From IMG/VR virus record IMGVR_UViG_3300032456_000008, positions 1 through 40,042 of that record: a DNA stretch of 40,042 nt. One strand, given 5' to 3'. Positions 1 to 40,042 of the stretch are shown in pieces. The number at the start of each line of letters is the position of its first letter. The first letter of the stretch is position 1. Source of the DNA: a virus. Under the pieces are notes generated by a model, which made no database searches, was not told the DNA's origin, and saw nothing but the letters and a program-made list of their open reading frames with translations. The translations under genes and the position numbers were made by a program.

Positions 1-158
1 GTAGTCGTGGATCGCTTGAACGTGGAGCTCACGACTGTTCTCGATGAGCCACGGGAGGATCTCCGACACGGCGACCACTCGGCCGGCCTCGGCGTAGCGT
101 CGGTCGGTCGCCGACCCGTAGCCGTGGGAGCTCGGATCGTGCCCGTCGCGAATGGTGC
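1..158. repeat. Left copy of the terminal direct repeat
   Basis: Bases 1-158 match 39885-40042 except for one position: 127 is G here and 40011 is A there. The repeat lies inside the endolysin gene, and the difference falls in the third position of a serine codon (TCC/TCT on the minus strand), so it is silent. This is what an assembler leaves when it closes a circular or circularly permuted molecule. The mismatch suggests two strain variants or one read error rather than a true long terminal repeat. Confidence 0.95.
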
Positions 159-303
159 GCCACTGGTAGCCGCCGAGGTTGGTCATCCCCCATCGCTTCG
201 AGAGCTCGTCGCCGATCGCTGCGAGGTTCGGCGACAAGCTCGCGAACTTCGGATCCGGCGCCGGCCGGTGTCGCTGCCAGTTGTGGAAGTCGGTCTCGAT
301 CAC
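1..303 (-). CDS. Endolysin, N-terminal part (continues at 39435-39884)
   Basis: This is the N-terminal 101 codons of the lysin whose other part ends at 39435. Joined across the circle, the gene is 753 nt and encodes 250 aa. The start is a GTG at 303, preceded by GGAGG about 12 nt upstream, 59 nt after the stop of the tail fibre gene. The region carries motifs like those of the ARB_07466/L-Ala-D-Glu peptidase-like domain of actinophage lysins: a segment reading DGHDPSSHGYG-S-ATDRR, then an IHDYFGSKIW block with a conserved W, followed by further His residues. The enzyme should cleave cell-wall peptide crosslinks at the end of infection. No signal peptide is visible, so export should rely on a holin. 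The exact start and bond cleaved are inferred. Confidence 0.8.
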   Translation of the reverse strand, partial: MIETDFHNWQRHRPAPDPKFASLSPNLAAIGDELSKRWGMTNLGGYQWRTIRDGHDPSSHGYGSATDRRYAEAGRVVAVSEILPWLIENSRELHVQAIHDY

Positions 304-362
304 GAGGTCGAGGGTACCTCCGGCGGCGATCTCAGCGACGGACCCTTGCGGGGTCTCCTGTT

Positions 363-2069
363 TTACGTGAAAGTCATGGTGTACGCGATCCGCATGGTCT
401 GCGAACCATTTTTGGTGACTGACGCTCCGAGGAGCGAGCGAGTCGCGAATGCTGGGAGCTCCTCGAAGGCGTTTGCATTGCAGAAAGACGGTGAGTTCTG
501 CCCGACGGGGTCGGGGTGCGCCCATATTGAGCCGTCCATTGTGAAGAGGCGCCCGCGGAACGTGGACGGATACGGGTTCGACGGGTTGGCCTGCTGCGCC
601 GACTGGCTGCCGGGCCAGGTTTGCGAGCTGGCTTGGTTCGTTCCGCCGGCGAACTGGACCTGTACCTGATCGACGTCGAGCAGTCCGAGCGATCCCATGC
701 GTAACGCGTTGTGCTGGCCGGAAAGGGTGGCAGCAGTGATCGGGTATTCGTTGGTGGTGTCAGATAGGAGCACACCACCCCACACTCCGGACGTGTCCAC
801 ATTGAACAGGTAGCCGTCGTTGGTAGTGATCCATAGGCACGAACGGGAGGAGTCCCACTCGATCCCGGCGAAGCCTCGGGCGGCGGTGGTGATCGCCGGA
901 AAATAGAGGGGGAGGCCGGAGACAGTGAGGGTTGCTGAGATCGTCCCGGTCGCCGGGTTGATCCTGTGAATGAACGAGGTTCCGAGGTTGCCGTTTCGGG
1001 CGACAACGAAGAGGTCAGTGCCATCGTAGGTCACATCCATAAATGTTGATTCGACGGCGTAGCTTGCGCCGTTCGCGTTGGTGTAGCTCACTACGCCTGC
1101 GCCGGTGACGCGCCGGATCTCGGGCCGGCGAGCTGCAGCGCTTCCGCTGTGGCCGACGACGATCCAGTCGCCGGCGCCGAGGCGGGTTATCCCGTGACCG
1201 AATCCGGAGCTTGTGGCGTAGCTGTTCCCTCGGAGGCCGGCGGCGAGCGCGTTCGCTGATTCGTCCACGAAGTTGCCGGTCGAATAGTTGCCAGCGGCGT
1301 CGATCGTGACGGCCGACGAAAAGAGCTTCGTAAGAAAGCTGGCGGCGACGAGGAGGCCGTAGAACTTGCCGTCCGTGGAGTTGTAAAACAATGCGACAAA
1401 GGTCGAGGTAGGGCCGGCGGTCCAACTTTCGGTGGTCGCAGAGACCTGGCCGACGGTGTTCGTTCCGATTGCGGTCATCCGGCGCGAGAGCTGGGGGAGG
1501 TCATAGATCGGCGTGTCTCCGCTGTTGGCGAGCATGGCAAGACGGCGCCAGCCGACCGACTGAAAAGTCCCGTTTCCGTTCCCGGTTGCCCACTCCCACA
1601 CCCATTTCACGGCGGAGTCGGTGAGCGTGCAGAGCGCCGGCTGCACAAGGCCTTGGCGGGTTGAGGGAGAGCCTTGCTGGAAGCGGTGCGCCCACGCGAC
1701 GACCTCGCCGAGCGCAAACTCGTCGGTCGAATCTTCGGCGGTGGTGTCTGTCCAGCAAGCCACGATGTCGTTGCGGAGCGTCGGAATGGTCCGCGGGTCT
1801 CTTGCGTCGGTCGTGCGGTTGGTGACGGTCGTCGAATCCCCTTGGTATCCGTACGTCCATGCAAGCTTTTGGATCGCCTTCGCGAAGCGGGACCACTGGC
1901 TCGTGTTGACATAGTTAGGGGCTTCCTCGCGTGCCAACACGCGCCCGGTCCGATCGTCCACGATCTCGACGGAGACGGTCCCTTTGACGCCTAAAACGGA
2001 GAGCGCCATCAGTTCCGAGACCAGATCGTGGGCGGCGTGCGGGTTTTCTTGGATAGTGAACGGTTGCAT
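363..2069 (-). CDS. Tail fibre / minor tail protein with beta-propeller-like body
   Basis: This 568-aa virion protein is the last tail gene before the endolysin. The ATG at 2069 has a good AAGGAG ribosome site. The N-terminal ~60 residues (an EIVDDRTGRVLAREEAPNYV block) look like a tail-attachment segment. From about residue 250 onward the protein is rich in G, S, T, W and D, with spaced blade-like segments such as GDWIVVGHSGSA, DVTYDGTDLFVVARNG, GIEWDSSRSCLWITTNDG and LFNVDTSG. This pattern resembles NHL/WD-type propeller blades and suggests a carbohydrate or cell-surface binding head. Position after the endopeptidase-like tail gene supports a receptor-binding role. The fold is inferred from the repeat pattern. 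No enzymatic motif was recognised. Confidence 0.7.
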   Translation of the reverse strand: MQPFTIQENPHAAHDLVSELMALSVLGVKGTVSVEIVDDRTGRVLAREEAPNYVNTSQWSRFAKAIQKLAWTYGYQGDSTTVTNRTTDARDPRTIPTLRNDIVACWTDTTAEDSTDEFALGEVVAWAHRFQQGSPSTRQGLVQPALCTLTDSAVKWVWEWATGNGNGTFQSVGWRRLAMLANSGDTPIYDLPQLSRRMTAIGTNTVGQVSATTESWTAGPTSTFVALFYNSTDGKFYGLLVAASFLTKLFSSAVTIDAAGNYSTGNFVDESANALAAGLRGNSYATSSGFGHGITRLGAGDWIVVGHSGSAAARRPEIRRVTGAGVVSYTNANGASYAVESTFMDVTYDGTDLFVVARNGNLGTSFIHRINPATGTISATLTVSGLPLYFPAITTAARGFAGIEWDSSRSCLWITTNDGYLFNVDTSGVWGGVLLSDTTNEYPITAATLSGQHNALRMGSLGLLDVDQVQVQFAGGTNQASSQTWPGSQSAQQANPSNPYPSTFRGRLFTMDGSIWAHPDPVGQNSPSFCNANAFEELPAFATRSLLGASVTKNGSQTMRIAYTMTFT

Positions 2070-2087
2070 TTTGGTTTGCTCCTTCGA

Positions 2088-3722
2088 CTAGATCAGAGTA
2101 ACGACGGGTGGGGCGGTGGTGTCGTCGAGGCCGAGCTCGACGAGAGCGAAAGTCTCCGAAGGGGTGAGATCGTCTAGGTCAGCTCCGGCGGTCTGTAGCT
2201 CGATGAGCACGGAGTCCGAGAGGCCGAGCTCGACGAGGACGAGCGTCTCCTCGATGGACTGGTTCGGGGAGTTCGACACTCCAATTCCAACGGCGCCGCG
2301 GACAAGAATCCAACCACGCGCCTCGCCGATTGCGACGGCGATAGTACCGGCTCCGGAGATTACGCGTCCGCGCCATGTGATCGTCTTTGTCGAGCTTGCG
2401 TCGATCCCGGTCGCGAATGTCGGCCACGAGAACTCGACCTGTCCTGCGATGAATGCGAAGTCGAAGGTCGGGAGCTCGTCCACTCCATCAACGGCGAGCG
2501 ACCATCGCACGGTGCCGGTCCCGGTCGCAGTGCCTTTGATTGTTCCGCCGGCGACAATTGTCGTGGCGCCGGTGCTGGTGATTTGGATACTTGCCAGGAC
2601 GGTCGAGCTTGCGGCGATCGTCTGTATCGCTGAGTTGGAATCGGCAAGTATTGCGATTTCGCCGTAGTCGATCGATCGCGATGTCTCCGAGTTCTCAACA
2701 TCGGAGAGGCCGGGCTGCAGGTAGTCGAGCTCGATTTCGTTGTCTTGCGGGCGGAGAGGCCGGGCCACGAGACGGACCACGCGTGTAGCGAGGTCAATAC
2801 CGAATCCGGCATCTCTCACGCGCACTGTGTCGCCGAGAGCGACGTCGTCGGCGGTCGAGCTGGTGAGCTGAGAGAAGTCCGCTACCGAAAGCTCGTAGGA
2901 GAGCACGGGCTGAGCGAGCGAGGCGAGCCGGCGGTTCGCCGCGTCGAAAAGGTTGATTGCAGTTAGGTAGCGGGCATCGACCCACACCTGGTCTTTACGG
3001 AAGAGACTTTTTGCTTGGACGAGCGATAATCCTTGCGCGGTGTACCACGAGTAATCTTCGACGAAGGGCAGCCCCGACGGGTTTACTCCGGTGATGTCGA
3101 GGTTATTCGCGCCGAACGGGTAGAGCCTCGTGGCGACGGGCGGCCGGTAGCGGCGCTGCACCGAGCGGATATTGCTTCCCCACCGGAAGCCGATTCCCCG
3201 ATTTTGGCCGATCGCAGTCACGAGGGTGACGGTCTTTGTCGCAGTGTCGAAGCTGATTTCTCGGCCGACGATGCCAGCCCAGCGCCGGACTAGAGAGAGC
3301 GAGGAGGCGTCGAGGTCCTCCATGCTGTAGAGGCCTCCGTCCGCCGGGGTGATTGCGCCGGTCCATCCGGTCCCGTCGAGGATCGCAGTCAGCCCCACGA
3401 GGGCGGACTTGCCGAGGATCGCGAACGAACCGGCGCGGATGATTTTGCCGAGGTCCATCCAGCGCGCTTCGGCGTAGACCTCGACCATCGCCTGAGCTCC
3501 GGCGCGGTACTGGCGGAGTTCTTCGATGCGATAGAAGCGGCCGGCGTATTCGACGGAGCGGTCCGGGAGCACGGCGAAGGCCTTGGAGTCGTCGGCGCGA
3601 ATCCCCCACGTGAGGGTCTCGATGTCGTTCAGTCGATCCTCGACGGTGAGGTTGTCGAGCTCGTGAAGCGGAAGGGATTTCGCGCCTGAAAGGGTGTAGA
3701 CCCACACGAGCGGGCGGGCCAC
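2088..3722 (-). CDS. Prophage-endopeptidase-tail-like minor tail protein (Tal-like baseplate hub)
   Basis: This 544-aa protein starts with GTG at 3722, sharing one base with the TAG of the distal tail gene, and has GGAGG 8 nt upstream. The first ~330 residues resemble the siphophage tail-tip hub family (Prophage_tail / phage minor structural protein N-terminus): an N-terminal LSGAKSLPLHELDN strand segment, the repeated small beta-domains of hub proteins, and the RLYPFGANN motif typical of the family. The last ~200 residues change to a beta-rich domain, ending in two similar strings around VELGLSDSVLIEL and VELGLDDT. In such phages this protein closes the tail tip and carries the fibres. No catalytic endopeptidase residues could be picked out. 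Confidence 0.8.
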   Translation of the reverse strand: MARPLVWVYTLSGAKSLPLHELDNLTVEDRLNDIETLTWGIRADDSKAFAVLPDRSVEYAGRFYRIEELRQYRAGAQAMVEVYAEARWMDLGKIIRAGSFAILGKSALVGLTAILDGTGWTGAITPADGGLYSMEDLDASSLSLVRRWAGIVGREISFDTATKTVTLVTAIGQNRGIGFRWGSNIRSVQRRYRPPVATRLYPFGANNLDITGVNPSGLPFVEDYSWYTAQGLSLVQAKSLFRKDQVWVDARYLTAINLFDAANRRLASLAQPVLSYELSVADFSQLTSSTADDVALGDTVRVRDAGFGIDLATRVVRLVARPLRPQDNEIELDYLQPGLSDVENSETSRSIDYGEIAILADSNSAIQTIAASSTVLASIQITSTGATTIVAGGTIKGTATGTGTVRWSLAVDGVDELPTFDFAFIAGQVEFSWPTFATGIDASSTKTITWRGRVISGAGTIAVAIGEARGWILVRGAVGIGVSNSPNQSIEETLVLVELGLSDSVLIELQTAGADLDDLTPSETFALVELGLDDTTAPPVVTLI

Positions 3723-4528
3723 TAGCGGGACCTCCGGCGCCAGCGAACGGCGACTCCGAGCGTGATGGCGGTCCCGGTGCGCGTGGCGGTGATCGTGTTT
3801 GCGCCTGCCACGATGTAGCCGAAGTCGCCGGAGACGGTGGTCATGTCGAGGTTCGCGGGGATGAAGGCCCCGACGAGGTCCGGGTCGCCGGAGGTCCCAC
3901 GGGTCGCGACGAAGCCGAGAGAGGAGATCGTCAATGTCTGGCCGGCGGTGAGGCCGGTCCCGGGGATTGCGTAGGTCAGTACGTCTCCGTTGACGTTGAG
4001 GACGAGCGAGGTCACGGTCCCGGAGTTCGCCGTGACCTCGATCTCGGGGATGCCGTAGACCTTGTCGGCGGGGGTGAAGAGTTGGGGGACCCCGCTCCCG
4101 GCGGCGGCGAAGGTCTGCGTGGTCGGGGTGTTCTGCTGGGCGTAGGGCTCGGCGCTGAGGTCCACTGAGAACGCGCCGTGGTTGAGCCACTCGTCAGGGT
4201 CCGGGGAGCTTGCGAGTCTGCAGCGGTGGAAGCGGTCGGGCTCGTCGGAGACGATGAGCTTGCCGAGGGCGATCGGGCGGTCGAGGAGATCGGCGAGGGC
4301 GATCACTGCGGCGCGCCGTTCGGCGAAGCTGCCGGCGAGCAAGTCGAGCTCGAGCGTGATGATCCTCGAGCCGGCCTTCTCGGGGAAGAGCCAGAATCCT
4401 TCCCGGCCGGGGATCTCGACGTACTCGTCTCGGCGGGCGGCGACGAGCGGCCGGCGGACTCGGGTCACGAGGAGCTCGGGGATCGTGGTCGAGGCCACTC
4501 CGTCGAACGTGAAAGTGGTCGAGGTCAT
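3722..4528 (-). CDS. Distal tail protein (Dit, siphovirus tail component family)
   Basis: This 268-aa protein starts at an ATG that overlaps the tape measure stop by 4 nt (ATGA). The N-terminal half fits the Sipho_tail/Dit family: a short strand region, then an IPGREGFWLFPE block, an LELDLLAGSFAERRAAV helix segment with the ALADLLD motif, and an RFHRCRLASSPDPDEWLN beta segment. The C-terminal half (from about residue 135) is a Gly/Thr/Val-rich beta domain like the galectin-like part of Dit proteins. Dit forms the ring joining the tail tube to the tip. Position between tape measure and hub agrees with the call. Confidence 0.85.
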   Translation of the reverse strand: MTSTTFTFDGVASTTIPELLVTRVRRPLVAARRDEYVEIPGREGFWLFPEKAGSRIITLELDLLAGSFAERRAAVIALADLLDRPIALGKLIVSDEPDRFHRCRLASSPDPDEWLNHGAFSVDLSAEPYAQQNTPTTQTFAAAGSGVPQLFTPADKVYGIPEIEVTANSGTVTSLVLNVNGDVLTYAIPGTGLTAGQTLTISSLGFVATRGTSGDPDLVGAFIPANLDMTTVSGDFGYIVAGANTITATRTGTAITLGVAVRWRRRSR

Positions 4529-6660
4529 GTCGCGTTCACTCCTCCGAGGCGCTTCCCGGCGCCTCTGCTGCGGCGCTCGACCTCGCGGGCCAACTCACGG
4601 GAGAGCTCGACAATGTCGCGGTCGTCGCGGATGGTGGCCGAGCCGATGAGCGGGCCGTTCACCGTGAGCCCGGAGGAGCCTCCTCCGCCGGCGGTCGCGA
4701 TGGCGTCGATCATGGTCTCTCGCATGATGTTCTGCGGGGTGACGATCTCCGGGTTCGAGGCGGCGCCGGCGTACTCGCCGATGTGGGCAAGCATGGGGCC
4801 AGTAGCGACTCCGCCGAATGCCATTGATGGGATGCTGAAACTCTTTCCACCGTATCCGCCGGGAATCCACGACGGGAGCGTGAATCCGAAGCCTCCTATG
4901 GTCGCGTTCCACATTGTCTTGATCGTGTTGAATGCGGCTGTAAATGGTGCGGAGATGATCCCTGCCAGGGTTCCGAAGGCGCCAGCGATCCGAGAGGGAA
5001 TGCCAGTGATGAAGCCGACCACGCTCCCGCCGATCCCTGAGACGATCGACCACACGGTGTTCCACGCGGACTGAACAAAACCCACTATTGCGGACATGAC
5101 TCCGGAGATCTTCGATGAGATCGCATCCCAATTCTGAATGACGACGGCGACGATAAGGCCAATACCGCCGGTAAAGATTCCGAGAAGAAGAGGCCACCAC
5201 TGGCGGAAGAACTCGGCAAGGCCGTTCCACGCAGCGGAGACTGCAGCGGTAGCGCCGTTCCACAGTCCGACAAAGAAGTCGCCGACCGCTTGGCCGGCGC
5301 TGCGCATCCATCCCCACACGGCGGAGAGGGTCTCCTTGACCTTGTCCCAATTCTTGACAATGAGCACGGTTACGGCGACGAGGCCGAGGACCGCAATCAT
5401 CCACGGGTTCGCTGCGAGAAGCGTCATCACTCCGCCGAGCTTCTGGAAGAGGGCGACACCTTTCATGATCGGGCCGGCGAAGGCGAAGAGGCCGGCGCTG
5501 AGGGTTCCGACGAGGAGGATGACGGCCTGCAGCGGGCCGGGAATCTTTGAGAACAGGTCGAGGAGCATGCCGACGGACTCGCCGACGACCGCAATGGTCG
5601 GGGCGATCTCCTCGCCGATGTTGAGGAGGGCGACGGAGAACTTCGCTTTGAGCCTGTCAATCGTCGCGCCGAGTCCCTGGTTCATCTGCTCGAAGGCGGC
5701 CTCGGTTGCGCCGGCGCTGTCGTTCATGCCGGTGAGAGCGTTCGTGAAGGCCTCGGTTCCTCCGCCGGTGAGGGCCAGCGCTGCGGAGCCGGCCTCCACG
5801 CTGCCGAACATGTCAGAGATCGAGAGGCCGGTGTCGGCAGCGCCTTTCTCCATGACCTGCAGCGCCTCTTGGACGTTGCCGCCGGCGGCGATGAAGTCCC
5901 GGAAGCTTTTTCCGGAGAGCTGCTTGAACATGTCGGCGGCGCCACTGCCTTCTTTCGACAGTTCCACGAAGAGCTGGCGGAGCTGTGTCGTCGCGACCGA
6001 CGTCGGCACACCTTGGAGAGTCATCGCTGCGAGAGCGGCGGTCACGTTGCCGAACTCGATTCCGAGGCCGGCCGCGGTCGGCGTGACCTGGAAGAGGGCG
6101 GCCGATAGCTCGTCGATGTTCGTCTTGCCGAGCTTCACCGTGGTGAACATGAGGTCGGAGGCCTTGGTGGCCGGGAGAATGTCGGCGCCGTATGCGTTCA
6201 CGACGGACGAGAGACCATCTACTGCGGTTGTCAGGTCGGTGACTCCGCCCTTCGCTAGCTTCTGTGCTGTTTCAAGGAAGGCGAAGACGTTGTCGGCGGG
6301 GACCCCCGCCGAGATCGACTGATAGAGGGCGGGGACTACCTCTTGCGGGAGTACTCCGAACTCGGTCGCGAAGCCTTTGACGTCTTCCGTCATCTTCCCC
6401 ATAGCGTCGCCGGAGAGGCCGGGTAGCAGCGTGAACACCTCGTTCATCTGCTTCTCGAAGCCGGAGAAGTCGAGGACGGCCTTCCCCATCAGAGCGACTC
6501 CGGCGGCGAACGCTCCGGCCGCGGCTCTTGCCATCTTGTCGCCGGAGCGCGACGCGGCCGGCGTGCCTTCTCTGTCCAATCCTTTCTCGAGCTCGTTCCC
6601 GAAGCCGTCGGTGTCGGGCTTGATGGGGACGTATCCGGTCCCGACCTTGTCACGTGCCAT
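4525..6660 (-). CDS. Tail tape measure protein
   Basis: This 711-aa protein starts at an ATG with a strong GAGGAGG site. The N-terminal ~330 residues match the TP901-type tape measure domain, with the characteristic MNEVFTLLPGLSGDAMGKM and PALYQSISAGVP segments. Then come long hydrophobic stretches at about residues 370-540 (for example AVILLVGTLSAGLFAFAGP, WMIAVLGLVAVTVLIV and LLLGIFTGGIGLIVAVV), as expected for the part that meets the host membrane. The protein is short for the family. At about 0.15 nm per residue the tail would be roughly 100 nm. The length estimate is inference. The two chaperone genes immediately upstream support the call. Confidence 0.95.
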   Translation of the reverse strand: MARDKVGTGYVPIKPDTDGFGNELEKGLDREGTPAASRSGDKMARAAAGAFAAGVALMGKAVLDFSGFEKQMNEVFTLLPGLSGDAMGKMTEDVKGFATEFGVLPQEVVPALYQSISAGVPADNVFAFLETAQKLAKGGVTDLTTAVDGLSSVVNAYGADILPATKASDLMFTTVKLGKTNIDELSAALFQVTPTAAGLGIEFGNVTAALAAMTLQGVPTSVATTQLRQLFVELSKEGSGAADMFKQLSGKSFRDFIAAGGNVQEALQVMEKGAADTGLSISDMFGSVEAGSAALALTGGGTEAFTNALTGMNDSAGATEAAFEQMNQGLGATIDRLKAKFSVALLNIGEEIAPTIAVVGESVGMLLDLFSKIPGPLQAVILLVGTLSAGLFAFAGPIMKGVALFQKLGGVMTLLAANPWMIAVLGLVAVTVLIVKNWDKVKETLSAVWGWMRSAGQAVGDFFVGLWNGATAAVSAAWNGLAEFFRQWWPLLLGIFTGGIGLIVAVVIQNWDAISSKISGVMSAIVGFVQSAWNTVWSIVSGIGGSVVGFITGIPSRIAGAFGTLAGIISAPFTAAFNTIKTMWNATIGGFGFTLPSWIPGGYGGKSFSIPSMAFGGVATGPMLAHIGEYAGAASNPEIVTPQNIMRETMIDAIATAGGGGSSGLTVNGPLIGSATIRDDRDIVELSRELAREVERRSRGAGKRLGGVNAT

Positions 6661-6675
6661 CGCTCACCTCCTCGT

Positions 6676-6951
6676 TCACTGTCGCCGGAAGAATCGGCGG
6701 ATCTGCTCGGGTGTCGAGCCTTTGCGCTTTGTGTGCAGCTCTGACGGACGAGGGTATCGGTACGGTTTCGGAGCTCGGCCTGAGATCTTCTTCGGGTCCG
6801 ACCATGCTCGGCCGGTGAGGATCACGAGCTCGTCGAGCTTCTGCAGGACGAGAGCGAGGAGCTCGTCTGTGTGCGTCCATCGGTCCCGGTGCGCCCGGGA
6901 GAGCTCCTCGAAGAGCTCTCCCGGTGCGTGAAGGACTGAGCACGGGTCTAT
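6676..6951 (-). CDS. Tail assembly chaperone, frameshift extension
   Basis: This ~91-residue segment follows the stop of the first chaperone (6948-7268) in the -1 frame. It reads as natural protein (GELFEELSRAHRDRW, LVLQKLDELVILTG, then a Lys/Arg/Pro-rich tail). No ATG, GTG or TTG occurs in this frame before a GTG deep inside the helical part, so it cannot be made whole from its own start. In siphophages the two tail chaperones before the tape measure are commonly joined by a -1 programmed frameshift, and the geometry fits that. No canonical slippery heptamer is visible. C-rich tracts at about 6995-7025, in the overlap of the two frames, are possible slip sites. The boundary given is the minimum segment. 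Confidence 0.75.
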   Translation of the reverse strand: MDPCSVLHAPGELFEELSRAHRDRWTHTDELLALVLQKLDELVILTGRAWSDPKKISGRAPKPYRYPRPSELHTKRKGSTPEQIRRFFRRQ

Positions 6952-7268
6952 TCCGAGGTCGGCGGAGACTCTGGCGACGTGTCGGAAGACGGGGTCTCCG
7001 CCGGCGTAGGGTCCTCGGGGTCCTGGCCTTCCTCGACGACGAGGCCGAACGTCTCGACGGTGATGAGCCACGCGTCGAACGCTTCCGGATCTTTCGCAGA
7101 GGCGGGGCCTTCGAGCTCGACGAAGCAACCGAAGAGAGCGACCTCGGGGTCATCGCTCTTTGTCGCTTCGAGACCGTACCGGCGCTTTGCAGCGATCTGC
7201 GAGAAGGCGCCGAGAGTGACCTCGTCGGGTTGGCGGGCGGTGCGGTATGTGATGCTGAGCTTCGCCAC
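6948..7268 (-). CDS. Tail assembly chaperone (first ORF)
   Basis: This 106-aa protein has a GTG start at 7268. It lies between the major tail protein and the tape measure, the usual place for the gpG-like chaperone that coats the tape measure during tail assembly. The body (residues 1-80) is mixed alpha/beta with a helical TLGAFSQIAAKRRYG segment and a DAWLITVETFGLVV end. The last 25 residues are Pro/Ser/Thr/Glu-rich, a flexible linker typical of the shift region. The reading frame of the following segment (to 6676) continues only by a -1 shift. The ribosome site is weak, so translation may be coupled to the gene before it, whose stop is 4 nt away. Confidence 0.85.
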   Translation of the reverse strand: MAKLSITYRTARQPDEVTLGAFSQIAAKRRYGLEATKSDDPEVALFGCFVELEGPASAKDPEAFDAWLITVETFGLVVEEGQDPEDPTPAETPSSDTSPESPPTSE

Positions 7269-7272
7269 TGGT

Positions 7273-7845
7273 TCAGCTCGCGACGGGCGCGAAGGCCGGA
7301 TCGTCGGAGTCGATGTTCCACGGGTCGGAGCCTTCGGCCGGCGCGAGGATCTGGAAAGTGATCGGGAGAAGCGCGGGTCCGCTCTTCGCCCACACGCTCT
7401 CAGTGTTGCTCGTGACGAAGGCGCGGCCAGCGGAGAACCGATAGTTCTTCGCGCCGTCTGCGAAGTCGATCACGATCGCAACGATCGTGAGCTCCTCCGG
7501 GCTCGGGGGGCTGTAGCGGTACTCGCCGGGGCGGGGCTGGGTGATCCCTCCGCCACCGTAGGCGAGGATCATGTTCGCTTCGTTCCACTGCAGGAGCGTC
7601 GCCTCGATCATCGCCGACCGCTCGGTGATGTGGGTCCGCACAGGGTAGAAGCTCTGCCACGGGCGAACGTCGTTCGTGCTCTTCTCGTCGGTGAACTTCG
7701 CACCGTCGTCGGTCGTGAAGCCGACTCCGAGGAAGTTGGGGTCCAGAGCGTCCGTGAGGTAGCCGGGGAGCGGCGTGCCTTCGGGTGCGTGGTAGATCGT
7801 GCCAGTCCCGGCGATGACGATCTCTTCGGGTGCTTGTGTGGGCAT
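7273..7845 (-). CDS. Major tail protein
   Basis: This 190-aa protein has an ATG start and a perfect AGGAGG at the right distance, as expected for an abundant structural protein. The sequence opens with EEIVIAGTGTIYHAPEGTPLP, then a GVGFTTDDGAKFTDEKSTNDVRPWQS region and a C-terminal FADGAKNYRFSAGRAFVTSN segment. This pattern of a beta-sandwich tube protein is common to siphophage major tail proteins of Gram-positive hosts. Position directly before the chaperones and after the tail terminator supports it. An alternative such as a tail sheath is ruled out by the size and by the absence of contractile genes. Confidence 0.85.
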   Translation of the reverse strand: MPTQAPEEIVIAGTGTIYHAPEGTPLPGYLTDALDPNFLGVGFTTDDGAKFTDEKSTNDVRPWQSFYPVRTHITERSAMIEATLLQWNEANMILAYGGGGITQPRPGEYRYSPPSPEELTIVAIVIDFADGAKNYRFSAGRAFVTSNTESVWAKSGPALLPITFQILAPAEGSDPWNIDSDDPAFAPVAS

Positions 7846-7889
7846 GAGGGGCGGCCTCCTGAGCTCTGCGAGCGGAGGCGTTCCGCTCG

Positions 7890-8318
7890 TCAGCTCGTGA
7901 CGGTAGCGCCTGGTCGGCCGTAGATGGTGGACGAGAAGAGCCAACGGGGCTTTGCCGGGGTGAAGTCTTCGTCGGGAAGGTCGAGCAACGCGCCTGGTGT
8001 GCTGCCGTTCACCACGCCAAAACCGGCGTAGTCGCCGAGGAGGCGGGCGTCGATGAGAGCTCGAGCGGTACTTGCGATCCGCCACGCGTCGGCCTTCGAT
8101 CCGCCGAACGCTTCGACCTGCATGTCGAAGGCGACGGAGTAGAGCGGGGCGCCGGCCGGGGTGTCGAGGAGCTGTACCACGCGCACGAGCGGGTAGGCAG
8201 CATCCTTCGGGATCGCAGTATAGACACGGTCCGCGACGAGGTCCACGAGCTCGGGCTGGTCGCGTAGGAAGGCGCTCACGAGTGCTTCCATGTTCGGCGG
8301 GATGAAGAGATCGGACAC
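7890..8318 (-). CDS. Tail terminator / tail completion protein
   Basis: This 142-aa protein starts at a GTG, with a purine-rich AAGGAAGGG about 12 nt upstream. It sits between the small neck protein and the major tail protein, the standard slot for the tail terminator. Features: an N-terminal helix (MEALVSAFLRDQPELVDLV), the strand YPLVRVVQLLD, a central FDMQVEAFGG strand, a helix SKADAWRIASTARALID, and a C-terminal RWLFSSTIYGR strand. This order is the usual alpha/beta layout of the gpU-like/DUF3168-like terminators. The family is inferred from layout and position. Confidence 0.7.
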   Translation of the reverse strand: MSDLFIPPNMEALVSAFLRDQPELVDLVADRVYTAIPKDAAYPLVRVVQLLDTPAGAPLYSVAFDMQVEAFGGSKADAWRIASTARALIDARLLGDYAGFGVVNGSTPGALLDLPDEDFTPAKPRWLFSSTIYGRPGATVTS

Positions 8319-8321
8319 GAG

Positions 8322-8660
8322 CTAGTTCCCTTCCTTGAAGTCGAGGCCGGCGAGTTTCACGCCTCGGCGGATCGGGGCGGTCGGCTGGATTGAGCTCGTC
8401 CCGTATTCGGGTAGGTGCCACCCGGGAGAGTCAACTTCGACGGCGGCCTCGTACCCGCGACCGACCTTCTTCGCTGCTCGCGCTTTGACACTTTTCCGGT
8501 AGTTGAAAAATGCGCCCTTCTTCTTCGGGCCGAGCTGGCGGACCTTTTTCGCTGCATCCTGGGCGCGCTGCGTGAGGATTCCGCGCACTGCCTCGCCGGA
8601 GGAGGCCTCGAAGATTCCGTCGGGGTCGGGCTCGAAGCGGAAGCGGGCGGCCACGGTCAC
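8322..8660 (-). CDS. Neck protein (HK97 gp10-like / minor capsid completion)
   Basis: This 112-aa protein starts at a GTG that overlaps the previous stop by 4 nt (GTGA). The N-terminal half is rich in Arg/Lys and helical (VRGILTQRAQDAAKKVRQL). The centre reads KKKGAFFNYRKSVKARAAKKVG, and the end is a strand region with GWHLPEYGTSSIQPTAPIRRG. The motif of a mature 'HLPEYGT...PA' loop is typical of the HK97 gp10-like tail-component family found in the neck of siphophages. The role is inferred as completing the head-to-tail joint. Confidence 0.65.
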   Translation of the reverse strand: MTVAARFRFEPDPDGIFEASSGEAVRGILTQRAQDAAKKVRQLGPKKKGAFFNYRKSVKARAAKKVGRGYEAAVEVDSPGWHLPEYGTSSIQPTAPIRRGVKLAGLDFKEGN

Positions 8661-9034
8661 GCGCTCCGGTCGAGTTTGGCGGTCACGTACTCGACGAGCT
8701 GGGTTCGCGGGTTGAGCACGGGCCACGGCGGGCCGGCGACATTGAACGGTTCGCCCACGTTGGGGACGAGTGCGCCGGCGACAAGCTGGCCGTTTGCGAT
8801 GATCCGGTCGCCGGCGTCGATCCGGCCGGAGGCGCTGCGCTCGATGGCGAGCTGCCACTGCTCGGTCTCGACCTGCTGGTTTCCGGTGAGCTCATTCGCG
8901 GAGGTCTGCCACACGTAGCCGAGAAAGCGGGTCCACGTGGTCTCCTCGGTCGGATCGCCCATCTCGTCGGGCGGCCCGGTTTGCGTGGTGTGCTCGACGA
9001 TGATCGGTTGGTGGAGGAGGCGGGAAGGGTCCAC
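8657..9034 (-). CDS. Head closure / head-tail stopper protein
   Basis: This 125-aa protein has a GTG start at 9034 with GGAAGG 8 nt before it. The sequence (HQPIIVEHTTQTGPPDEMGDP, then TWTRFLGYVWQTSANELTGNQQVETEQWQLAI) is a small beta-barrel-like protein. This resembles SPP1 gp16-like/phage head-closure proteins, which often open with a 'h.V.I.r....D..G......' pattern. It lies between the head-tail adaptor (9039-9701) and the gp10-like neck protein, in the usual order adaptor, stopper, neck, terminator. The ribosome site and spacing decide the start over longer upstream readings. Confidence 0.7.
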   Translation of the reverse strand: MDPSRLLHQPIIVEHTTQTGPPDEMGDPTEETTWTRFLGYVWQTSANELTGNQQVETEQWQLAIERSASGRIDAGDRIIANGQLVAGALVPNVGEPFNVAGPPWPVLNPRTQLVEYVTAKLDRSA

Positions 9035-9038
9035 GCGG

Positions 9039-9701
9039 TTACCTTCCGCCGGCGGAGATCGTTCCGCCGGTGCGGTTGAGCATCTTACGGAGGCGCTTCC
9101 GTTCTGAGCTCGTGACGTGCGAACCGTCGTTCGTGTTGGTCGAAGCGCCATAGCTCACGGAGTAGACGGCGAGGGTTTCCTGTGTGATCTGGCCGACGTT
9201 GCCGAAGGTGCGCGCCGCAATGCGCAGCACGAGCGATCGGATGAAGTCGGGGACGGGTGCGGCGAATCCCCACTCGAGCTCGACGGCGACAGTCGCCGCG
9301 GGTCCGGACCATCCGCGCCCGGCGCGGCTGTTCGCGCCTTGGTGCCCGGAGTTGTCGTCGTCGCTGTCGTCGAGGAGGTCGAGGGCGTTCATCCCTCGGC
9401 GGAGAATCGATCGATCGTTGAAGTAGTAGCCGGCGGCGTCGATCGCAAGGCCGTTGATCGTCACGGCGGTGACGTTGCGGATGGGGCCTGCGGGTAGGAC
9501 GAGGTCTCTTGACCACGTCCCGGCGAGAACCACGGTCCCGGAGCCGGCCTCGATCGGCACTCCGGCGGCGGCCTCAACGTCGGCGGAGATCATCTCGAGG
9601 AGGATCTGAGCTTGCGCGATCCACTCCGGGGAGAGATCGGCAAGGTTCGTGGTCCCGTTGAAATACTGCGCGAGCTCCAATGGGGAGACGAAGGTGGTCA
9701 T
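9039..9701 (-). CDS. Head-tail adaptor (gp6/gp15-like connector)
   Basis: This 220-aa protein has an ATG at 9701 overlapping the stop of the last glycosyltransferase by 4 nt, plus a GAGAGGAG site. It begins FVSPLELAQYFNGTTNLADLSPEWIAQAQILLEMISADVEAAAG, a helical opening typical of phage connector adaptor proteins. Then a beta domain follows (VVLAGTWSRDLVLPAGPIRNV) and a C-terminal helix (VPDFIRSLVLRIAARTFG). An Asp/Ser/Asn-rich loop occurs near residue 110. It should bind the portal ring and provide the platform for the stopper. In most relatives this gene follows the capsid gene directly. Here 3.6 kb of glycosyltransferase genes separate the two. Confidence 0.8.
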   Translation of the reverse strand: MTTFVSPLELAQYFNGTTNLADLSPEWIAQAQILLEMISADVEAAAGVPIEAGSGTVVLAGTWSRDLVLPAGPIRNVTAVTINGLAIDAAGYYFNDRSILRRGMNALDLLDDSDDDNSGHQGANSRAGRGWSGPAATVAVELEWGFAAPVPDFIRSLVLRIAARTFGNVGQITQETLAVYSVSYGASTNTNDGSHVTSSERKRLRKMLNRTGGTISAGGR

Positions 9702-10564
9702 CGCTGGCGCTCCTCTCTGACGATTGCGAAGGTTCGGATCTGCTCGACCTCGTCCGGATCGACGGTTTCGTAGAGAGATCCTCGAAACTTGACGAGGTCC
9801 CCGCACGGGAGCCGGAGCGATGTTCGGTTGGCGGTCATCCGGAACCGTACCGGAGCTTCGAGCGGTGGAGCGGGAATCCACTCTTCGCCGGCGACGACTG
9901 CGGCCATCCGCCGGCGAACTCCTCGCGCTGCCCGATACCGCGCCACGAGCTCCTCGGAGGCCGGGGAACCTCGAAGGTTCGGCGCTGGGTGAGGGTGCCA
10001 GAGATGGACAAGGCGGCCGGCGAGGCGTTGGCCTTCGCCGGCGAGCGTCTGCAGTGCCCATCCGAACGCAACGTCCTCGCCTCCCCATCCGAGGAAGCGG
10101 CGATCGATCCCGCCCACGAGCTTGAAGGCGGAGCGCGCGACGACGGTGATTCCTCCGCCGATCGGGCCTTCGTAGACTGGGCGGACGGTGTAGCCGAGGC
10201 GCGGGGCGAGCTCGGGGGCGTCGGTGATCCTTGTCGTCTCGTCGGAGCGGAGCCGGTAGACCTTCGAGTGAGGGACGGCGTAGGGGTGGCCGGCGAGGCG
10301 GACGAGGTCGATAGCGGTCCGGAGATCGGCGGGGTCGAGCATGAATGAGTCGGCGTCGGCCAGCACGAGGACTTCGGCGGAGGTTCGCTCGAAGGCGGCG
10401 GCGATCGCTTCGCCTTTGCTCCACTCGGAGTTGGGCGCGCACGCGCCGGAGATGAGCTCGACATCGGGGAAGTGTCGGTCGTACCACTGTTCGACATAGC
10501 CGAGGGCTCGTCCGCGCCACTCGTCGGTGATCCCGGAGGGCATGAGGGCGGCGATCGAGCTCAC
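9698..10564 (-). CDS. Glycosyltransferase (GT-A fold, galactosyltransferase-type C-terminus)
   Basis: This 288-aa protein has a GTG start overlapping the previous stop by 4 nt (GTGA). Motifs: a LADADSF aspartate motif for metal/nucleotide-sugar binding, then GGIDRRFLGWGGEDVAFGW, the signature of the Glyco_transf_7C domain, and LVHLWHPHP. After the catalytic part, the last ~60 residues form a separate small domain (RFRMTANRTSLRLPCGDLVKFRGSLYETVDPDEVEQIRTF). This resembles short domains found on phage structural proteins and may dock the enzyme on the virion or its precursor. The N-terminus lacks the classical first strand of GT2, so it may be trimmed or the start lies further upstream. It is the fifth and last of five coupled glycosyltransferase genes. 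Confidence 0.8.
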   Translation of the reverse strand: MSSIAALMPSGITDEWRGRALGYVEQWYDRHFPDVELISGACAPNSEWSKGEAIAAAFERTSAEVLVLADADSFMLDPADLRTAIDLVRLAGHPYAVPHSKVYRLRSDETTRITDAPELAPRLGYTVRPVYEGPIGGGITVVARSAFKLVGGIDRRFLGWGGEDVAFGWALQTLAGEGQRLAGRLVHLWHPHPAPNLRGSPASEELVARYRAARGVRRRMAAVVAGEEWIPAPPLEAPVRFRMTANRTSLRLPCGDLVKFRGSLYETVDPDEVEQIRTFAIVREERQR

Positions 10565-11388
10565 GAGCCGGGCGCCGGATCGAAGATGAGAGCGGGCTGG
10601 ATCTCTCCGTCCGGGGTTTCGAGCTGGGCTCGTGGCTCTGCTCGCCAGTACCACGTGTGGTAGAGCTCCTCGATCGCCTGCTCGCCGAGGTCGTCGAGGA
10701 TCTGTCCCCACTGGCGCCAGTGTGCGCCGAAGGACATCGGGAGAGAGTCGCCCGCAGCGGCGTAGGCGGCCGCGCCGTTGCGAACCTTCCGGATGACCTG
10801 CTCCGGCGAGCGATAGGGGAAATGTCTGACCACGAGGAGCTCGTCGAACATGGTCCCGCGCCCGGCGTAGTGCGCGCCGTGGTTCCCCTGCTCGATCACG
10901 AGATCGGCGCGCCATCTCGCCGCGACCTTCGGGAGAGGATTCGGTTCGTGCCGGCGCCATCCAAGGCGGGCGATCGGGTCGATCTCGGCGGGGTCGAGCG
11001 CAGTCGAGACGTGATCGAAGAGCGGCGCCGGAGTGATGAGCCACTGCGGGGCGACTTCGGCGAGGACGTCGGCGATCCGGCCGAACGGGGAGTACCACCA
11101 CTCATCAGCGTCGAAGGGGACGACCCACTCGGCGCCGAGGTCGAGGCGGGCGCGCAGAGCGAGGCCGGTCATTTTCTGCGACTGGCGATATGCGGGATCG
11201 TTGTCCTCAACCACGAGGAGCCGGCCTTCGGCGCCGGCGGCGAGCTCGTCGAGAATCGCCCTTGTCCCGTCGGTCGAAAGGTTGTCGGCGACGATCACGG
11301 CGTCGACCTCGTCGAGCATGTGAGCGACGGTCGAGCGGATCACGTCCTCCTCGTCTCGGGCCATGCACACGGCGACGACTCGCGTCAT
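10561..11388 (-). CDS. Glycosyltransferase family 2-like protein
   Basis: This 275-aa protein starts at an ATG that shares one base with the previous stop (TGATG). The N-terminus is textbook GT2: VVAVCMARDEEDVIRSTVAHM, then VDAVIVADNLSTDGTRAILD, followed by GAEWVVPFDADEWW with the DxD metal motif. The C-terminal half has conserved His and aromatic patches (LVVRHFPYRSPEQVIRKV) as in phage and capsular GT2 proteins. Such enzymes transfer sugar from a nucleotide-sugar in the cytoplasm. The acceptor is unknown. Lying between capsid and connector genes, a virion protein is a plausible target. Confidence 0.85.
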   Translation of the reverse strand: MTRVVAVCMARDEEDVIRSTVAHMLDEVDAVIVADNLSTDGTRAILDELAAGAEGRLLVVEDNDPAYRQSQKMTGLALRARLDLGAEWVVPFDADEWWYSPFGRIADVLAEVAPQWLITPAPLFDHVSTALDPAEIDPIARLGWRRHEPNPLPKVAARWRADLVIEQGNHGAHYAGRGTMFDELLVVRHFPYRSPEQVIRKVRNGAAAYAAAGDSLPMSFGAHWRQWGQILDDLGEQAIEELYHTWYWRAEPRAQLETPDGEIQPALIFDPAPGS

Positions 11389-12053
11389 CAGTAGTCGATC
11401 CCAGCGCGCACGTGTCCGATGTGGTGGCACCATTCGCCGGAGTCACGAGATCCCCAATAGCCGGAGCGGGCACCGGGGTCCTCGAAGAGCTGCAGGGAGA
11501 ATCGACCCTCGCTCTGCTCGCCGGTCGGCCATCCTCGCTCCATCAGTTCGCGCCGGTAGAGGCCGGGGTTCGTCGTGAAAAAGCGGCGGTGCTCGAGCCA
11601 CTCGTTCCCGTGTTCGTCTGCGGCGGCGATGAAGTCGTCGGGGTGGAGCTCGACGATCCCGCCGGCGGCGAGCTCCTCGGCGTTCCACGGTTGCCGGCGG
11701 AGCGCGAGTTGGGCGAGGTACTTCTCGCGCAGAAGGACGGAGGCCATCCGATCGACCTCGATGAGCCGGGGGAACGTGAAGTCGTCCTCGAGATGAAAGA
11801 CGAACGGGGCGGAGCTTTCGGCGAGCAGCGTCGACCATGCGCTGCGGATCGCGCCTCCGAATCCGGAGCGGCCAGCGGTCGAGACCACGCGCCACGAGGG
11901 GAACACTCGCCGAAGTCTGGCGGCGTTGCTTGGATCTCCGGAGTCGTCGTGTATCCACTTCTCCGAGATGGGGCCGTCGAGAAAGGCCTCGGCGCTGGGG
12001 ATCGTCTGGAAGATGTGGTCTCGTCCGTCGGTCATCACGAGGAGCGCGATCAT
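11388..12053 (-). CDS. Glycosyltransferase-like protein (GT-A fold)
   Basis: This 221-aa protein has an ATG at 12053 in a 4-nt ATGA overlap. An AAAGG ribosome site (within GAAAGGCC, a sequence also used before recT and the membrane protein gene at 39371) lies upstream. It begins IALLVMTDGRDHIFQTIPSAEAFL, then WIHDDSGDPSNAARLRR, then APFVFHLEDDFTFP, where the EDD is the expected aspartate motif. It has the GT-A topology but is less typical than its neighbours. The C-terminal half carries many Trp, His and Tyr residues. The donor and acceptor cannot be told. Confidence 0.75.
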   Translation of the reverse strand: MIALLVMTDGRDHIFQTIPSAEAFLDGPISEKWIHDDSGDPSNAARLRRVFPSWRVVSTAGRSGFGGAIRSAWSTLLAESSAPFVFHLEDDFTFPRLIEVDRMASVLLREKYLAQLALRRQPWNAEELAAGGIVELHPDDFIAAADEHGNEWLEHRRFFTTNPGLYRRELMERGWPTGEQSEGRFSLQLFEDPGARSGYWGSRDSGEWCHHIGHVRAGIDY

Positions 12054-12652
12054 GGTCGGGCCTTTCTGAGCCACGCCGCGTGGCTGCGGAGGATCTCTCG
12101 GTGCAGGGTGTGCGGCCGGTCGACGGTGCTGTTCCGGCCAGCGGTGTTCACGTTCACACGGTAGACGGCGGCGGGGACGTGCTCGATCTTTGCGCCGAGC
12201 AACCAGCATCGGCGGAAGAGCGACCAGTCTTCCCACGCCTTCTCGGGCCAGAAGCGGCCGGCCTCCTCGAAGAGCTCCCGGCGGAGGAGGGTTCCGATCA
12301 CGCACGGGTTCAGGTTCGAGATGTTGCGGCGTTCCAAGGTCTGCGCCGGCGGGAGCGGTTCTCCGCCGGTCACGTAGCGGACGGCCGGAGCGCGGAGATC
12401 GCCGGCCGCGGCGAGCAGAGCGGCGAGGTATCCCGGTTCGAGCTCGTCGTCGGCGTCGAGGAAGCATAACCACTCGGAGCTGGCGGCGGCGGCGGCGGCG
12501 TTGCGCACCTGGTGCAGCGAGCTCCCGTGGTGGACGATGAGCTCGGTCGGGCGCTCGGCCTCGGCGCTGGGAACTGCGATCGTGCGCGCCAGCTGCGCCC
12601 ATCGCTCCTCGCCGAAGGTGGCGACGATCACCGCGACAGAGTCAGAGACCAT
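12050..12652 (-). CDS. Glycosyltransferase family 2 protein
   Basis: This 200-aa protein starts at an ATG, chosen because the first strand SVAVIVATFGEERW then stays intact. A GTG at 12631, in a GTGA overlap with the previous gene, is the alternative and would give 193 aa. Motifs: VHHGSSLHQVRNAAAAAA, the EWLCFLDADDELEPGYL DxD region, and WPEKAWEDWSLFRRCWLLG, the ED.W general-base motif of GT2 enzymes. No clear ribosome site precedes either start, so translation is probably coupled. It belongs to the five-gene cassette. Confidence 0.85.
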   Translation of the reverse strand: MVSDSVAVIVATFGEERWAQLARTIAVPSAEAERPTELIVHHGSSLHQVRNAAAAAASSEWLCFLDADDELEPGYLAALLAAAGDLRAPAVRYVTGGEPLPPAQTLERRNISNLNPCVIGTLLRRELFEEAGRFWPEKAWEDWSLFRRCWLLGAKIEHVPAAVYRVNVNTAGRNSTVDRPHTLHREILRSHAAWLRKARP

Positions 12653-13344
12653 AGTTTGCGGCGGCGGAGGTACACGCGCCGACCATCTTCCATGCGCCGG
12701 CGCTGGGCGTTGTAGAGGGCGTCGCGTGGTGCTTTCCCCCACGAGGGGTGAAGGTGCTCGACTACGGAGCCGGCGGCGAAGGTCCACGCGTCCCGCGCCT
12801 TGGCGGTCTCGACGAGTTCGTCGTCGACGTATTCGTGCGGGTATCCCTCATGCAGGATCTTCCCGGGCTCGTCGATAGTGCCGAGGTCGTCTGCGTACCG
12901 GCGGCGGATCATGCAATGTGTCGCGTGTTCTCCGGCGAGGGAACGGACGGTGGGTGCGAGGTCCTGCGTTCCGACCACTCCGATCGCCGGCGACGAGAAG
13001 GGGGCCAGCGCTGCGGGGAGCCACCCGGGGTGGAAGGCGAGATCGTCTGCGGCGAGAAACAGGAACGGGGCTGAGGTCGTGCGGTACGCGTGGTTCACCT
13101 TGCGCGCGTAGTCGCCGACATTGCTCGGGGCGAGAACGTGGAGCGAGATCGTCGGGTCGTCCTCGGCGAGACGCAGGATCTCGGCGATTACGGCGGAGTC
13201 GCCGGCGGTCGCGACGAAGTCGATCCGATGGGGCTCGGGCGTCGCAGCTTCGAGGGAGTCAAGGAACGGGGCCACCCGGTGAGGCCGGCGAAGGACGGGG
13301 ACGATCACGGCCACTTCGGCCAGCTCGTCCCCGTCCTCGCTCAT
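12628..13344 (-). CDS. Glycosyltransferase family 2-like protein
   Basis: This 238-aa protein is the first gene of the cassette, 22 nt after the stop of the major capsid gene. The N-terminus VAVIVPVLRRPHRVAPFLDSL is GT2-like. NVGDYARKVNHAYRTTSAPFLFLAADDLAFHPGWL then carries the aspartate motif, and later YPHEYVDDELVETAKARDAW gives a plausible catalytic acidic patch. The C-terminus is basic (RRRMEDGRRVYLRRRKLW). The ribosome site (GAGGG) is weak, so expression probably depends on readthrough from the highly translated capsid gene. It resembles mycobacteriophage virion glycosyltransferases in placement only. Homology was not tested. Confidence 0.85.
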   Translation of the reverse strand: MSEDGDELAEVAVIVPVLRRPHRVAPFLDSLEAATPEPHRIDFVATAGDSAVIAEILRLAEDDPTISLHVLAPSNVGDYARKVNHAYRTTSAPFLFLAADDLAFHPGWLPAALAPFSSPAIGVVGTQDLAPTVRSLAGEHATHCMIRRRYADDLGTIDEPGKILHEGYPHEYVDDELVETAKARDAWTFAAGSVVEHLHPSWGKAPRDALYNAQRRRMEDGRRVYLRRRKLWSLTLSR

Positions 13345-13366
13345 GTTGGTAGCTTCGCCCTCGAGG

Positions 13367-14347
13367 TCAGCTTGCGCCGACGGGTTCCAGCGAGGCGAAG
13401 GGGTAGCGGGTTCCCTCGTCCTCGTTGACGAGGTTGATCGGGTTCGGGAGTGCCCAACCCACCCGGAAGACGACGCGCAGCGCGCTCGAATCCTGCTGGG
13501 GGAGGTTCATGATGATGTTGTTGGAGGCGTCGGTGATGACGCCTTCGGTGATGACCTTGTAGGTCAGGTCTTGGCGGATGCTCCATACGAGCTGCGACCA
13601 GTCGCCGGAGATCAGGAGCGAGCGGGCCGGGTCCATCGCACCATTGCGGGGGAACATGAGCTGTTCCCCATCGAGCGCGTACATGGTCGGGCCGTCGGCC
13701 ATCTTCGCCGACGTGAAGATCGGCGATCCGGTGGCGTTCCCGTCGACATCCTTCTCGCGAAGGCCGCGAAGCTTGGCGCGCATCCGGAGCGCGGCGACGT
13801 GGCCGCTCGGGAAGTAGCCGTCCTCTTCGATCAGCGAGAGCACTCCGCCCTCGCCCATGAGGTCGTCGTACAGGTCGCCGACATCTCCGAGGGTCACGCG
13901 GTGGCCGGCCTCTTCGATGCCGATCGAGAGAGCGTCGGGCCACGAGCTCGGGGCGTTGATCCCGTACAGCACCGCCTGATCGAAAACCTTGCCGATGGCC
14001 GAGATGATCCCGGGGCGGACCTCGGTCAAGATGTCGTAGTCGGCATCGTCGGCCACCGCGTCGGGGATCACCACGAAACAGGCGATCTCCTCGGCCTCGA
14101 TGAAGACGTTGTCCCACGCGGCCTTCGTGGACTGCTTCAAGCCGGTGTCGCCGTTCACGAAGTAGGCCTGGGGGAGCTGGGTCCACACGGGCATGCGGCG
14201 CTGCTTGCGCGACATGTTGGGGAGCTGGCGGCCGAGGTTCATCACCACGGAGTCGGCGGCGATGTTGCCGAGGATCTCCGTCGCGATGTCTTCGGGCATG
14301 AGCGCTTGCCCATCCTCGCGAGTGATCTGATCGTTGTAAGTAGGCAT
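13367..14347 (-). CDS. Major capsid protein (HK97 fold)
   Basis: This 326-aa protein has an ATG start with a strong AGGAGGT site, in keeping with very high expression. The sequence fits the phage_capsid/HK97 family without an N-terminal delta domain: an N-arm (ILGNIAADSVVMNLGRQLPN), the E-loop region (RRMPVWTQLPQAYFVNGDTG), a spine helix (IISAIGKVFDQAVLYGINA), and a C-terminal P-loop/strand (ALRVVFRVGWALPNPINLVNED). A separate scaffold gene lies just upstream, which fits the missing delta domain. It forms the icosahedral shell. Glycosyltransferase genes follow immediately, making it one candidate for modification. Confidence 0.95.
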   Translation of the reverse strand: MPTYNDQITREDGQALMPEDIATEILGNIAADSVVMNLGRQLPNMSRKQRRMPVWTQLPQAYFVNGDTGLKQSTKAAWDNVFIEAEEIACFVVIPDAVADDADYDILTEVRPGIISAIGKVFDQAVLYGINAPSSWPDALSIGIEEAGHRVTLGDVGDLYDDLMGEGGVLSLIEEDGYFPSGHVAALRMRAKLRGLREKDVDGNATGSPIFTSAKMADGPTMYALDGEQLMFPRNGAMDPARSLLISGDWSQLVWSIRQDLTYKVITEGVITDASNNIIMNLPQQDSSALRVVFRVGWALPNPINLVNEDEGTRYPFASLEPVGAS

Positions 14348-14365
14348 TTTTTGGGGACCTCCTGG

Positions 14366-14941
14366 TCAGCCGCCGCGGATGCGCCGGCGAATCGTGTCAT
14401 TGAAACTGGTCCCGGAGCTCTGCGTCGCGCCTCCGCCGGGGAGCGGCCGGGCCTTACCTGCAGCGGCGAGGTAGGGCTTGGCCTTCACGAGCTCGTCGAT
14501 CGCCGACGTGATCGCCTTTTCGTCCACTTCGCCTTTGACGATGAAGCGGTCGAGGTCGCCGAGCATTGCGGCGGCGTCCTCTGGATCTTGCAACTTACCG
14601 CCGGCGGCGCCTCGGATCTCGGATCTCGTGATCCGCCGGTTCGCTTCGAGCGTCGCCTCGTCGCGTCCGGCCTTCTTCGCGGCATCGATCGCCTTCTCCT
14701 CGGTGGACTGGTTCTTTGTGCGGAGCTCGTCGCGCTCGGCCTCGGCGGCGAGGCGTGCTCGCTCCGAGGCGTCGGCGCGGTTTCGTTCCGCTCGTAGTGC
14801 TTTGAGGCCAGTTTCGCCGAGACCTTCGGGGTCGGTGTCTGCGGGCTTCGGTGGCGTTGCTGGCGGTGTTGCACCTGCGCCGGTCGCCGGCGGTGGTGTT
14901 CCTGTTGCCGGCGCTGCCGGTGCTTCTGCTGCTGCTCCCAT
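14366..14941 (-). CDS. Scaffolding protein
   Basis: This 191-aa protein has an ATG start and an AAAGAGG site. The first ~35 residues are Ala/Pro/Thr-rich and disordered. A long charged helical coiled-coil region follows at about 45-150 (ALRAERNRADASERARLAAEAERDELR and on). The C-terminus is basic (NDTIRRRIRGG), which in scaffolds binds the capsid protein. Composition, length and position directly before the major capsid gene all agree. It should direct procapsid assembly and leave before or during DNA packaging. Confidence 0.9.
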   Translation of the reverse strand: MGAAAEAPAAPATGTPPPATGAGATPPATPPKPADTDPEGLGETGLKALRAERNRADASERARLAAEAERDELRTKNQSTEEKAIDAAKKAGRDEATLEANRRITRSEIRGAAGGKLQDPEDAAAMLGDLDRFIVKGEVDEKAITSAIDELVKAKPYLAAAGKARPLPGGGATQSSGTSFNDTIRRRIRGG

Positions 14942-14993
14942 CGCGGGCGCCTCTTTCTGTCTGGCCGGGCATCGCGCTCCGGCGAGAGGAATC

Positions 14994-15197
14994 CTACGCG
15001 TGCGGAATGCGAGAGAGTGCGGATCTCATCTCGTCGAGGTCTTGCCACGCGTCCTCCGGGAGCTCGTCGTCGATGGGGGTCGAGGCGTCGCGCTGGCGGC
15101 GAAGGACAGTAAACGCGCCGGCCTCCCACTCTGCCAGCTTCTGGCGACTGGCGCCGGTGGTCGAGTTTGGGCGTTCATCCCCACGGAATCCGGGCAT
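14994..15197 (-). CDS. Small protein between MuF-like and scaffold genes
   Basis: This 67-aa protein starts at an ATG with an excellent AGAGGAGG site, overlapping the end of the MuF-like gene by 23 nt. The N-terminal half is basic (MPGFRGDERPNSTTGASRQKLAEWEAGAFTVLRRQ, shown in part here only as a basic stretch). The C-terminal half is acidic (DDELPEDAWQDLDEMRSALSRI). I do not recognise a family. The ribosome site and position in the head operon argue that it is expressed and may be a minor head or assembly factor. Confidence 0.75.
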   Translation of the reverse strand: MPGFRGDERPNSTTGASRQKLAEWEAGAFTVLRRQRDASTPIDDELPEDAWQDLDEMRSALSRIPHA

Positions 15198-17115
15198 GAT
15201 CGGGAACCTCCTCTCCGGCCTTGCGGGCGGTGCTCACGATCCGAGCGTACAGGTCCTCGAAGTCGAGGCCGGGCTCGTCGAGGTACTGCGGGACAAGCTC
15301 GGCGTAGCGGCGGCGGGCGGCGGCGCCGGCGTCGTTTTCCCGGATCGCGTATTCAAGATCACGGACCTCCTCCTCCCACGTCTGGAAACTCATACGGTAG
15401 GGGCTCGGGCCTTCGACTGCGCCCACGGCATCTCCGAGGAAGTCGAGGGCCTCGCGCTGGACAAGCTGCGCCTCGGTCCCGGCGATATGGCCGGCGGCGG
15501 CGAGATCATCTCCGAAAAGCATGCCGATGTCGTAACCCTGATCGGAGAGACCGGGGAGGAGCTGGTCGACGTCGATCTGGCCGGAGTATGCGTCGAGGCT
15601 AGGGAGTTTCCCTCGGCGGAGCGCGCCGGCCGACTCGGCCTTCCGGTTCAGCTCGAGCCAGAGGTCTGCGGCCTGCTCGACGTCGAGGTCGCGACCGATC
15701 GCGTTTGAGATGTTGAAGGCCATTTGATCGGGGCCTTGTGAGCCTCCGTACCACGAGCGGGAGAGCCGGGCTTTCTCCCGGTTCGATAATTGCTCAAGCC
15801 AGTCGTATTCCCCGCCGCGTGCCGTCGAGCCGCTACCGGTCCTCGCTCCGATCCTCGGCGGGGCTTTGAGCTTCACAGAGTCGAGGCGGTCGAGCTCTCG
15901 AAGGGCTTCGGTCTGGACGTTGGCGGCCTCCTCCCGGGCGATCTTGCGGACGTCGGCCACCCGGGAGCGGGCGGAGAGGACCTCGTCCGGGGTCACTCCG
16001 TTCTGTTTCGCTATCCGGATCACGTCGGGGTCGGTTGCGTCGAGGGCCTTATCTGCAGCTCGGCGGGCTCGGTCTTCGAGGAAGCGGCGCTCGGCCTTCT
16101 GCTCTCGCAGCTCGATCACGCGATCGGGGGTGACGTTGCGCCGGCGGGCCTCGGCCAGCACGTCGGGGTCGCTGGTGGTCGAGCGCGTGCGGCGCGCCGG
16201 GCCCGGAGCGGAGATATCCGCCGGCGTGGTAGTGGCGTGCTTTGCGTCGGTCAGCATCGGGCCGAGCTCCCCGTGCTCGACCACGTCTACCCGGACCTTG
16301 TCGCCGGGGACGGAGATCCGGCGCGCCGTCGATCCGTCCTTCGAGGGGATCGGCTTCCCGGCGGCGTCGGTGACATACTCGGTTTTGCGGTAGCGGATCG
16401 CGCCGGTCTCGTCCACCATGTACGGGCCGTTCCAGTAGTCGGGCTGGCCGTCCTCGGCGCCGACCTTTTTGAGCTCCTGCAGGAGATCACGGTTGATGAT
16501 CTGGCCGGGGTCATCGGTGCCGAAGATCTCGGCCACGTCACAGTCACACGAGGGGTGGAGCGGGAGAAGGTCGGCGCTCTTGTATCGCTGGGTCGAGGCG
16601 GTTGCGCAAAACGCGCACGAGCGGCCGGTCAGCACCCGGCGGTAGCCGACGACCCACGGGCGGAGCGCGCCTCCCCGGGCCATCTCGCCTTTGTTCGCCA
16701 GACTGACGTCGGTCCGGGCGGCGGTCACAGCGCGAGCTCGACCGGAGGCCATCGCCTCGTCGAAGGTTGCGCCCTTCGCCACCCGGGCCCGCGCTTCGAC
16801 GATCGAGCGCTGATAGACCTCGGAGGCGGGGACTCCGCCGCGGATCTCCGGGAGCACGGGCACGAGGCCGGAAGCGGGGAAGCCTCCAAGCCGGTCGTTT
16901 GCGGACATGTAGGCGACGGCGAGCGTCGAGGTCTGCGCCTTTGCTTGGTCCAGAACCACGGCGGCCGCGGCCGTGAACTGTGAGGCGGCGACGTCGTCGA
17001 GGCCTGCAAACGTGTCCCATTGCTGGCCGATGAGCTGAGCGGTTCCGTCCTGCACTCCGAGGAAGCGGAGGTGGTGCGCCTGCTGGATTCGGACGAGATC
17101 GGCGGGATCGGCCAC
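15175..17115 (-). CDS. MuF-like minor head protein with long C-terminal extension
   Basis: This 646-aa protein has a GTG start 3 nt after the portal stop. The first ~240 residues fit the Phage_Mu_F family, including the zinc-type signature at about residues 160-200: SCAFCATASTQRYKSADLLP then HPSCDCDVAEIFG. This domain is found in minor head proteins bound to the portal. The remaining ~400 residues are unusual in length, highly charged and mostly helical. They include two similar repeats (DPDVLAEARRRNVTPDRVIEL and DPDVIRIAKQNGVTPDEVLSA), suggesting a small duplicated helical module. The extension may be ejected with DNA or act as an internal head protein; that is inference. Confidence 0.8.
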   Translation of the reverse strand: MADPADLVRIQQAHHLRFLGVQDGTAQLIGQQWDTFAGLDDVAASQFTAAAAVVLDQAKAQTSTLAVAYMSANDRLGGFPASGLVPVLPEIRGGVPASEVYQRSIVEARARVAKGATFDEAMASGRARAVTAARTDVSLANKGEMARGGALRPWVVGYRRVLTGRSCAFCATASTQRYKSADLLPLHPSCDCDVAEIFGTDDPGQIINRDLLQELKKVGAEDGQPDYWNGPYMVDETGAIRYRKTEYVTDAAGKPIPSKDGSTARRISVPGDKVRVDVVEHGELGPMLTDAKHATTTPADISAPGPARRTRSTTSDPDVLAEARRRNVTPDRVIELREQKAERRFLEDRARRAADKALDATDPDVIRIAKQNGVTPDEVLSARSRVADVRKIAREEAANVQTEALRELDRLDSVKLKAPPRIGARTGSGSTARGGEYDWLEQLSNREKARLSRSWYGGSQGPDQMAFNISNAIGRDLDVEQAADLWLELNRKAESAGALRRGKLPSLDAYSGQIDVDQLLPGLSDQGYDIGMLFGDDLAAAGHIAGTEAQLVQREALDFLGDAVGAVEGPSPYRMSFQTWEEEVRDLEYAIRENDAGAAARRRYAELVPQYLDEPGLDFEDLYARIVSTARKAGEEVPDHARIPWG

Positions 17116-17118
17116 GAG

Positions 17119-18624
17119 CTACGCCTGGTTCGCCGGCGGGAGGCCTCCGGTCGCGGCGAGGGAAGCGGCGGCGAGACGGTCGGCCTCCGAGGTTGCGAGA
17201 CGAGCTCGCTCGGCGGCGTTCGCTGCCATTCCCTCGAGCTGCATCTGCGCGCGCATCGCGGGGAAGCGGGCGATCTGCTCCGGCGTGTAGCCGAGCTCCT
17301 CCCATAGCTGGGGCCCGGGAACGTCGAGATCCTTTTTCTTCGCGACGGCGTCCACGTGCTGCGACTCGGTGCGGGTTTCAGGGTCGCGCCAGATGGTTTC
17401 CATCGACGTGGCGCCGGCGAGCTCGGGGAGGTCGGCGATCTTCCCGGCGATCCGCATCACTTCTTCCCACCCGGCGCCCCATCCACGGGTCTTGCGGCGG
17501 ACCTTCGCGACGAGCCCACTCTCGGCGCTCTTGATTGACTCGCCGGAGAGCCGGTCTGCGGAAGCTCGGAGGTAGTGCGGAGGCGTGGCCGAAATGCTCG
17601 CGATGTGCTGCACTATGAGCTCGATCGAAGTCACGCTCGAGGAGAGGTCGGCGGCCTCGAACTGGCCGAACTTTGCGTTCTCCTCTTCGAGCCACCAGAG
17701 CTTCCCGGGTCCGCCCTTGAAGTTAGGAGGGAGAGTCTCGCCGGTCGCCTTTCCGTCCGGGCCGATCATGTCGTCGGGCTCGTAGCCGGTGAGCCAGCGT
17801 TGCGGGAAGGCGGCGAACTCCGACGCGACGAGCATGTCGGCGACGAGCTTGTTTACTGCGTCCTGCAGCGGCATCACAGAGGAGAGCTCGGAGTGTGCGG
17901 CCCATCCGGCGCGACGAGAGACGGTGAGCCGAGGCATGTTCAAGAACTCGACCACGGGAACCACTCCGAGCGGGTTCCGCATCTTGCCGGCGGAGTCAAT
18001 GTCTTTCGAGACGTCAAGCTGGTCCTCGATCACCCATCGTGAGCGGCCTGGGTCCACCATTCCGCCGGCGGTACGCTTCGCCTGCGAGCGGAAAAGGTAG
18101 ACGGCCTCGGGGAAGAACAGCTCGGCATGCTCGTAGCCGTCGTCGTCGAGGTAGGAACGGAGGGCCGAGGTCCTCCGCTTGCGGATCTTCGGGTGGCATT
18201 CGACGACGGTCATCGTCGAGGAGTCGACGGTGATCTCCGGCGTCGTGTCGTCGTCTCCCTGCCAGCATGTGACGAAGAACGCGCCGGAAATGAGGCCATC
18301 GAGATGACCCATCCCGCTCTGCAGGTCGAGCTCGTTCAGCTCCCACAGCCTCTTCGCGCCGGCGTCGGCGGTGGTGCTCCGGTTCACCCGGAAACCTTGT
18401 ACCTCCATCCGCTCCTCCGGTGCGTTCACCACGACTCCGCACCAGTTGTCGGCGAAGGCGCCGAAGAGACCTCCAAACGCTTCCAAGAACTTCTCGCCCG
18501 CAAACGCCAGATTGTGCGCGCCGTCGTAGTAGGCCTCGGCCTTCTCGATCACTGGTCGCCGGCGTACAAGCTCGGCGTGGAGCTTGCGGAGGACCTTCAT
18601 CGGGTCGCGGGTATCTTCGGCCAC
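17119..18624 (-). CDS. Portal protein (SPP1 gp6-like)
   Basis: This 501-aa protein has a GTG at 18624 with AGAGGAGG at the ideal distance, which decides it over the in-frame ATG at 18600. The sequence has the family pattern of phage_portal/SPP1 gp6-like proteins: an N-terminal helical stem (VLRKLHAELVRRRPVIEKAEAYYDG), a central beta domain, the VSRRAGWAAHSELSSVMPLQDAVNKLVADMLVASEF wing-to-stem helix, and the long acidic/Ala-rich C-terminal crown. Ring-shaped portal proteins form the vertex for DNA entry. Flanked by TerL and MuF, the order is standard. Confidence 0.9.
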   Translation of the reverse strand: MAEDTRDPMKVLRKLHAELVRRRPVIEKAEAYYDGAHNLAFAGEKFLEAFGGLFGAFADNWCGVVVNAPEERMEVQGFRVNRSTTADAGAKRLWELNELDLQSGMGHLDGLISGAFFVTCWQGDDDTTPEITVDSSTMTVVECHPKIRKRRTSALRSYLDDDGYEHAELFFPEAVYLFRSQAKRTAGGMVDPGRSRWVIEDQLDVSKDIDSAGKMRNPLGVVPVVEFLNMPRLTVSRRAGWAAHSELSSVMPLQDAVNKLVADMLVASEFAAFPQRWLTGYEPDDMIGPDGKATGETLPPNFKGGPGKLWWLEEENAKFGQFEAADLSSSVTSIELIVQHIASISATPPHYLRASADRLSGESIKSAESGLVAKVRRKTRGWGAGWEEVMRIAGKIADLPELAGATSMETIWRDPETRTESQHVDAVAKKKDLDVPGPQLWEELGYTPEQIARFPAMRAQMQLEGMAANAAERARLATSEADRLAAASLAATGGLPPANQA

Positions 18625-18638
18625 TCGGGGACCTCCTC

Positions 18639-20432
18639 TTACACAGAGCCGCCGGAGCGGCGCTTCTTCTTTGGAACGGTGCGGAGCATCGCTCGGGACA
18701 TGGCGTTCACCGCGGCAGCGATACCGTCGATCCGCTTCGAGCTTTTCCGGCGGTCGGGCTTTGCGGGCTTGATGTTCCCGGCGGGGTCCTGCATCACTTC
18801 GGCGCAATCGGCCATCCACCGGAGGACGGGGTTCCCGCCATGCCTGAACAGCGGAAGCTCCGGGGTCGATCCCATCACGGCGCGCTCGATCTCTTTCGCC
18901 GGAGCGTTCAAGCTCAGGTAGCCCTGGCGGGTCGGGATCATGTTGTGCCCTTCGTTCTGCATCTCTTGCACTGTCTCGGTCGCGTTCCACGGATCGTACG
19001 CGACCTCCGCGACCGTACAGCCGAGGCGCTCGGTCTCGGCGGACATGTCGGCGCGCACCTTCGCATAATCGACCACGTTCCCTTCGGTCAGCGTCAGCCA
19101 GCCGGCCTTCGACCAAGCTCGCAGCGGGACTCCTGTCAGCCGTTCCAGCTCGTCGACGCGTTCCTCGGGAATCCAAAACCGCGCCCACACGAGGTAGGCG
19201 AGGACGGTCGAGCGGCGGTACTCGACCTCGAAGGGAGAGATCCACACTGCGGCCGTGAAGTCCGTAGTGGCCGACAGGTCGAAGCCGAGGTAAGCGGTCC
19301 GATCCTTGAAGTCCTCGGGCTGGACGGAGCCGGCGGCTGCGTCCCACTTCGCCATCGTGAGCCACGCGATCGTCTGTTTCGTTCGCTTCCCACAGTGAAG
19401 CCGGAGGTAACGGTTGAGCTGTGCCGGGGAGTTGCTGGCCTCGCGGGCCTTGCCGCGAAGGTAGTCCTCTGTAACGGTGTACCCGATCCCGGGGTTCGCA
19501 GCGGTGAGCGTGCCGATCCCGAACGGGTCGCGCTGCAGTTGCTCGTCGGTCGCTGCGAAAACCACTCCGTAGAAACTCACGTCGACGATCGTCCCGGCGG
19601 CGAGGTTCTCGACATAGGTCCGTTTGATGTCGTAGATGGAGCCGGTCTTGCCCTCGTCGGCCGTCGTGATGAAAACGACCAGCGGCTGCTCTCTCGATCC
19701 GGTCCCGGTCTCGATCGCGTCGATCGTGTCGGGCGTGCGGTGAACGTGGACCTCGTCAACGATCCCGCCGTGAACATTCAAGCCGTGGAGGTTCCCTCCT
19801 ATGTCGGCGGCCAGCGGGCGGAAGATGCTTGTGGTCGTCGGGTTCGTGAGGTAGCCCTTCGTGATCCCACGAACTCCGAGCTTCTTCCGGAGCTCCGGCG
19901 ATCGCTCGGCCATCACCTTTGCCGGCGCAAAAACGATCTGAGCTTGCGCCTTGTCACGAGCTGCGGCGTAGACCTCGGCGCCCTCCTCCCCATCGCCGAA
20001 CGCGAGGTAGATGCCGAGGCCGGAACACTCGGTGCTCTTCCCGTTCTTACGCGGCTTCTCGAACCAACAGGTCCGGATCATCCGGAAGCCGGTCCGCTCA
20101 TCGAGTATCCCGAAGACGGGAGCGATCTCGTAGAACACCTGCCAGTCGAAAAGCCGAAGAGGATGCCGCGCCCATCGGCCCTTGATCTGCTGCAGCTTGC
20201 CGAGAGCTTTCACCACGCGCTCCACCCGGGAGCGGCAGTAGACCACGTGCGAGCCGGCCGGGAGCGGAGTCACGAGGAGGGGCTCGTTGTCCTCCATCCA
20301 TCCGGTCTCGATCACGAGGCCGGCGGCGATGAGCTCAGCTACGTGCTCGCCGATCACGCTCCACGCGTCTTCCTCGCGCTCGATCGGGAAGAGCACCTCG
20401 ATCAGTTCAGTCGAAGGCGTCGTCGTCGGCAT
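18639..20432 (-). CDS. Terminase large subunit
   Basis: This 597-aa protein has its ATG at 20432; GGAG is 9 nt before it. A GTG at 20438 is the alternative start. The N-terminal ATPase has a Walker A-like KPRKNGKST motif and the Walker B GGIVDEVHVH with the catalytic Glu. The nuclease part carries LGFDLSATTDF and VAYDPWNATET aspartates of the RNase H-type fold, and ends IDGIAAAVNAMSRAM. It is of the Terminase_1/HK97-like type, cutting and translocating DNA into the head. The gene overlaps TerS by 26 nt. TerL type and neighbouring HNH gene suggest cohesive-end packaging, but the sequence does not prove it. Confidence 0.95.
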   Translation of the reverse strand: MPTTTPSTELIEVLFPIEREEDAWSVIGEHVAELIAAGLVIETGWMEDNEPLLVTPLPAGSHVVYCRSRVERVVKALGKLQQIKGRWARHPLRLFDWQVFYEIAPVFGILDERTGFRMIRTCWFEKPRKNGKSTECSGLGIYLAFGDGEEGAEVYAAARDKAQAQIVFAPAKVMAERSPELRKKLGVRGITKGYLTNPTTTSIFRPLAADIGGNLHGLNVHGGIVDEVHVHRTPDTIDAIETGTGSREQPLVVFITTADEGKTGSIYDIKRTYVENLAAGTIVDVSFYGVVFAATDEQLQRDPFGIGTLTAANPGIGYTVTEDYLRGKAREASNSPAQLNRYLRLHCGKRTKQTIAWLTMAKWDAAAGSVQPEDFKDRTAYLGFDLSATTDFTAAVWISPFEVEYRRSTVLAYLVWARFWIPEERVDELERLTGVPLRAWSKAGWLTLTEGNVVDYAKVRADMSAETERLGCTVAEVAYDPWNATETVQEMQNEGHNMIPTRQGYLSLNAPAKEIERAVMGSTPELPLFRHGGNPVLRWMADCAEVMQDPAGNIKPAKPDRRKSSKRIDGIAAAVNAMSRAMLRTVPKKKRRSGGSV

Positions 20433-20889
20433 CGTCACCCACTCCGGCCGATCCCGGAGCGACGGGAATCCGGAGCCGAGACACGGGCGTAATGTAGAGC
20501 TGCACCGCGGCGGCCAACATCGTGCGGTTCGCCTCCCGGTAGATCTGCCAAGCCGGATGTTTCACGGCGCCAGTGTCGCCGCGCTTCGATTCGATCACTA
20601 CGCCATCCTTGCGGAGTATCGCCTCGGCCTCCATCATGTGCGCCCACGCAGTCACGTACGCGGTCAACACACCGCGATCAACGTCGGCCAGCACTCCTGC
20701 CCTTTCCAGCTCCTTCGTCACCCGGCGCCACTCCGCGCCGGCGGCCGGGCTCAATCCCTTCACCATCGCCGGCGCCTTCGGAGCGAGAACGATCCGGCGC
20801 GCCTTCTGGCCGTCCGAAGTGCGGAGAGCCTTCATCCCTCGAAGCGATCGCACGTTGTCGGGCGCTGGCACTGGTCCCCGGACTCCCAT
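20407..20889 (-). CDS. Terminase small subunit (P27-like)
   Basis: This 160-aa protein starts at an ATG at 20889 with GGGAG 6 nt upstream. It shares one base with the previous stop (TGATG); a GTG just upstream (20892) is the alternative. The opening GVRGPVPAPDNVRSLRGMK and the later LSPAAGAEWRRVTKELERAGVLADVDRGVLTAYVTAWAHM helices are the hallmark of the P27 family. The last residues are acidic. It should recognise the packaging start site and load TerL. The adjacent HNH gene agrees with the P27/HNH cos-packaging set known from HK97-like phages. Confidence 0.9.
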   Translation of the reverse strand: MGVRGPVPAPDNVRSLRGMKALRTSDGQKARRIVLAPKAPAMVKGLSPAAGAEWRRVTKELERAGVLADVDRGVLTAYVTAWAHMMEAEAILRKDGVVIESKRGDTGAVKHPAWQIYREANRTMLAAAVQLYITPVSRLRIPVAPGSAGVGDDADDDAFD

Positions 20890-21308
20890 CACGAGCTCCC
20901 GCTCGAGCTCGGCGGCCGAAGCCGAGGCGAAGGCGGCGCGATCCTCGGCCTCGAAGGATCGAACGAAGCCGGCGGCGCCACCTTCGGCGCCTGCTCAGGC
21001 AAGCTCGTCAGGTGCCACGCTGCACAATGCTGGCAGAGATAGACACGAACCGGCCGAAGCGGCCGAGAGCTCTCGGCGTAGAGCGCCAGTTTCTCCCGGG
21101 CTATCGCCTCAGACCACCCGGCCTTCCCCCTCGGGCAGACAATCGGGGCCGGCGGCCGAGCTCGCCGAGTCCGGTCCTCGAGCTGCGCTTGCTCCTCGAC
21201 CTCGTTGCGGTGGCGCGCCTCCCGTTCACTACGGGCCCGCGCTGAAAGGTTCCGGCCTGGCCTCCCGTGCGGGGCCTTCCTGTCCTCACGAGGCGAGCGG
21301 CGCGGCAT
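20889..21308 (-). CDS. Zinc-knuckle-like protein of unknown function
   Basis: This 139-aa protein has an ATG start and no clear ribosome site; GAGACC is the only upstream purine run, so it may be read from a short leader. The first ~50 residues are very basic (RAPHGRPGRNLSARARSEREARHR). A central block has the ordered cysteines of a small metal site, IVCPRGKAGWSEAIAREK then VYLCQHCAAWHLTS, that is C...CxxC...H. The C-terminus is Pro/Ser-rich. A similar zinc-type protein next to the terminase or HNH gene occurs in related actinophages, so DNA binding at the packaging site is a reasonable guess. Confidence 0.65.
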   Translation of the reverse strand: MPRRSPREDRKAPHGRPGRNLSARARSEREARHRNEVEEQAQLEDRTRRARPPAPIVCPRGKAGWSEAIAREKLALYAESSRPLRPVRVYLCQHCAAWHLTSLPEQAPKVAPPASFDPSRPRIAPPSPRLRPPSSSGSS

Positions 21309-21421
21309 GGTCTCAACGGTAGCCGGTAGAGCCGGATCCGAAGCGAAAACGTGTCCTGGCGCAAACGCGCAGCCCCCCTTGACCCTGCTGCTGTTCGCCC
21401 ACGCGGTGGTACCCCACCCGC

Positions 21422-21787
21422 TCATGAGCTTGGCCGGCCTCGACGTCGATCGATCGCTCGCCGGCGTTCTGCTGCTGTCTTGCGCTCGTGGCATGGGACG
21501 CGGTGGATGGGGCGGAGGTTGGTTTCGTGGTCGGCTCCTCCTTCGGCGAGGGGGATGACGTGGTCGACTTCGTCGGCGAGGGGTTGGCCGCACACGTGGC
21601 ATGTGTAGCGGTGTGTTCGGAGGATCTTGGTTCGGCGTCTGGCTTCGGCGCTGCTGCTGAGGGTGAGTCCGTTTGTCTTGCGTCGGGCTTTGCTCTCTGC
21701 CCACGGTTTGGGGTCGGGGTGGGTGGGGCAGGGGCGGAGGTTGGGGCATCCGGTGATGCGGCATGGATAGGCGGGTGAGTGCGGCAC
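21422..21787 (-). CDS. HNH endonuclease
   Basis: This 121-aa protein fits the phage HNH family in full: a start region of MPHSPAYPCRITGCPNL, a zinc pair (C..C..C and H), then YTCHVCGQPLADEVDHVIPLAEGGADHETNLRPIHRVPCHERKT. This carries the DH and N residues of the ββα-Me active site plus the structural CxxC/CxxC pairs. The GTG at 21787 is chosen because this start is the usual HNH N-terminus. ATG at 21970 would give 182 aa and include DnaA-like sites in the reading frame. In P27/HNH-type phages such a nuclease works with TerL/TerS in cos cleavage. Confidence 0.85.
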   Translation of the reverse strand: MPHSPAYPCRITGCPNLRPCPTHPDPKPWAESKARRKTNGLTLSSSAEARRRTKILRTHRYTCHVCGQPLADEVDHVIPLAEGGADHETNLRPIHRVPCHERKTAAERRRAIDRRRGRPSS

Positions 21788-21795
21788 GCTGGCAG

Positions 21796-21957
21796 TTTTC
21801 CACAAGGGCCGGAGGTTTTGTCGGTTGGGTCTTGCGGAGTCCTTGACGACCTGGGTATGCTCCCCGTTCGCGGAGGGGAGCACCCACGGCCGAGAGACTC
21901 TGCCGGCGGACCTCACGAGGGTTTCAATGTCCTTGGTTGTCCACAGGTTGTGGGTTA
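21796..21957. other. Cluster of DnaA-box-like 9-mers (candidate replication origin)
   Basis: Two same-strand sites fit or nearly fit the DnaA box (TTATCCACA): TTTTCCACA at 21796-21804 and TTGTCCACA at 21937-21945. The second form is common in actinobacterial origins. A third, reversed site TGTGGGTTA at 21949-21957 matches in 7 of 9 positions. The sites flank a hairpin in the longest gap. Chance matches in a GC-rich genome are not excluded. Confidence 0.4.
21858..21882. other. Perfect hairpin with 8-bp stem and 9-base loop
   Basis: TGCTCCCC at 21858-21865 is the exact inverse of GGGGAGCA at 21875-21882. The loop is 9 bases. No T-run follows on either strand, so it is not a classic rho-independent terminator. 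Its place between two DnaA-like sites, next to the HNH/TerS genes, makes an origin element or packaging recognition site possible. Confidence 0.6.
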
Positions 21958-21968
21958 TGGTTGGTGGC

Positions 21969-22130
21969 ATGGATTCCGGTCTGGCGGTTGTGACTTTGGA
22001 CGGTGGCGGCGTGGTGGTGCTGGACGTTGTCGAGGTTGGTGGGGTGTTGGTGGAGGTTGTGTCGGGTCGGCCGGTGGAGCTGGTGTCGTTGGTTGTGGTG
22101 ACTGGGTTGCCTGAGTTGGTGTCGGTGTGA
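21969..22130 (+). CDS. Possible 53-aa hydrophobic protein, plus strand
   Basis: An ATG at 21969 opens a 53-codon frame ending at 22130. It is Val/Leu/Gly-rich and reads like alternating beta strand (for example VVVLDVVEVGGVLVEVV). It uses the same GTT/GGT-rich codon style as the downstream fibre genes, which is the argument for it. There is no ribosome site and the G/T-rich sequence alone could produce such a frame. An upstream extension to 21825 looks artificial. Confidence 0.3.
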   Translation: MDSGLAVVTLDGGGVVVLDVVEVGGVLVEVVSGRPVELVSLVVVTGLPELVSV

Positions 22131-22274
22131 GTTCGGGCTCGAGGTTTCCGTGGTGTGGCGGGTTCGCTGGTGTGCTGGTGCAGCTCGTGGTGGTGCTCGT
22201 GGTGGTGTTGGTGACTGTGCTCGTTACGTGAGGTCACTCGCTGGTCGTGGTGTTGGGGGGTAGCGTCTCGGCTC

Positions 22275-22571
22275 ATGAGTGCTGATGTGCTTCCTTCGGC
22301 TGTTGCGGGTGATTCGTACGCGTGGCGGTTGCGGTTTCCGAGTTTGTCGTTTCTTGTTGGGGCGCCTGGCAATGTGTCGGCACAGATTCGGGATGATCGG
22401 GATCGTTTGTTCGGTTCGTGGTCGGTTGCGGTTGATGGTGCGGATCTGGTGTTGTCGTTGGCTGAGGTTCCGTTGGTTCCTGGTATCTACTTTTTGGATG
22501 TGCAGGTCGGGGCGACGACGTATCTTCGGCGGCTGTCGTGGATCATTGAGCGGCAGGTGTCGAGGCCGTGA
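22275..22571 (+). CDS. Small structural protein upstream of the collagen-like fibre
   Basis: This 98-aa protein opens the only rightward operon. It reads as a single beta-sandwich-like domain: [56 protein letters not shown] and [11 protein letters not shown]. Similar small beta-domains precede fibre genes in other actinophages. An adaptor between virion and fibre is a reasonable inference. The ribosome site is weak. The downstream gene overlaps its stop by 4 nt. Confidence 0.65.
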
Positions 22572-23488
22572 CTGAGGTCGTGGTTGTGCAGGTTGTTCCG
22601 CCGGCGCCGATCGTGGTGGAGGTTGTTCCGCCGGCGCCGATCCTGGTGGAGGTTGTTCCTACTGGTGGTCCTGGGCCTGTCGGGCCAGCTGGCGCGCAGG
22701 GAGCGGTCGGCGCTGTCGGCGCGATGGGAGCGGTCGGGGCTGTTGGGCCGACGGGTGCGGCTGGTGCTGTTGGTGGGGTCGGTCCTGGTGGTGCAACGGG
22801 TGCTGTCGGTCCTGCTGGGGCGGTCGGTGCGACTGGTGCGGGTTCTGTTGTTCCTGGTCCTGCTGGGCCGACGGGTTCGACGGGTGCTGTCGGTCCTGCT
22901 GGGCCGACGGGTCTGGCTGGCGCTGCTGGCGCGACGGGTGCGGCCGGTTCGACGGGTGCTGCAGGTCCTACAGGTTCTTCGGGCGCTGCTGGGCCGACCG
23001 GGCCGACCGGGCCGGCTGGGGCGGCTGGTCTGAATGGTTCGACGGGTGCGGCTGGTCTGAATGGTTCGACGGGTGCGGCTGGGCCTGCAGGTCCTATGGG
23101 GTCGGCCGGTGCTACCGGTGCTGCAGGTCTCGACGGAGCGCCAGGACTCGACGGTGCTGCTGGTGCTGTCGGTCCTGCTGGTGCTGTCGGTGCGACGGGT
23201 TCGACGGGTGCGACGGGTGCGACGGGTGCGACGGGTTCAGTGTTCAAGACGGCGACGGTCACGATCGACAATTTCAATCGGGTGACGGTCGTAGATGCGA
23301 TGGTGGTTCCGGCCTCGATCATCATGATTTGTCAAGGTGTCCCGGTCGCCGGCGACGAGAACGAGCCGGAGCTCGATCCGGTGGCGTGGTCGGTTGTCTC
23401 GGTTGGGACTGGTTCGTTCGTTATGCTCGGAAGTGCGAAAGATCCGATCCGCGGCTCGTTCCGAGTCGCCTACGCAATGGGGTTGTGA
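22568..23488 (+). CDS. Collagen-like fibre protein
   Basis: This 306-aa protein has a GTG start in a GTGA overlap with the previous gene. The first ~33 residues contain the repeated VVPPAPI(V/L)VE element. Residues ~34-224 are about 63 uninterrupted Gly-X-Y triplets, many GPA, GAT, GST and GPT. The last ~82 residues ([24 protein letters not shown] on) form a beta-rich C-terminal domain that likely nucleates the trimer and binds a partner. Such triple-helix fibres occur on phage heads or tails. The Thr/Ser/Pro-rich triplets are also potential O-glycosylation sites. The gene uses GGT/GTT-rich codons, unlike the rest of the genome. Confidence 0.9.
22591..22650. repeat. 30-bp tandem duplication in the fibre N-terminus
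   Basis: Two adjacent 30-base units (22591-22620 and 22621-22650) differ at one base. They encode the repeated [10 protein letters not shown] / [10 protein letters not shown] peptide. The number of units should be able to change by slippage or recombination. Confidence 0.9.
23027..23080. repeat. 27-bp tandem duplication in the collagen-like region
   Basis: Two identical 27-base units at 23027-23053 and 23054-23080 each code for nine residues (GLNGSTGAA). As a multiple of nine bases the repeat keeps the Gly-X-Y register, so gain or loss changes fibre length without breaking the triple helix. Confidence 0.9.
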
Positions 23489-23491
23489 AGC

Positions 23492-24277
23492 ATGGCTGTT
23501 TTGTACGATTCGCGCGGCAATGAGATCGCCGGGCCTCTTGACGTCATCACCGGTAACTCGGTCGTCGATACCCGGCCTTTGACGGTGCTTCTTGCTTCGC
23601 TGAACGCTGAGACGTTGGTGGAGCTGAACGGTCAGACGACGATCTCTATTGATGCTCGTTCGGCGGCGTTCGCCGGCACTTTGGTTGTTGAGGCGTCGAT
23701 CGACGGGATCAACTTCGTGGCTGTTCCTGTCGTGAACTTGGCGAGTCAAGCGGTGCTCGTGAATGTGGTTCTGTCGGGGGCCTCGGCTCTGCAGTTCGTT
23801 GCTCACGTCGGCGGCTTCGCTGCTGTCAGGGTCCGGGTTTTTGCGTGGACGTCGGGGAATATCGACGTCGGTGTCCGTGGCACTGTCGCGGCGTTGCGGC
23901 CGTCGCTGGAACGTCCGTACCCGACGACTCTTTGGGTGACGGCGACCGCGGCGGCGAACACTGCGGCGACGGCGTCTCTTCCGGCGGCGGGTGCTGGGCT
24001 GTTCCACTACATAACCCATATCGACATCACGAGGAACGCGACGGCGATCCTTGCCGGGACAGCGACGATCGTTCACACCACGACGAATCTTCCGGGGTCG
24101 CCGGCGTGGTCGGTTGGCAATGCGATGGCGGCCGGCGGGACGGAAAAGGACGTTTTCATCGACATGGCTCAACCGTTGAAGTCGTCGGCGGCGAACACGA
24201 TTTCAACGGTCGTGTGTGCTGCTGGTGGTGCGGGTGTGCTCGGTCGTGTGAACGTCGGGTACTTCGTCGCGGCCTAG
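23492..24277 (+). CDS. Virion-associated beta-rich protein
   Basis: This 261-aa protein is the last plus-strand gene. It starts 3 nt after the fibre stop, and overlaps the stop of the leftward small gene at 24274 by 4 nt. The N-terminal ~140 residues (AVLYDSRGNEIAG ... ETLVELNGQTTISIDARSAAFAGTLVVEASIDGINF) look like a phage surface beta-domain. The C-terminal part (PTTLWVTATAAANTAATASLPAAGAGLFHYITHIDITRNATA) resembles a receptor-binding or decoration domain. Its partner position with the collagen fibre suggests it sits at the fibre tip or base. No enzyme motif is seen. Confidence 0.65.
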   Translation: MAVLYDSRGNEIAGPLDVITGNSVVDTRPLTVLLASLNAETLVELNGQTTISIDARSAAFAGTLVVEASIDGINFVAVPVVNLASQAVLVNVVLSGASALQFVAHVGGFAAVRVRVFAWTSGNIDVGVRGTVAALRPSLERPYPTTLWVTATAAANTAATASLPAAGAGLFHYITHIDITRNATAILAGTATIVHTTTNLPGSPAWSVGNAMAAGGTEKDVFIDMAQPLKSSAANTISTVVCAAGGAGVLGRVNVGYFVAA

Positions 24278-24363
24278 CTTCGGTAGTGGTTGATGACTTC
24301 GAGCCATAGGGCGACGAGGAAGGCGCCGGCGAGGATGGCTCCGGAGTCCCACGCGGCGTTCAC
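24274..24363 (-). CDS. Very small membrane protein
   Basis: This 29-aa protein has a GTG start in a GTGA overlap with the previous gene. It reads MNAAWDSGAILAGAFLV then ALWLEVINHYRS. A single hydrophobic stretch of about 18 residues (GAILAGAFLVALWLEVI) forms one membrane helix. It is the last gene of the early operon, and its stop overlaps the stop of the plus-strand gene at 23492-24277. The coupled start and membrane helix argue against chance. Function unknown. Confidence 0.55.
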   Translation of the reverse strand: MNAAWDSGAILAGAFLVALWLEVINHYRS

Positions 24364-24722
24364 TGGTGCTCGCGGAAGGTTTCGAGCCATGCGATGTAGG
24401 CAGCGGCGATGATCGGCCACGGCATGCCCAACATGCCGTCGCTGAACGACATCGGTACGCTGTCTTTGAGCTCTTCGATCCAGCGGGCGACGTTTCTTGC
24501 GGCTATCGCTGCAGGGATTGAATCGCGCTTGCTCACGGCTTCCTCGCTAGGGGGCTGCTCGGCCTGCGCGGGGGGGTCGGTGTGGCCGAACAGTTCGCGC
24601 TCATAGATCCGTCGGTACACCTGGTGCCCGGGAAGGTTCGCGAGGTCTCCTGGGTTGGTGGCGTGTACCTGGTAGGAGTCCGAGCCGTCGCTGTATTGGG
24701 TGTGGACGATGTACACGTTCAT
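24360..24722 (-). CDS. Hypothetical early protein
   Basis: This 120-aa protein has an ATG start in an ATGA overlap with the gene upstream. It opens NVYIVHTQYSDGSDSYQVHA, a strand-turn-strand segment, followed by a helical middle (LPGHQVYRRIYERELFG) and an Ala-rich end with Trp (MPWPIIAAAYIAWLE). No family recognised. It lies in the block of small coupled early genes where host-control proteins often sit. Confidence 0.6.
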   Translation of the reverse strand: MNVYIVHTQYSDGSDSYQVHATNPGDLANLPGHQVYRRIYERELFGHTDPPAQAEQPPSEEAVSKRDSIPAAIAARNVARWIEELKDSVPMSFSDGMLGMPWPIIAAAYIAWLETFREHQ

Positions 24723-25042
24723 GTGTGCTCCTCGGTGTTGTTGTGGTGTGGTAGGTCGAGTAGGTCCCGGTCGAGCCATGCGCGGCCGAGGGGTGTTGCT
24801 TTGAGTGCTCTCGTGTCGGGGGTGCGGGTGAGGCCGGGTTTCCCGATCCGGTGGAGTGCTCCGAAGGCGACGAGGTCGTAGAGGGTGTTTTCGACGGTTT
24901 TCCACGGGTAGCGGTCGGTGGTGAGTTGGCCGAGGAGGTCGAGCCACGGGATCGGTTCCTCGGCCTCATAGACGAGGCCGAGGACGGCGAGCACGAGCTC
25001 GGGGGATCGTCTGTAGATGGGGTGGCGGCGGTCAGTCGGCAT
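24719..25042 (-). CDS. Winged-helix DNA-binding-like protein
   Basis: This 107-aa protein opens with a basic YRRSPELVLAVLGLVYEAEEPIPWLDLLGQLTTDRYPWKTVENTLYDLVAFGALHRIGK segment. This fits the helix-turn-helix plus wing of small transcription-type regulators (recognition helix WKTVENTLYDLVAFG followed by the wing). The acidic C-terminus ends NNTEEHT. The start overlaps the stop of the next gene by 11 nt. It could be an early regulator or a host RNA polymerase or nucleoid interactor. Only the DNA-binding fold is inferred. Confidence 0.55.
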   Translation of the reverse strand: MPTDRRHPIYRRSPELVLAVLGLVYEAEEPIPWLDLLGQLTTDRYPWKTVENTLYDLVAFGALHRIGKPGLTRTPDTRALKATPLGRAWLDRDLLDLPHHNNTEEHT

Positions 25043-25349
25043 GGGGAAGGGCGGAGTACTCGGGTTCGTGCTGGCCGAGGTCTGCGGGCCACGGGATGCC
25101 GGTGGCCAGCGCGCAGCGCATGAGGATCTCGGTCGGCCGGTTGAGCTCGTCGGGGTCGTAGGCGTCTCGTGCGCATGCGATTGCGATGTTCTCGTTTTGG
25201 CAGCATGAGACGAGGGCGGCGCCGGTGATGATGCGGGCGGCGGTGAGGTCGCTGACGAGTCGGGTTGCGGTGTTGTCGGTGGTGCAGAGGATCGGGGTCA
25301 GGTCGAGGCCTTCGGTTTGCATCCACACGGTGAAGAGGTTGTCGATCAT
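25032..25349 (-). CDS. Hypothetical early protein
   Basis: This 105-aa protein has its ATG in a 4-nt overlap with the previous stop. The sequence (IDNLFTVWMQTEGLDLTPILC on, then ITGAALVSCCQNENIAIACA and PTEILMRCALATGIPWPADLG) is mixed alpha/beta with three Cys in the middle. I recognise no family. Its coupled position suggests co-expression with its neighbours. Confidence 0.6.
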   Translation of the reverse strand: MIDNLFTVWMQTEGLDLTPILCTTDNTATRLVSDLTAARIITGAALVSCCQNENIAIACARDAYDPDELNRPTEILMRCALATGIPWPADLGQHEPEYSALPHAD

Positions 25350-25561
25350 GTGAGCTCGGTTCCGGAGGAATGGTGGGTGACCCAGTGTTGGTAGGCGAAC
25401 TGTTCGACGGCGTCGAGGGTGGCGTCGGTGATCTCGTGGAGCTCCTCGTGTTCGGTGATTGCACCGGATTCGATGCAGTCGAGGCAGTGAAGTGCGGCTC
25501 CGATGTAGGCGCGGTCGTATCCGATCACGAAGCGTTTTGCGTCGTAGCCGCCGGCGCTCAC
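25346..25561 (-). CDS. Small acidic early protein
   Basis: This 71-aa protein has a GTG start in a GTGA overlap. It is acidic and helical (ALHCLDCIESGAITEHEELHEITDATLDAVEQFAYQHW), with two His and a CxxC-like pair near the middle. No family recognised. It keeps the tight spacing of the whole cluster. Confidence 0.55.
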   Translation of the reverse strand: MSAGGYDAKRFVIGYDRAYIGAALHCLDCIESGAITEHEELHEITDATLDAVEQFAYQHWVTHHSSGTELT

Positions 25562-25926
25562 GCGATGGTCCCGGTCTTGTCGAGGGCGCGTTGTGCGGCT
25601 TCGGCGGCGGGCCAGCGGTCGCCGGCGGTGTGCTCGACGATGGCGCGCTGCAGCGCGATGCGGATGACGCGCCAGTCGTCGGGGGTGAGGTCGGCGGTCG
25701 AGCTGGGGAACGGTCGGGATGGGGTTCCGAAGCGTGGGGGGCGTGTGAGGCGGTCGAGGAACCGGCGGAGCGGTCCGCGGCGTCGGGCGGGTGTGGTGGT
25801 CATGGTGGGGCCTTTCGTGGTTGGGATGAAGCGAGATACCGGATTCGGGACCTCGAAAGAGGCGGCGAGCTCGAGGGCGAGCTGCAGCGGGGCCGGTGGG
25901 AGCGGGAAGAGGAGGAGCTGGATCAT
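25558..25926 (-). CDS. Hypothetical early protein with two possible starts
   Basis: The longer form (122 aa) starts at an ATG at 25926 in an ATGA overlap with the previous gene, and begins IQLLLFPLPPAPLQLALELAA. A shorter form (81 aa) starts at an ATG at 25803 with a good AAAGG site (GAAAGGCCCC); it begins TTTPARRRGPLRRFLDRLTRPP, a strongly basic opening. Both share the C-terminus DLTPDDWRVIRIALQRAIVEHTAGDRWPAAEAAQRAL. The basic segment suggests nucleic-acid binding. Both products may be made. Confidence 0.55.
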   Translation of the reverse strand: MIQLLLFPLPPAPLQLALELAASFEVPNPVSRFIPTTKGPTMTTTPARRRGPLRRFLDRLTRPPRFGTPSRPFPSSTADLTPDDWRVIRIALQRAIVEHTAGDRWPAAEAAQRALDKTGTIA

Positions 25927-26111
25927 GTGAGCTGCAGCACGCGGACGGGGATCACGGCGAACGGGATGATGCGGCCGTGGCCGACGGCGATCGCTGCGCC
26001 GGGGTGGTGGGGTTGCCATTGGCGGTAGGTGTCGTGCTCGTCGGTGGTGAGCATGAGCTCCCCGTAGGCGATGGCTTGGCAGATGATGCGGGCGAGGAGC
26101 TCGGCGGTCAT
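25923..26111 (-). CDS. Small early protein
   Basis: This 62-aa protein has an ATG start in an ATGA overlap. It opens TAELLARIICQAIAYGELM, a helix, then has a His/Asp-rich loop and ends with a hydrophobic IIPFAVIPVRVLQLT strand. No family recognised. Confidence 0.5.
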   Translation of the reverse strand: MTAELLARIICQAIAYGELMLTTDEHDTYRQWQPHHPGAAIAVGHGRIIPFAVIPVRVLQLT

Positions 26112-26356
26112 GTCGTGAGGTCCTGCGCGTGGTAGGTGCGGTGTCTCAGGAAGTCCACAACGGGGCGAGCTCCTAGCGCGGGTCCTGCGTGCACGAGGTG
26201 CTCGATCACGATCAGTCCGTATGACGTCGAGTCGAGCACACCTAGAACCTCCACCCGGCCTTCGTGATCCCCTCGCTTGAACGCGAGGGAGTGCCAGCGC
26301 TGGCCTGCTGCGGGTGTTGGTACCTGAGGTTCCTCGGCGGTCGATGGTTCGGTCAT
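26108..26356 (-). CDS. Small early protein
   Basis: This 82-aa protein has an ATG start in an ATGA overlap. It has an N-terminal acidic/Pro-rich tail (TEPSTAEEPQVPTPAAGQRWHSLAF) followed by a beta segment (GRVEVLGVLDSTSYGLIVIEHLV). The C-terminus is PVVDFLRHRTYHAQD. The layout resembles small single-domain regulators or modulators, but no family can be named. Confidence 0.5.
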   Translation of the reverse strand: MTEPSTAEEPQVPTPAAGQRWHSLAFKRGDHEGRVEVLGVLDSTSYGLIVIEHLVHAGPALGARPVVDFLRHRTYHAQDLTT

Positions 26357-26886
26357 GTGTTGAGGTCCTGACGTGTGAGGCGGGCGATCCGCCCGCGCTG
26401 CTCGCCGATACCGCGTGAGCCGGCGAGCGGTGTCACGAGCTCGGGAACGGCGCGTGCGAGCTCGGCGGAGTAGGCGGCCGGGCAGAGGGAGACGACTTGG
26501 ACGTCCTGGCGGCGGAGGCCGCGGGTGAGGGCCTGGTGGGCCAGCTTGGCCGGGGTCGAAACGATCGAGTCTTTGTCGGTGATCTTCTTCTCGTAGTCCG
26601 GGCAGAGGTCGGCGAGGGCGAGGAGGCCGTAGCACGCTGAGAGGACGAGCACGCGGTCGGCGCCGATCCGCTCGGCATGCTGGCGGGCGTAGCGGTGGAA
26701 CTGGCCGGTGTACCGTTCGCCGGCGGTGAAGAGCTCGCCGGCGGCGTTGTAGAGGCCGGGCGCCTTCTCGCCGGAGCACGGGATAACTATCACGAGCTCC
26801 GGCCGGGCGCCGGCGAGGTCGTCGAGGGAGAGCTGGACTCCGCCGGTCACGTGGTCGAGCTCGAAGAGGGGGAGCTGGGCGATCAC
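26353..26886 (-). CDS. DUF6884-like protein (YaaA-like fold suspected)
   Basis: This 177-aa protein has an ATG start in an ATGA overlap. It shows a family pattern: LVIVIPCSGEKAPGLYNAAGELFTAGERYTGQF, then RIGADRVLVLSACYGLLALADLCPDYEKKI and a helical end. The IPCSGEK, ERYTGQFHRY and LSACYGLL motifs match the small phage family annotated DUF6884, which resembles bacterial YaaA-type proteins and is seen near 7-deazaguanine modification genes in some phages. Here no such pathway genes are visible. A role in DNA or nucleotide handling is inference. Confidence 0.65.
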   Translation of the reverse strand: MIAQLPLFELDHVTGGVQLSLDDLAGARPELVIVIPCSGEKAPGLYNAAGELFTAGERYTGQFHRYARQHAERIGADRVLVLSACYGLLALADLCPDYEKKITDKDSIVSTPAKLAHQALTRGLRRQDVQVVSLCPAAYSAELARAVPELVTPLAGSRGIGEQRGRIARLTRQDLNT

Positions 26887-27002
26887 GGCGCCACGCTCTC
26901 GAAGGCGGCGACGAGGATCACGGCGGCGGCGGGGATCGAGCCGAGGAAGGTCGTCACGAGGGCGAGGCGTGCGTGCTCGAAGCGGCGGCGGCGGCGGTTC
27001 AT
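26883..27002 (-). CDS. Small membrane protein
   Basis: This 39-aa protein has an ATG start in an ATGA overlap. A basic start (NRRRRRFEHARLALVT) is followed by one hydrophobic helix (TTFLGSIPAAAVILVAAF), the positive-inside pattern of a single-pass membrane protein. Similar one-helix proteins in early regions may act on host membrane targets. That is inference. Confidence 0.6.
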   Translation of the reverse strand: MNRRRRRFEHARLALVTTFLGSIPAAAVILVAAFESVAP

Positions 27003-27223
27003 GCTGTCACTGTGTCCAGCTCGGCGAACGGGATGAGGCGGCCGGGGCCGACGCGGAGGCCGGTCCGTTTCGCGACGAGCGTCGGGCAGTAGCCGAGGCG
27101 GGTGGCGTCTTCGGGGCTGAGGTCGCCGGTGTCGCGGAGATGGTGGGCGGAGAGGCGGGTTGAGTCGCAGTGGGGGCAGGCTGGGGTGGTGTTGCGGGGG
27201 TGGGAGCGTCGTTCGGTGTTCAT
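26999..27223 (-). CDS. Small zinc-ribbon-like protein
   Basis: This 74-aa protein has an ATG start in an ATGA overlap with the following gene. The N-terminal CPHCDSTRLSAHHLRDTG and a later YCPTLVAKRTG give a CxxC...HH...C pattern, a short zinc motif. The remainder is mixed basic and hydrophobic. Zinc-ribbon proteins of this size often bind nucleic acids or RNA polymerase. Confidence 0.55.
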   Translation of the reverse strand: MNTERRSHPRNTTPACPHCDSTRLSAHHLRDTGDLSPEDATRLGYCPTLVAKRTGLRVGPGRLIPFAELDTVTA

Positions 27224-27510
27224 CGTGCGGCCTGCAGCCATGCTTCGTAGTCCTCGGCGGTGTAGCCAGATTCGAGGAGGCGGTCGCGGCAGTCGTCGGC
27301 GTCGCTGTCCATCTCTTCGGCAAGATCGCGGATGCGGTTCAGTTCGGCGGCGAAGATCCCGGCGACGGCGTTGGTTCCGCCGGCCTTGATTCGGGCGGAG
27401 TTCTCGATGAGTGCGACGAGCTCGGCGTAGCCGGCGGCGGTGGCCTCGGCGCTGCGAAGGCTGCGGAAGAGATGGGCTCGGGCGGGCTGGGTGTTGCGTG
27501 TTGCGGTCAT
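27220..27510 (-). CDS. Helical early protein at a promoter-proximal position
   Basis: This 96-aa protein has its ATG at 27510, 6 nt after a -10 hexamer, consistent with a leaderless transcript. It is helical and charged: RSLRSAEATAAGYAELVALIENSARIK, then IFAAELNRIRDLAEEMDSDADDCRDRLLESGYTAEDYEAWL. It is the first gene of the 24.3-27.5 kb small-gene block under its own promoter candidate. No family recognised. Confidence 0.6.
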   Translation of the reverse strand: MTATRNTQPARAHLFRSLRSAEATAAGYAELVALIENSARIKAGGTNAVAGIFAAELNRIRDLAEEMDSDADDCRDRLLESGYTAEDYEAWLQAAR

Positions 27511-27516
27511 GTCTCT

Positions 27517-27545
27517 AGTATCGACATCTTCTAGTCAGACTTGAA
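27517..27545 (-). promoter_or_regulatory. Candidate leaderless promoter upstream of the small-gene cluster
   Basis: On the minus strand, TTCAAG (27540-27545) and GATACT (27517-27522) are separated by 17 bases. The -10 element ends 6 nt before the ATG at 27510, so the mRNA would start at or next to the start codon. The -35 match is weak (3 of 6). The spacer contains ACTAGAAGAT (27526-27535), which also occurs near the other promoter candidate at 38348. Confidence 0.45.
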
Positions 27546-27579
27546 GCGATTTCGGGGATCTTGCCGATCTCTTGCCACT

Positions 27580-27954
27580 TCACGGGAAGATGTCCGACTG
27601 TGCGGGGTCGAGATCGGGCGCAAGATCCTCGGGCTCGGGGTAGTCGAGGTCGAGCGCGCCGGCGGTGAACTTCTCCGGGAAGAGCGTCGGCGCTGCTTCG
27701 ACGGCGGCCATCCGCCGGCGGGCGACGTCGGCGTAGCTCGCGATCTTCTCCACTCCGATGAATCGGCGGCCTTCCATCAGCGCGCCGACTCCGGTCGTGC
27801 CCGATCCGGCGAACGGGTCGAAGATCAGCTCACCCGGTAGGCAGATGTGCGAGAGCTGGCGCATGAGCTCTGTCGGTTTCCCGGTGATGTGATGCTTGTC
27901 GGCCTGCGAGACCGGGGCGAATCCATCCGGGAATAATTGTGCTGTCGTCGAGAA
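27580..27954 (-). pseudogene. DNA methyltransferase, C-terminal part (frameshifted)
   Basis: This 124-residue segment carries the second half of a beta-class (DPPY first) methyltransferase: FSTTAQLFPDG, the DKHHITGKPTELMRQLS region and the SAM-binding DPFAGSGTTGVGAL motif with RRFIGVEKIASY. It is one frame away (+1) from the N-terminal part at 27956-28510. No start codon occurs before the SAM motif in a natural position. A C4 run on the minus strand (27968-27971 of the plus strand as GGGG) is the likely slip or error site. The intact protein would be 309 aa. Confidence 0.75.
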
Positions 27955-28510
27955 CGTGGAGCCACCCGGGGAGACACGCGTCGACGTCGTCGCGTACTCC
28001 GCCGGCGGTTGCCCACACGACGTATTCGGCCTGCGATCGGAAGCCTCCTCGTCGGGGTCGGGTCCCGTCGCCTTTGTCCCACGGGATGATTCCGCGCCAG
28101 ACCCAGCCGCCACTCTGGACGGCGTCGGTTGTCGTGGGGAGCTGGCGCCAGTCGGTGAACATGAGGAGCGAGCCTCCGGGTCGGGTGATCCGGAGGCATT
28201 CGTCGAGCCACGCGATGCACCATTTCAGGTAGCCGCGCTGGTCGCGGTTGTCGCCGGCGAAGTCCGGGCGGTCGATCTGTGTTCCGGTGAGGACGTACTT
28301 GTTGGTGGTCGAGGCCATCCGGTCGCCGCGCGTGAAGCCTCCGGAGGAGTAGGGCGGGTCGGTGATAACGGCGGCGACGGTGGCGTCGGGGATGGCTTGC
28401 ATCACTCCGAGAGATTCTCCCTCGAAGAGCTGCCAGCGTTCGCCGGCGTCGAGCTCGACGGCGCGAGAGCCGGGTAGGACGATTGAGAGCGGCGGTGTCG
28501 GGTCGTTCAT
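27830..28510 (-). CDS. DNA methyltransferase (N4-cytosine/N6-adenine), N-terminal part
   Basis: The ATG start lies in an ATGA overlap with the neighbouring methyltransferase gene. The motif AAVITDPPYSSGG is the DPPY catalytic site, and ITRPGGSLLMFTD and the RSQAEYVVWATAGG segment follow, as in phage beta-class methyltransferases. After about residue 185 the frame turns to unrelated text and ends at 27830; the true C-terminal domain continues in the +1 frame (27580-27954). With one base removed, the gene is a full 309-aa enzyme. It may be an inactive copy, a population variant, or a sequence error. Confidence 0.75.
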   Translation of the reverse strand: MNDPTPPLSIVLPGSRAVELDAGERWQLFEGESLGVMQAIPDATVAAVITDPPYSSGGFTRGDRMASTTNKYVLTGTQIDRPDFAGDNRDQRGYLKWCIAWLDECLRITRPGGSLLMFTDWRQLPTTTDAVQSGGWVWRGIIPWDKGDGTRPRRGGFRSQAEYVVWATAGGVRDDVDACLPGWLHVLDDSTIIPGWIRPGLAGRQASHHRETDRAHAPALAHLPTG

Positions 28511-29328
28511 GTTGGTTCCTGTTCGGTGAGGGCTGAGCCGTGGACGAGGTCCGGGCGGCCGGCGTAGAGGTCGAGGCCGATCCCGTGGCGGCCGAGCGCG
28601 GCGGCGACTCGGGGGACGGTCCCGCTTCCTCCGAAGGGGTCGAGCACGATGTCGCCGGGGAGTGTGGTCGGCAGGATGCAGCGGCGGGCGAGCTCGTCGG
28701 GGAACGGGGCGAGATGAGGGTCGCCGGAACTTCCGGGCGGGAAGTGCCAGACGGAGCCGGTTTCGACGAGGCCGGAGGGGTACCACTTCGGGCGGAGGTC
28801 ACGGGCCCGGCGCGCTCGTTCCCACGGGACGAGGAGGTAGATCATCTCGTGTGACCATCGCGGCCGGCGAACGTGCTGCAGGGATTCGGGGGACTCGCGG
28901 CCTTTGTCCCACACGATCGGGAGCCGGAGGCGCCATCCTCGGCGGAGCAACTCGTGCAGGACGTGGCCGGGGACGTCCACGAACGATCCCTCGGCGAAGG
29001 CGGGGTCTCGGAAGCGGCCGGGGCCTCCGCCGGCGTTGCTCCTGGGTTTCTTTGCGGTGGCCCAGTCTCCGCCGGCGCCTCCGGAGTTGTTGGCCTTGTC
29101 GCCGAGGTTCAGCCAGCACGAGCTCGTGTCGGGTTTCATCACGCGCCGGATCTCGTCGAAGACGTCGGCGATCATCGTCACGTACTCGGCGACGGTCTCC
29201 TCGCGCCCGACCTCGCGCTCGTCGTCGGTCCCGTAGGTGCGCTGCTTCAAGTAGGGCGGTGAAGTCACCACGCAATCGACGGAGCCGGAGGCGAGAGGGA
29301 TCGTCCGGGCGTCTCCTCGAATCATCAT
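28507..29328 (-). CDS. DNA methyltransferase (N4-cytosine/N6-adenine)
   Basis: This 273-aa protein has an intact order of motifs: DCVVTSPPYLKQRTYG (catalytic S/DPPY), VDVPGHVLHELLRRGWRLRLPIVWDKGRE, the RWSHEMIYLLV region, and GDIVLDPFGGSGTVPRVAAALGRHGIGLDLY (SAM site). The order of catalytic before SAM motif makes it beta class. It lacks a target-recognition region of obvious length. The ATG at 29328 overlaps the previous stop by 4 nt. It should protect phage DNA from host restriction or mark it; the target is unknown. Confidence 0.85.
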   Translation of the reverse strand: MMIRGDARTIPLASGSVDCVVTSPPYLKQRTYGTDDEREVGREETVAEYVTMIADVFDEIRRVMKPDTSSCWLNLGDKANNSGGAGGDWATAKKPRSNAGGGPGRFRDPAFAEGSFVDVPGHVLHELLRRGWRLRLPIVWDKGRESPESLQHVRRPRWSHEMIYLLVPWERARRARDLRPKWYPSGLVETGSVWHFPPGSSGDPHLAPFPDELARRCILPTTLPGDIVLDPFGGSGTVPRVAAALGRHGIGLDLYAGRPDLVHGSALTEQEPT

Positions 29329-29645
29329 CGGTCGGGCCACCCGTCGCGCACCCGCTGGCGAGCTGCAGCGCGCGCCTGCGGTTCCGGGTCGCCGGTGCAC
29401 GCTCCGAGCTCGCACGGGTTGTAAGAGCTGCAGACGATGTCGGGCGGGAGCACGAACGGCGGGCCGGGTCGCTGGGTGAACTGTTCGACTGTTTCGCCGG
29501 CGAGAGCTCCGAGCCATATCGGGCACCCGGTCGGGTCGCCGGTTCCGTCGGGGTGGTAGGCGTGGTCGGCGGTGCATGACGCGCACCACGCGGACGACCA
29601 CGCGCCACCCTCGGTTCCGTTTGCGAAGTAGGTCGGGTCGGGCAT
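29325..29645 (-). CDS. Cys-rich hypothetical protein
   Basis: This 106-aa protein starts at an ATG at 29645 with a GGTGAG site; a GTG at 29660 is the alternative. It has two Cys pairs (WCASCTADHAYH and IVCSSYNPCELGAC) with a GCPIW motif between them, so a metal-bound fold is likely. Similar Cys-rich proteins occur in the early regions of actinophages. No function can be named. Confidence 0.65.
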   Translation of the reverse strand: MPDPTYFANGTEGGAWSSAWCASCTADHAYHPDGTGDPTGCPIWLGALAGETVEQFTQRPGPPFVLPPDIVCSSYNPCELGACTGDPEPQARAAARQRVRDGWPDR

Positions 29646-29652
29646 GCTGTTC

Positions 29653-30168
29653 TCACCCACGAGAGCCTCCCCATCGGGCCTCACATACGGCCACTTTTGC
29701 GGTCATCTCTGCGAGGAGGTCGATCGAGTTCTCGGCGGCGAAGACGAAAGCCTCGGCGAGAAGCCGGCCGACCTTGTCCTCCATCTGTTCGGTCGCGATC
29801 GTGTCGCCGCGGTTGACTTTCTTTGTGAGGTTGCACACGAGGCCGGCGGCGATCACGAGGTCGGGCCAGCGGCCTGTGGCGTAGAGGGCGCCATGCCGAT
29901 AAGCGAGGTCGAGGTCGAGGCCGAGGACGGCGCCGAGGTCGAGGGCGTAGATCGTCACGTCGGCCAGCTCCTCGCCGGTGCGGGGGTCGGTGGGCTGGCC
30001 GGGCTCGGCAAACGCGAGGATTTCCACGAGCTCCCCCACTTCACCGGCGAGACCGAGCGCAAAGTGAACGGCGGCGCTCCCGTCGTAGTCGTGGAGATGC
30101 GGGAACCATCGGGCGCTGTTCGTGAGATATTGGCGAGCGAGGCGATCGAGGTCGGGCGGGGTGGGCAT
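29653..30168 (-). CDS. MazG-like nucleotide pyrophosphohydrolase
   Basis: This 171-aa protein has an ATG start with AAGGAG. The ALGLAGEVGELVEILAFAE then EELADVTIYALDLGAVLGLDLD segments carry the ExxE...ExxD metal-binding motif of the MazG/all-alpha NTP-PPase family. The C-terminal half (FAAENSIDLLAEMTAKVAVCE) is helical. In phages this family can degrade (p)ppGpp-like or non-canonical nucleotides. Substrate not determinable here. Confidence 0.85.
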   Translation of the reverse strand: MPTPPDLDRLARQYLTNSARWFPHLHDYDGSAAVHFALGLAGEVGELVEILAFAEPGQPTDPRTGEELADVTIYALDLGAVLGLDLDLAYRHGALYATGRWPDLVIAAGLVCNLTKKVNRGDTIATEQMEDKVGRLLAEAFVFAAENSIDLLAEMTAKVAVCEARWGGSRG

Positions 30169-30190
30169 GGTGGTCTCCTTGGTTGTTGGG

Positions 30191-31822
30191 TTAGAACTCG
30201 GGGTGCTGGTAGAAGCCGCGCTGACGGTCGATCTCGGCAAGGTCGGCGTCTGAGGGGTGATAGTCGTGATCCTCGAAGAGCTCGGGCGGCGGTTCCTCGC
30301 GCCACGCTGGCGCGGCAAGCTGAGGGGCGTCGGTGTAGGGCTTGACGATCCGCAACGTCTTGGGCCTCTTCCCGGTCTCGGCGATGAAGCCTTCGGCGAT
30401 CAGTCTCGTGATCGCTTCCTTCACCAGTCGCGGCTTGTCGGAATGGACGAGCGACGAGAGAGCGGAGGCGGTCAGCGGTGCGGTCGAACCGTCGAGGGCC
30501 TGCCACACCTTGCCCATGATGACGGTCGGTTTCCACGAGTCGGTAGGTGCGGCCTGCTCGTTGGTGTGCGGTTCCACGCGCACCGTCACGAGCTCGCCGG
30601 CGGCGTGAGGGGTGACGTGAACGGTTGCGACGATCTCGCCGATCGCGCCGACTCCGCCGGGCCGGTCTTTGGCGACGACCAGGTCGAAGCGGCCTGGCCG
30701 GTGGCGGGAGAAAGGAACGCGCACCTTGATCTGATACGACGCGCCATCTACGGCGGCCAGCTTCGCGCCGGAACCGCGCGCCCAGCGGCCGCGCTGCTCC
30801 GGGTCTTTCGCGACGTGGTCGAGCATCAGCACCGCGGCGCCGGTCCGGGCGATCGGCCGCGGAAGGAGATCGGTCCAGCGGATCACGTCGTCGGCCTTGT
30901 CTTCCGAGAGGCCTTCCCGGGAGAGCGACTCGCCGACTCCGTCGATCACCACGAGGTCAAGGTTCATCCGGTCGAGCGCGTTCCATAGCGAGAGCTTTTC
31001 GGCCGGGCCGAAGCGGCCGGTGGGGTTGGCGTAGTAGAAGCGGGCGGCCATCACTGCGTCGGTCACGCCGAGGGTTCGGAGGCGGCCGAGGATCGCGGGG
31101 CCGGTGTCTTCGTAGTCGAGGTACCCGGCGCTCCCTCCCATCGCTAGGACCTCGGCCACCGCGACGAGAGCGAGCCAGCTCTTCCCGGAGCTGGGTTCGG
31201 CCTGGAAGACGTGCATCTTCCCGGGGTAGAGGAGAGCTCCTCCGTCGGTGCGTGCAAGGAGGGCCGGTTGCTCGGCCTGCAGGTTCCCGGCGAGGAGCGC
31301 GCCGACGTCGGCCACGTCTAGCGTCGAAAGGGTCTCGGCGTCCGAGATTCCCATACGGCCGAGGAGCTCGCCGGCGCGCACTACGGCGGTGCTCACGTCG
31401 TCGTGGGCGTCGTAGCCGAGCTCGGCGATCTCTGCAGCGGTCCCGATCAGCCGGCGGAGCACCGCAGCGTCTTTCACGATCCGGGCGTAGCGGTGGGCGT
31501 TCGAGATCGCCGGCGTCGAGTTCTGCAGCTCGAGCAGGTACTGCGCGCCTCCGCAATCGTCGAGCATCCCGGTACGGCGGAGCTCCTCGGCCACGGTCAC
31601 AACGTCGACGTGCGGGTTCTCCTCGGCCATGAGCCGGCCGATCGCGCCGGCGATGAACTGGTGCGAGGACTTGTAGTAGTCGCCGGGCTGGGCGATCGAC
31701 ACGATCGCAGCGGCCGCGCCAGAGTTGAGGAGAGCAGCACCGAGGGCGGAGGCCTCGGCGTCAAGGTTGTGAGGCGGGACGCGTGCGTCTCCGCTACTCT
31801 TCCGGGCGCGGTGTTCGGTCAT
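30191..31822 (-). CDS. DnaB-N / RecA-like (AAA_25) replicative helicase hybrid
   Basis: This 543-aa protein has an N-terminal DnaB-type domain (about residues 14-150: PPHNLDAEASALGAALLNSGAA, ... ENPHVDVVTVAEELRRTGMLDDCGGAQYLLELQ). The ATPase part is of the RepA/AAA_25 type rather than DnaB C-terminal: Walker A FQAEPSSGKSW at about 207-216, Walker B LDLVVIDGVGE at about 288-298, and LMLDHVAKDPEQRGR. A winged-helix-like segment follows at about 430-505 and an acidic tail ends it. It should unwind the fork with host polymerase. No separate primase or loader gene is seen. The ribosome site is weak. Confidence 0.8.
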   Translation of the reverse strand: MTEHRARKSSGDARVPPHNLDAEASALGAALLNSGAAAAIVSIAQPGDYYKSSHQFIAGAIGRLMAEENPHVDVVTVAEELRRTGMLDDCGGAQYLLELQNSTPAISNAHRYARIVKDAAVLRRLIGTAAEIAELGYDAHDDVSTAVVRAGELLGRMGISDAETLSTLDVADVGALLAGNLQAEQPALLARTDGGALLYPGKMHVFQAEPSSGKSWLALVAVAEVLAMGGSAGYLDYEDTGPAILGRLRTLGVTDAVMAARFYYANPTGRFGPAEKLSLWNALDRMNLDLVVIDGVGESLSREGLSEDKADDVIRWTDLLPRPIARTGAAVLMLDHVAKDPEQRGRWARGSGAKLAAVDGASYQIKVRVPFSRHRPGRFDLVVAKDRPGGVGAIGEIVATVHVTPHAAGELVTVRVEPHTNEQAAPTDSWKPTVIMGKVWQALDGSTAPLTASALSSLVHSDKPRLVKEAITRLIAEGFIAETGKRPKTLRIVKPYTDAPQLAAPAWREEPPPELFEDHDYHPSDADLAEIDRQRGFYQHPEF

Positions 31823-31825
31823 GGT

Positions 31826-31927
31826 CTACCGCCGAGGACGGCGTCGGCGTGTCGGTTGTTGGGTCCGTTCGATAGCGGGCTTTTCTGGCCGGCGCCGGCG
31901 CTGTCCCTCGTGGAGCTGGGAAGTCAC
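31826..31927 (-). CDS. Possible 33-aa arginine-rich peptide
   Basis: A GTG overlapping the RuvC-like stop by 4 nt opens a frame that ends at a TAG four bases before the helicase start. About a third of its residues are Arg (GQRRRRPEK ... PTRRRRPRR). The junction fits the operon style, but GC-rich sequence easily yields Arg-rich frames and no ribosome site is evident. If real it could bind nucleic acid. A 12-base palindrome, GCCGGCGCCGGC (31888-31899), lies within it. Confidence 0.3.
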   Translation of the reverse strand: MTSQLHEGQRRRRPEKPAIERTQQPTRRRRPRR

Positions 31928-32433
31928 CACGAGGCAACCACGGCGATCGCGTCGATCTCGTGCGGGAGGAGCGATCCCTCGAGCCCGTGCGCTGCTCGGC
32001 CCATCCGTCGAAGGTGGAACGCGTCGGCCTCGTCGTCGTTCACGTTGCCACGGGCGCCAAGCTCGATCGCACGGGCCATCATCGCGTCCTTCGTTGCGTT
32101 GCCGTTCCCGGTCGCGAATCGTTTGAGGGTACCCGGGGGGACGAGCGCTATCCGGAAGTCCTGCTCGAAGAGCCAGGTGCGCACGATCCCGCCGATCTCG
32201 CCGAGACGGACAAGCGAGAGCCGACCAGGTGCGCCGAGGGCGTAGTCCTCCACCACCACAAGGTCCGGGGCCGGCGGGTTCAGCGTGAAGGCGCGCACGA
32301 GATCCCGGGTCAGTTCGTGGAGCCGACGGTAGGGGTCGTCGGCCTTCGCGTGGCCGGAGATGGAGAGCAGGTGGCCGGCGGGTGTGGCGTAGCCAATCCG
32401 TTTTGTCGAGAGGTCAAGGCCGGCGACGTTCAT
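31924..32433 (-). CDS. RuvC-like Holliday junction resolvase
   Basis: This 169-aa protein has an ATG start in an ATGA overlap. It shows the RuvC/RNase H-like acids in order: AGLDLSTKRIGYA (Asp), DLVVVEDYALG (Glu), and NDDEADAFHLRRMG (Asp pair). The layout and length match phage RuvC-like nucleases. It should resolve branched DNA before packaging and belongs with the RecT/exonuclease set in the same operon. Confidence 0.85.
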   Translation of the reverse strand: MNVAGLDLSTKRIGYATPAGHLLSISGHAKADDPYRRLHELTRDLVRAFTLNPPAPDLVVVEDYALGAPGRLSLVRLGEIGGIVRTWLFEQDFRIALVPPGTLKRFATGNGNATKDAMMARAIELGARGNVNDDEADAFHLRRMGRAAHGLEGSLLPHEIDAIAVVASW

Positions 32434-32933
32434 GACAGGGACTCTTTGAGGAGGCGGGCGGTTCCTCCGGCCATTTCCGACAGTCGCACAATGGCGCCGT
32501 CGGCTGCAGGGCCGCGCCCTAGGATCACGGTCGAAAAGTGGACAGATCCCGATGGTGCGCCGAGACCGTTCACGAACTGGATTCGGCGCGCTGCGACGTA
32601 GATGGATGTCGCTGCGGTGAACGCTGCAAACGGTCCGCTGCTGCTGAGGTCGGCTCGAAGGAGGATGCACCCGGCCGGGTGCTGCGCCCATTTGCGACAC
32701 CATTGCGTCGGTGCGCTGTAAGGCGGGTTGCACCACACGACACCCGACCACGGCTGCAGTAGCCCGTCGTCGGCCACGGTGAAACGGTTTCGGGCGGGGA
32801 TCCATGATGGTGCAATGTCGGGGGAAGCGACATCAAGATCAAACACGAGGCCGAGACCTAGAAAAATCCACGGTGGGGTATACCAATCATCGGTGTCTAG
32901 GACGTTGTCGATTCCGAAGAGTCTTCCGCTCAT
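32430..32933 (-). CDS. Phage N6-adenine methyltransferase (Dam-type, phage family)
   Basis: This 167-aa protein has an ATG start in an ATGA overlap. It fits the phage DNA N-6-adenine methyltransferase family: DTDDWYTPPWIF, FDLDVASPDIAPSWIPARN, DGLLQPWSGVVWCNPPYSAPTQW with the NPPY catalytic motif, and the closing FVNGLGAPSGSVHFSTVILG. It is small and single-domain, as usual. It is the third methyltransferase of the genome and probably acts against host restriction. Confidence 0.9.
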   Translation of the reverse strand: MSGRLFGIDNVLDTDDWYTPPWIFLGLGLVFDLDVASPDIAPSWIPARNRFTVADDGLLQPWSGVVWCNPPYSAPTQWCRKWAQHPAGCILLRADLSSSGPFAAFTAATSIYVAARRIQFVNGLGAPSGSVHFSTVILGRGPAADGAIVRLSEMAGGTARLLKESLS

Positions 32934-33193
32934 CGCATGCCCATGCGACGGTCGGCCTCGTCGGCATGGTGCCAGAGCATCGCGGCGAGCTCTCGCGCCT
33001 CGGGGCTCGTGAACGTGCGCGCCATCTGGCGGTCTTCGAGAGCCTCGGTCGGGAGCGGGTCGAGGGTGATCGTCACTCCGGGACCGTCCTCCTCCTGCTC
33101 GACGGTGATCTCCGGGCCGGTAGCGGCGGAGTACCCGTCGGGGGCTCTTCCGTGCTGGTAGTCGTCGCGGTGGTAGCTGGGTCGGATGTGCAT
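32930..33193 (-). CDS. Small early protein
   Basis: This 87-aa protein has an ATG start with an AAGG site. The sequence has an acidic middle (PEITVEQEEDGPGVTITLDPLP) and a helical end (EARELAAMLWHHADEADRRMGMR). It overlaps the gene upstream by 121 nt in another frame, unusually long for this genome, so either its start lies later or the tail of its neighbour is shorter than shown. Confidence 0.5.
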   Translation of the reverse strand: MHIRPSYHRDDYQHGRAPDGYSAATGPEITVEQEEDGPGVTITLDPLPTEALEDRQMARTFTSPEARELAAMLWHHADEADRRMGMR

Positions 33194-33414
33194 GTGCTGG
33201 GGTCCTTGTCTTCGGTGGTGGTCTGGCGTTTCCGGACGATCGAGTCGAGCCGGCGAGCTCCCTCCGTTGCGGAGTAGCTGGCGGCGCGGAGCCATCGGGC
33301 GGCGTTCACGAGCTCGTCAGTCGAGCACGTGGCGAAGTCTTCGTGGTGCATGAAGCGGACGGCGCGGAGGAGCTCGGTCCCGGCGGGGATCGCTTCGAGC
33401 TCCTCGCGTGTCAT
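33073..33414 (-). CDS. Small early protein with disordered tail
   Basis: This 113-aa protein starts at an ATG in an ATGA overlap with the 51-aa gene upstream; this junction decides the start over a GTG at 33483. The first ~60 residues are folded and helical (ELEAIPAGTELLRAVRFMHHEDFATCSTDELVNAARWLRAASYSATEG). The rest is Thr/Pro/Ser-rich and disordered, read in a different frame from the next gene. No family recognised. Confidence 0.6.
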   Translation of the reverse strand: MTREELEAIPAGTELLRAVRFMHHEDFATCSTDELVNAARWLRAASYSATEGARRLDSIVRKRQTTTEDKDPSTCTSDPATTATTTSTEEPPTGTPPLPARRSPSSRRRTVPE

Positions 33415-33566
33415 CGGTTGCGGCGGAAAGGTCGCCAATGTTCGTTTGGGGTGTGCTGCCACGAGCTCTTGAACTGTGAGCACTGACGACAAACCCTCAC
33501 AGACTCATCCCATGAGAGCCTCGGTTCGAACGCGTGGCGGACGCGGTTACGTTCTCGTCGGGTCAT
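33411..33566 (-). CDS. Small CxxC protein (51 aa)
   Basis: An ATG 5 nt after the recT stop opens a 51-codon frame whose stop forms ATGA with the next gene, matching the operon style. It reads as natural protein: basic start (TRRERNRVRHAFEPRLSWDESV), then VCRQCSQFKSSWQHTPN with a CxxC pair, ending HWRPFRRNR. It may bind metal and nucleic acid. A GAGAGG purine run sits close to the start but nearer than ideal. Confidence 0.55.
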   Translation of the reverse strand: MTRRERNRVRHAFEPRLSWDESVRVCRQCSQFKSSWQHTPNEHWRPFRRNR

Positions 33567-33571
33567 GCCTC

Positions 33572-35041
33572 TCATTTGGCGCGCCGGTCGAGCGAGAGGT
33601 CTTCAACCCATCCGAGGAGCTCTTCGGCGAGGCCGGAGCCGGCGAGGCTGTCGAGGAGCGGGATCGAGACCACGGGGTCCCGGGTTCCGCCGAGGCGTTG
33701 CGCTTCCCGGAGGAGCTCGGTCACCTTCACTTTGCGTTCGGCGAGAAGCTCGCGCCACTGCTCGCCGGTCCACTGGTCAGGGTGAACGGGTACCGGCGCC
33801 GGCGGCGCTGGCTGAGCGGGTGCGCTTGGCCTCCGCCGGGGTGTTGCAGTCTGCTCTGTGGGCGCTGGGGGGTCGGGCGGCGTTTCCGGGTCCTGCGGTG
33901 CCACCTTGTCGGCGCTGGCGGTCTCCTCGGCGTACAGCGGTCGGTCTGCGGGCCATCCGTCGATCCGTTCGATCACGGTCTGGATCTCCGCCGGCGTGAG
34001 GTCTTTCGAGCTTTCGATCTCGCGGCCGAGGATCTGGCGGATCGCAGCGATCCGTTCCGCTCGGGCGTCCGTGCCGTTCCCCTTGATCCCGAAGCGGTCG
34101 CCGAGGCGGATCGCGACGAGCTGCGGGCCGGTGAAGCGGCGAGCGTCGGCCGGGGTGGGCTCGGTCGGGAAGTCGCCGGAGTCCCATTCCTCGGAGGGCC
34201 AATCCTCGTCGGCGACGGGCGCCGGTGGTCGAGGCGCGGCCTCGGGCAGGAGCGGCGGTGGCGTGGGCTCGACCACGTCGGCGTCGATCACGTCGGCGGA
34301 GGAAGCCGGACTCGAGCTGTCATCCTCCTCCACGAGCTCGGCCTCGATGATCTCGCCGGGGAGCTCGGGGATCTCTCCGGGCGCCGGCGGTTCGATCACG
34401 TCGATCTCGGCCGGCGCGCTCTGTCGCGTCACGGCGCGAGCGGCCTTCGCACGGTTCGCTGGCGGCGCTGCGGGGATCATCGTCGCTATCTCGGCCGGAC
34501 CGAAGTCCACGAGGTCGCCGGAGATGTCTCCGTCTGAGAGTTCTTCGACGGTGTAGGAGATCCCGGCGAGGACGTCCGGGAAAACCATTCGGCAGAGCTC
34601 GGCGGTAGCGCGGGCAATGAGCATGGCGCGAGGCCAGCGGCGCCAGTTCTGCTTCCCGTCGAGGCCTCCTCGCCGTGCGTCGTCCATAGTCCATGTGACT
34701 TTCGTCCATCGCTCCGAGCCGTTGCGCCGGCCGGAGGCGGTGACGGAAGTAGTCGAGACGTCGTCGTAGTTGAGCTCGTGCCCATGTTGGAAGACGAGGG
34801 CGCGCATCATCTCGGCGGCCATCGCCGGTCGGCCTTCGATGATGTGGATCTTCGCTAGGGCCTGCATCGGAGGGATCCCGACCTCGTGGCCGGCGAGGAT
34901 GCACGCGAGGACGGCCTCGGGGCGGCCTCGTAGGGCGGTCGGCACGAAGTCGGTCCCGGCGATCTTCTCGGCGAGCTTCCACGCTTGCGGGGCGAGATCG
35001 AGCGAGCTTGTCGGGGGTTGGTAGCGGACGATGTCGGTCAT
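33572..35041 (-). CDS. recT: RecT-like single-strand annealing protein
   Basis: This 489-aa protein has an ATG with AAAGG (GAAAGGCC) at the right distance. Residues ~15-190 fit the RecT family: AWKLAEKIAGTDFVPTALRG, EAVLACILAGHEVGIPPMQALAKIHIIEGRPAMAAEMMRALV, and the WPRAMLIARATAELCRMVFPDVLAGISYTVEEL end. The region from ~195 to ~330 is acidic/Pro-rich and probably unstructured. A helical C-terminal part (LTPAEIQTVIERIDGWPADR ... TGEQWRELLAERKVKV) follows. The long extension is unusual and may recruit replication or the exonuclease next door. Confidence 0.85.
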   Translation of the reverse strand: MTDIVRYQPPTSSLDLAPQAWKLAEKIAGTDFVPTALRGRPEAVLACILAGHEVGIPPMQALAKIHIIEGRPAMAAEMMRALVFQHGHELNYDDVSTTSVTASGRRNGSERWTKVTWTMDDARRGGLDGKQNWRRWPRAMLIARATAELCRMVFPDVLAGISYTVEELSDGDISGDLVDFGPAEIATMIPAAPPANRAKAARAVTRQSAPAEIDVIEPPAPGEIPELPGEIIEAELVEEDDSSSPASSADVIDADVVEPTPPPLLPEAAPRPPAPVADEDWPSEEWDSGDFPTEPTPADARRFTGPQLVAIRLGDRFGIKGNGTDARAERIAAIRQILGREIESSKDLTPAEIQTVIERIDGWPADRPLYAEETASADKVAPQDPETPPDPPAPTEQTATPRRRPSAPAQPAPPAPVPVHPDQWTGEQWRELLAERKVKVTELLREAQRLGGTRDPVVSIPLLDSLAGSGLAEELLGWVEDLSLDRRAK

Positions 35042-35370
35042 CGGTTCGGCCTTTCGTGCGGGCGGTGGTAGGTGCGTGAGGGGAGACGGGTCGCGATGAT
35101 GATCGTCGGTTCTTCGCCTCCGATGATGTCGAGCTGGGTTTGCATGATCGCGACGGCGTGCGTCCCGAAGACTCGTTCGATCAATGCGAGACCTTCGGCC
35201 GGTGTGTGAAGCTGCACCGTGACGCTCGTGTGGCGGACGGGTGCGAGCTCCTCGTGGGCCTGGCGCATCGCCATCTCGATCGAGGCCTCGGTACGGTCGG
35301 GGATCACCCCGGGGATCACGGGGACCATGTCGTTCGCTCGCCGGCGTTGCGTGGCGCGTCTGCTCGTCAC
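35038..35370 (-). CDS. Hypothetical early protein
   Basis: This 110-aa protein has a GTG start in a GTGA overlap. Its centre is mixed strand and helix (VRHTSVTVQLHTPAEGLALIERVFGTHAVAIMQTQLDIIGGEEPTIIIATRL) with basic ends. It lies between recT and the exonuclease, so a role in recombination is possible. No family recognised. Confidence 0.55.
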   Translation of the reverse strand: MTSRRATQRRRANDMVPVIPGVIPDRTEASIEMAMRQAHEELAPVRHTSVTVQLHTPAEGLALIERVFGTHAVAIMQTQLDIIGGEEPTIIIATRLPSRTYHRPHERPNR

Positions 35371-36308
35371 GGCTGCTCCCGGTGGCCACCGCGCAGTGCC
35401 GGGCTCTTGATCGTCGAGCTCGGTCCGCTCTTCCAGTCGAGCCAGTCGCCGACCTGCTTTGCGTACAGGAAGATGTCGAACGTCGTTGGCCGGCGCTCGG
35501 TTTCAATGTCGAAGGCGTACACGTCGTATCCGTCGGCGCGGACGTGGATCGCGGCGACGAAGTCGATAGCGGGCATCGGGACTTCGTCGCGACCTTCGAG
35601 CATGGTTTCGCCGCGCCGGTACGCCTCAAGCTGCAGAGCGACATCGGAGAAGATCCCGGATCTGCTGGTCTTGATATCGAGGAGGCCGGTCCCGCTCGTG
35701 GAGCCGATCCGCTCGGCGAGCCAGTCGGGAAGGTTGTCGAAGCGGGCGATCATGTCGAGCTTCCCCATGTACCGCCACCTCCGGTTCACGATGACTCGCT
35801 CGGTCAGAGCGTCGAAGGGCTGCCACTCTTCAAGGAAGCGGAGGTAGCTCCTCACGTGGCCGGCGAGCTCCTCGGGGACTTCGATCTCCTCCCCGTTCGC
35901 GAGGCGCTCGGCGAGCTTGTGGACTTCGGTCCCCTTGTTCGCTGCTGCGTCGAGGTCCCGGAAGCGGAGCGATGCGATCGCGTCGGCCACCGCGGAGCGA
36001 GGTAGCGGGGTGTGGTCTCCCCATTTCACGACATCTTTCCCGGTGCGTGAGTCCTGCCATTGCCTGAGCTCGGCCATGAGCTCGTCGGCGACGATGTGCG
36101 TCTTCCCGGTGGATTCGCTCTTCGCCACGGTGAGGCCGTTCGCGACGACCTCGGCGGGGATCTTGCTTGCCCATCCGATGAGGCCTCCCTTCGGAATCCC
36201 GTTCGAGAGAACGGTCGTCACTCCCGGGCACCATTCGCCGTCGAGAAAGTAGGTGTGGCCTCTCCCGCTCTTCTGCATGCGGGTCTTCGGTGCTGTCTCG
36301 CGCGCCAT
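35367..36308 (-). CDS. PD-(D/E)XK exonuclease (RecB/Cas4-like)
   Basis: This 313-aa protein has an ATG overlapping the previous stop by 1 nt (TGATG). The core motif is MGKLDMIARFD then GTGLLDIKTSRSG, that is a G...D...DxK pair typical of PD-(D/E)XK nucleases. It is preceded by an AANKGTEVHKLAERLANGE helix and followed by VALQLEAYRRGE, the QxxxY helix of RecB-type exonucleases. With RecT next to it, it should process double-strand ends for annealing or recombination. Confidence 0.85.
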   Translation of the reverse strand: MARETAPKTRMQKSGRGHTYFLDGEWCPGVTTVLSNGIPKGGLIGWASKIPAEVVANGLTVAKSESTGKTHIVADELMAELRQWQDSRTGKDVVKWGDHTPLPRSAVADAIASLRFRDLDAAANKGTEVHKLAERLANGEEIEVPEELAGHVRSYLRFLEEWQPFDALTERVIVNRRWRYMGKLDMIARFDNLPDWLAERIGSTSGTGLLDIKTSRSGIFSDVALQLEAYRRGETMLEGRDEVPMPAIDFVAAIHVRADGYDVYAFDIETERRPTTFDIFLYAKQVGDWLDWKSGPSSTIKSPALRGGHREQP

Positions 36309-36811
36309 CAGAACGGGCTCCCGTTGTCGAGATAGCCGGCCTGGTGGGCTTTCCAGTACCACGGGGCCGGCGTGCGGGCGTCCTTGCGCCGGCGCTTCAT
36401 CCTTGCGTCCTCGTCGTCGGCGGCGAGCTGGAGGAGGCGTTGCGCTTCGTTGCGGATCTCTCGGAGCTCGTCCATCGCGGCGGCGTGCTGCGTGCGGAGG
36501 TTCATCACGTAGCGGTCGACAAGGTCACGGGCGAGCTCGTGCTGGTCGAGCGACGCGTAGAAGGCCTCCCGGAGCTCCTCGGCGGCGTCGCTGATCGGCC
36601 GGGCGACGTCCTCGCCGAACAGTCCCTCGAGTCCTACGATCCGGCGCTGCAGGTCCATCGTTGCTCGCTGGGCGAGCTCCCGGTACTTGTCGGCCATCTG
36701 GACTGCTGTCACCTTCTGCGCGGCTTCGAGGGCCTTCCCGGAGCGGTTGTCGTCCGGGCGTTGGCGGTGGAGGGCGCGGGCGGCCTCGCGGATTCGGGCG
36801 GTCTCACTCAT
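36308..36811 (-). CDS. Hypothetical helical early protein
   Basis: This 167-aa protein has an ATG in an ATGA overlap. It is almost all charged helix (ALHRQRPDDNRSGKALEAAQKV, RIVGLEGLFGEDVARPISDAAEELREAFYASLDQHELARDLVDRYVMNLR). The C-terminus is basic (DARMKRRRKDARTPAPWYWKA). It lies upstream of the exonuclease in the recombination operon. No family recognised. Confidence 0.6.
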   Translation of the reverse strand: MSETARIREAARALHRQRPDDNRSGKALEAAQKVTAVQMADKYRELAQRATMDLQRRIVGLEGLFGEDVARPISDAAEELREAFYASLDQHELARDLVDRYVMNLRTQHAAAMDELREIRNEAQRLLQLAADDEDARMKRRRKDARTPAPWYWKAHQAGYLDNGSPF

Positions 36812-37977
36812 TGCGCCACCGCGCTTTGTGCGCTGAGCTCGGCGATCCTCTTGCCGATCGCGGTCATCGCGCCAGCGCGGGGCTTCAAGCTGCGGCCGCG
36901 ACCTTGGCGCTCGGCGAGCTCGATCCGGGCGGCGGTCACGACGTCGGTCACGGCGGCGAGCTTGCCGAGGAGCTCGGGGATCTGGCAATCGACGAACGCG
37001 AAGTCGTCGGCGGTCGGGAGGGTGGCCTCGATCCGGGCGGTCTCCATGTCGTCGGCGTGCTCTGCTGCGGCCTCGGCCGGGGTGCGCCGGTCGGGGGTTT
37101 CCCATCCTTCGGCGTTGTCGCCGAGGTCGCCGGCGTAGGGATCGTCGGCCTCCGGTGGGAGATCGGGAACGGCGGCCAGCGGCGAGCGCGACACGGGCTC
37201 GAGCGGGGCTTCGGTGCGGGACTGTTCGACTTCGTCGACGGCGTCGGCGGTGTTGCCGCTGCGCTTACCGGCGGCGGCCTTCTCGCGGGCGGCCTGGTCG
37301 GAGATCTCCGCTTCCGTCGGTATCCCGTCGAGGAGCGCGATCGTCTCGCCAGTCTCGTGGTGGAGCAGCTCGACTACGAGCGCTTCTCCGTTTTCGGTGA
37401 GGTAGCGGTCGCCGACCTTCGGGCGGGGATCGTGCCGCGGGTAGTCGTCGGGCCAGAGATCCCGGGCGCCGTCGTCATAGACGACCACGGCCGGCGTGAG
37501 CTCGGGCTCGAGGAGCGTCCGGATCGGATCGCCTCGGAGGTCGGCAACCTCGGCGGCGGTGAGGACCACTCCGGAGGCGTCGGTGTACCCGGTGTCTCCG
37601 AGGTCGGGGATCGGGCGGCGGCCCTTGATCGCGTCTTCGCCGGTGCGGTACAAACTCCGGATCGTCGAGATCAGTCGGGAGCCTTGCGCCTGGTCGAGCT
37701 CGAAGAGGTCGAGGACCTTCAACTTTTCCGAGTAGACGAGACCGTCGTCGGTGTCTTCATGGCTGGCGCTCTTCACTCGGGCTTCGATGACGAGGACGAT
37801 CCGGTCGCCGATCGTGTGCGGGCGGGTGACTCGGGTCCCGGCGCCGGCGAGCGAGGTCTTCATACCGACGGGCTTGCGCCCGTGGTAGTCCGGGAGCTCC
37901 ATCGTCGGGAGGGTTGGCTGGTGGATCACGCCTTCGATCTCGTCGGCGTGCTGGTCGGTGGTTTCTTCGGTGGTCAT
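36808..37977 (-). CDS. Hypothetical early protein, two-part
   Basis: This 389-aa protein has an ATG in an ATGA overlap. The N-terminal ~130 residues form a folded beta-rich part (DYHGRKPVGMKTSLAGAGTRVTRPHTIGDRIVLVIEARVKSASHE). A second folded segment reads AVVVYDDGARDLWPDDYPRHDPRPKVGDRYLTENGEALVVELLHHETGETIALL. The C-terminal third is acidic and disordered, then helical. The N-terminal type occurs beside RecT/exonuclease genes in other actinophages. Binding single-stranded DNA or the recombination proteins is a guess. Confidence 0.55.
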   Translation of the reverse strand: MTTEETTDQHADEIEGVIHQPTLPTMELPDYHGRKPVGMKTSLAGAGTRVTRPHTIGDRIVLVIEARVKSASHEDTDDGLVYSEKLKVLDLFELDQAQGSRLISTIRSLYRTGEDAIKGRRPIPDLGDTGYTDASGVVLTAAEVADLRGDPIRTLLEPELTPAVVVYDDGARDLWPDDYPRHDPRPKVGDRYLTENGEALVVELLHHETGETIALLDGIPTEAEISDQAAREKAAAGKRSGNTADAVDEVEQSRTEAPLEPVSRSPLAAVPDLPPEADDPYAGDLGDNAEGWETPDRRTPAEAAAEHADDMETARIEATLPTADDFAFVDCQIPELLGKLAAVTDVVTAARIELAERQGRGRSLKPRAGAMTAIGKRIAELSAQSAVAQ

Positions 37978-38258
37978 GTTGGTGTCTTTCTGTTGGTGGT
38001 CTGCAGGTGTTCGGCGGCGAGCTGGTAGGCGCGCTGCTGGGAGACGTTGAGGAGGTCGCCGATCTCGGCCCACGTGGCCGGGGTGTCGAGTGCGCGGAGC
38101 TCCAATATCGAATCACGGAGGAGGGAATCGAATCGCTCGTCGTGCTGCGCGAGTTCGGCTCTCACGGCGCGGATAGCGCCGATCCGTTCCCGTGGATCAG
38201 AGACGCGGGCGAGCATGGACAGGACGGCGCCGACGGCGTCGAGCCGGGACGTTGGCAT
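37974..38258 (-). CDS. Helix-turn-helix protein, first gene of the early operon
   Basis: This 94-aa protein has an ATG at 38258 with GAAGG nearby. The C-terminal half contains TWAEIGDLLNVSQQRAYQLA, a clear helix-turn-helix of the sigma-factor/MarR-like type. The N-terminal half is helical (GAVLSMLARVSDPRERIGAIRAVRAELAQ). As first gene after the promoter at about 38340, it is the best candidate for an early regulator. Confidence 0.7.
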   Translation of the reverse strand: MPTSRLDAVGAVLSMLARVSDPRERIGAIRAVRAELAQHDERFDSLLRDSILELRALDTPATWAEIGDLLNVSQQRAYQLAAEHLQTTNRKTPT

Positions 38259-38313
38259 GGTTCCTTCAATCTCTCGGCCGGAGTCGGGTCATGGTCGCCG
38301 GGCGAGGAGAGGG

Positions 38314-38342
38314 AACCTACACGGCGCCGCGCCGCGTTACAA
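38314..38342 (-). promoter_or_regulatory. Candidate early promoter
   Basis: On the minus strand TTGTAA (38337-38342) and TAGGTT (38314-38319) are spaced by exactly 17 bases, matching the sigma-70 pattern at 4/6 and 3/6 positions. It points at the HTH gene 38258 with a leader of about 50 nt. The ACTAGAAGAT motif (38348-38357) lies just upstream of the -35. This is the only gap between the lysis and early genes. Confidence 0.55.
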
Positions 38343-38347
38343 GCGCC

Positions 38348-38357
38348 ACTAGAAGAT
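38348..38357 (+). promoter_or_regulatory. Shared 10-mer ACTAGAAGAT, candidate operator
   Basis: The AT-rich 10-mer ACTAGAAGAT occurs here and, on the opposite strand, at 27526-27535. Both sites lie at promoter candidates in otherwise GC-rich sequence, so a common regulator is plausible. An imperfect palindrome ATTCCTTGAAAGAAT follows at 38356-38370. Only two copies were found by eye. Confidence 0.35.
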
Positions 38358-38378
38358 TCCTTGAAAGAATGTCGGCGG

Positions 38379-38618
38379 CTATTGCGGAAGGATGCCGCGC
38401 CGCGCCGGGAGGACCGGGGACACGCGTCGAATGATCCCGACGGCGGCGCCGATGATCCCGACGGCGGCGCCGGCGAGCTGCGCGGCGTTGTCCTGCCATC
38501 CGCTCGGCAGGACCTTCGAGACTTCGTCGGCGACGATCGTCACCACGGCGCCAGCGGCCACGAGGTACGTCGGGGCGGCGGTAAAGATCACACGAGCACG
38601 AGCGAGGAACTTGGTCAT
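38379..38618 (-). CDS. Holin-like small membrane protein
   Basis: This 79-aa protein starts at an ATG 10 nt after the stop of the coiled-coil gene. Two hydrophobic segments (IFTAAPTYLVAAGAVVTIVADE and AAQLAGAAVGIIGAAVGII) give two membrane helices, with basic ends (MTKFLARAR and RRVSPVLPARRG). The size and two-helix layout fit phage holins. It is the last gene of the late operon. The function is inferred. Confidence 0.6.
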   Translation of the reverse strand: MTKFLARARVIFTAAPTYLVAAGAVVTIVADEVSKVLPSGWQDNAAQLAGAAVGIIGAAVGIIRRVSPVLPARRGILPQ

Positions 38619-38628
38619 GTAGCCGAGG

Positions 38629-38997
38629 CTATTCGCCGGCGGCCGCGCTTTTGGGGATCTCGCCGGAGGGAGTCCCGTCGAGGTCGTCGAGCCTTGAAGT
38701 GTTCGACGCGCCTGCTGAACGGATCTCACCGATCATGTCTTCGAGCCGGGCTACCCGGCGCTGACATTCTCTCTCTGCCAACCGGGCGTCTCGCGCTTCG
38801 CTCCGGGCTGCTGAGGCGTCCGCCCGGGCTGCTGCAGAATCTTCTCGAGCGACTTTCGCATCGGAGCGGGAGGAGTCGAGCACGGCGCGCCATCCGCCTT
38901 CCTGGCGCCAGAGGGTCCGGAAGACAAGAGCGAGGAGGACTGCGCCGATCCCGACTCCTGTCAGGTTCGCGAAGTCGATCGAGTCGGCGGCGGTCAT
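38629..38997 (-). CDS. Membrane-anchored coiled-coil protein (lysis module)
   Basis: This 122-aa protein has an ATG in an ATGA overlap. One N-terminal membrane helix (GVGIGAVLLALVFRTLW) is followed by a long charged coiled coil (DSSRSDAKVAREDSAAARADASAARSEARDARLAERECQRRVARLEDMIGEIR) and a disordered tail. The layout resembles spanin- or Rz-like and holin-associated proteins beside lysins. A role in membrane disruption or its timing is inferred. Confidence 0.6.
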   Translation of the reverse strand: MTAADSIDFANLTGVGIGAVLLALVFRTLWRQEGGWRAVLDSSRSDAKVAREDSAAARADASAARSEARDARLAERECQRRVARLEDMIGEIRSAGASNTSRLDDLDGTPSGEIPKSAAAGE

Positions 38998-39371
38998 CGG
39001 CCTTCGATCGTGATCGACCACGGGAGGACGTACTCGCGCCACACAACATAGGAGAGAAGAGCAACGATCGCCCATGTCGTCGAGGCGACGACGAGCGGAG
39101 CCGAGGCGCCATTGTCGCCGACGCGAAGGAGCTCGATCACGAATGCAAGACAACGGGCGGCCGAGCTAGTCACAACGGTCGCGCCGGAGAGCGCGACGTA
39201 AAGCCGGCGCGGTTTCACCGCAGCGGCCAGACACGAGAACGACGCTAGGAACGTCGTCGCTGACCACACGGGCCAGAACGCCAGGAAGCTCGGCCGGTAG
39301 ATGAGCGTCTGGATTCCGATCACTGCTAGCGCAATTGCGAGAGCGGCGAGAAGCTGGCGGGGTGTCTGCAT
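38994..39371 (-). CDS. Multi-pass membrane protein, probable holin
   Basis: This 125-aa protein has an ATG with AAAGG 9 nt upstream. Four hydrophobic segments are visible (LLAALAIALAVIGIQTLIY, FLAFWPVWSATTFLASFSCLAAAV, LYVALSGATVVTSSAARCLAFVIELL, PLVVASTTWAIVALLSYVVW). It directly follows the endolysin stop (39435), so it is the likeliest holin, with 38379-38618 as a second or antiholin candidate. Confidence 0.6.
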   Translation of the reverse strand: MQTPRQLLAALAIALAVIGIQTLIYRPSFLAFWPVWSATTFLASFSCLAAAVKPRRLYVALSGATVVTSSAARCLAFVIELLRVGDNGASAPLVVASTTWAIVALLSYVVWREYVLPWSITIEGR

Positions 39372-39434
39372 CACGTGTGGCCTTTCGGTTCGCGCGATGG
39401 TTCCCTGTTCGTCACTGGTTGACACTCCCCCGGC

Positions 39435-40042
39435 CTAGCTGTTCGCGAGGCTGTCGAGGATCGCCCACGTCTTCCCACCGACGACTCCGTCGACGGTGAG
39501 ACCGCAGAACGCTTGCACGTTGCGGATCGCCTGGTCGGTCGCTCCGCCGAACTGGCCGTCGGCGATGACTTGAGTCTGGCCGGCGCGGTGTCGGACGATG
39601 ACCTGAGCGGCGAAAACGTCGGCGTTGACGTCTCCACGTCGAATGGTGGCATGCACGAAAGGACCTCCGGGAGCTGGGATCGGGACGGGAACGGGAAGCG
39701 GGATCGGGTTCATGTCGTCGTCGAGACGGTTCGGGATCGGCGTGTTGTCGGACCATCCGGCGAGCGTGGTCTCGATGTGGAAGTAGATCGCCCACGATTG
39801 CCCCATCCCGTTACGCGGGTTTGCGTTCTGTTGCTGCCATCCGGCGAGGCCGTTGCGGTTGCTGTGCCAGATCTTCGAGCCGAAGTAGTCGTGGATCGCT
39901 TGAACGTGGAGCTCACGACTGTTCTCGATGAGCCACGGGAGGATCTCCGACACGGCGACCACTCGGCCGGCCTCGGCGTAGCGTCGGTCGGTCGCCGACC
40001 CGTAGCCGTGAGAGCTCGGATCGTGCCCGTCGCGAATGGTGC
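39435..40042 (-). CDS. Endolysin, C-terminal part (start lies at 303 in the first copy)
   Basis: This segment holds the rest of the 250-aa lysin begun at 1-303; it is open past the right end. In order it carries IHDYFGSKIWHSN ... GWQQQNANPRNGMGQSWAIYFHIE (end of the peptidase-like domain), a Pro-rich linker (PIPLPVPVPIPAPGGP) and a C-terminal peptidoglycan-binding domain (VIADGQFGGATDQAIRNVQAFCGLTVDGVVGGKTWAILDSL). It lies directly upstream of the holin gene. The 158-base overlap with the start has one silent difference. Confidence 0.85.
   Translation of the reverse strand, partial: TIRDGHDPSSHGYGSATDRRYAEAGRVVAVSEILPWLIENSRELHVQAIHDYFGSKIWHSNRNGLAGWQQQNANPRNGMGQSWAIYFHIETTLAGWSDNTPIPNRLDDDMNPIPLPVPVPIPAPGGPFVHATIRRGDVNADVFAAQVIVRHRAGQTQVIADGQFGGATDQAIRNVQAFCGLTVDGVVGGKTWAILDSLANS
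39885..40042. repeat. Right copy of the terminal direct repeat
   Basis: This copy repeats 1-158 with A instead of G at 40011 (matching 127). Removing one copy gives a circle of 39,884 bp. See the left copy for interpretation. Confidence 0.95.

Follow-up and report, generated by a model that had tools for sequence, protein, structure and literature searches.

A five-enzyme glycosyltransferase cassette in the head module of an uncultivated phage as a candidate virion-glycosylation system

The closest described counterparts of the locus considered here are found in mycobacteriophages, whose capsid and tail-tube subunits have been seen to bear glycans at their C-termini, as stated in PMC12619734, citing Freeman et al. 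2023. Glycosylated proteins occur in Che8, Corndog and Myrna according to PMC12363180, which draws on the same study (Freeman 2023); gp110 of Che8, reported to be needed for glycosylation of the capsid, and gp38 of Corndog are described there as essential. This work on the virions of the three phages is also cited in PMC11256854. The major capsid protein (MCP) and tail-tube protein (MTP) of Che8 end in NKTGS and SDGS, respectively. Ser-terminal MCPs and MTPs are likewise found in Wildflower, Sbash, Poise and the Gordonia phage Rabbitrun, each of which encodes a gp110 homolog. Pleione also has a gp110 homolog, yet no such tails were found on its MCP, sheath or the other structural proteins checked. 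The head operon of Wildflower, which by its resemblance belongs to cluster O, the cluster of the glycosylated Corndog, contains an O-methyltransferase and three glycosyltransferases.

The window, which is the whole stretch of DNA analysed here, comprises an entire IMG/VR viral record of 40,042 bases and is possibly a genome fragment. Its structural genes all lie on the minus strand in the usual order, namely small and large terminase, portal, MuF-like protein, scaffold, MCP, five glycosyltransferases (GT1 to GT5), head-tail adaptor, stopper, tail terminator, MTP and tape measure. Five consecutive genes at 9698-13344 on this strand, as described in a first-pass annotation of the sequence, are confirmed by their coordinates and by the PHROG matches of the flanking genes: the MCP (326 aa; 13367..14347) matches the major head protein family phrog_10 (8e-35) and has the PDB homologs 8eci and 8edu, and the adaptor (220 aa; 9039..9701), directly 3' of GT5, matches phrog_442 (3e-19). 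The MTP (190 aa; 7273..7845), also on the minus strand, has homologs in cassette phages that were recovered by iterated HMM searches. GT1 (238 aa; 12628..13344) is the first gene 3' of the MCP gene, which ends at 13367, and the 22-nt gap between them is the only one in the run. Thereafter each gene overlaps the next: GT1 and GT2 (200 aa; 12050..12652) by 25 nt, GT2 and GT3 (221 aa; 11388..12053) by 4 nt (ATGA), GT3 and GT4 (275 aa; 10561..11388) by 1 nt (TGATG), GT4 and GT5 (288 aa; 9698..10564) by 4 nt (GTGA), and GT5 and the adaptor, which starts at 9701, again by 4 nt (ATGA). Scans of positions 8900-15200, which are weak for these organisms, revealed neither a sigma-70-like promoter nor a terminator-like site on the coding strand. 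Given these overlaps and the lack of such sites, the head operon is the most likely source of cassette translation. The point between MCP and adaptor had been taken to be free of genes in most siphophages; in cultured relatives it in fact holds a small hypothetical gene or two, but the MCP relatives Muddy, Eileen, JacoRen57 and Fontainebleau have no glycosyltransferase at this site.

The initial reading of these proteins as GT-A/GT2-like enzymes holds for the family searches, in which Pfam and PHROG matches to glycosyltransferases cover all five, and for structure prediction, in which GT1 and GT3 were modelled and both adopt a predicted GT-A fold. Pfam thresholds were passed by GT1 (PF13641, 1e-7; PF00535, 6e-6), GT2 (PF00535, 2e-8; also phrog_14775, 4e-11) and GT4 (PF13704, 2e-11), all GT2-family enzymes matching Glycos_transf_2 or Glyco_tranf_2_x, and by GT5 (PF02709, 2e-7; also phrog_1721, 2e-15), a Glyco_transf_7C/galactosyltransferase-like protein. 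GT3, a galactosyltransferase-like GT-A enzyme, has no Pfam match, its only family match being the PHROG galactosyl transferase family phrog_3047 (3e-8). The NCBIfam search returned only matches far below threshold. The GT-A fold is a high-confidence prediction for both modelled enzymes: the AlphaFold2 model of GT1 (pLDDT 94.7) finds the mannosyltransferase PcManGT (7e-10) as its best Foldseek match, followed by SpsA, and the AlphaFold model of GT3 (pLDDT 96.2) matches GT-A structures in the PDB, with E-values of about 1e-7 to 1e-6 to RmlT, TarS, TarP and GalNAc-T2. The acidic motifs quoted for the five proteins are all present, as FLAADD, DADD, LEDD, DADE and DADS in GT1 to GT5, respectively, and motif conservation is seen in the alignments of GT1 to GT4; in GT3, E89 and D91 of the LEDD motif are invariant and a C-terminal ...GxGY is conserved, and in GT4, D93, D95 and E96 are invariant. 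None of the five enzymes contains a membrane segment, the maximum 19-residue hydropathy being 0.77-1.28. GT5 bears a C-terminal extension confined to the clade of the window and one other contig, a distribution that led us to discard its origin from a separate small head gene. In a contig 97.8% identical to the window, all five genes are intact with dN/dS of 0.10-0.31 per gene, similar to that of the MCP, and comparison of these sequences indicates that they are under purifying selection. Their retention in this contig at such values, and in dozens of relatives, argues that the cassette is not there by chance.

Compared with the Che8 type, the cassette has in common soluble, phage-encoded glycosyltransferases in tandem, which in the Corndog-like Wildflower also lie in the head operon, and GT5 is homologous to Che8 gp109 (BLASTP E 6e-7). 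The C-termini also resemble the glycosylated Che8 ends, with GAS and VAS on the MCP and MTP of the window as against TGS and DGS in Che8. However, the window has five enzymes rather than about three, inserted between MCP and adaptor, and the phages concerned, uncultivated and probably actinobacterial, have a different MCP. Nor is there a clear gp110 homolog: phmmer found no match among the window ORFs, and profile comparisons of gp110 with GT1 to GT4 gave probabilities of 0.1-18%. As candidate initiators of the gp110 type, GT1 was set aside for want of any profile similarity and GT3 since only the LEDD region is held in common (probability 11%), and for these reasons no initiator is named. By analogy, the cassette probably works like the Che8 system, with one enzyme family in common, but owing to the missing essential enzyme (gp110) it would not be a straightforward member of that type. 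Homologs of GT2, GT3 and GT4 are also found in the same order in GX15bay (MK557849), at 37-45% identity, but that cluster is situated upstream of terminase, outside the head module, together with further glycosyltransferases and a methyltransferase, and the late proteins of GX15bay lack Ala/Gly-Ser tails. The cassette had been called the best candidate for an undescribed system, a description that stands in part. Virion glycosylation encoded by phages, including glycosyltransferases in the head operon of Wildflower, has already been described; the five-enzyme head-module cassette and its proposed acceptor tail appear not to have been.

When viral contigs were scanned with GT1, GT3, GT4 and GT5, over a hundred relatives were recovered. 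Once the loci of one contig were grouped, 102 contig clusters held two or more of the five families, 38 of them in the exact order GT1-GT2-GT3-GT4-GT5, most others carrying a subset. In 38 of the 48 contigs where a structural gene was labelled on one flank or both, the cassette starts directly 3' of MCP, adaptor or stopper, lying between MCP and adaptor in the clade of the window and between adaptor and stopper in more distant phages. Accessory genes within the cassettes of relatives encode methyltransferases, NAD-dependent sugar epimerases/dehydratases, hexapeptide acyltransferase-like proteins and one sulphotransferase, which fits a decorated glycan. Among named genomes, GT3 relatives were found in prophages of Parafrankia soli and Actinomadura rubrisoli and in a phage region of a Solirubrobacteraceae metagenome-assembled genome; these point to actinobacterial hosts, and the host of the window phage is, as judged from such sequence kinship, probably an actinobacterium as well. 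Further GT3 relatives comprise one from a Dehalococcoidia-binned contig and three from bins of candidate phyla, the latter not resembling phages. An order-conserved five-enzyme cassette set into the head module of such phages, uncultivated and probably actinobacterial, appears to be new.

The proposed acceptor is a short C-terminal tail, which in the window is Gly-Ala-Ser on the MCP (...LEPVGAS; codons with stop at 13367..13378, minus strand) and Val-Ala-Ser on the MTP (...AFAPVAS; 7273..7284, minus strand), the adaptor ending in GGR and the stopper in RSA. Across contigs that carry three or more of the glycosyltransferase families, Ser is the last residue of 22 of 23 MTPs and 15 of 16 labelled MCPs, mostly as Ala/Gly-Ser, and of 30 of 86 neck proteins (tail terminator 13/27, adaptor 10/32, stopper 7/27); some other late proteins end in GGGS, LGS or IGS. 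It is rare elsewhere in these phages, with 1/73 for TerL (0/9), portal (0/31) and MuF (1/33) together and 0/64 for GT3, and the background over non-acceptor genes is 6.7%. Fisher tests of these contrasts gave 5e-26 and 1e-8, raw p-values that treat related proteins as independent. Assignment by position of MCP candidates in 19 further contigs, representing several unrelated types, gave 16 with a terminal Ser (17 with a second candidate in contig L128), and linkage of the MTPs at 45% identity yields 16 groups, all Ser-terminal. In the MCP family of the window, most cassette-negative relatives terminate at or close to ...RYPFAVLVP, and relative to these the MCPs of its clade carry an extension of about four residues; Ser is also terminal in 7 of 52 cassette-negative MCP relatives. 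A contig close to the window (L221) has GSGS on both proteins and no PF00535 match within its 13 kb, which may be a fragment.

A comparison with relatives lacking the cassette had been proposed with the first-pass annotation, and the nearest cultured ones indeed have neither the enzymes nor the tail on the MCP. The full records of Muddy, Eileen, JacoRen57, Fontainebleau and four more control phages contain neither a PF00535 nor a gp110 match, and in these eight glycosyltransferase-negative cultured phages Ser ends 0/8 MCPs and 1/7 MTPs (Fisher 0.003 and 0.03, from small numbers), the exception among these few control MTPs being Eileen (AGS). On the MCP tree the cassette state changes only 3-5 times; there the association of the MCP tail with the cassette is not significant after correction for kinship, the paired test being without power. 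The support for the tail rests on the many unrelated MCP types and the very divergent MTPs. Exceptions to the pattern are contigs L133 and L129, Pleione and GX15bay. A search of the literature found no report of a C-terminal serine signal in phage capsids that are glycosylated, and a C-terminal Ala/Gly-Ser that can be read as an acceptor tail from sequence appears to be new, though Freeman et al. 2023 may already have noted it.

It is common for glycosyltransferases encoded by temperate phages to act on the surface of the host cell, and in the Gtr systems a flippase and membrane enzymes act on cell-surface polysaccharide. A similar role of the cassette in receptor masking or superinfection exclusion would agree with this habit and with the prophage nature of some relatives (those of Parafrankia soli, L299, and Actinomadura rubrisoli, L308). 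The cassette has phage-encoded glycosyltransferases in common with Gtr serotype conversion, but its five enzymes are without membrane segments, no flippase or polymerase was recognised within it, and translational coupling ties its genes to the late head genes, not to a lysogenic promoter; such a role would also leave the C-terminal Ser tails unexplained, and we consider it unlikely. A target elsewhere on the particle, such as neck, fibre or minor tail proteins, with MCP and MTP secondary or unmodified and with a benefit in receptor binding or stability, would account for the Ser ends of adaptor, stopper and tail terminator in many cassette phages and for those of the other late proteins. Within the window, however, neither adaptor nor stopper ends in Ser and the tail is on MCP and MTP, which makes this target, too, quite improbable. 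The Ala/Pro/Thr-rich N-terminus of the scaffold was also considered as a mucin-like acceptor and rejected, as the scaffold is not expected to remain in mature capsids.

Glycosylation of hypermodified bases in the phage DNA would be in keeping with phage glycosyltransferases known to act on modified bases (Pyle 2024, as cited in PMC12619734) and with two DNA methyltransferases in the window. These are soluble phage enzymes as in the cassette, but they need a hydroxylated base, and the methyltransferases found are of Dam and N6/N4 types in a window whose cassette lies among the head genes and not in the replication module. No pathway for such a base was found in the window and 24 relatives: the thymidylate-synthase-family hydroxymethylase (PF00303) is absent from these 25 incomplete records in a search whose controls worked, and Tet/JBP (PF12851) gave no match in a search of the incomplete records whose positive controls were silent as well. 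DNA as the acceptor is very doubtful. Slighter still is the likelihood that the cassette is carried as a passenger (moron) where insertions are tolerated and has no acceptor on the virion. Its variable position, between MCP and adaptor or between adaptor and stopper, and the occurrence of part of it elsewhere in GX15bay would be expected of a passenger, but the five-gene order is kept in divergent phages under purifying selection, tethering to head genes recurs, and the cassette correlates with the Ser tails. A role in antiphage defence was dismissed, there being no PADLOC match.

Virion glycosylation is the reading that we hold to be probable: a late-expressed module that would add a short O-glycan to the terminal serine of MCP and MTP. 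The first-pass suggestion that the virion itself is the acceptor is supported, at the level of sequence comparison, by the Ala/Gly-Ser tails of both proteins, their match to the tails of Che8 and the tethering to head and neck genes across diverse phages, and further by the homology of GT5 to gp109, the lack of membrane segments and the failure to find a base-hydroxymethylation pathway. Five soluble GT-A enzymes would be made from the head operon, presumably late and alongside the capsid protein, and would use host nucleotide sugars to build the glycan, possibly with one sugar per enzyme. The acceptor would be the C-terminal serine of the Ala/Gly-Ser tail, and the product may serve, for example, in particle protection or in tuning surface interactions.

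A broader proposition, toward which we lean with some reserve, is that the Ala/Gly-Ser tail is a general acceptor signal for O-glycosylation of phage virions, to which the order-conserved, head-module-linked cassette of five enzymes would attach a glycan of several sugars, in some cases methylated or carrying other decorations. Its targets would be the capsid, the tail tube and frequently neck proteins of many kinds of phages, uncultivated and for the most part actinobacterial, and no gp110-type initiator would be involved. If this is true, glycosylation of the particle would be spread across environmental phages rather than peculiar to a few mycobacteriophages, and it would be predictable from sequence as the combination of a short C-terminal tail and a glycosyltransferase cassette. 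Acceptor choice, glycan length and enzyme order would become directly testable, and a small group of soluble enzymes would be at hand that may assemble an oligosaccharide at one defined end of a protein.

Terminal Ser residues and the glycosyltransferase cassette do not pair in every contig compared. In L221 (IMGVR_UViG_3300048930_000681), the major capsid protein (MCP) is closely related to that of the window, and both it and the major tail protein (MTP) terminate in GSGS; a glycosyltransferase of the PF00535 family was not found within this 13-kb contig. Two further contigs, L129 and L133, carry the cassette, yet their MCP candidates lack a terminal Ser (...VRITA and ...IALA, respectively), as does the MTP of L133.

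Elsewhere in the window, the replication region encodes two DNA methyltransferases on the minus strand (32430-32933 and 28507-29601), of Dam type and N6/N4 type. Also on the minus strand, a 260-residue open frame (22543-23325) with a weak tail-fibre match has a high content of Pro, Ala, Val and Thr and lies in a strongly base-skewed region. This frame could represent a collagen-like tail protein, or else be non-coding.

Among the cassette enzymes, GT5 bears a C-terminal extension of approximately 55 residues (VRFRMTANRTSLRLP...YETVDPDEVEQIR; 9698-9865, minus strand), which was found only in the clade of the window and in one further contig, L130. Homologs of the galactosyltransferase-like GT3 are contained in three candidate-phylum metagenome-assembled genomes (L303, L304 and L305), accompanied closely in L303 and L305 by a protein of 900-1262 residues; these three loci do not look like phage. 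In phage Wildflower (L216), an O-methyltransferase and three glycosyltransferases are encoded between the portal and capsid protease genes (1902-4654), of which the methyltransferase and two of the glycosyltransferases match gp108 (in part), gp109 and gp110 of Che8, a mycobacteriophage with a glycosylated capsid and tail tube.
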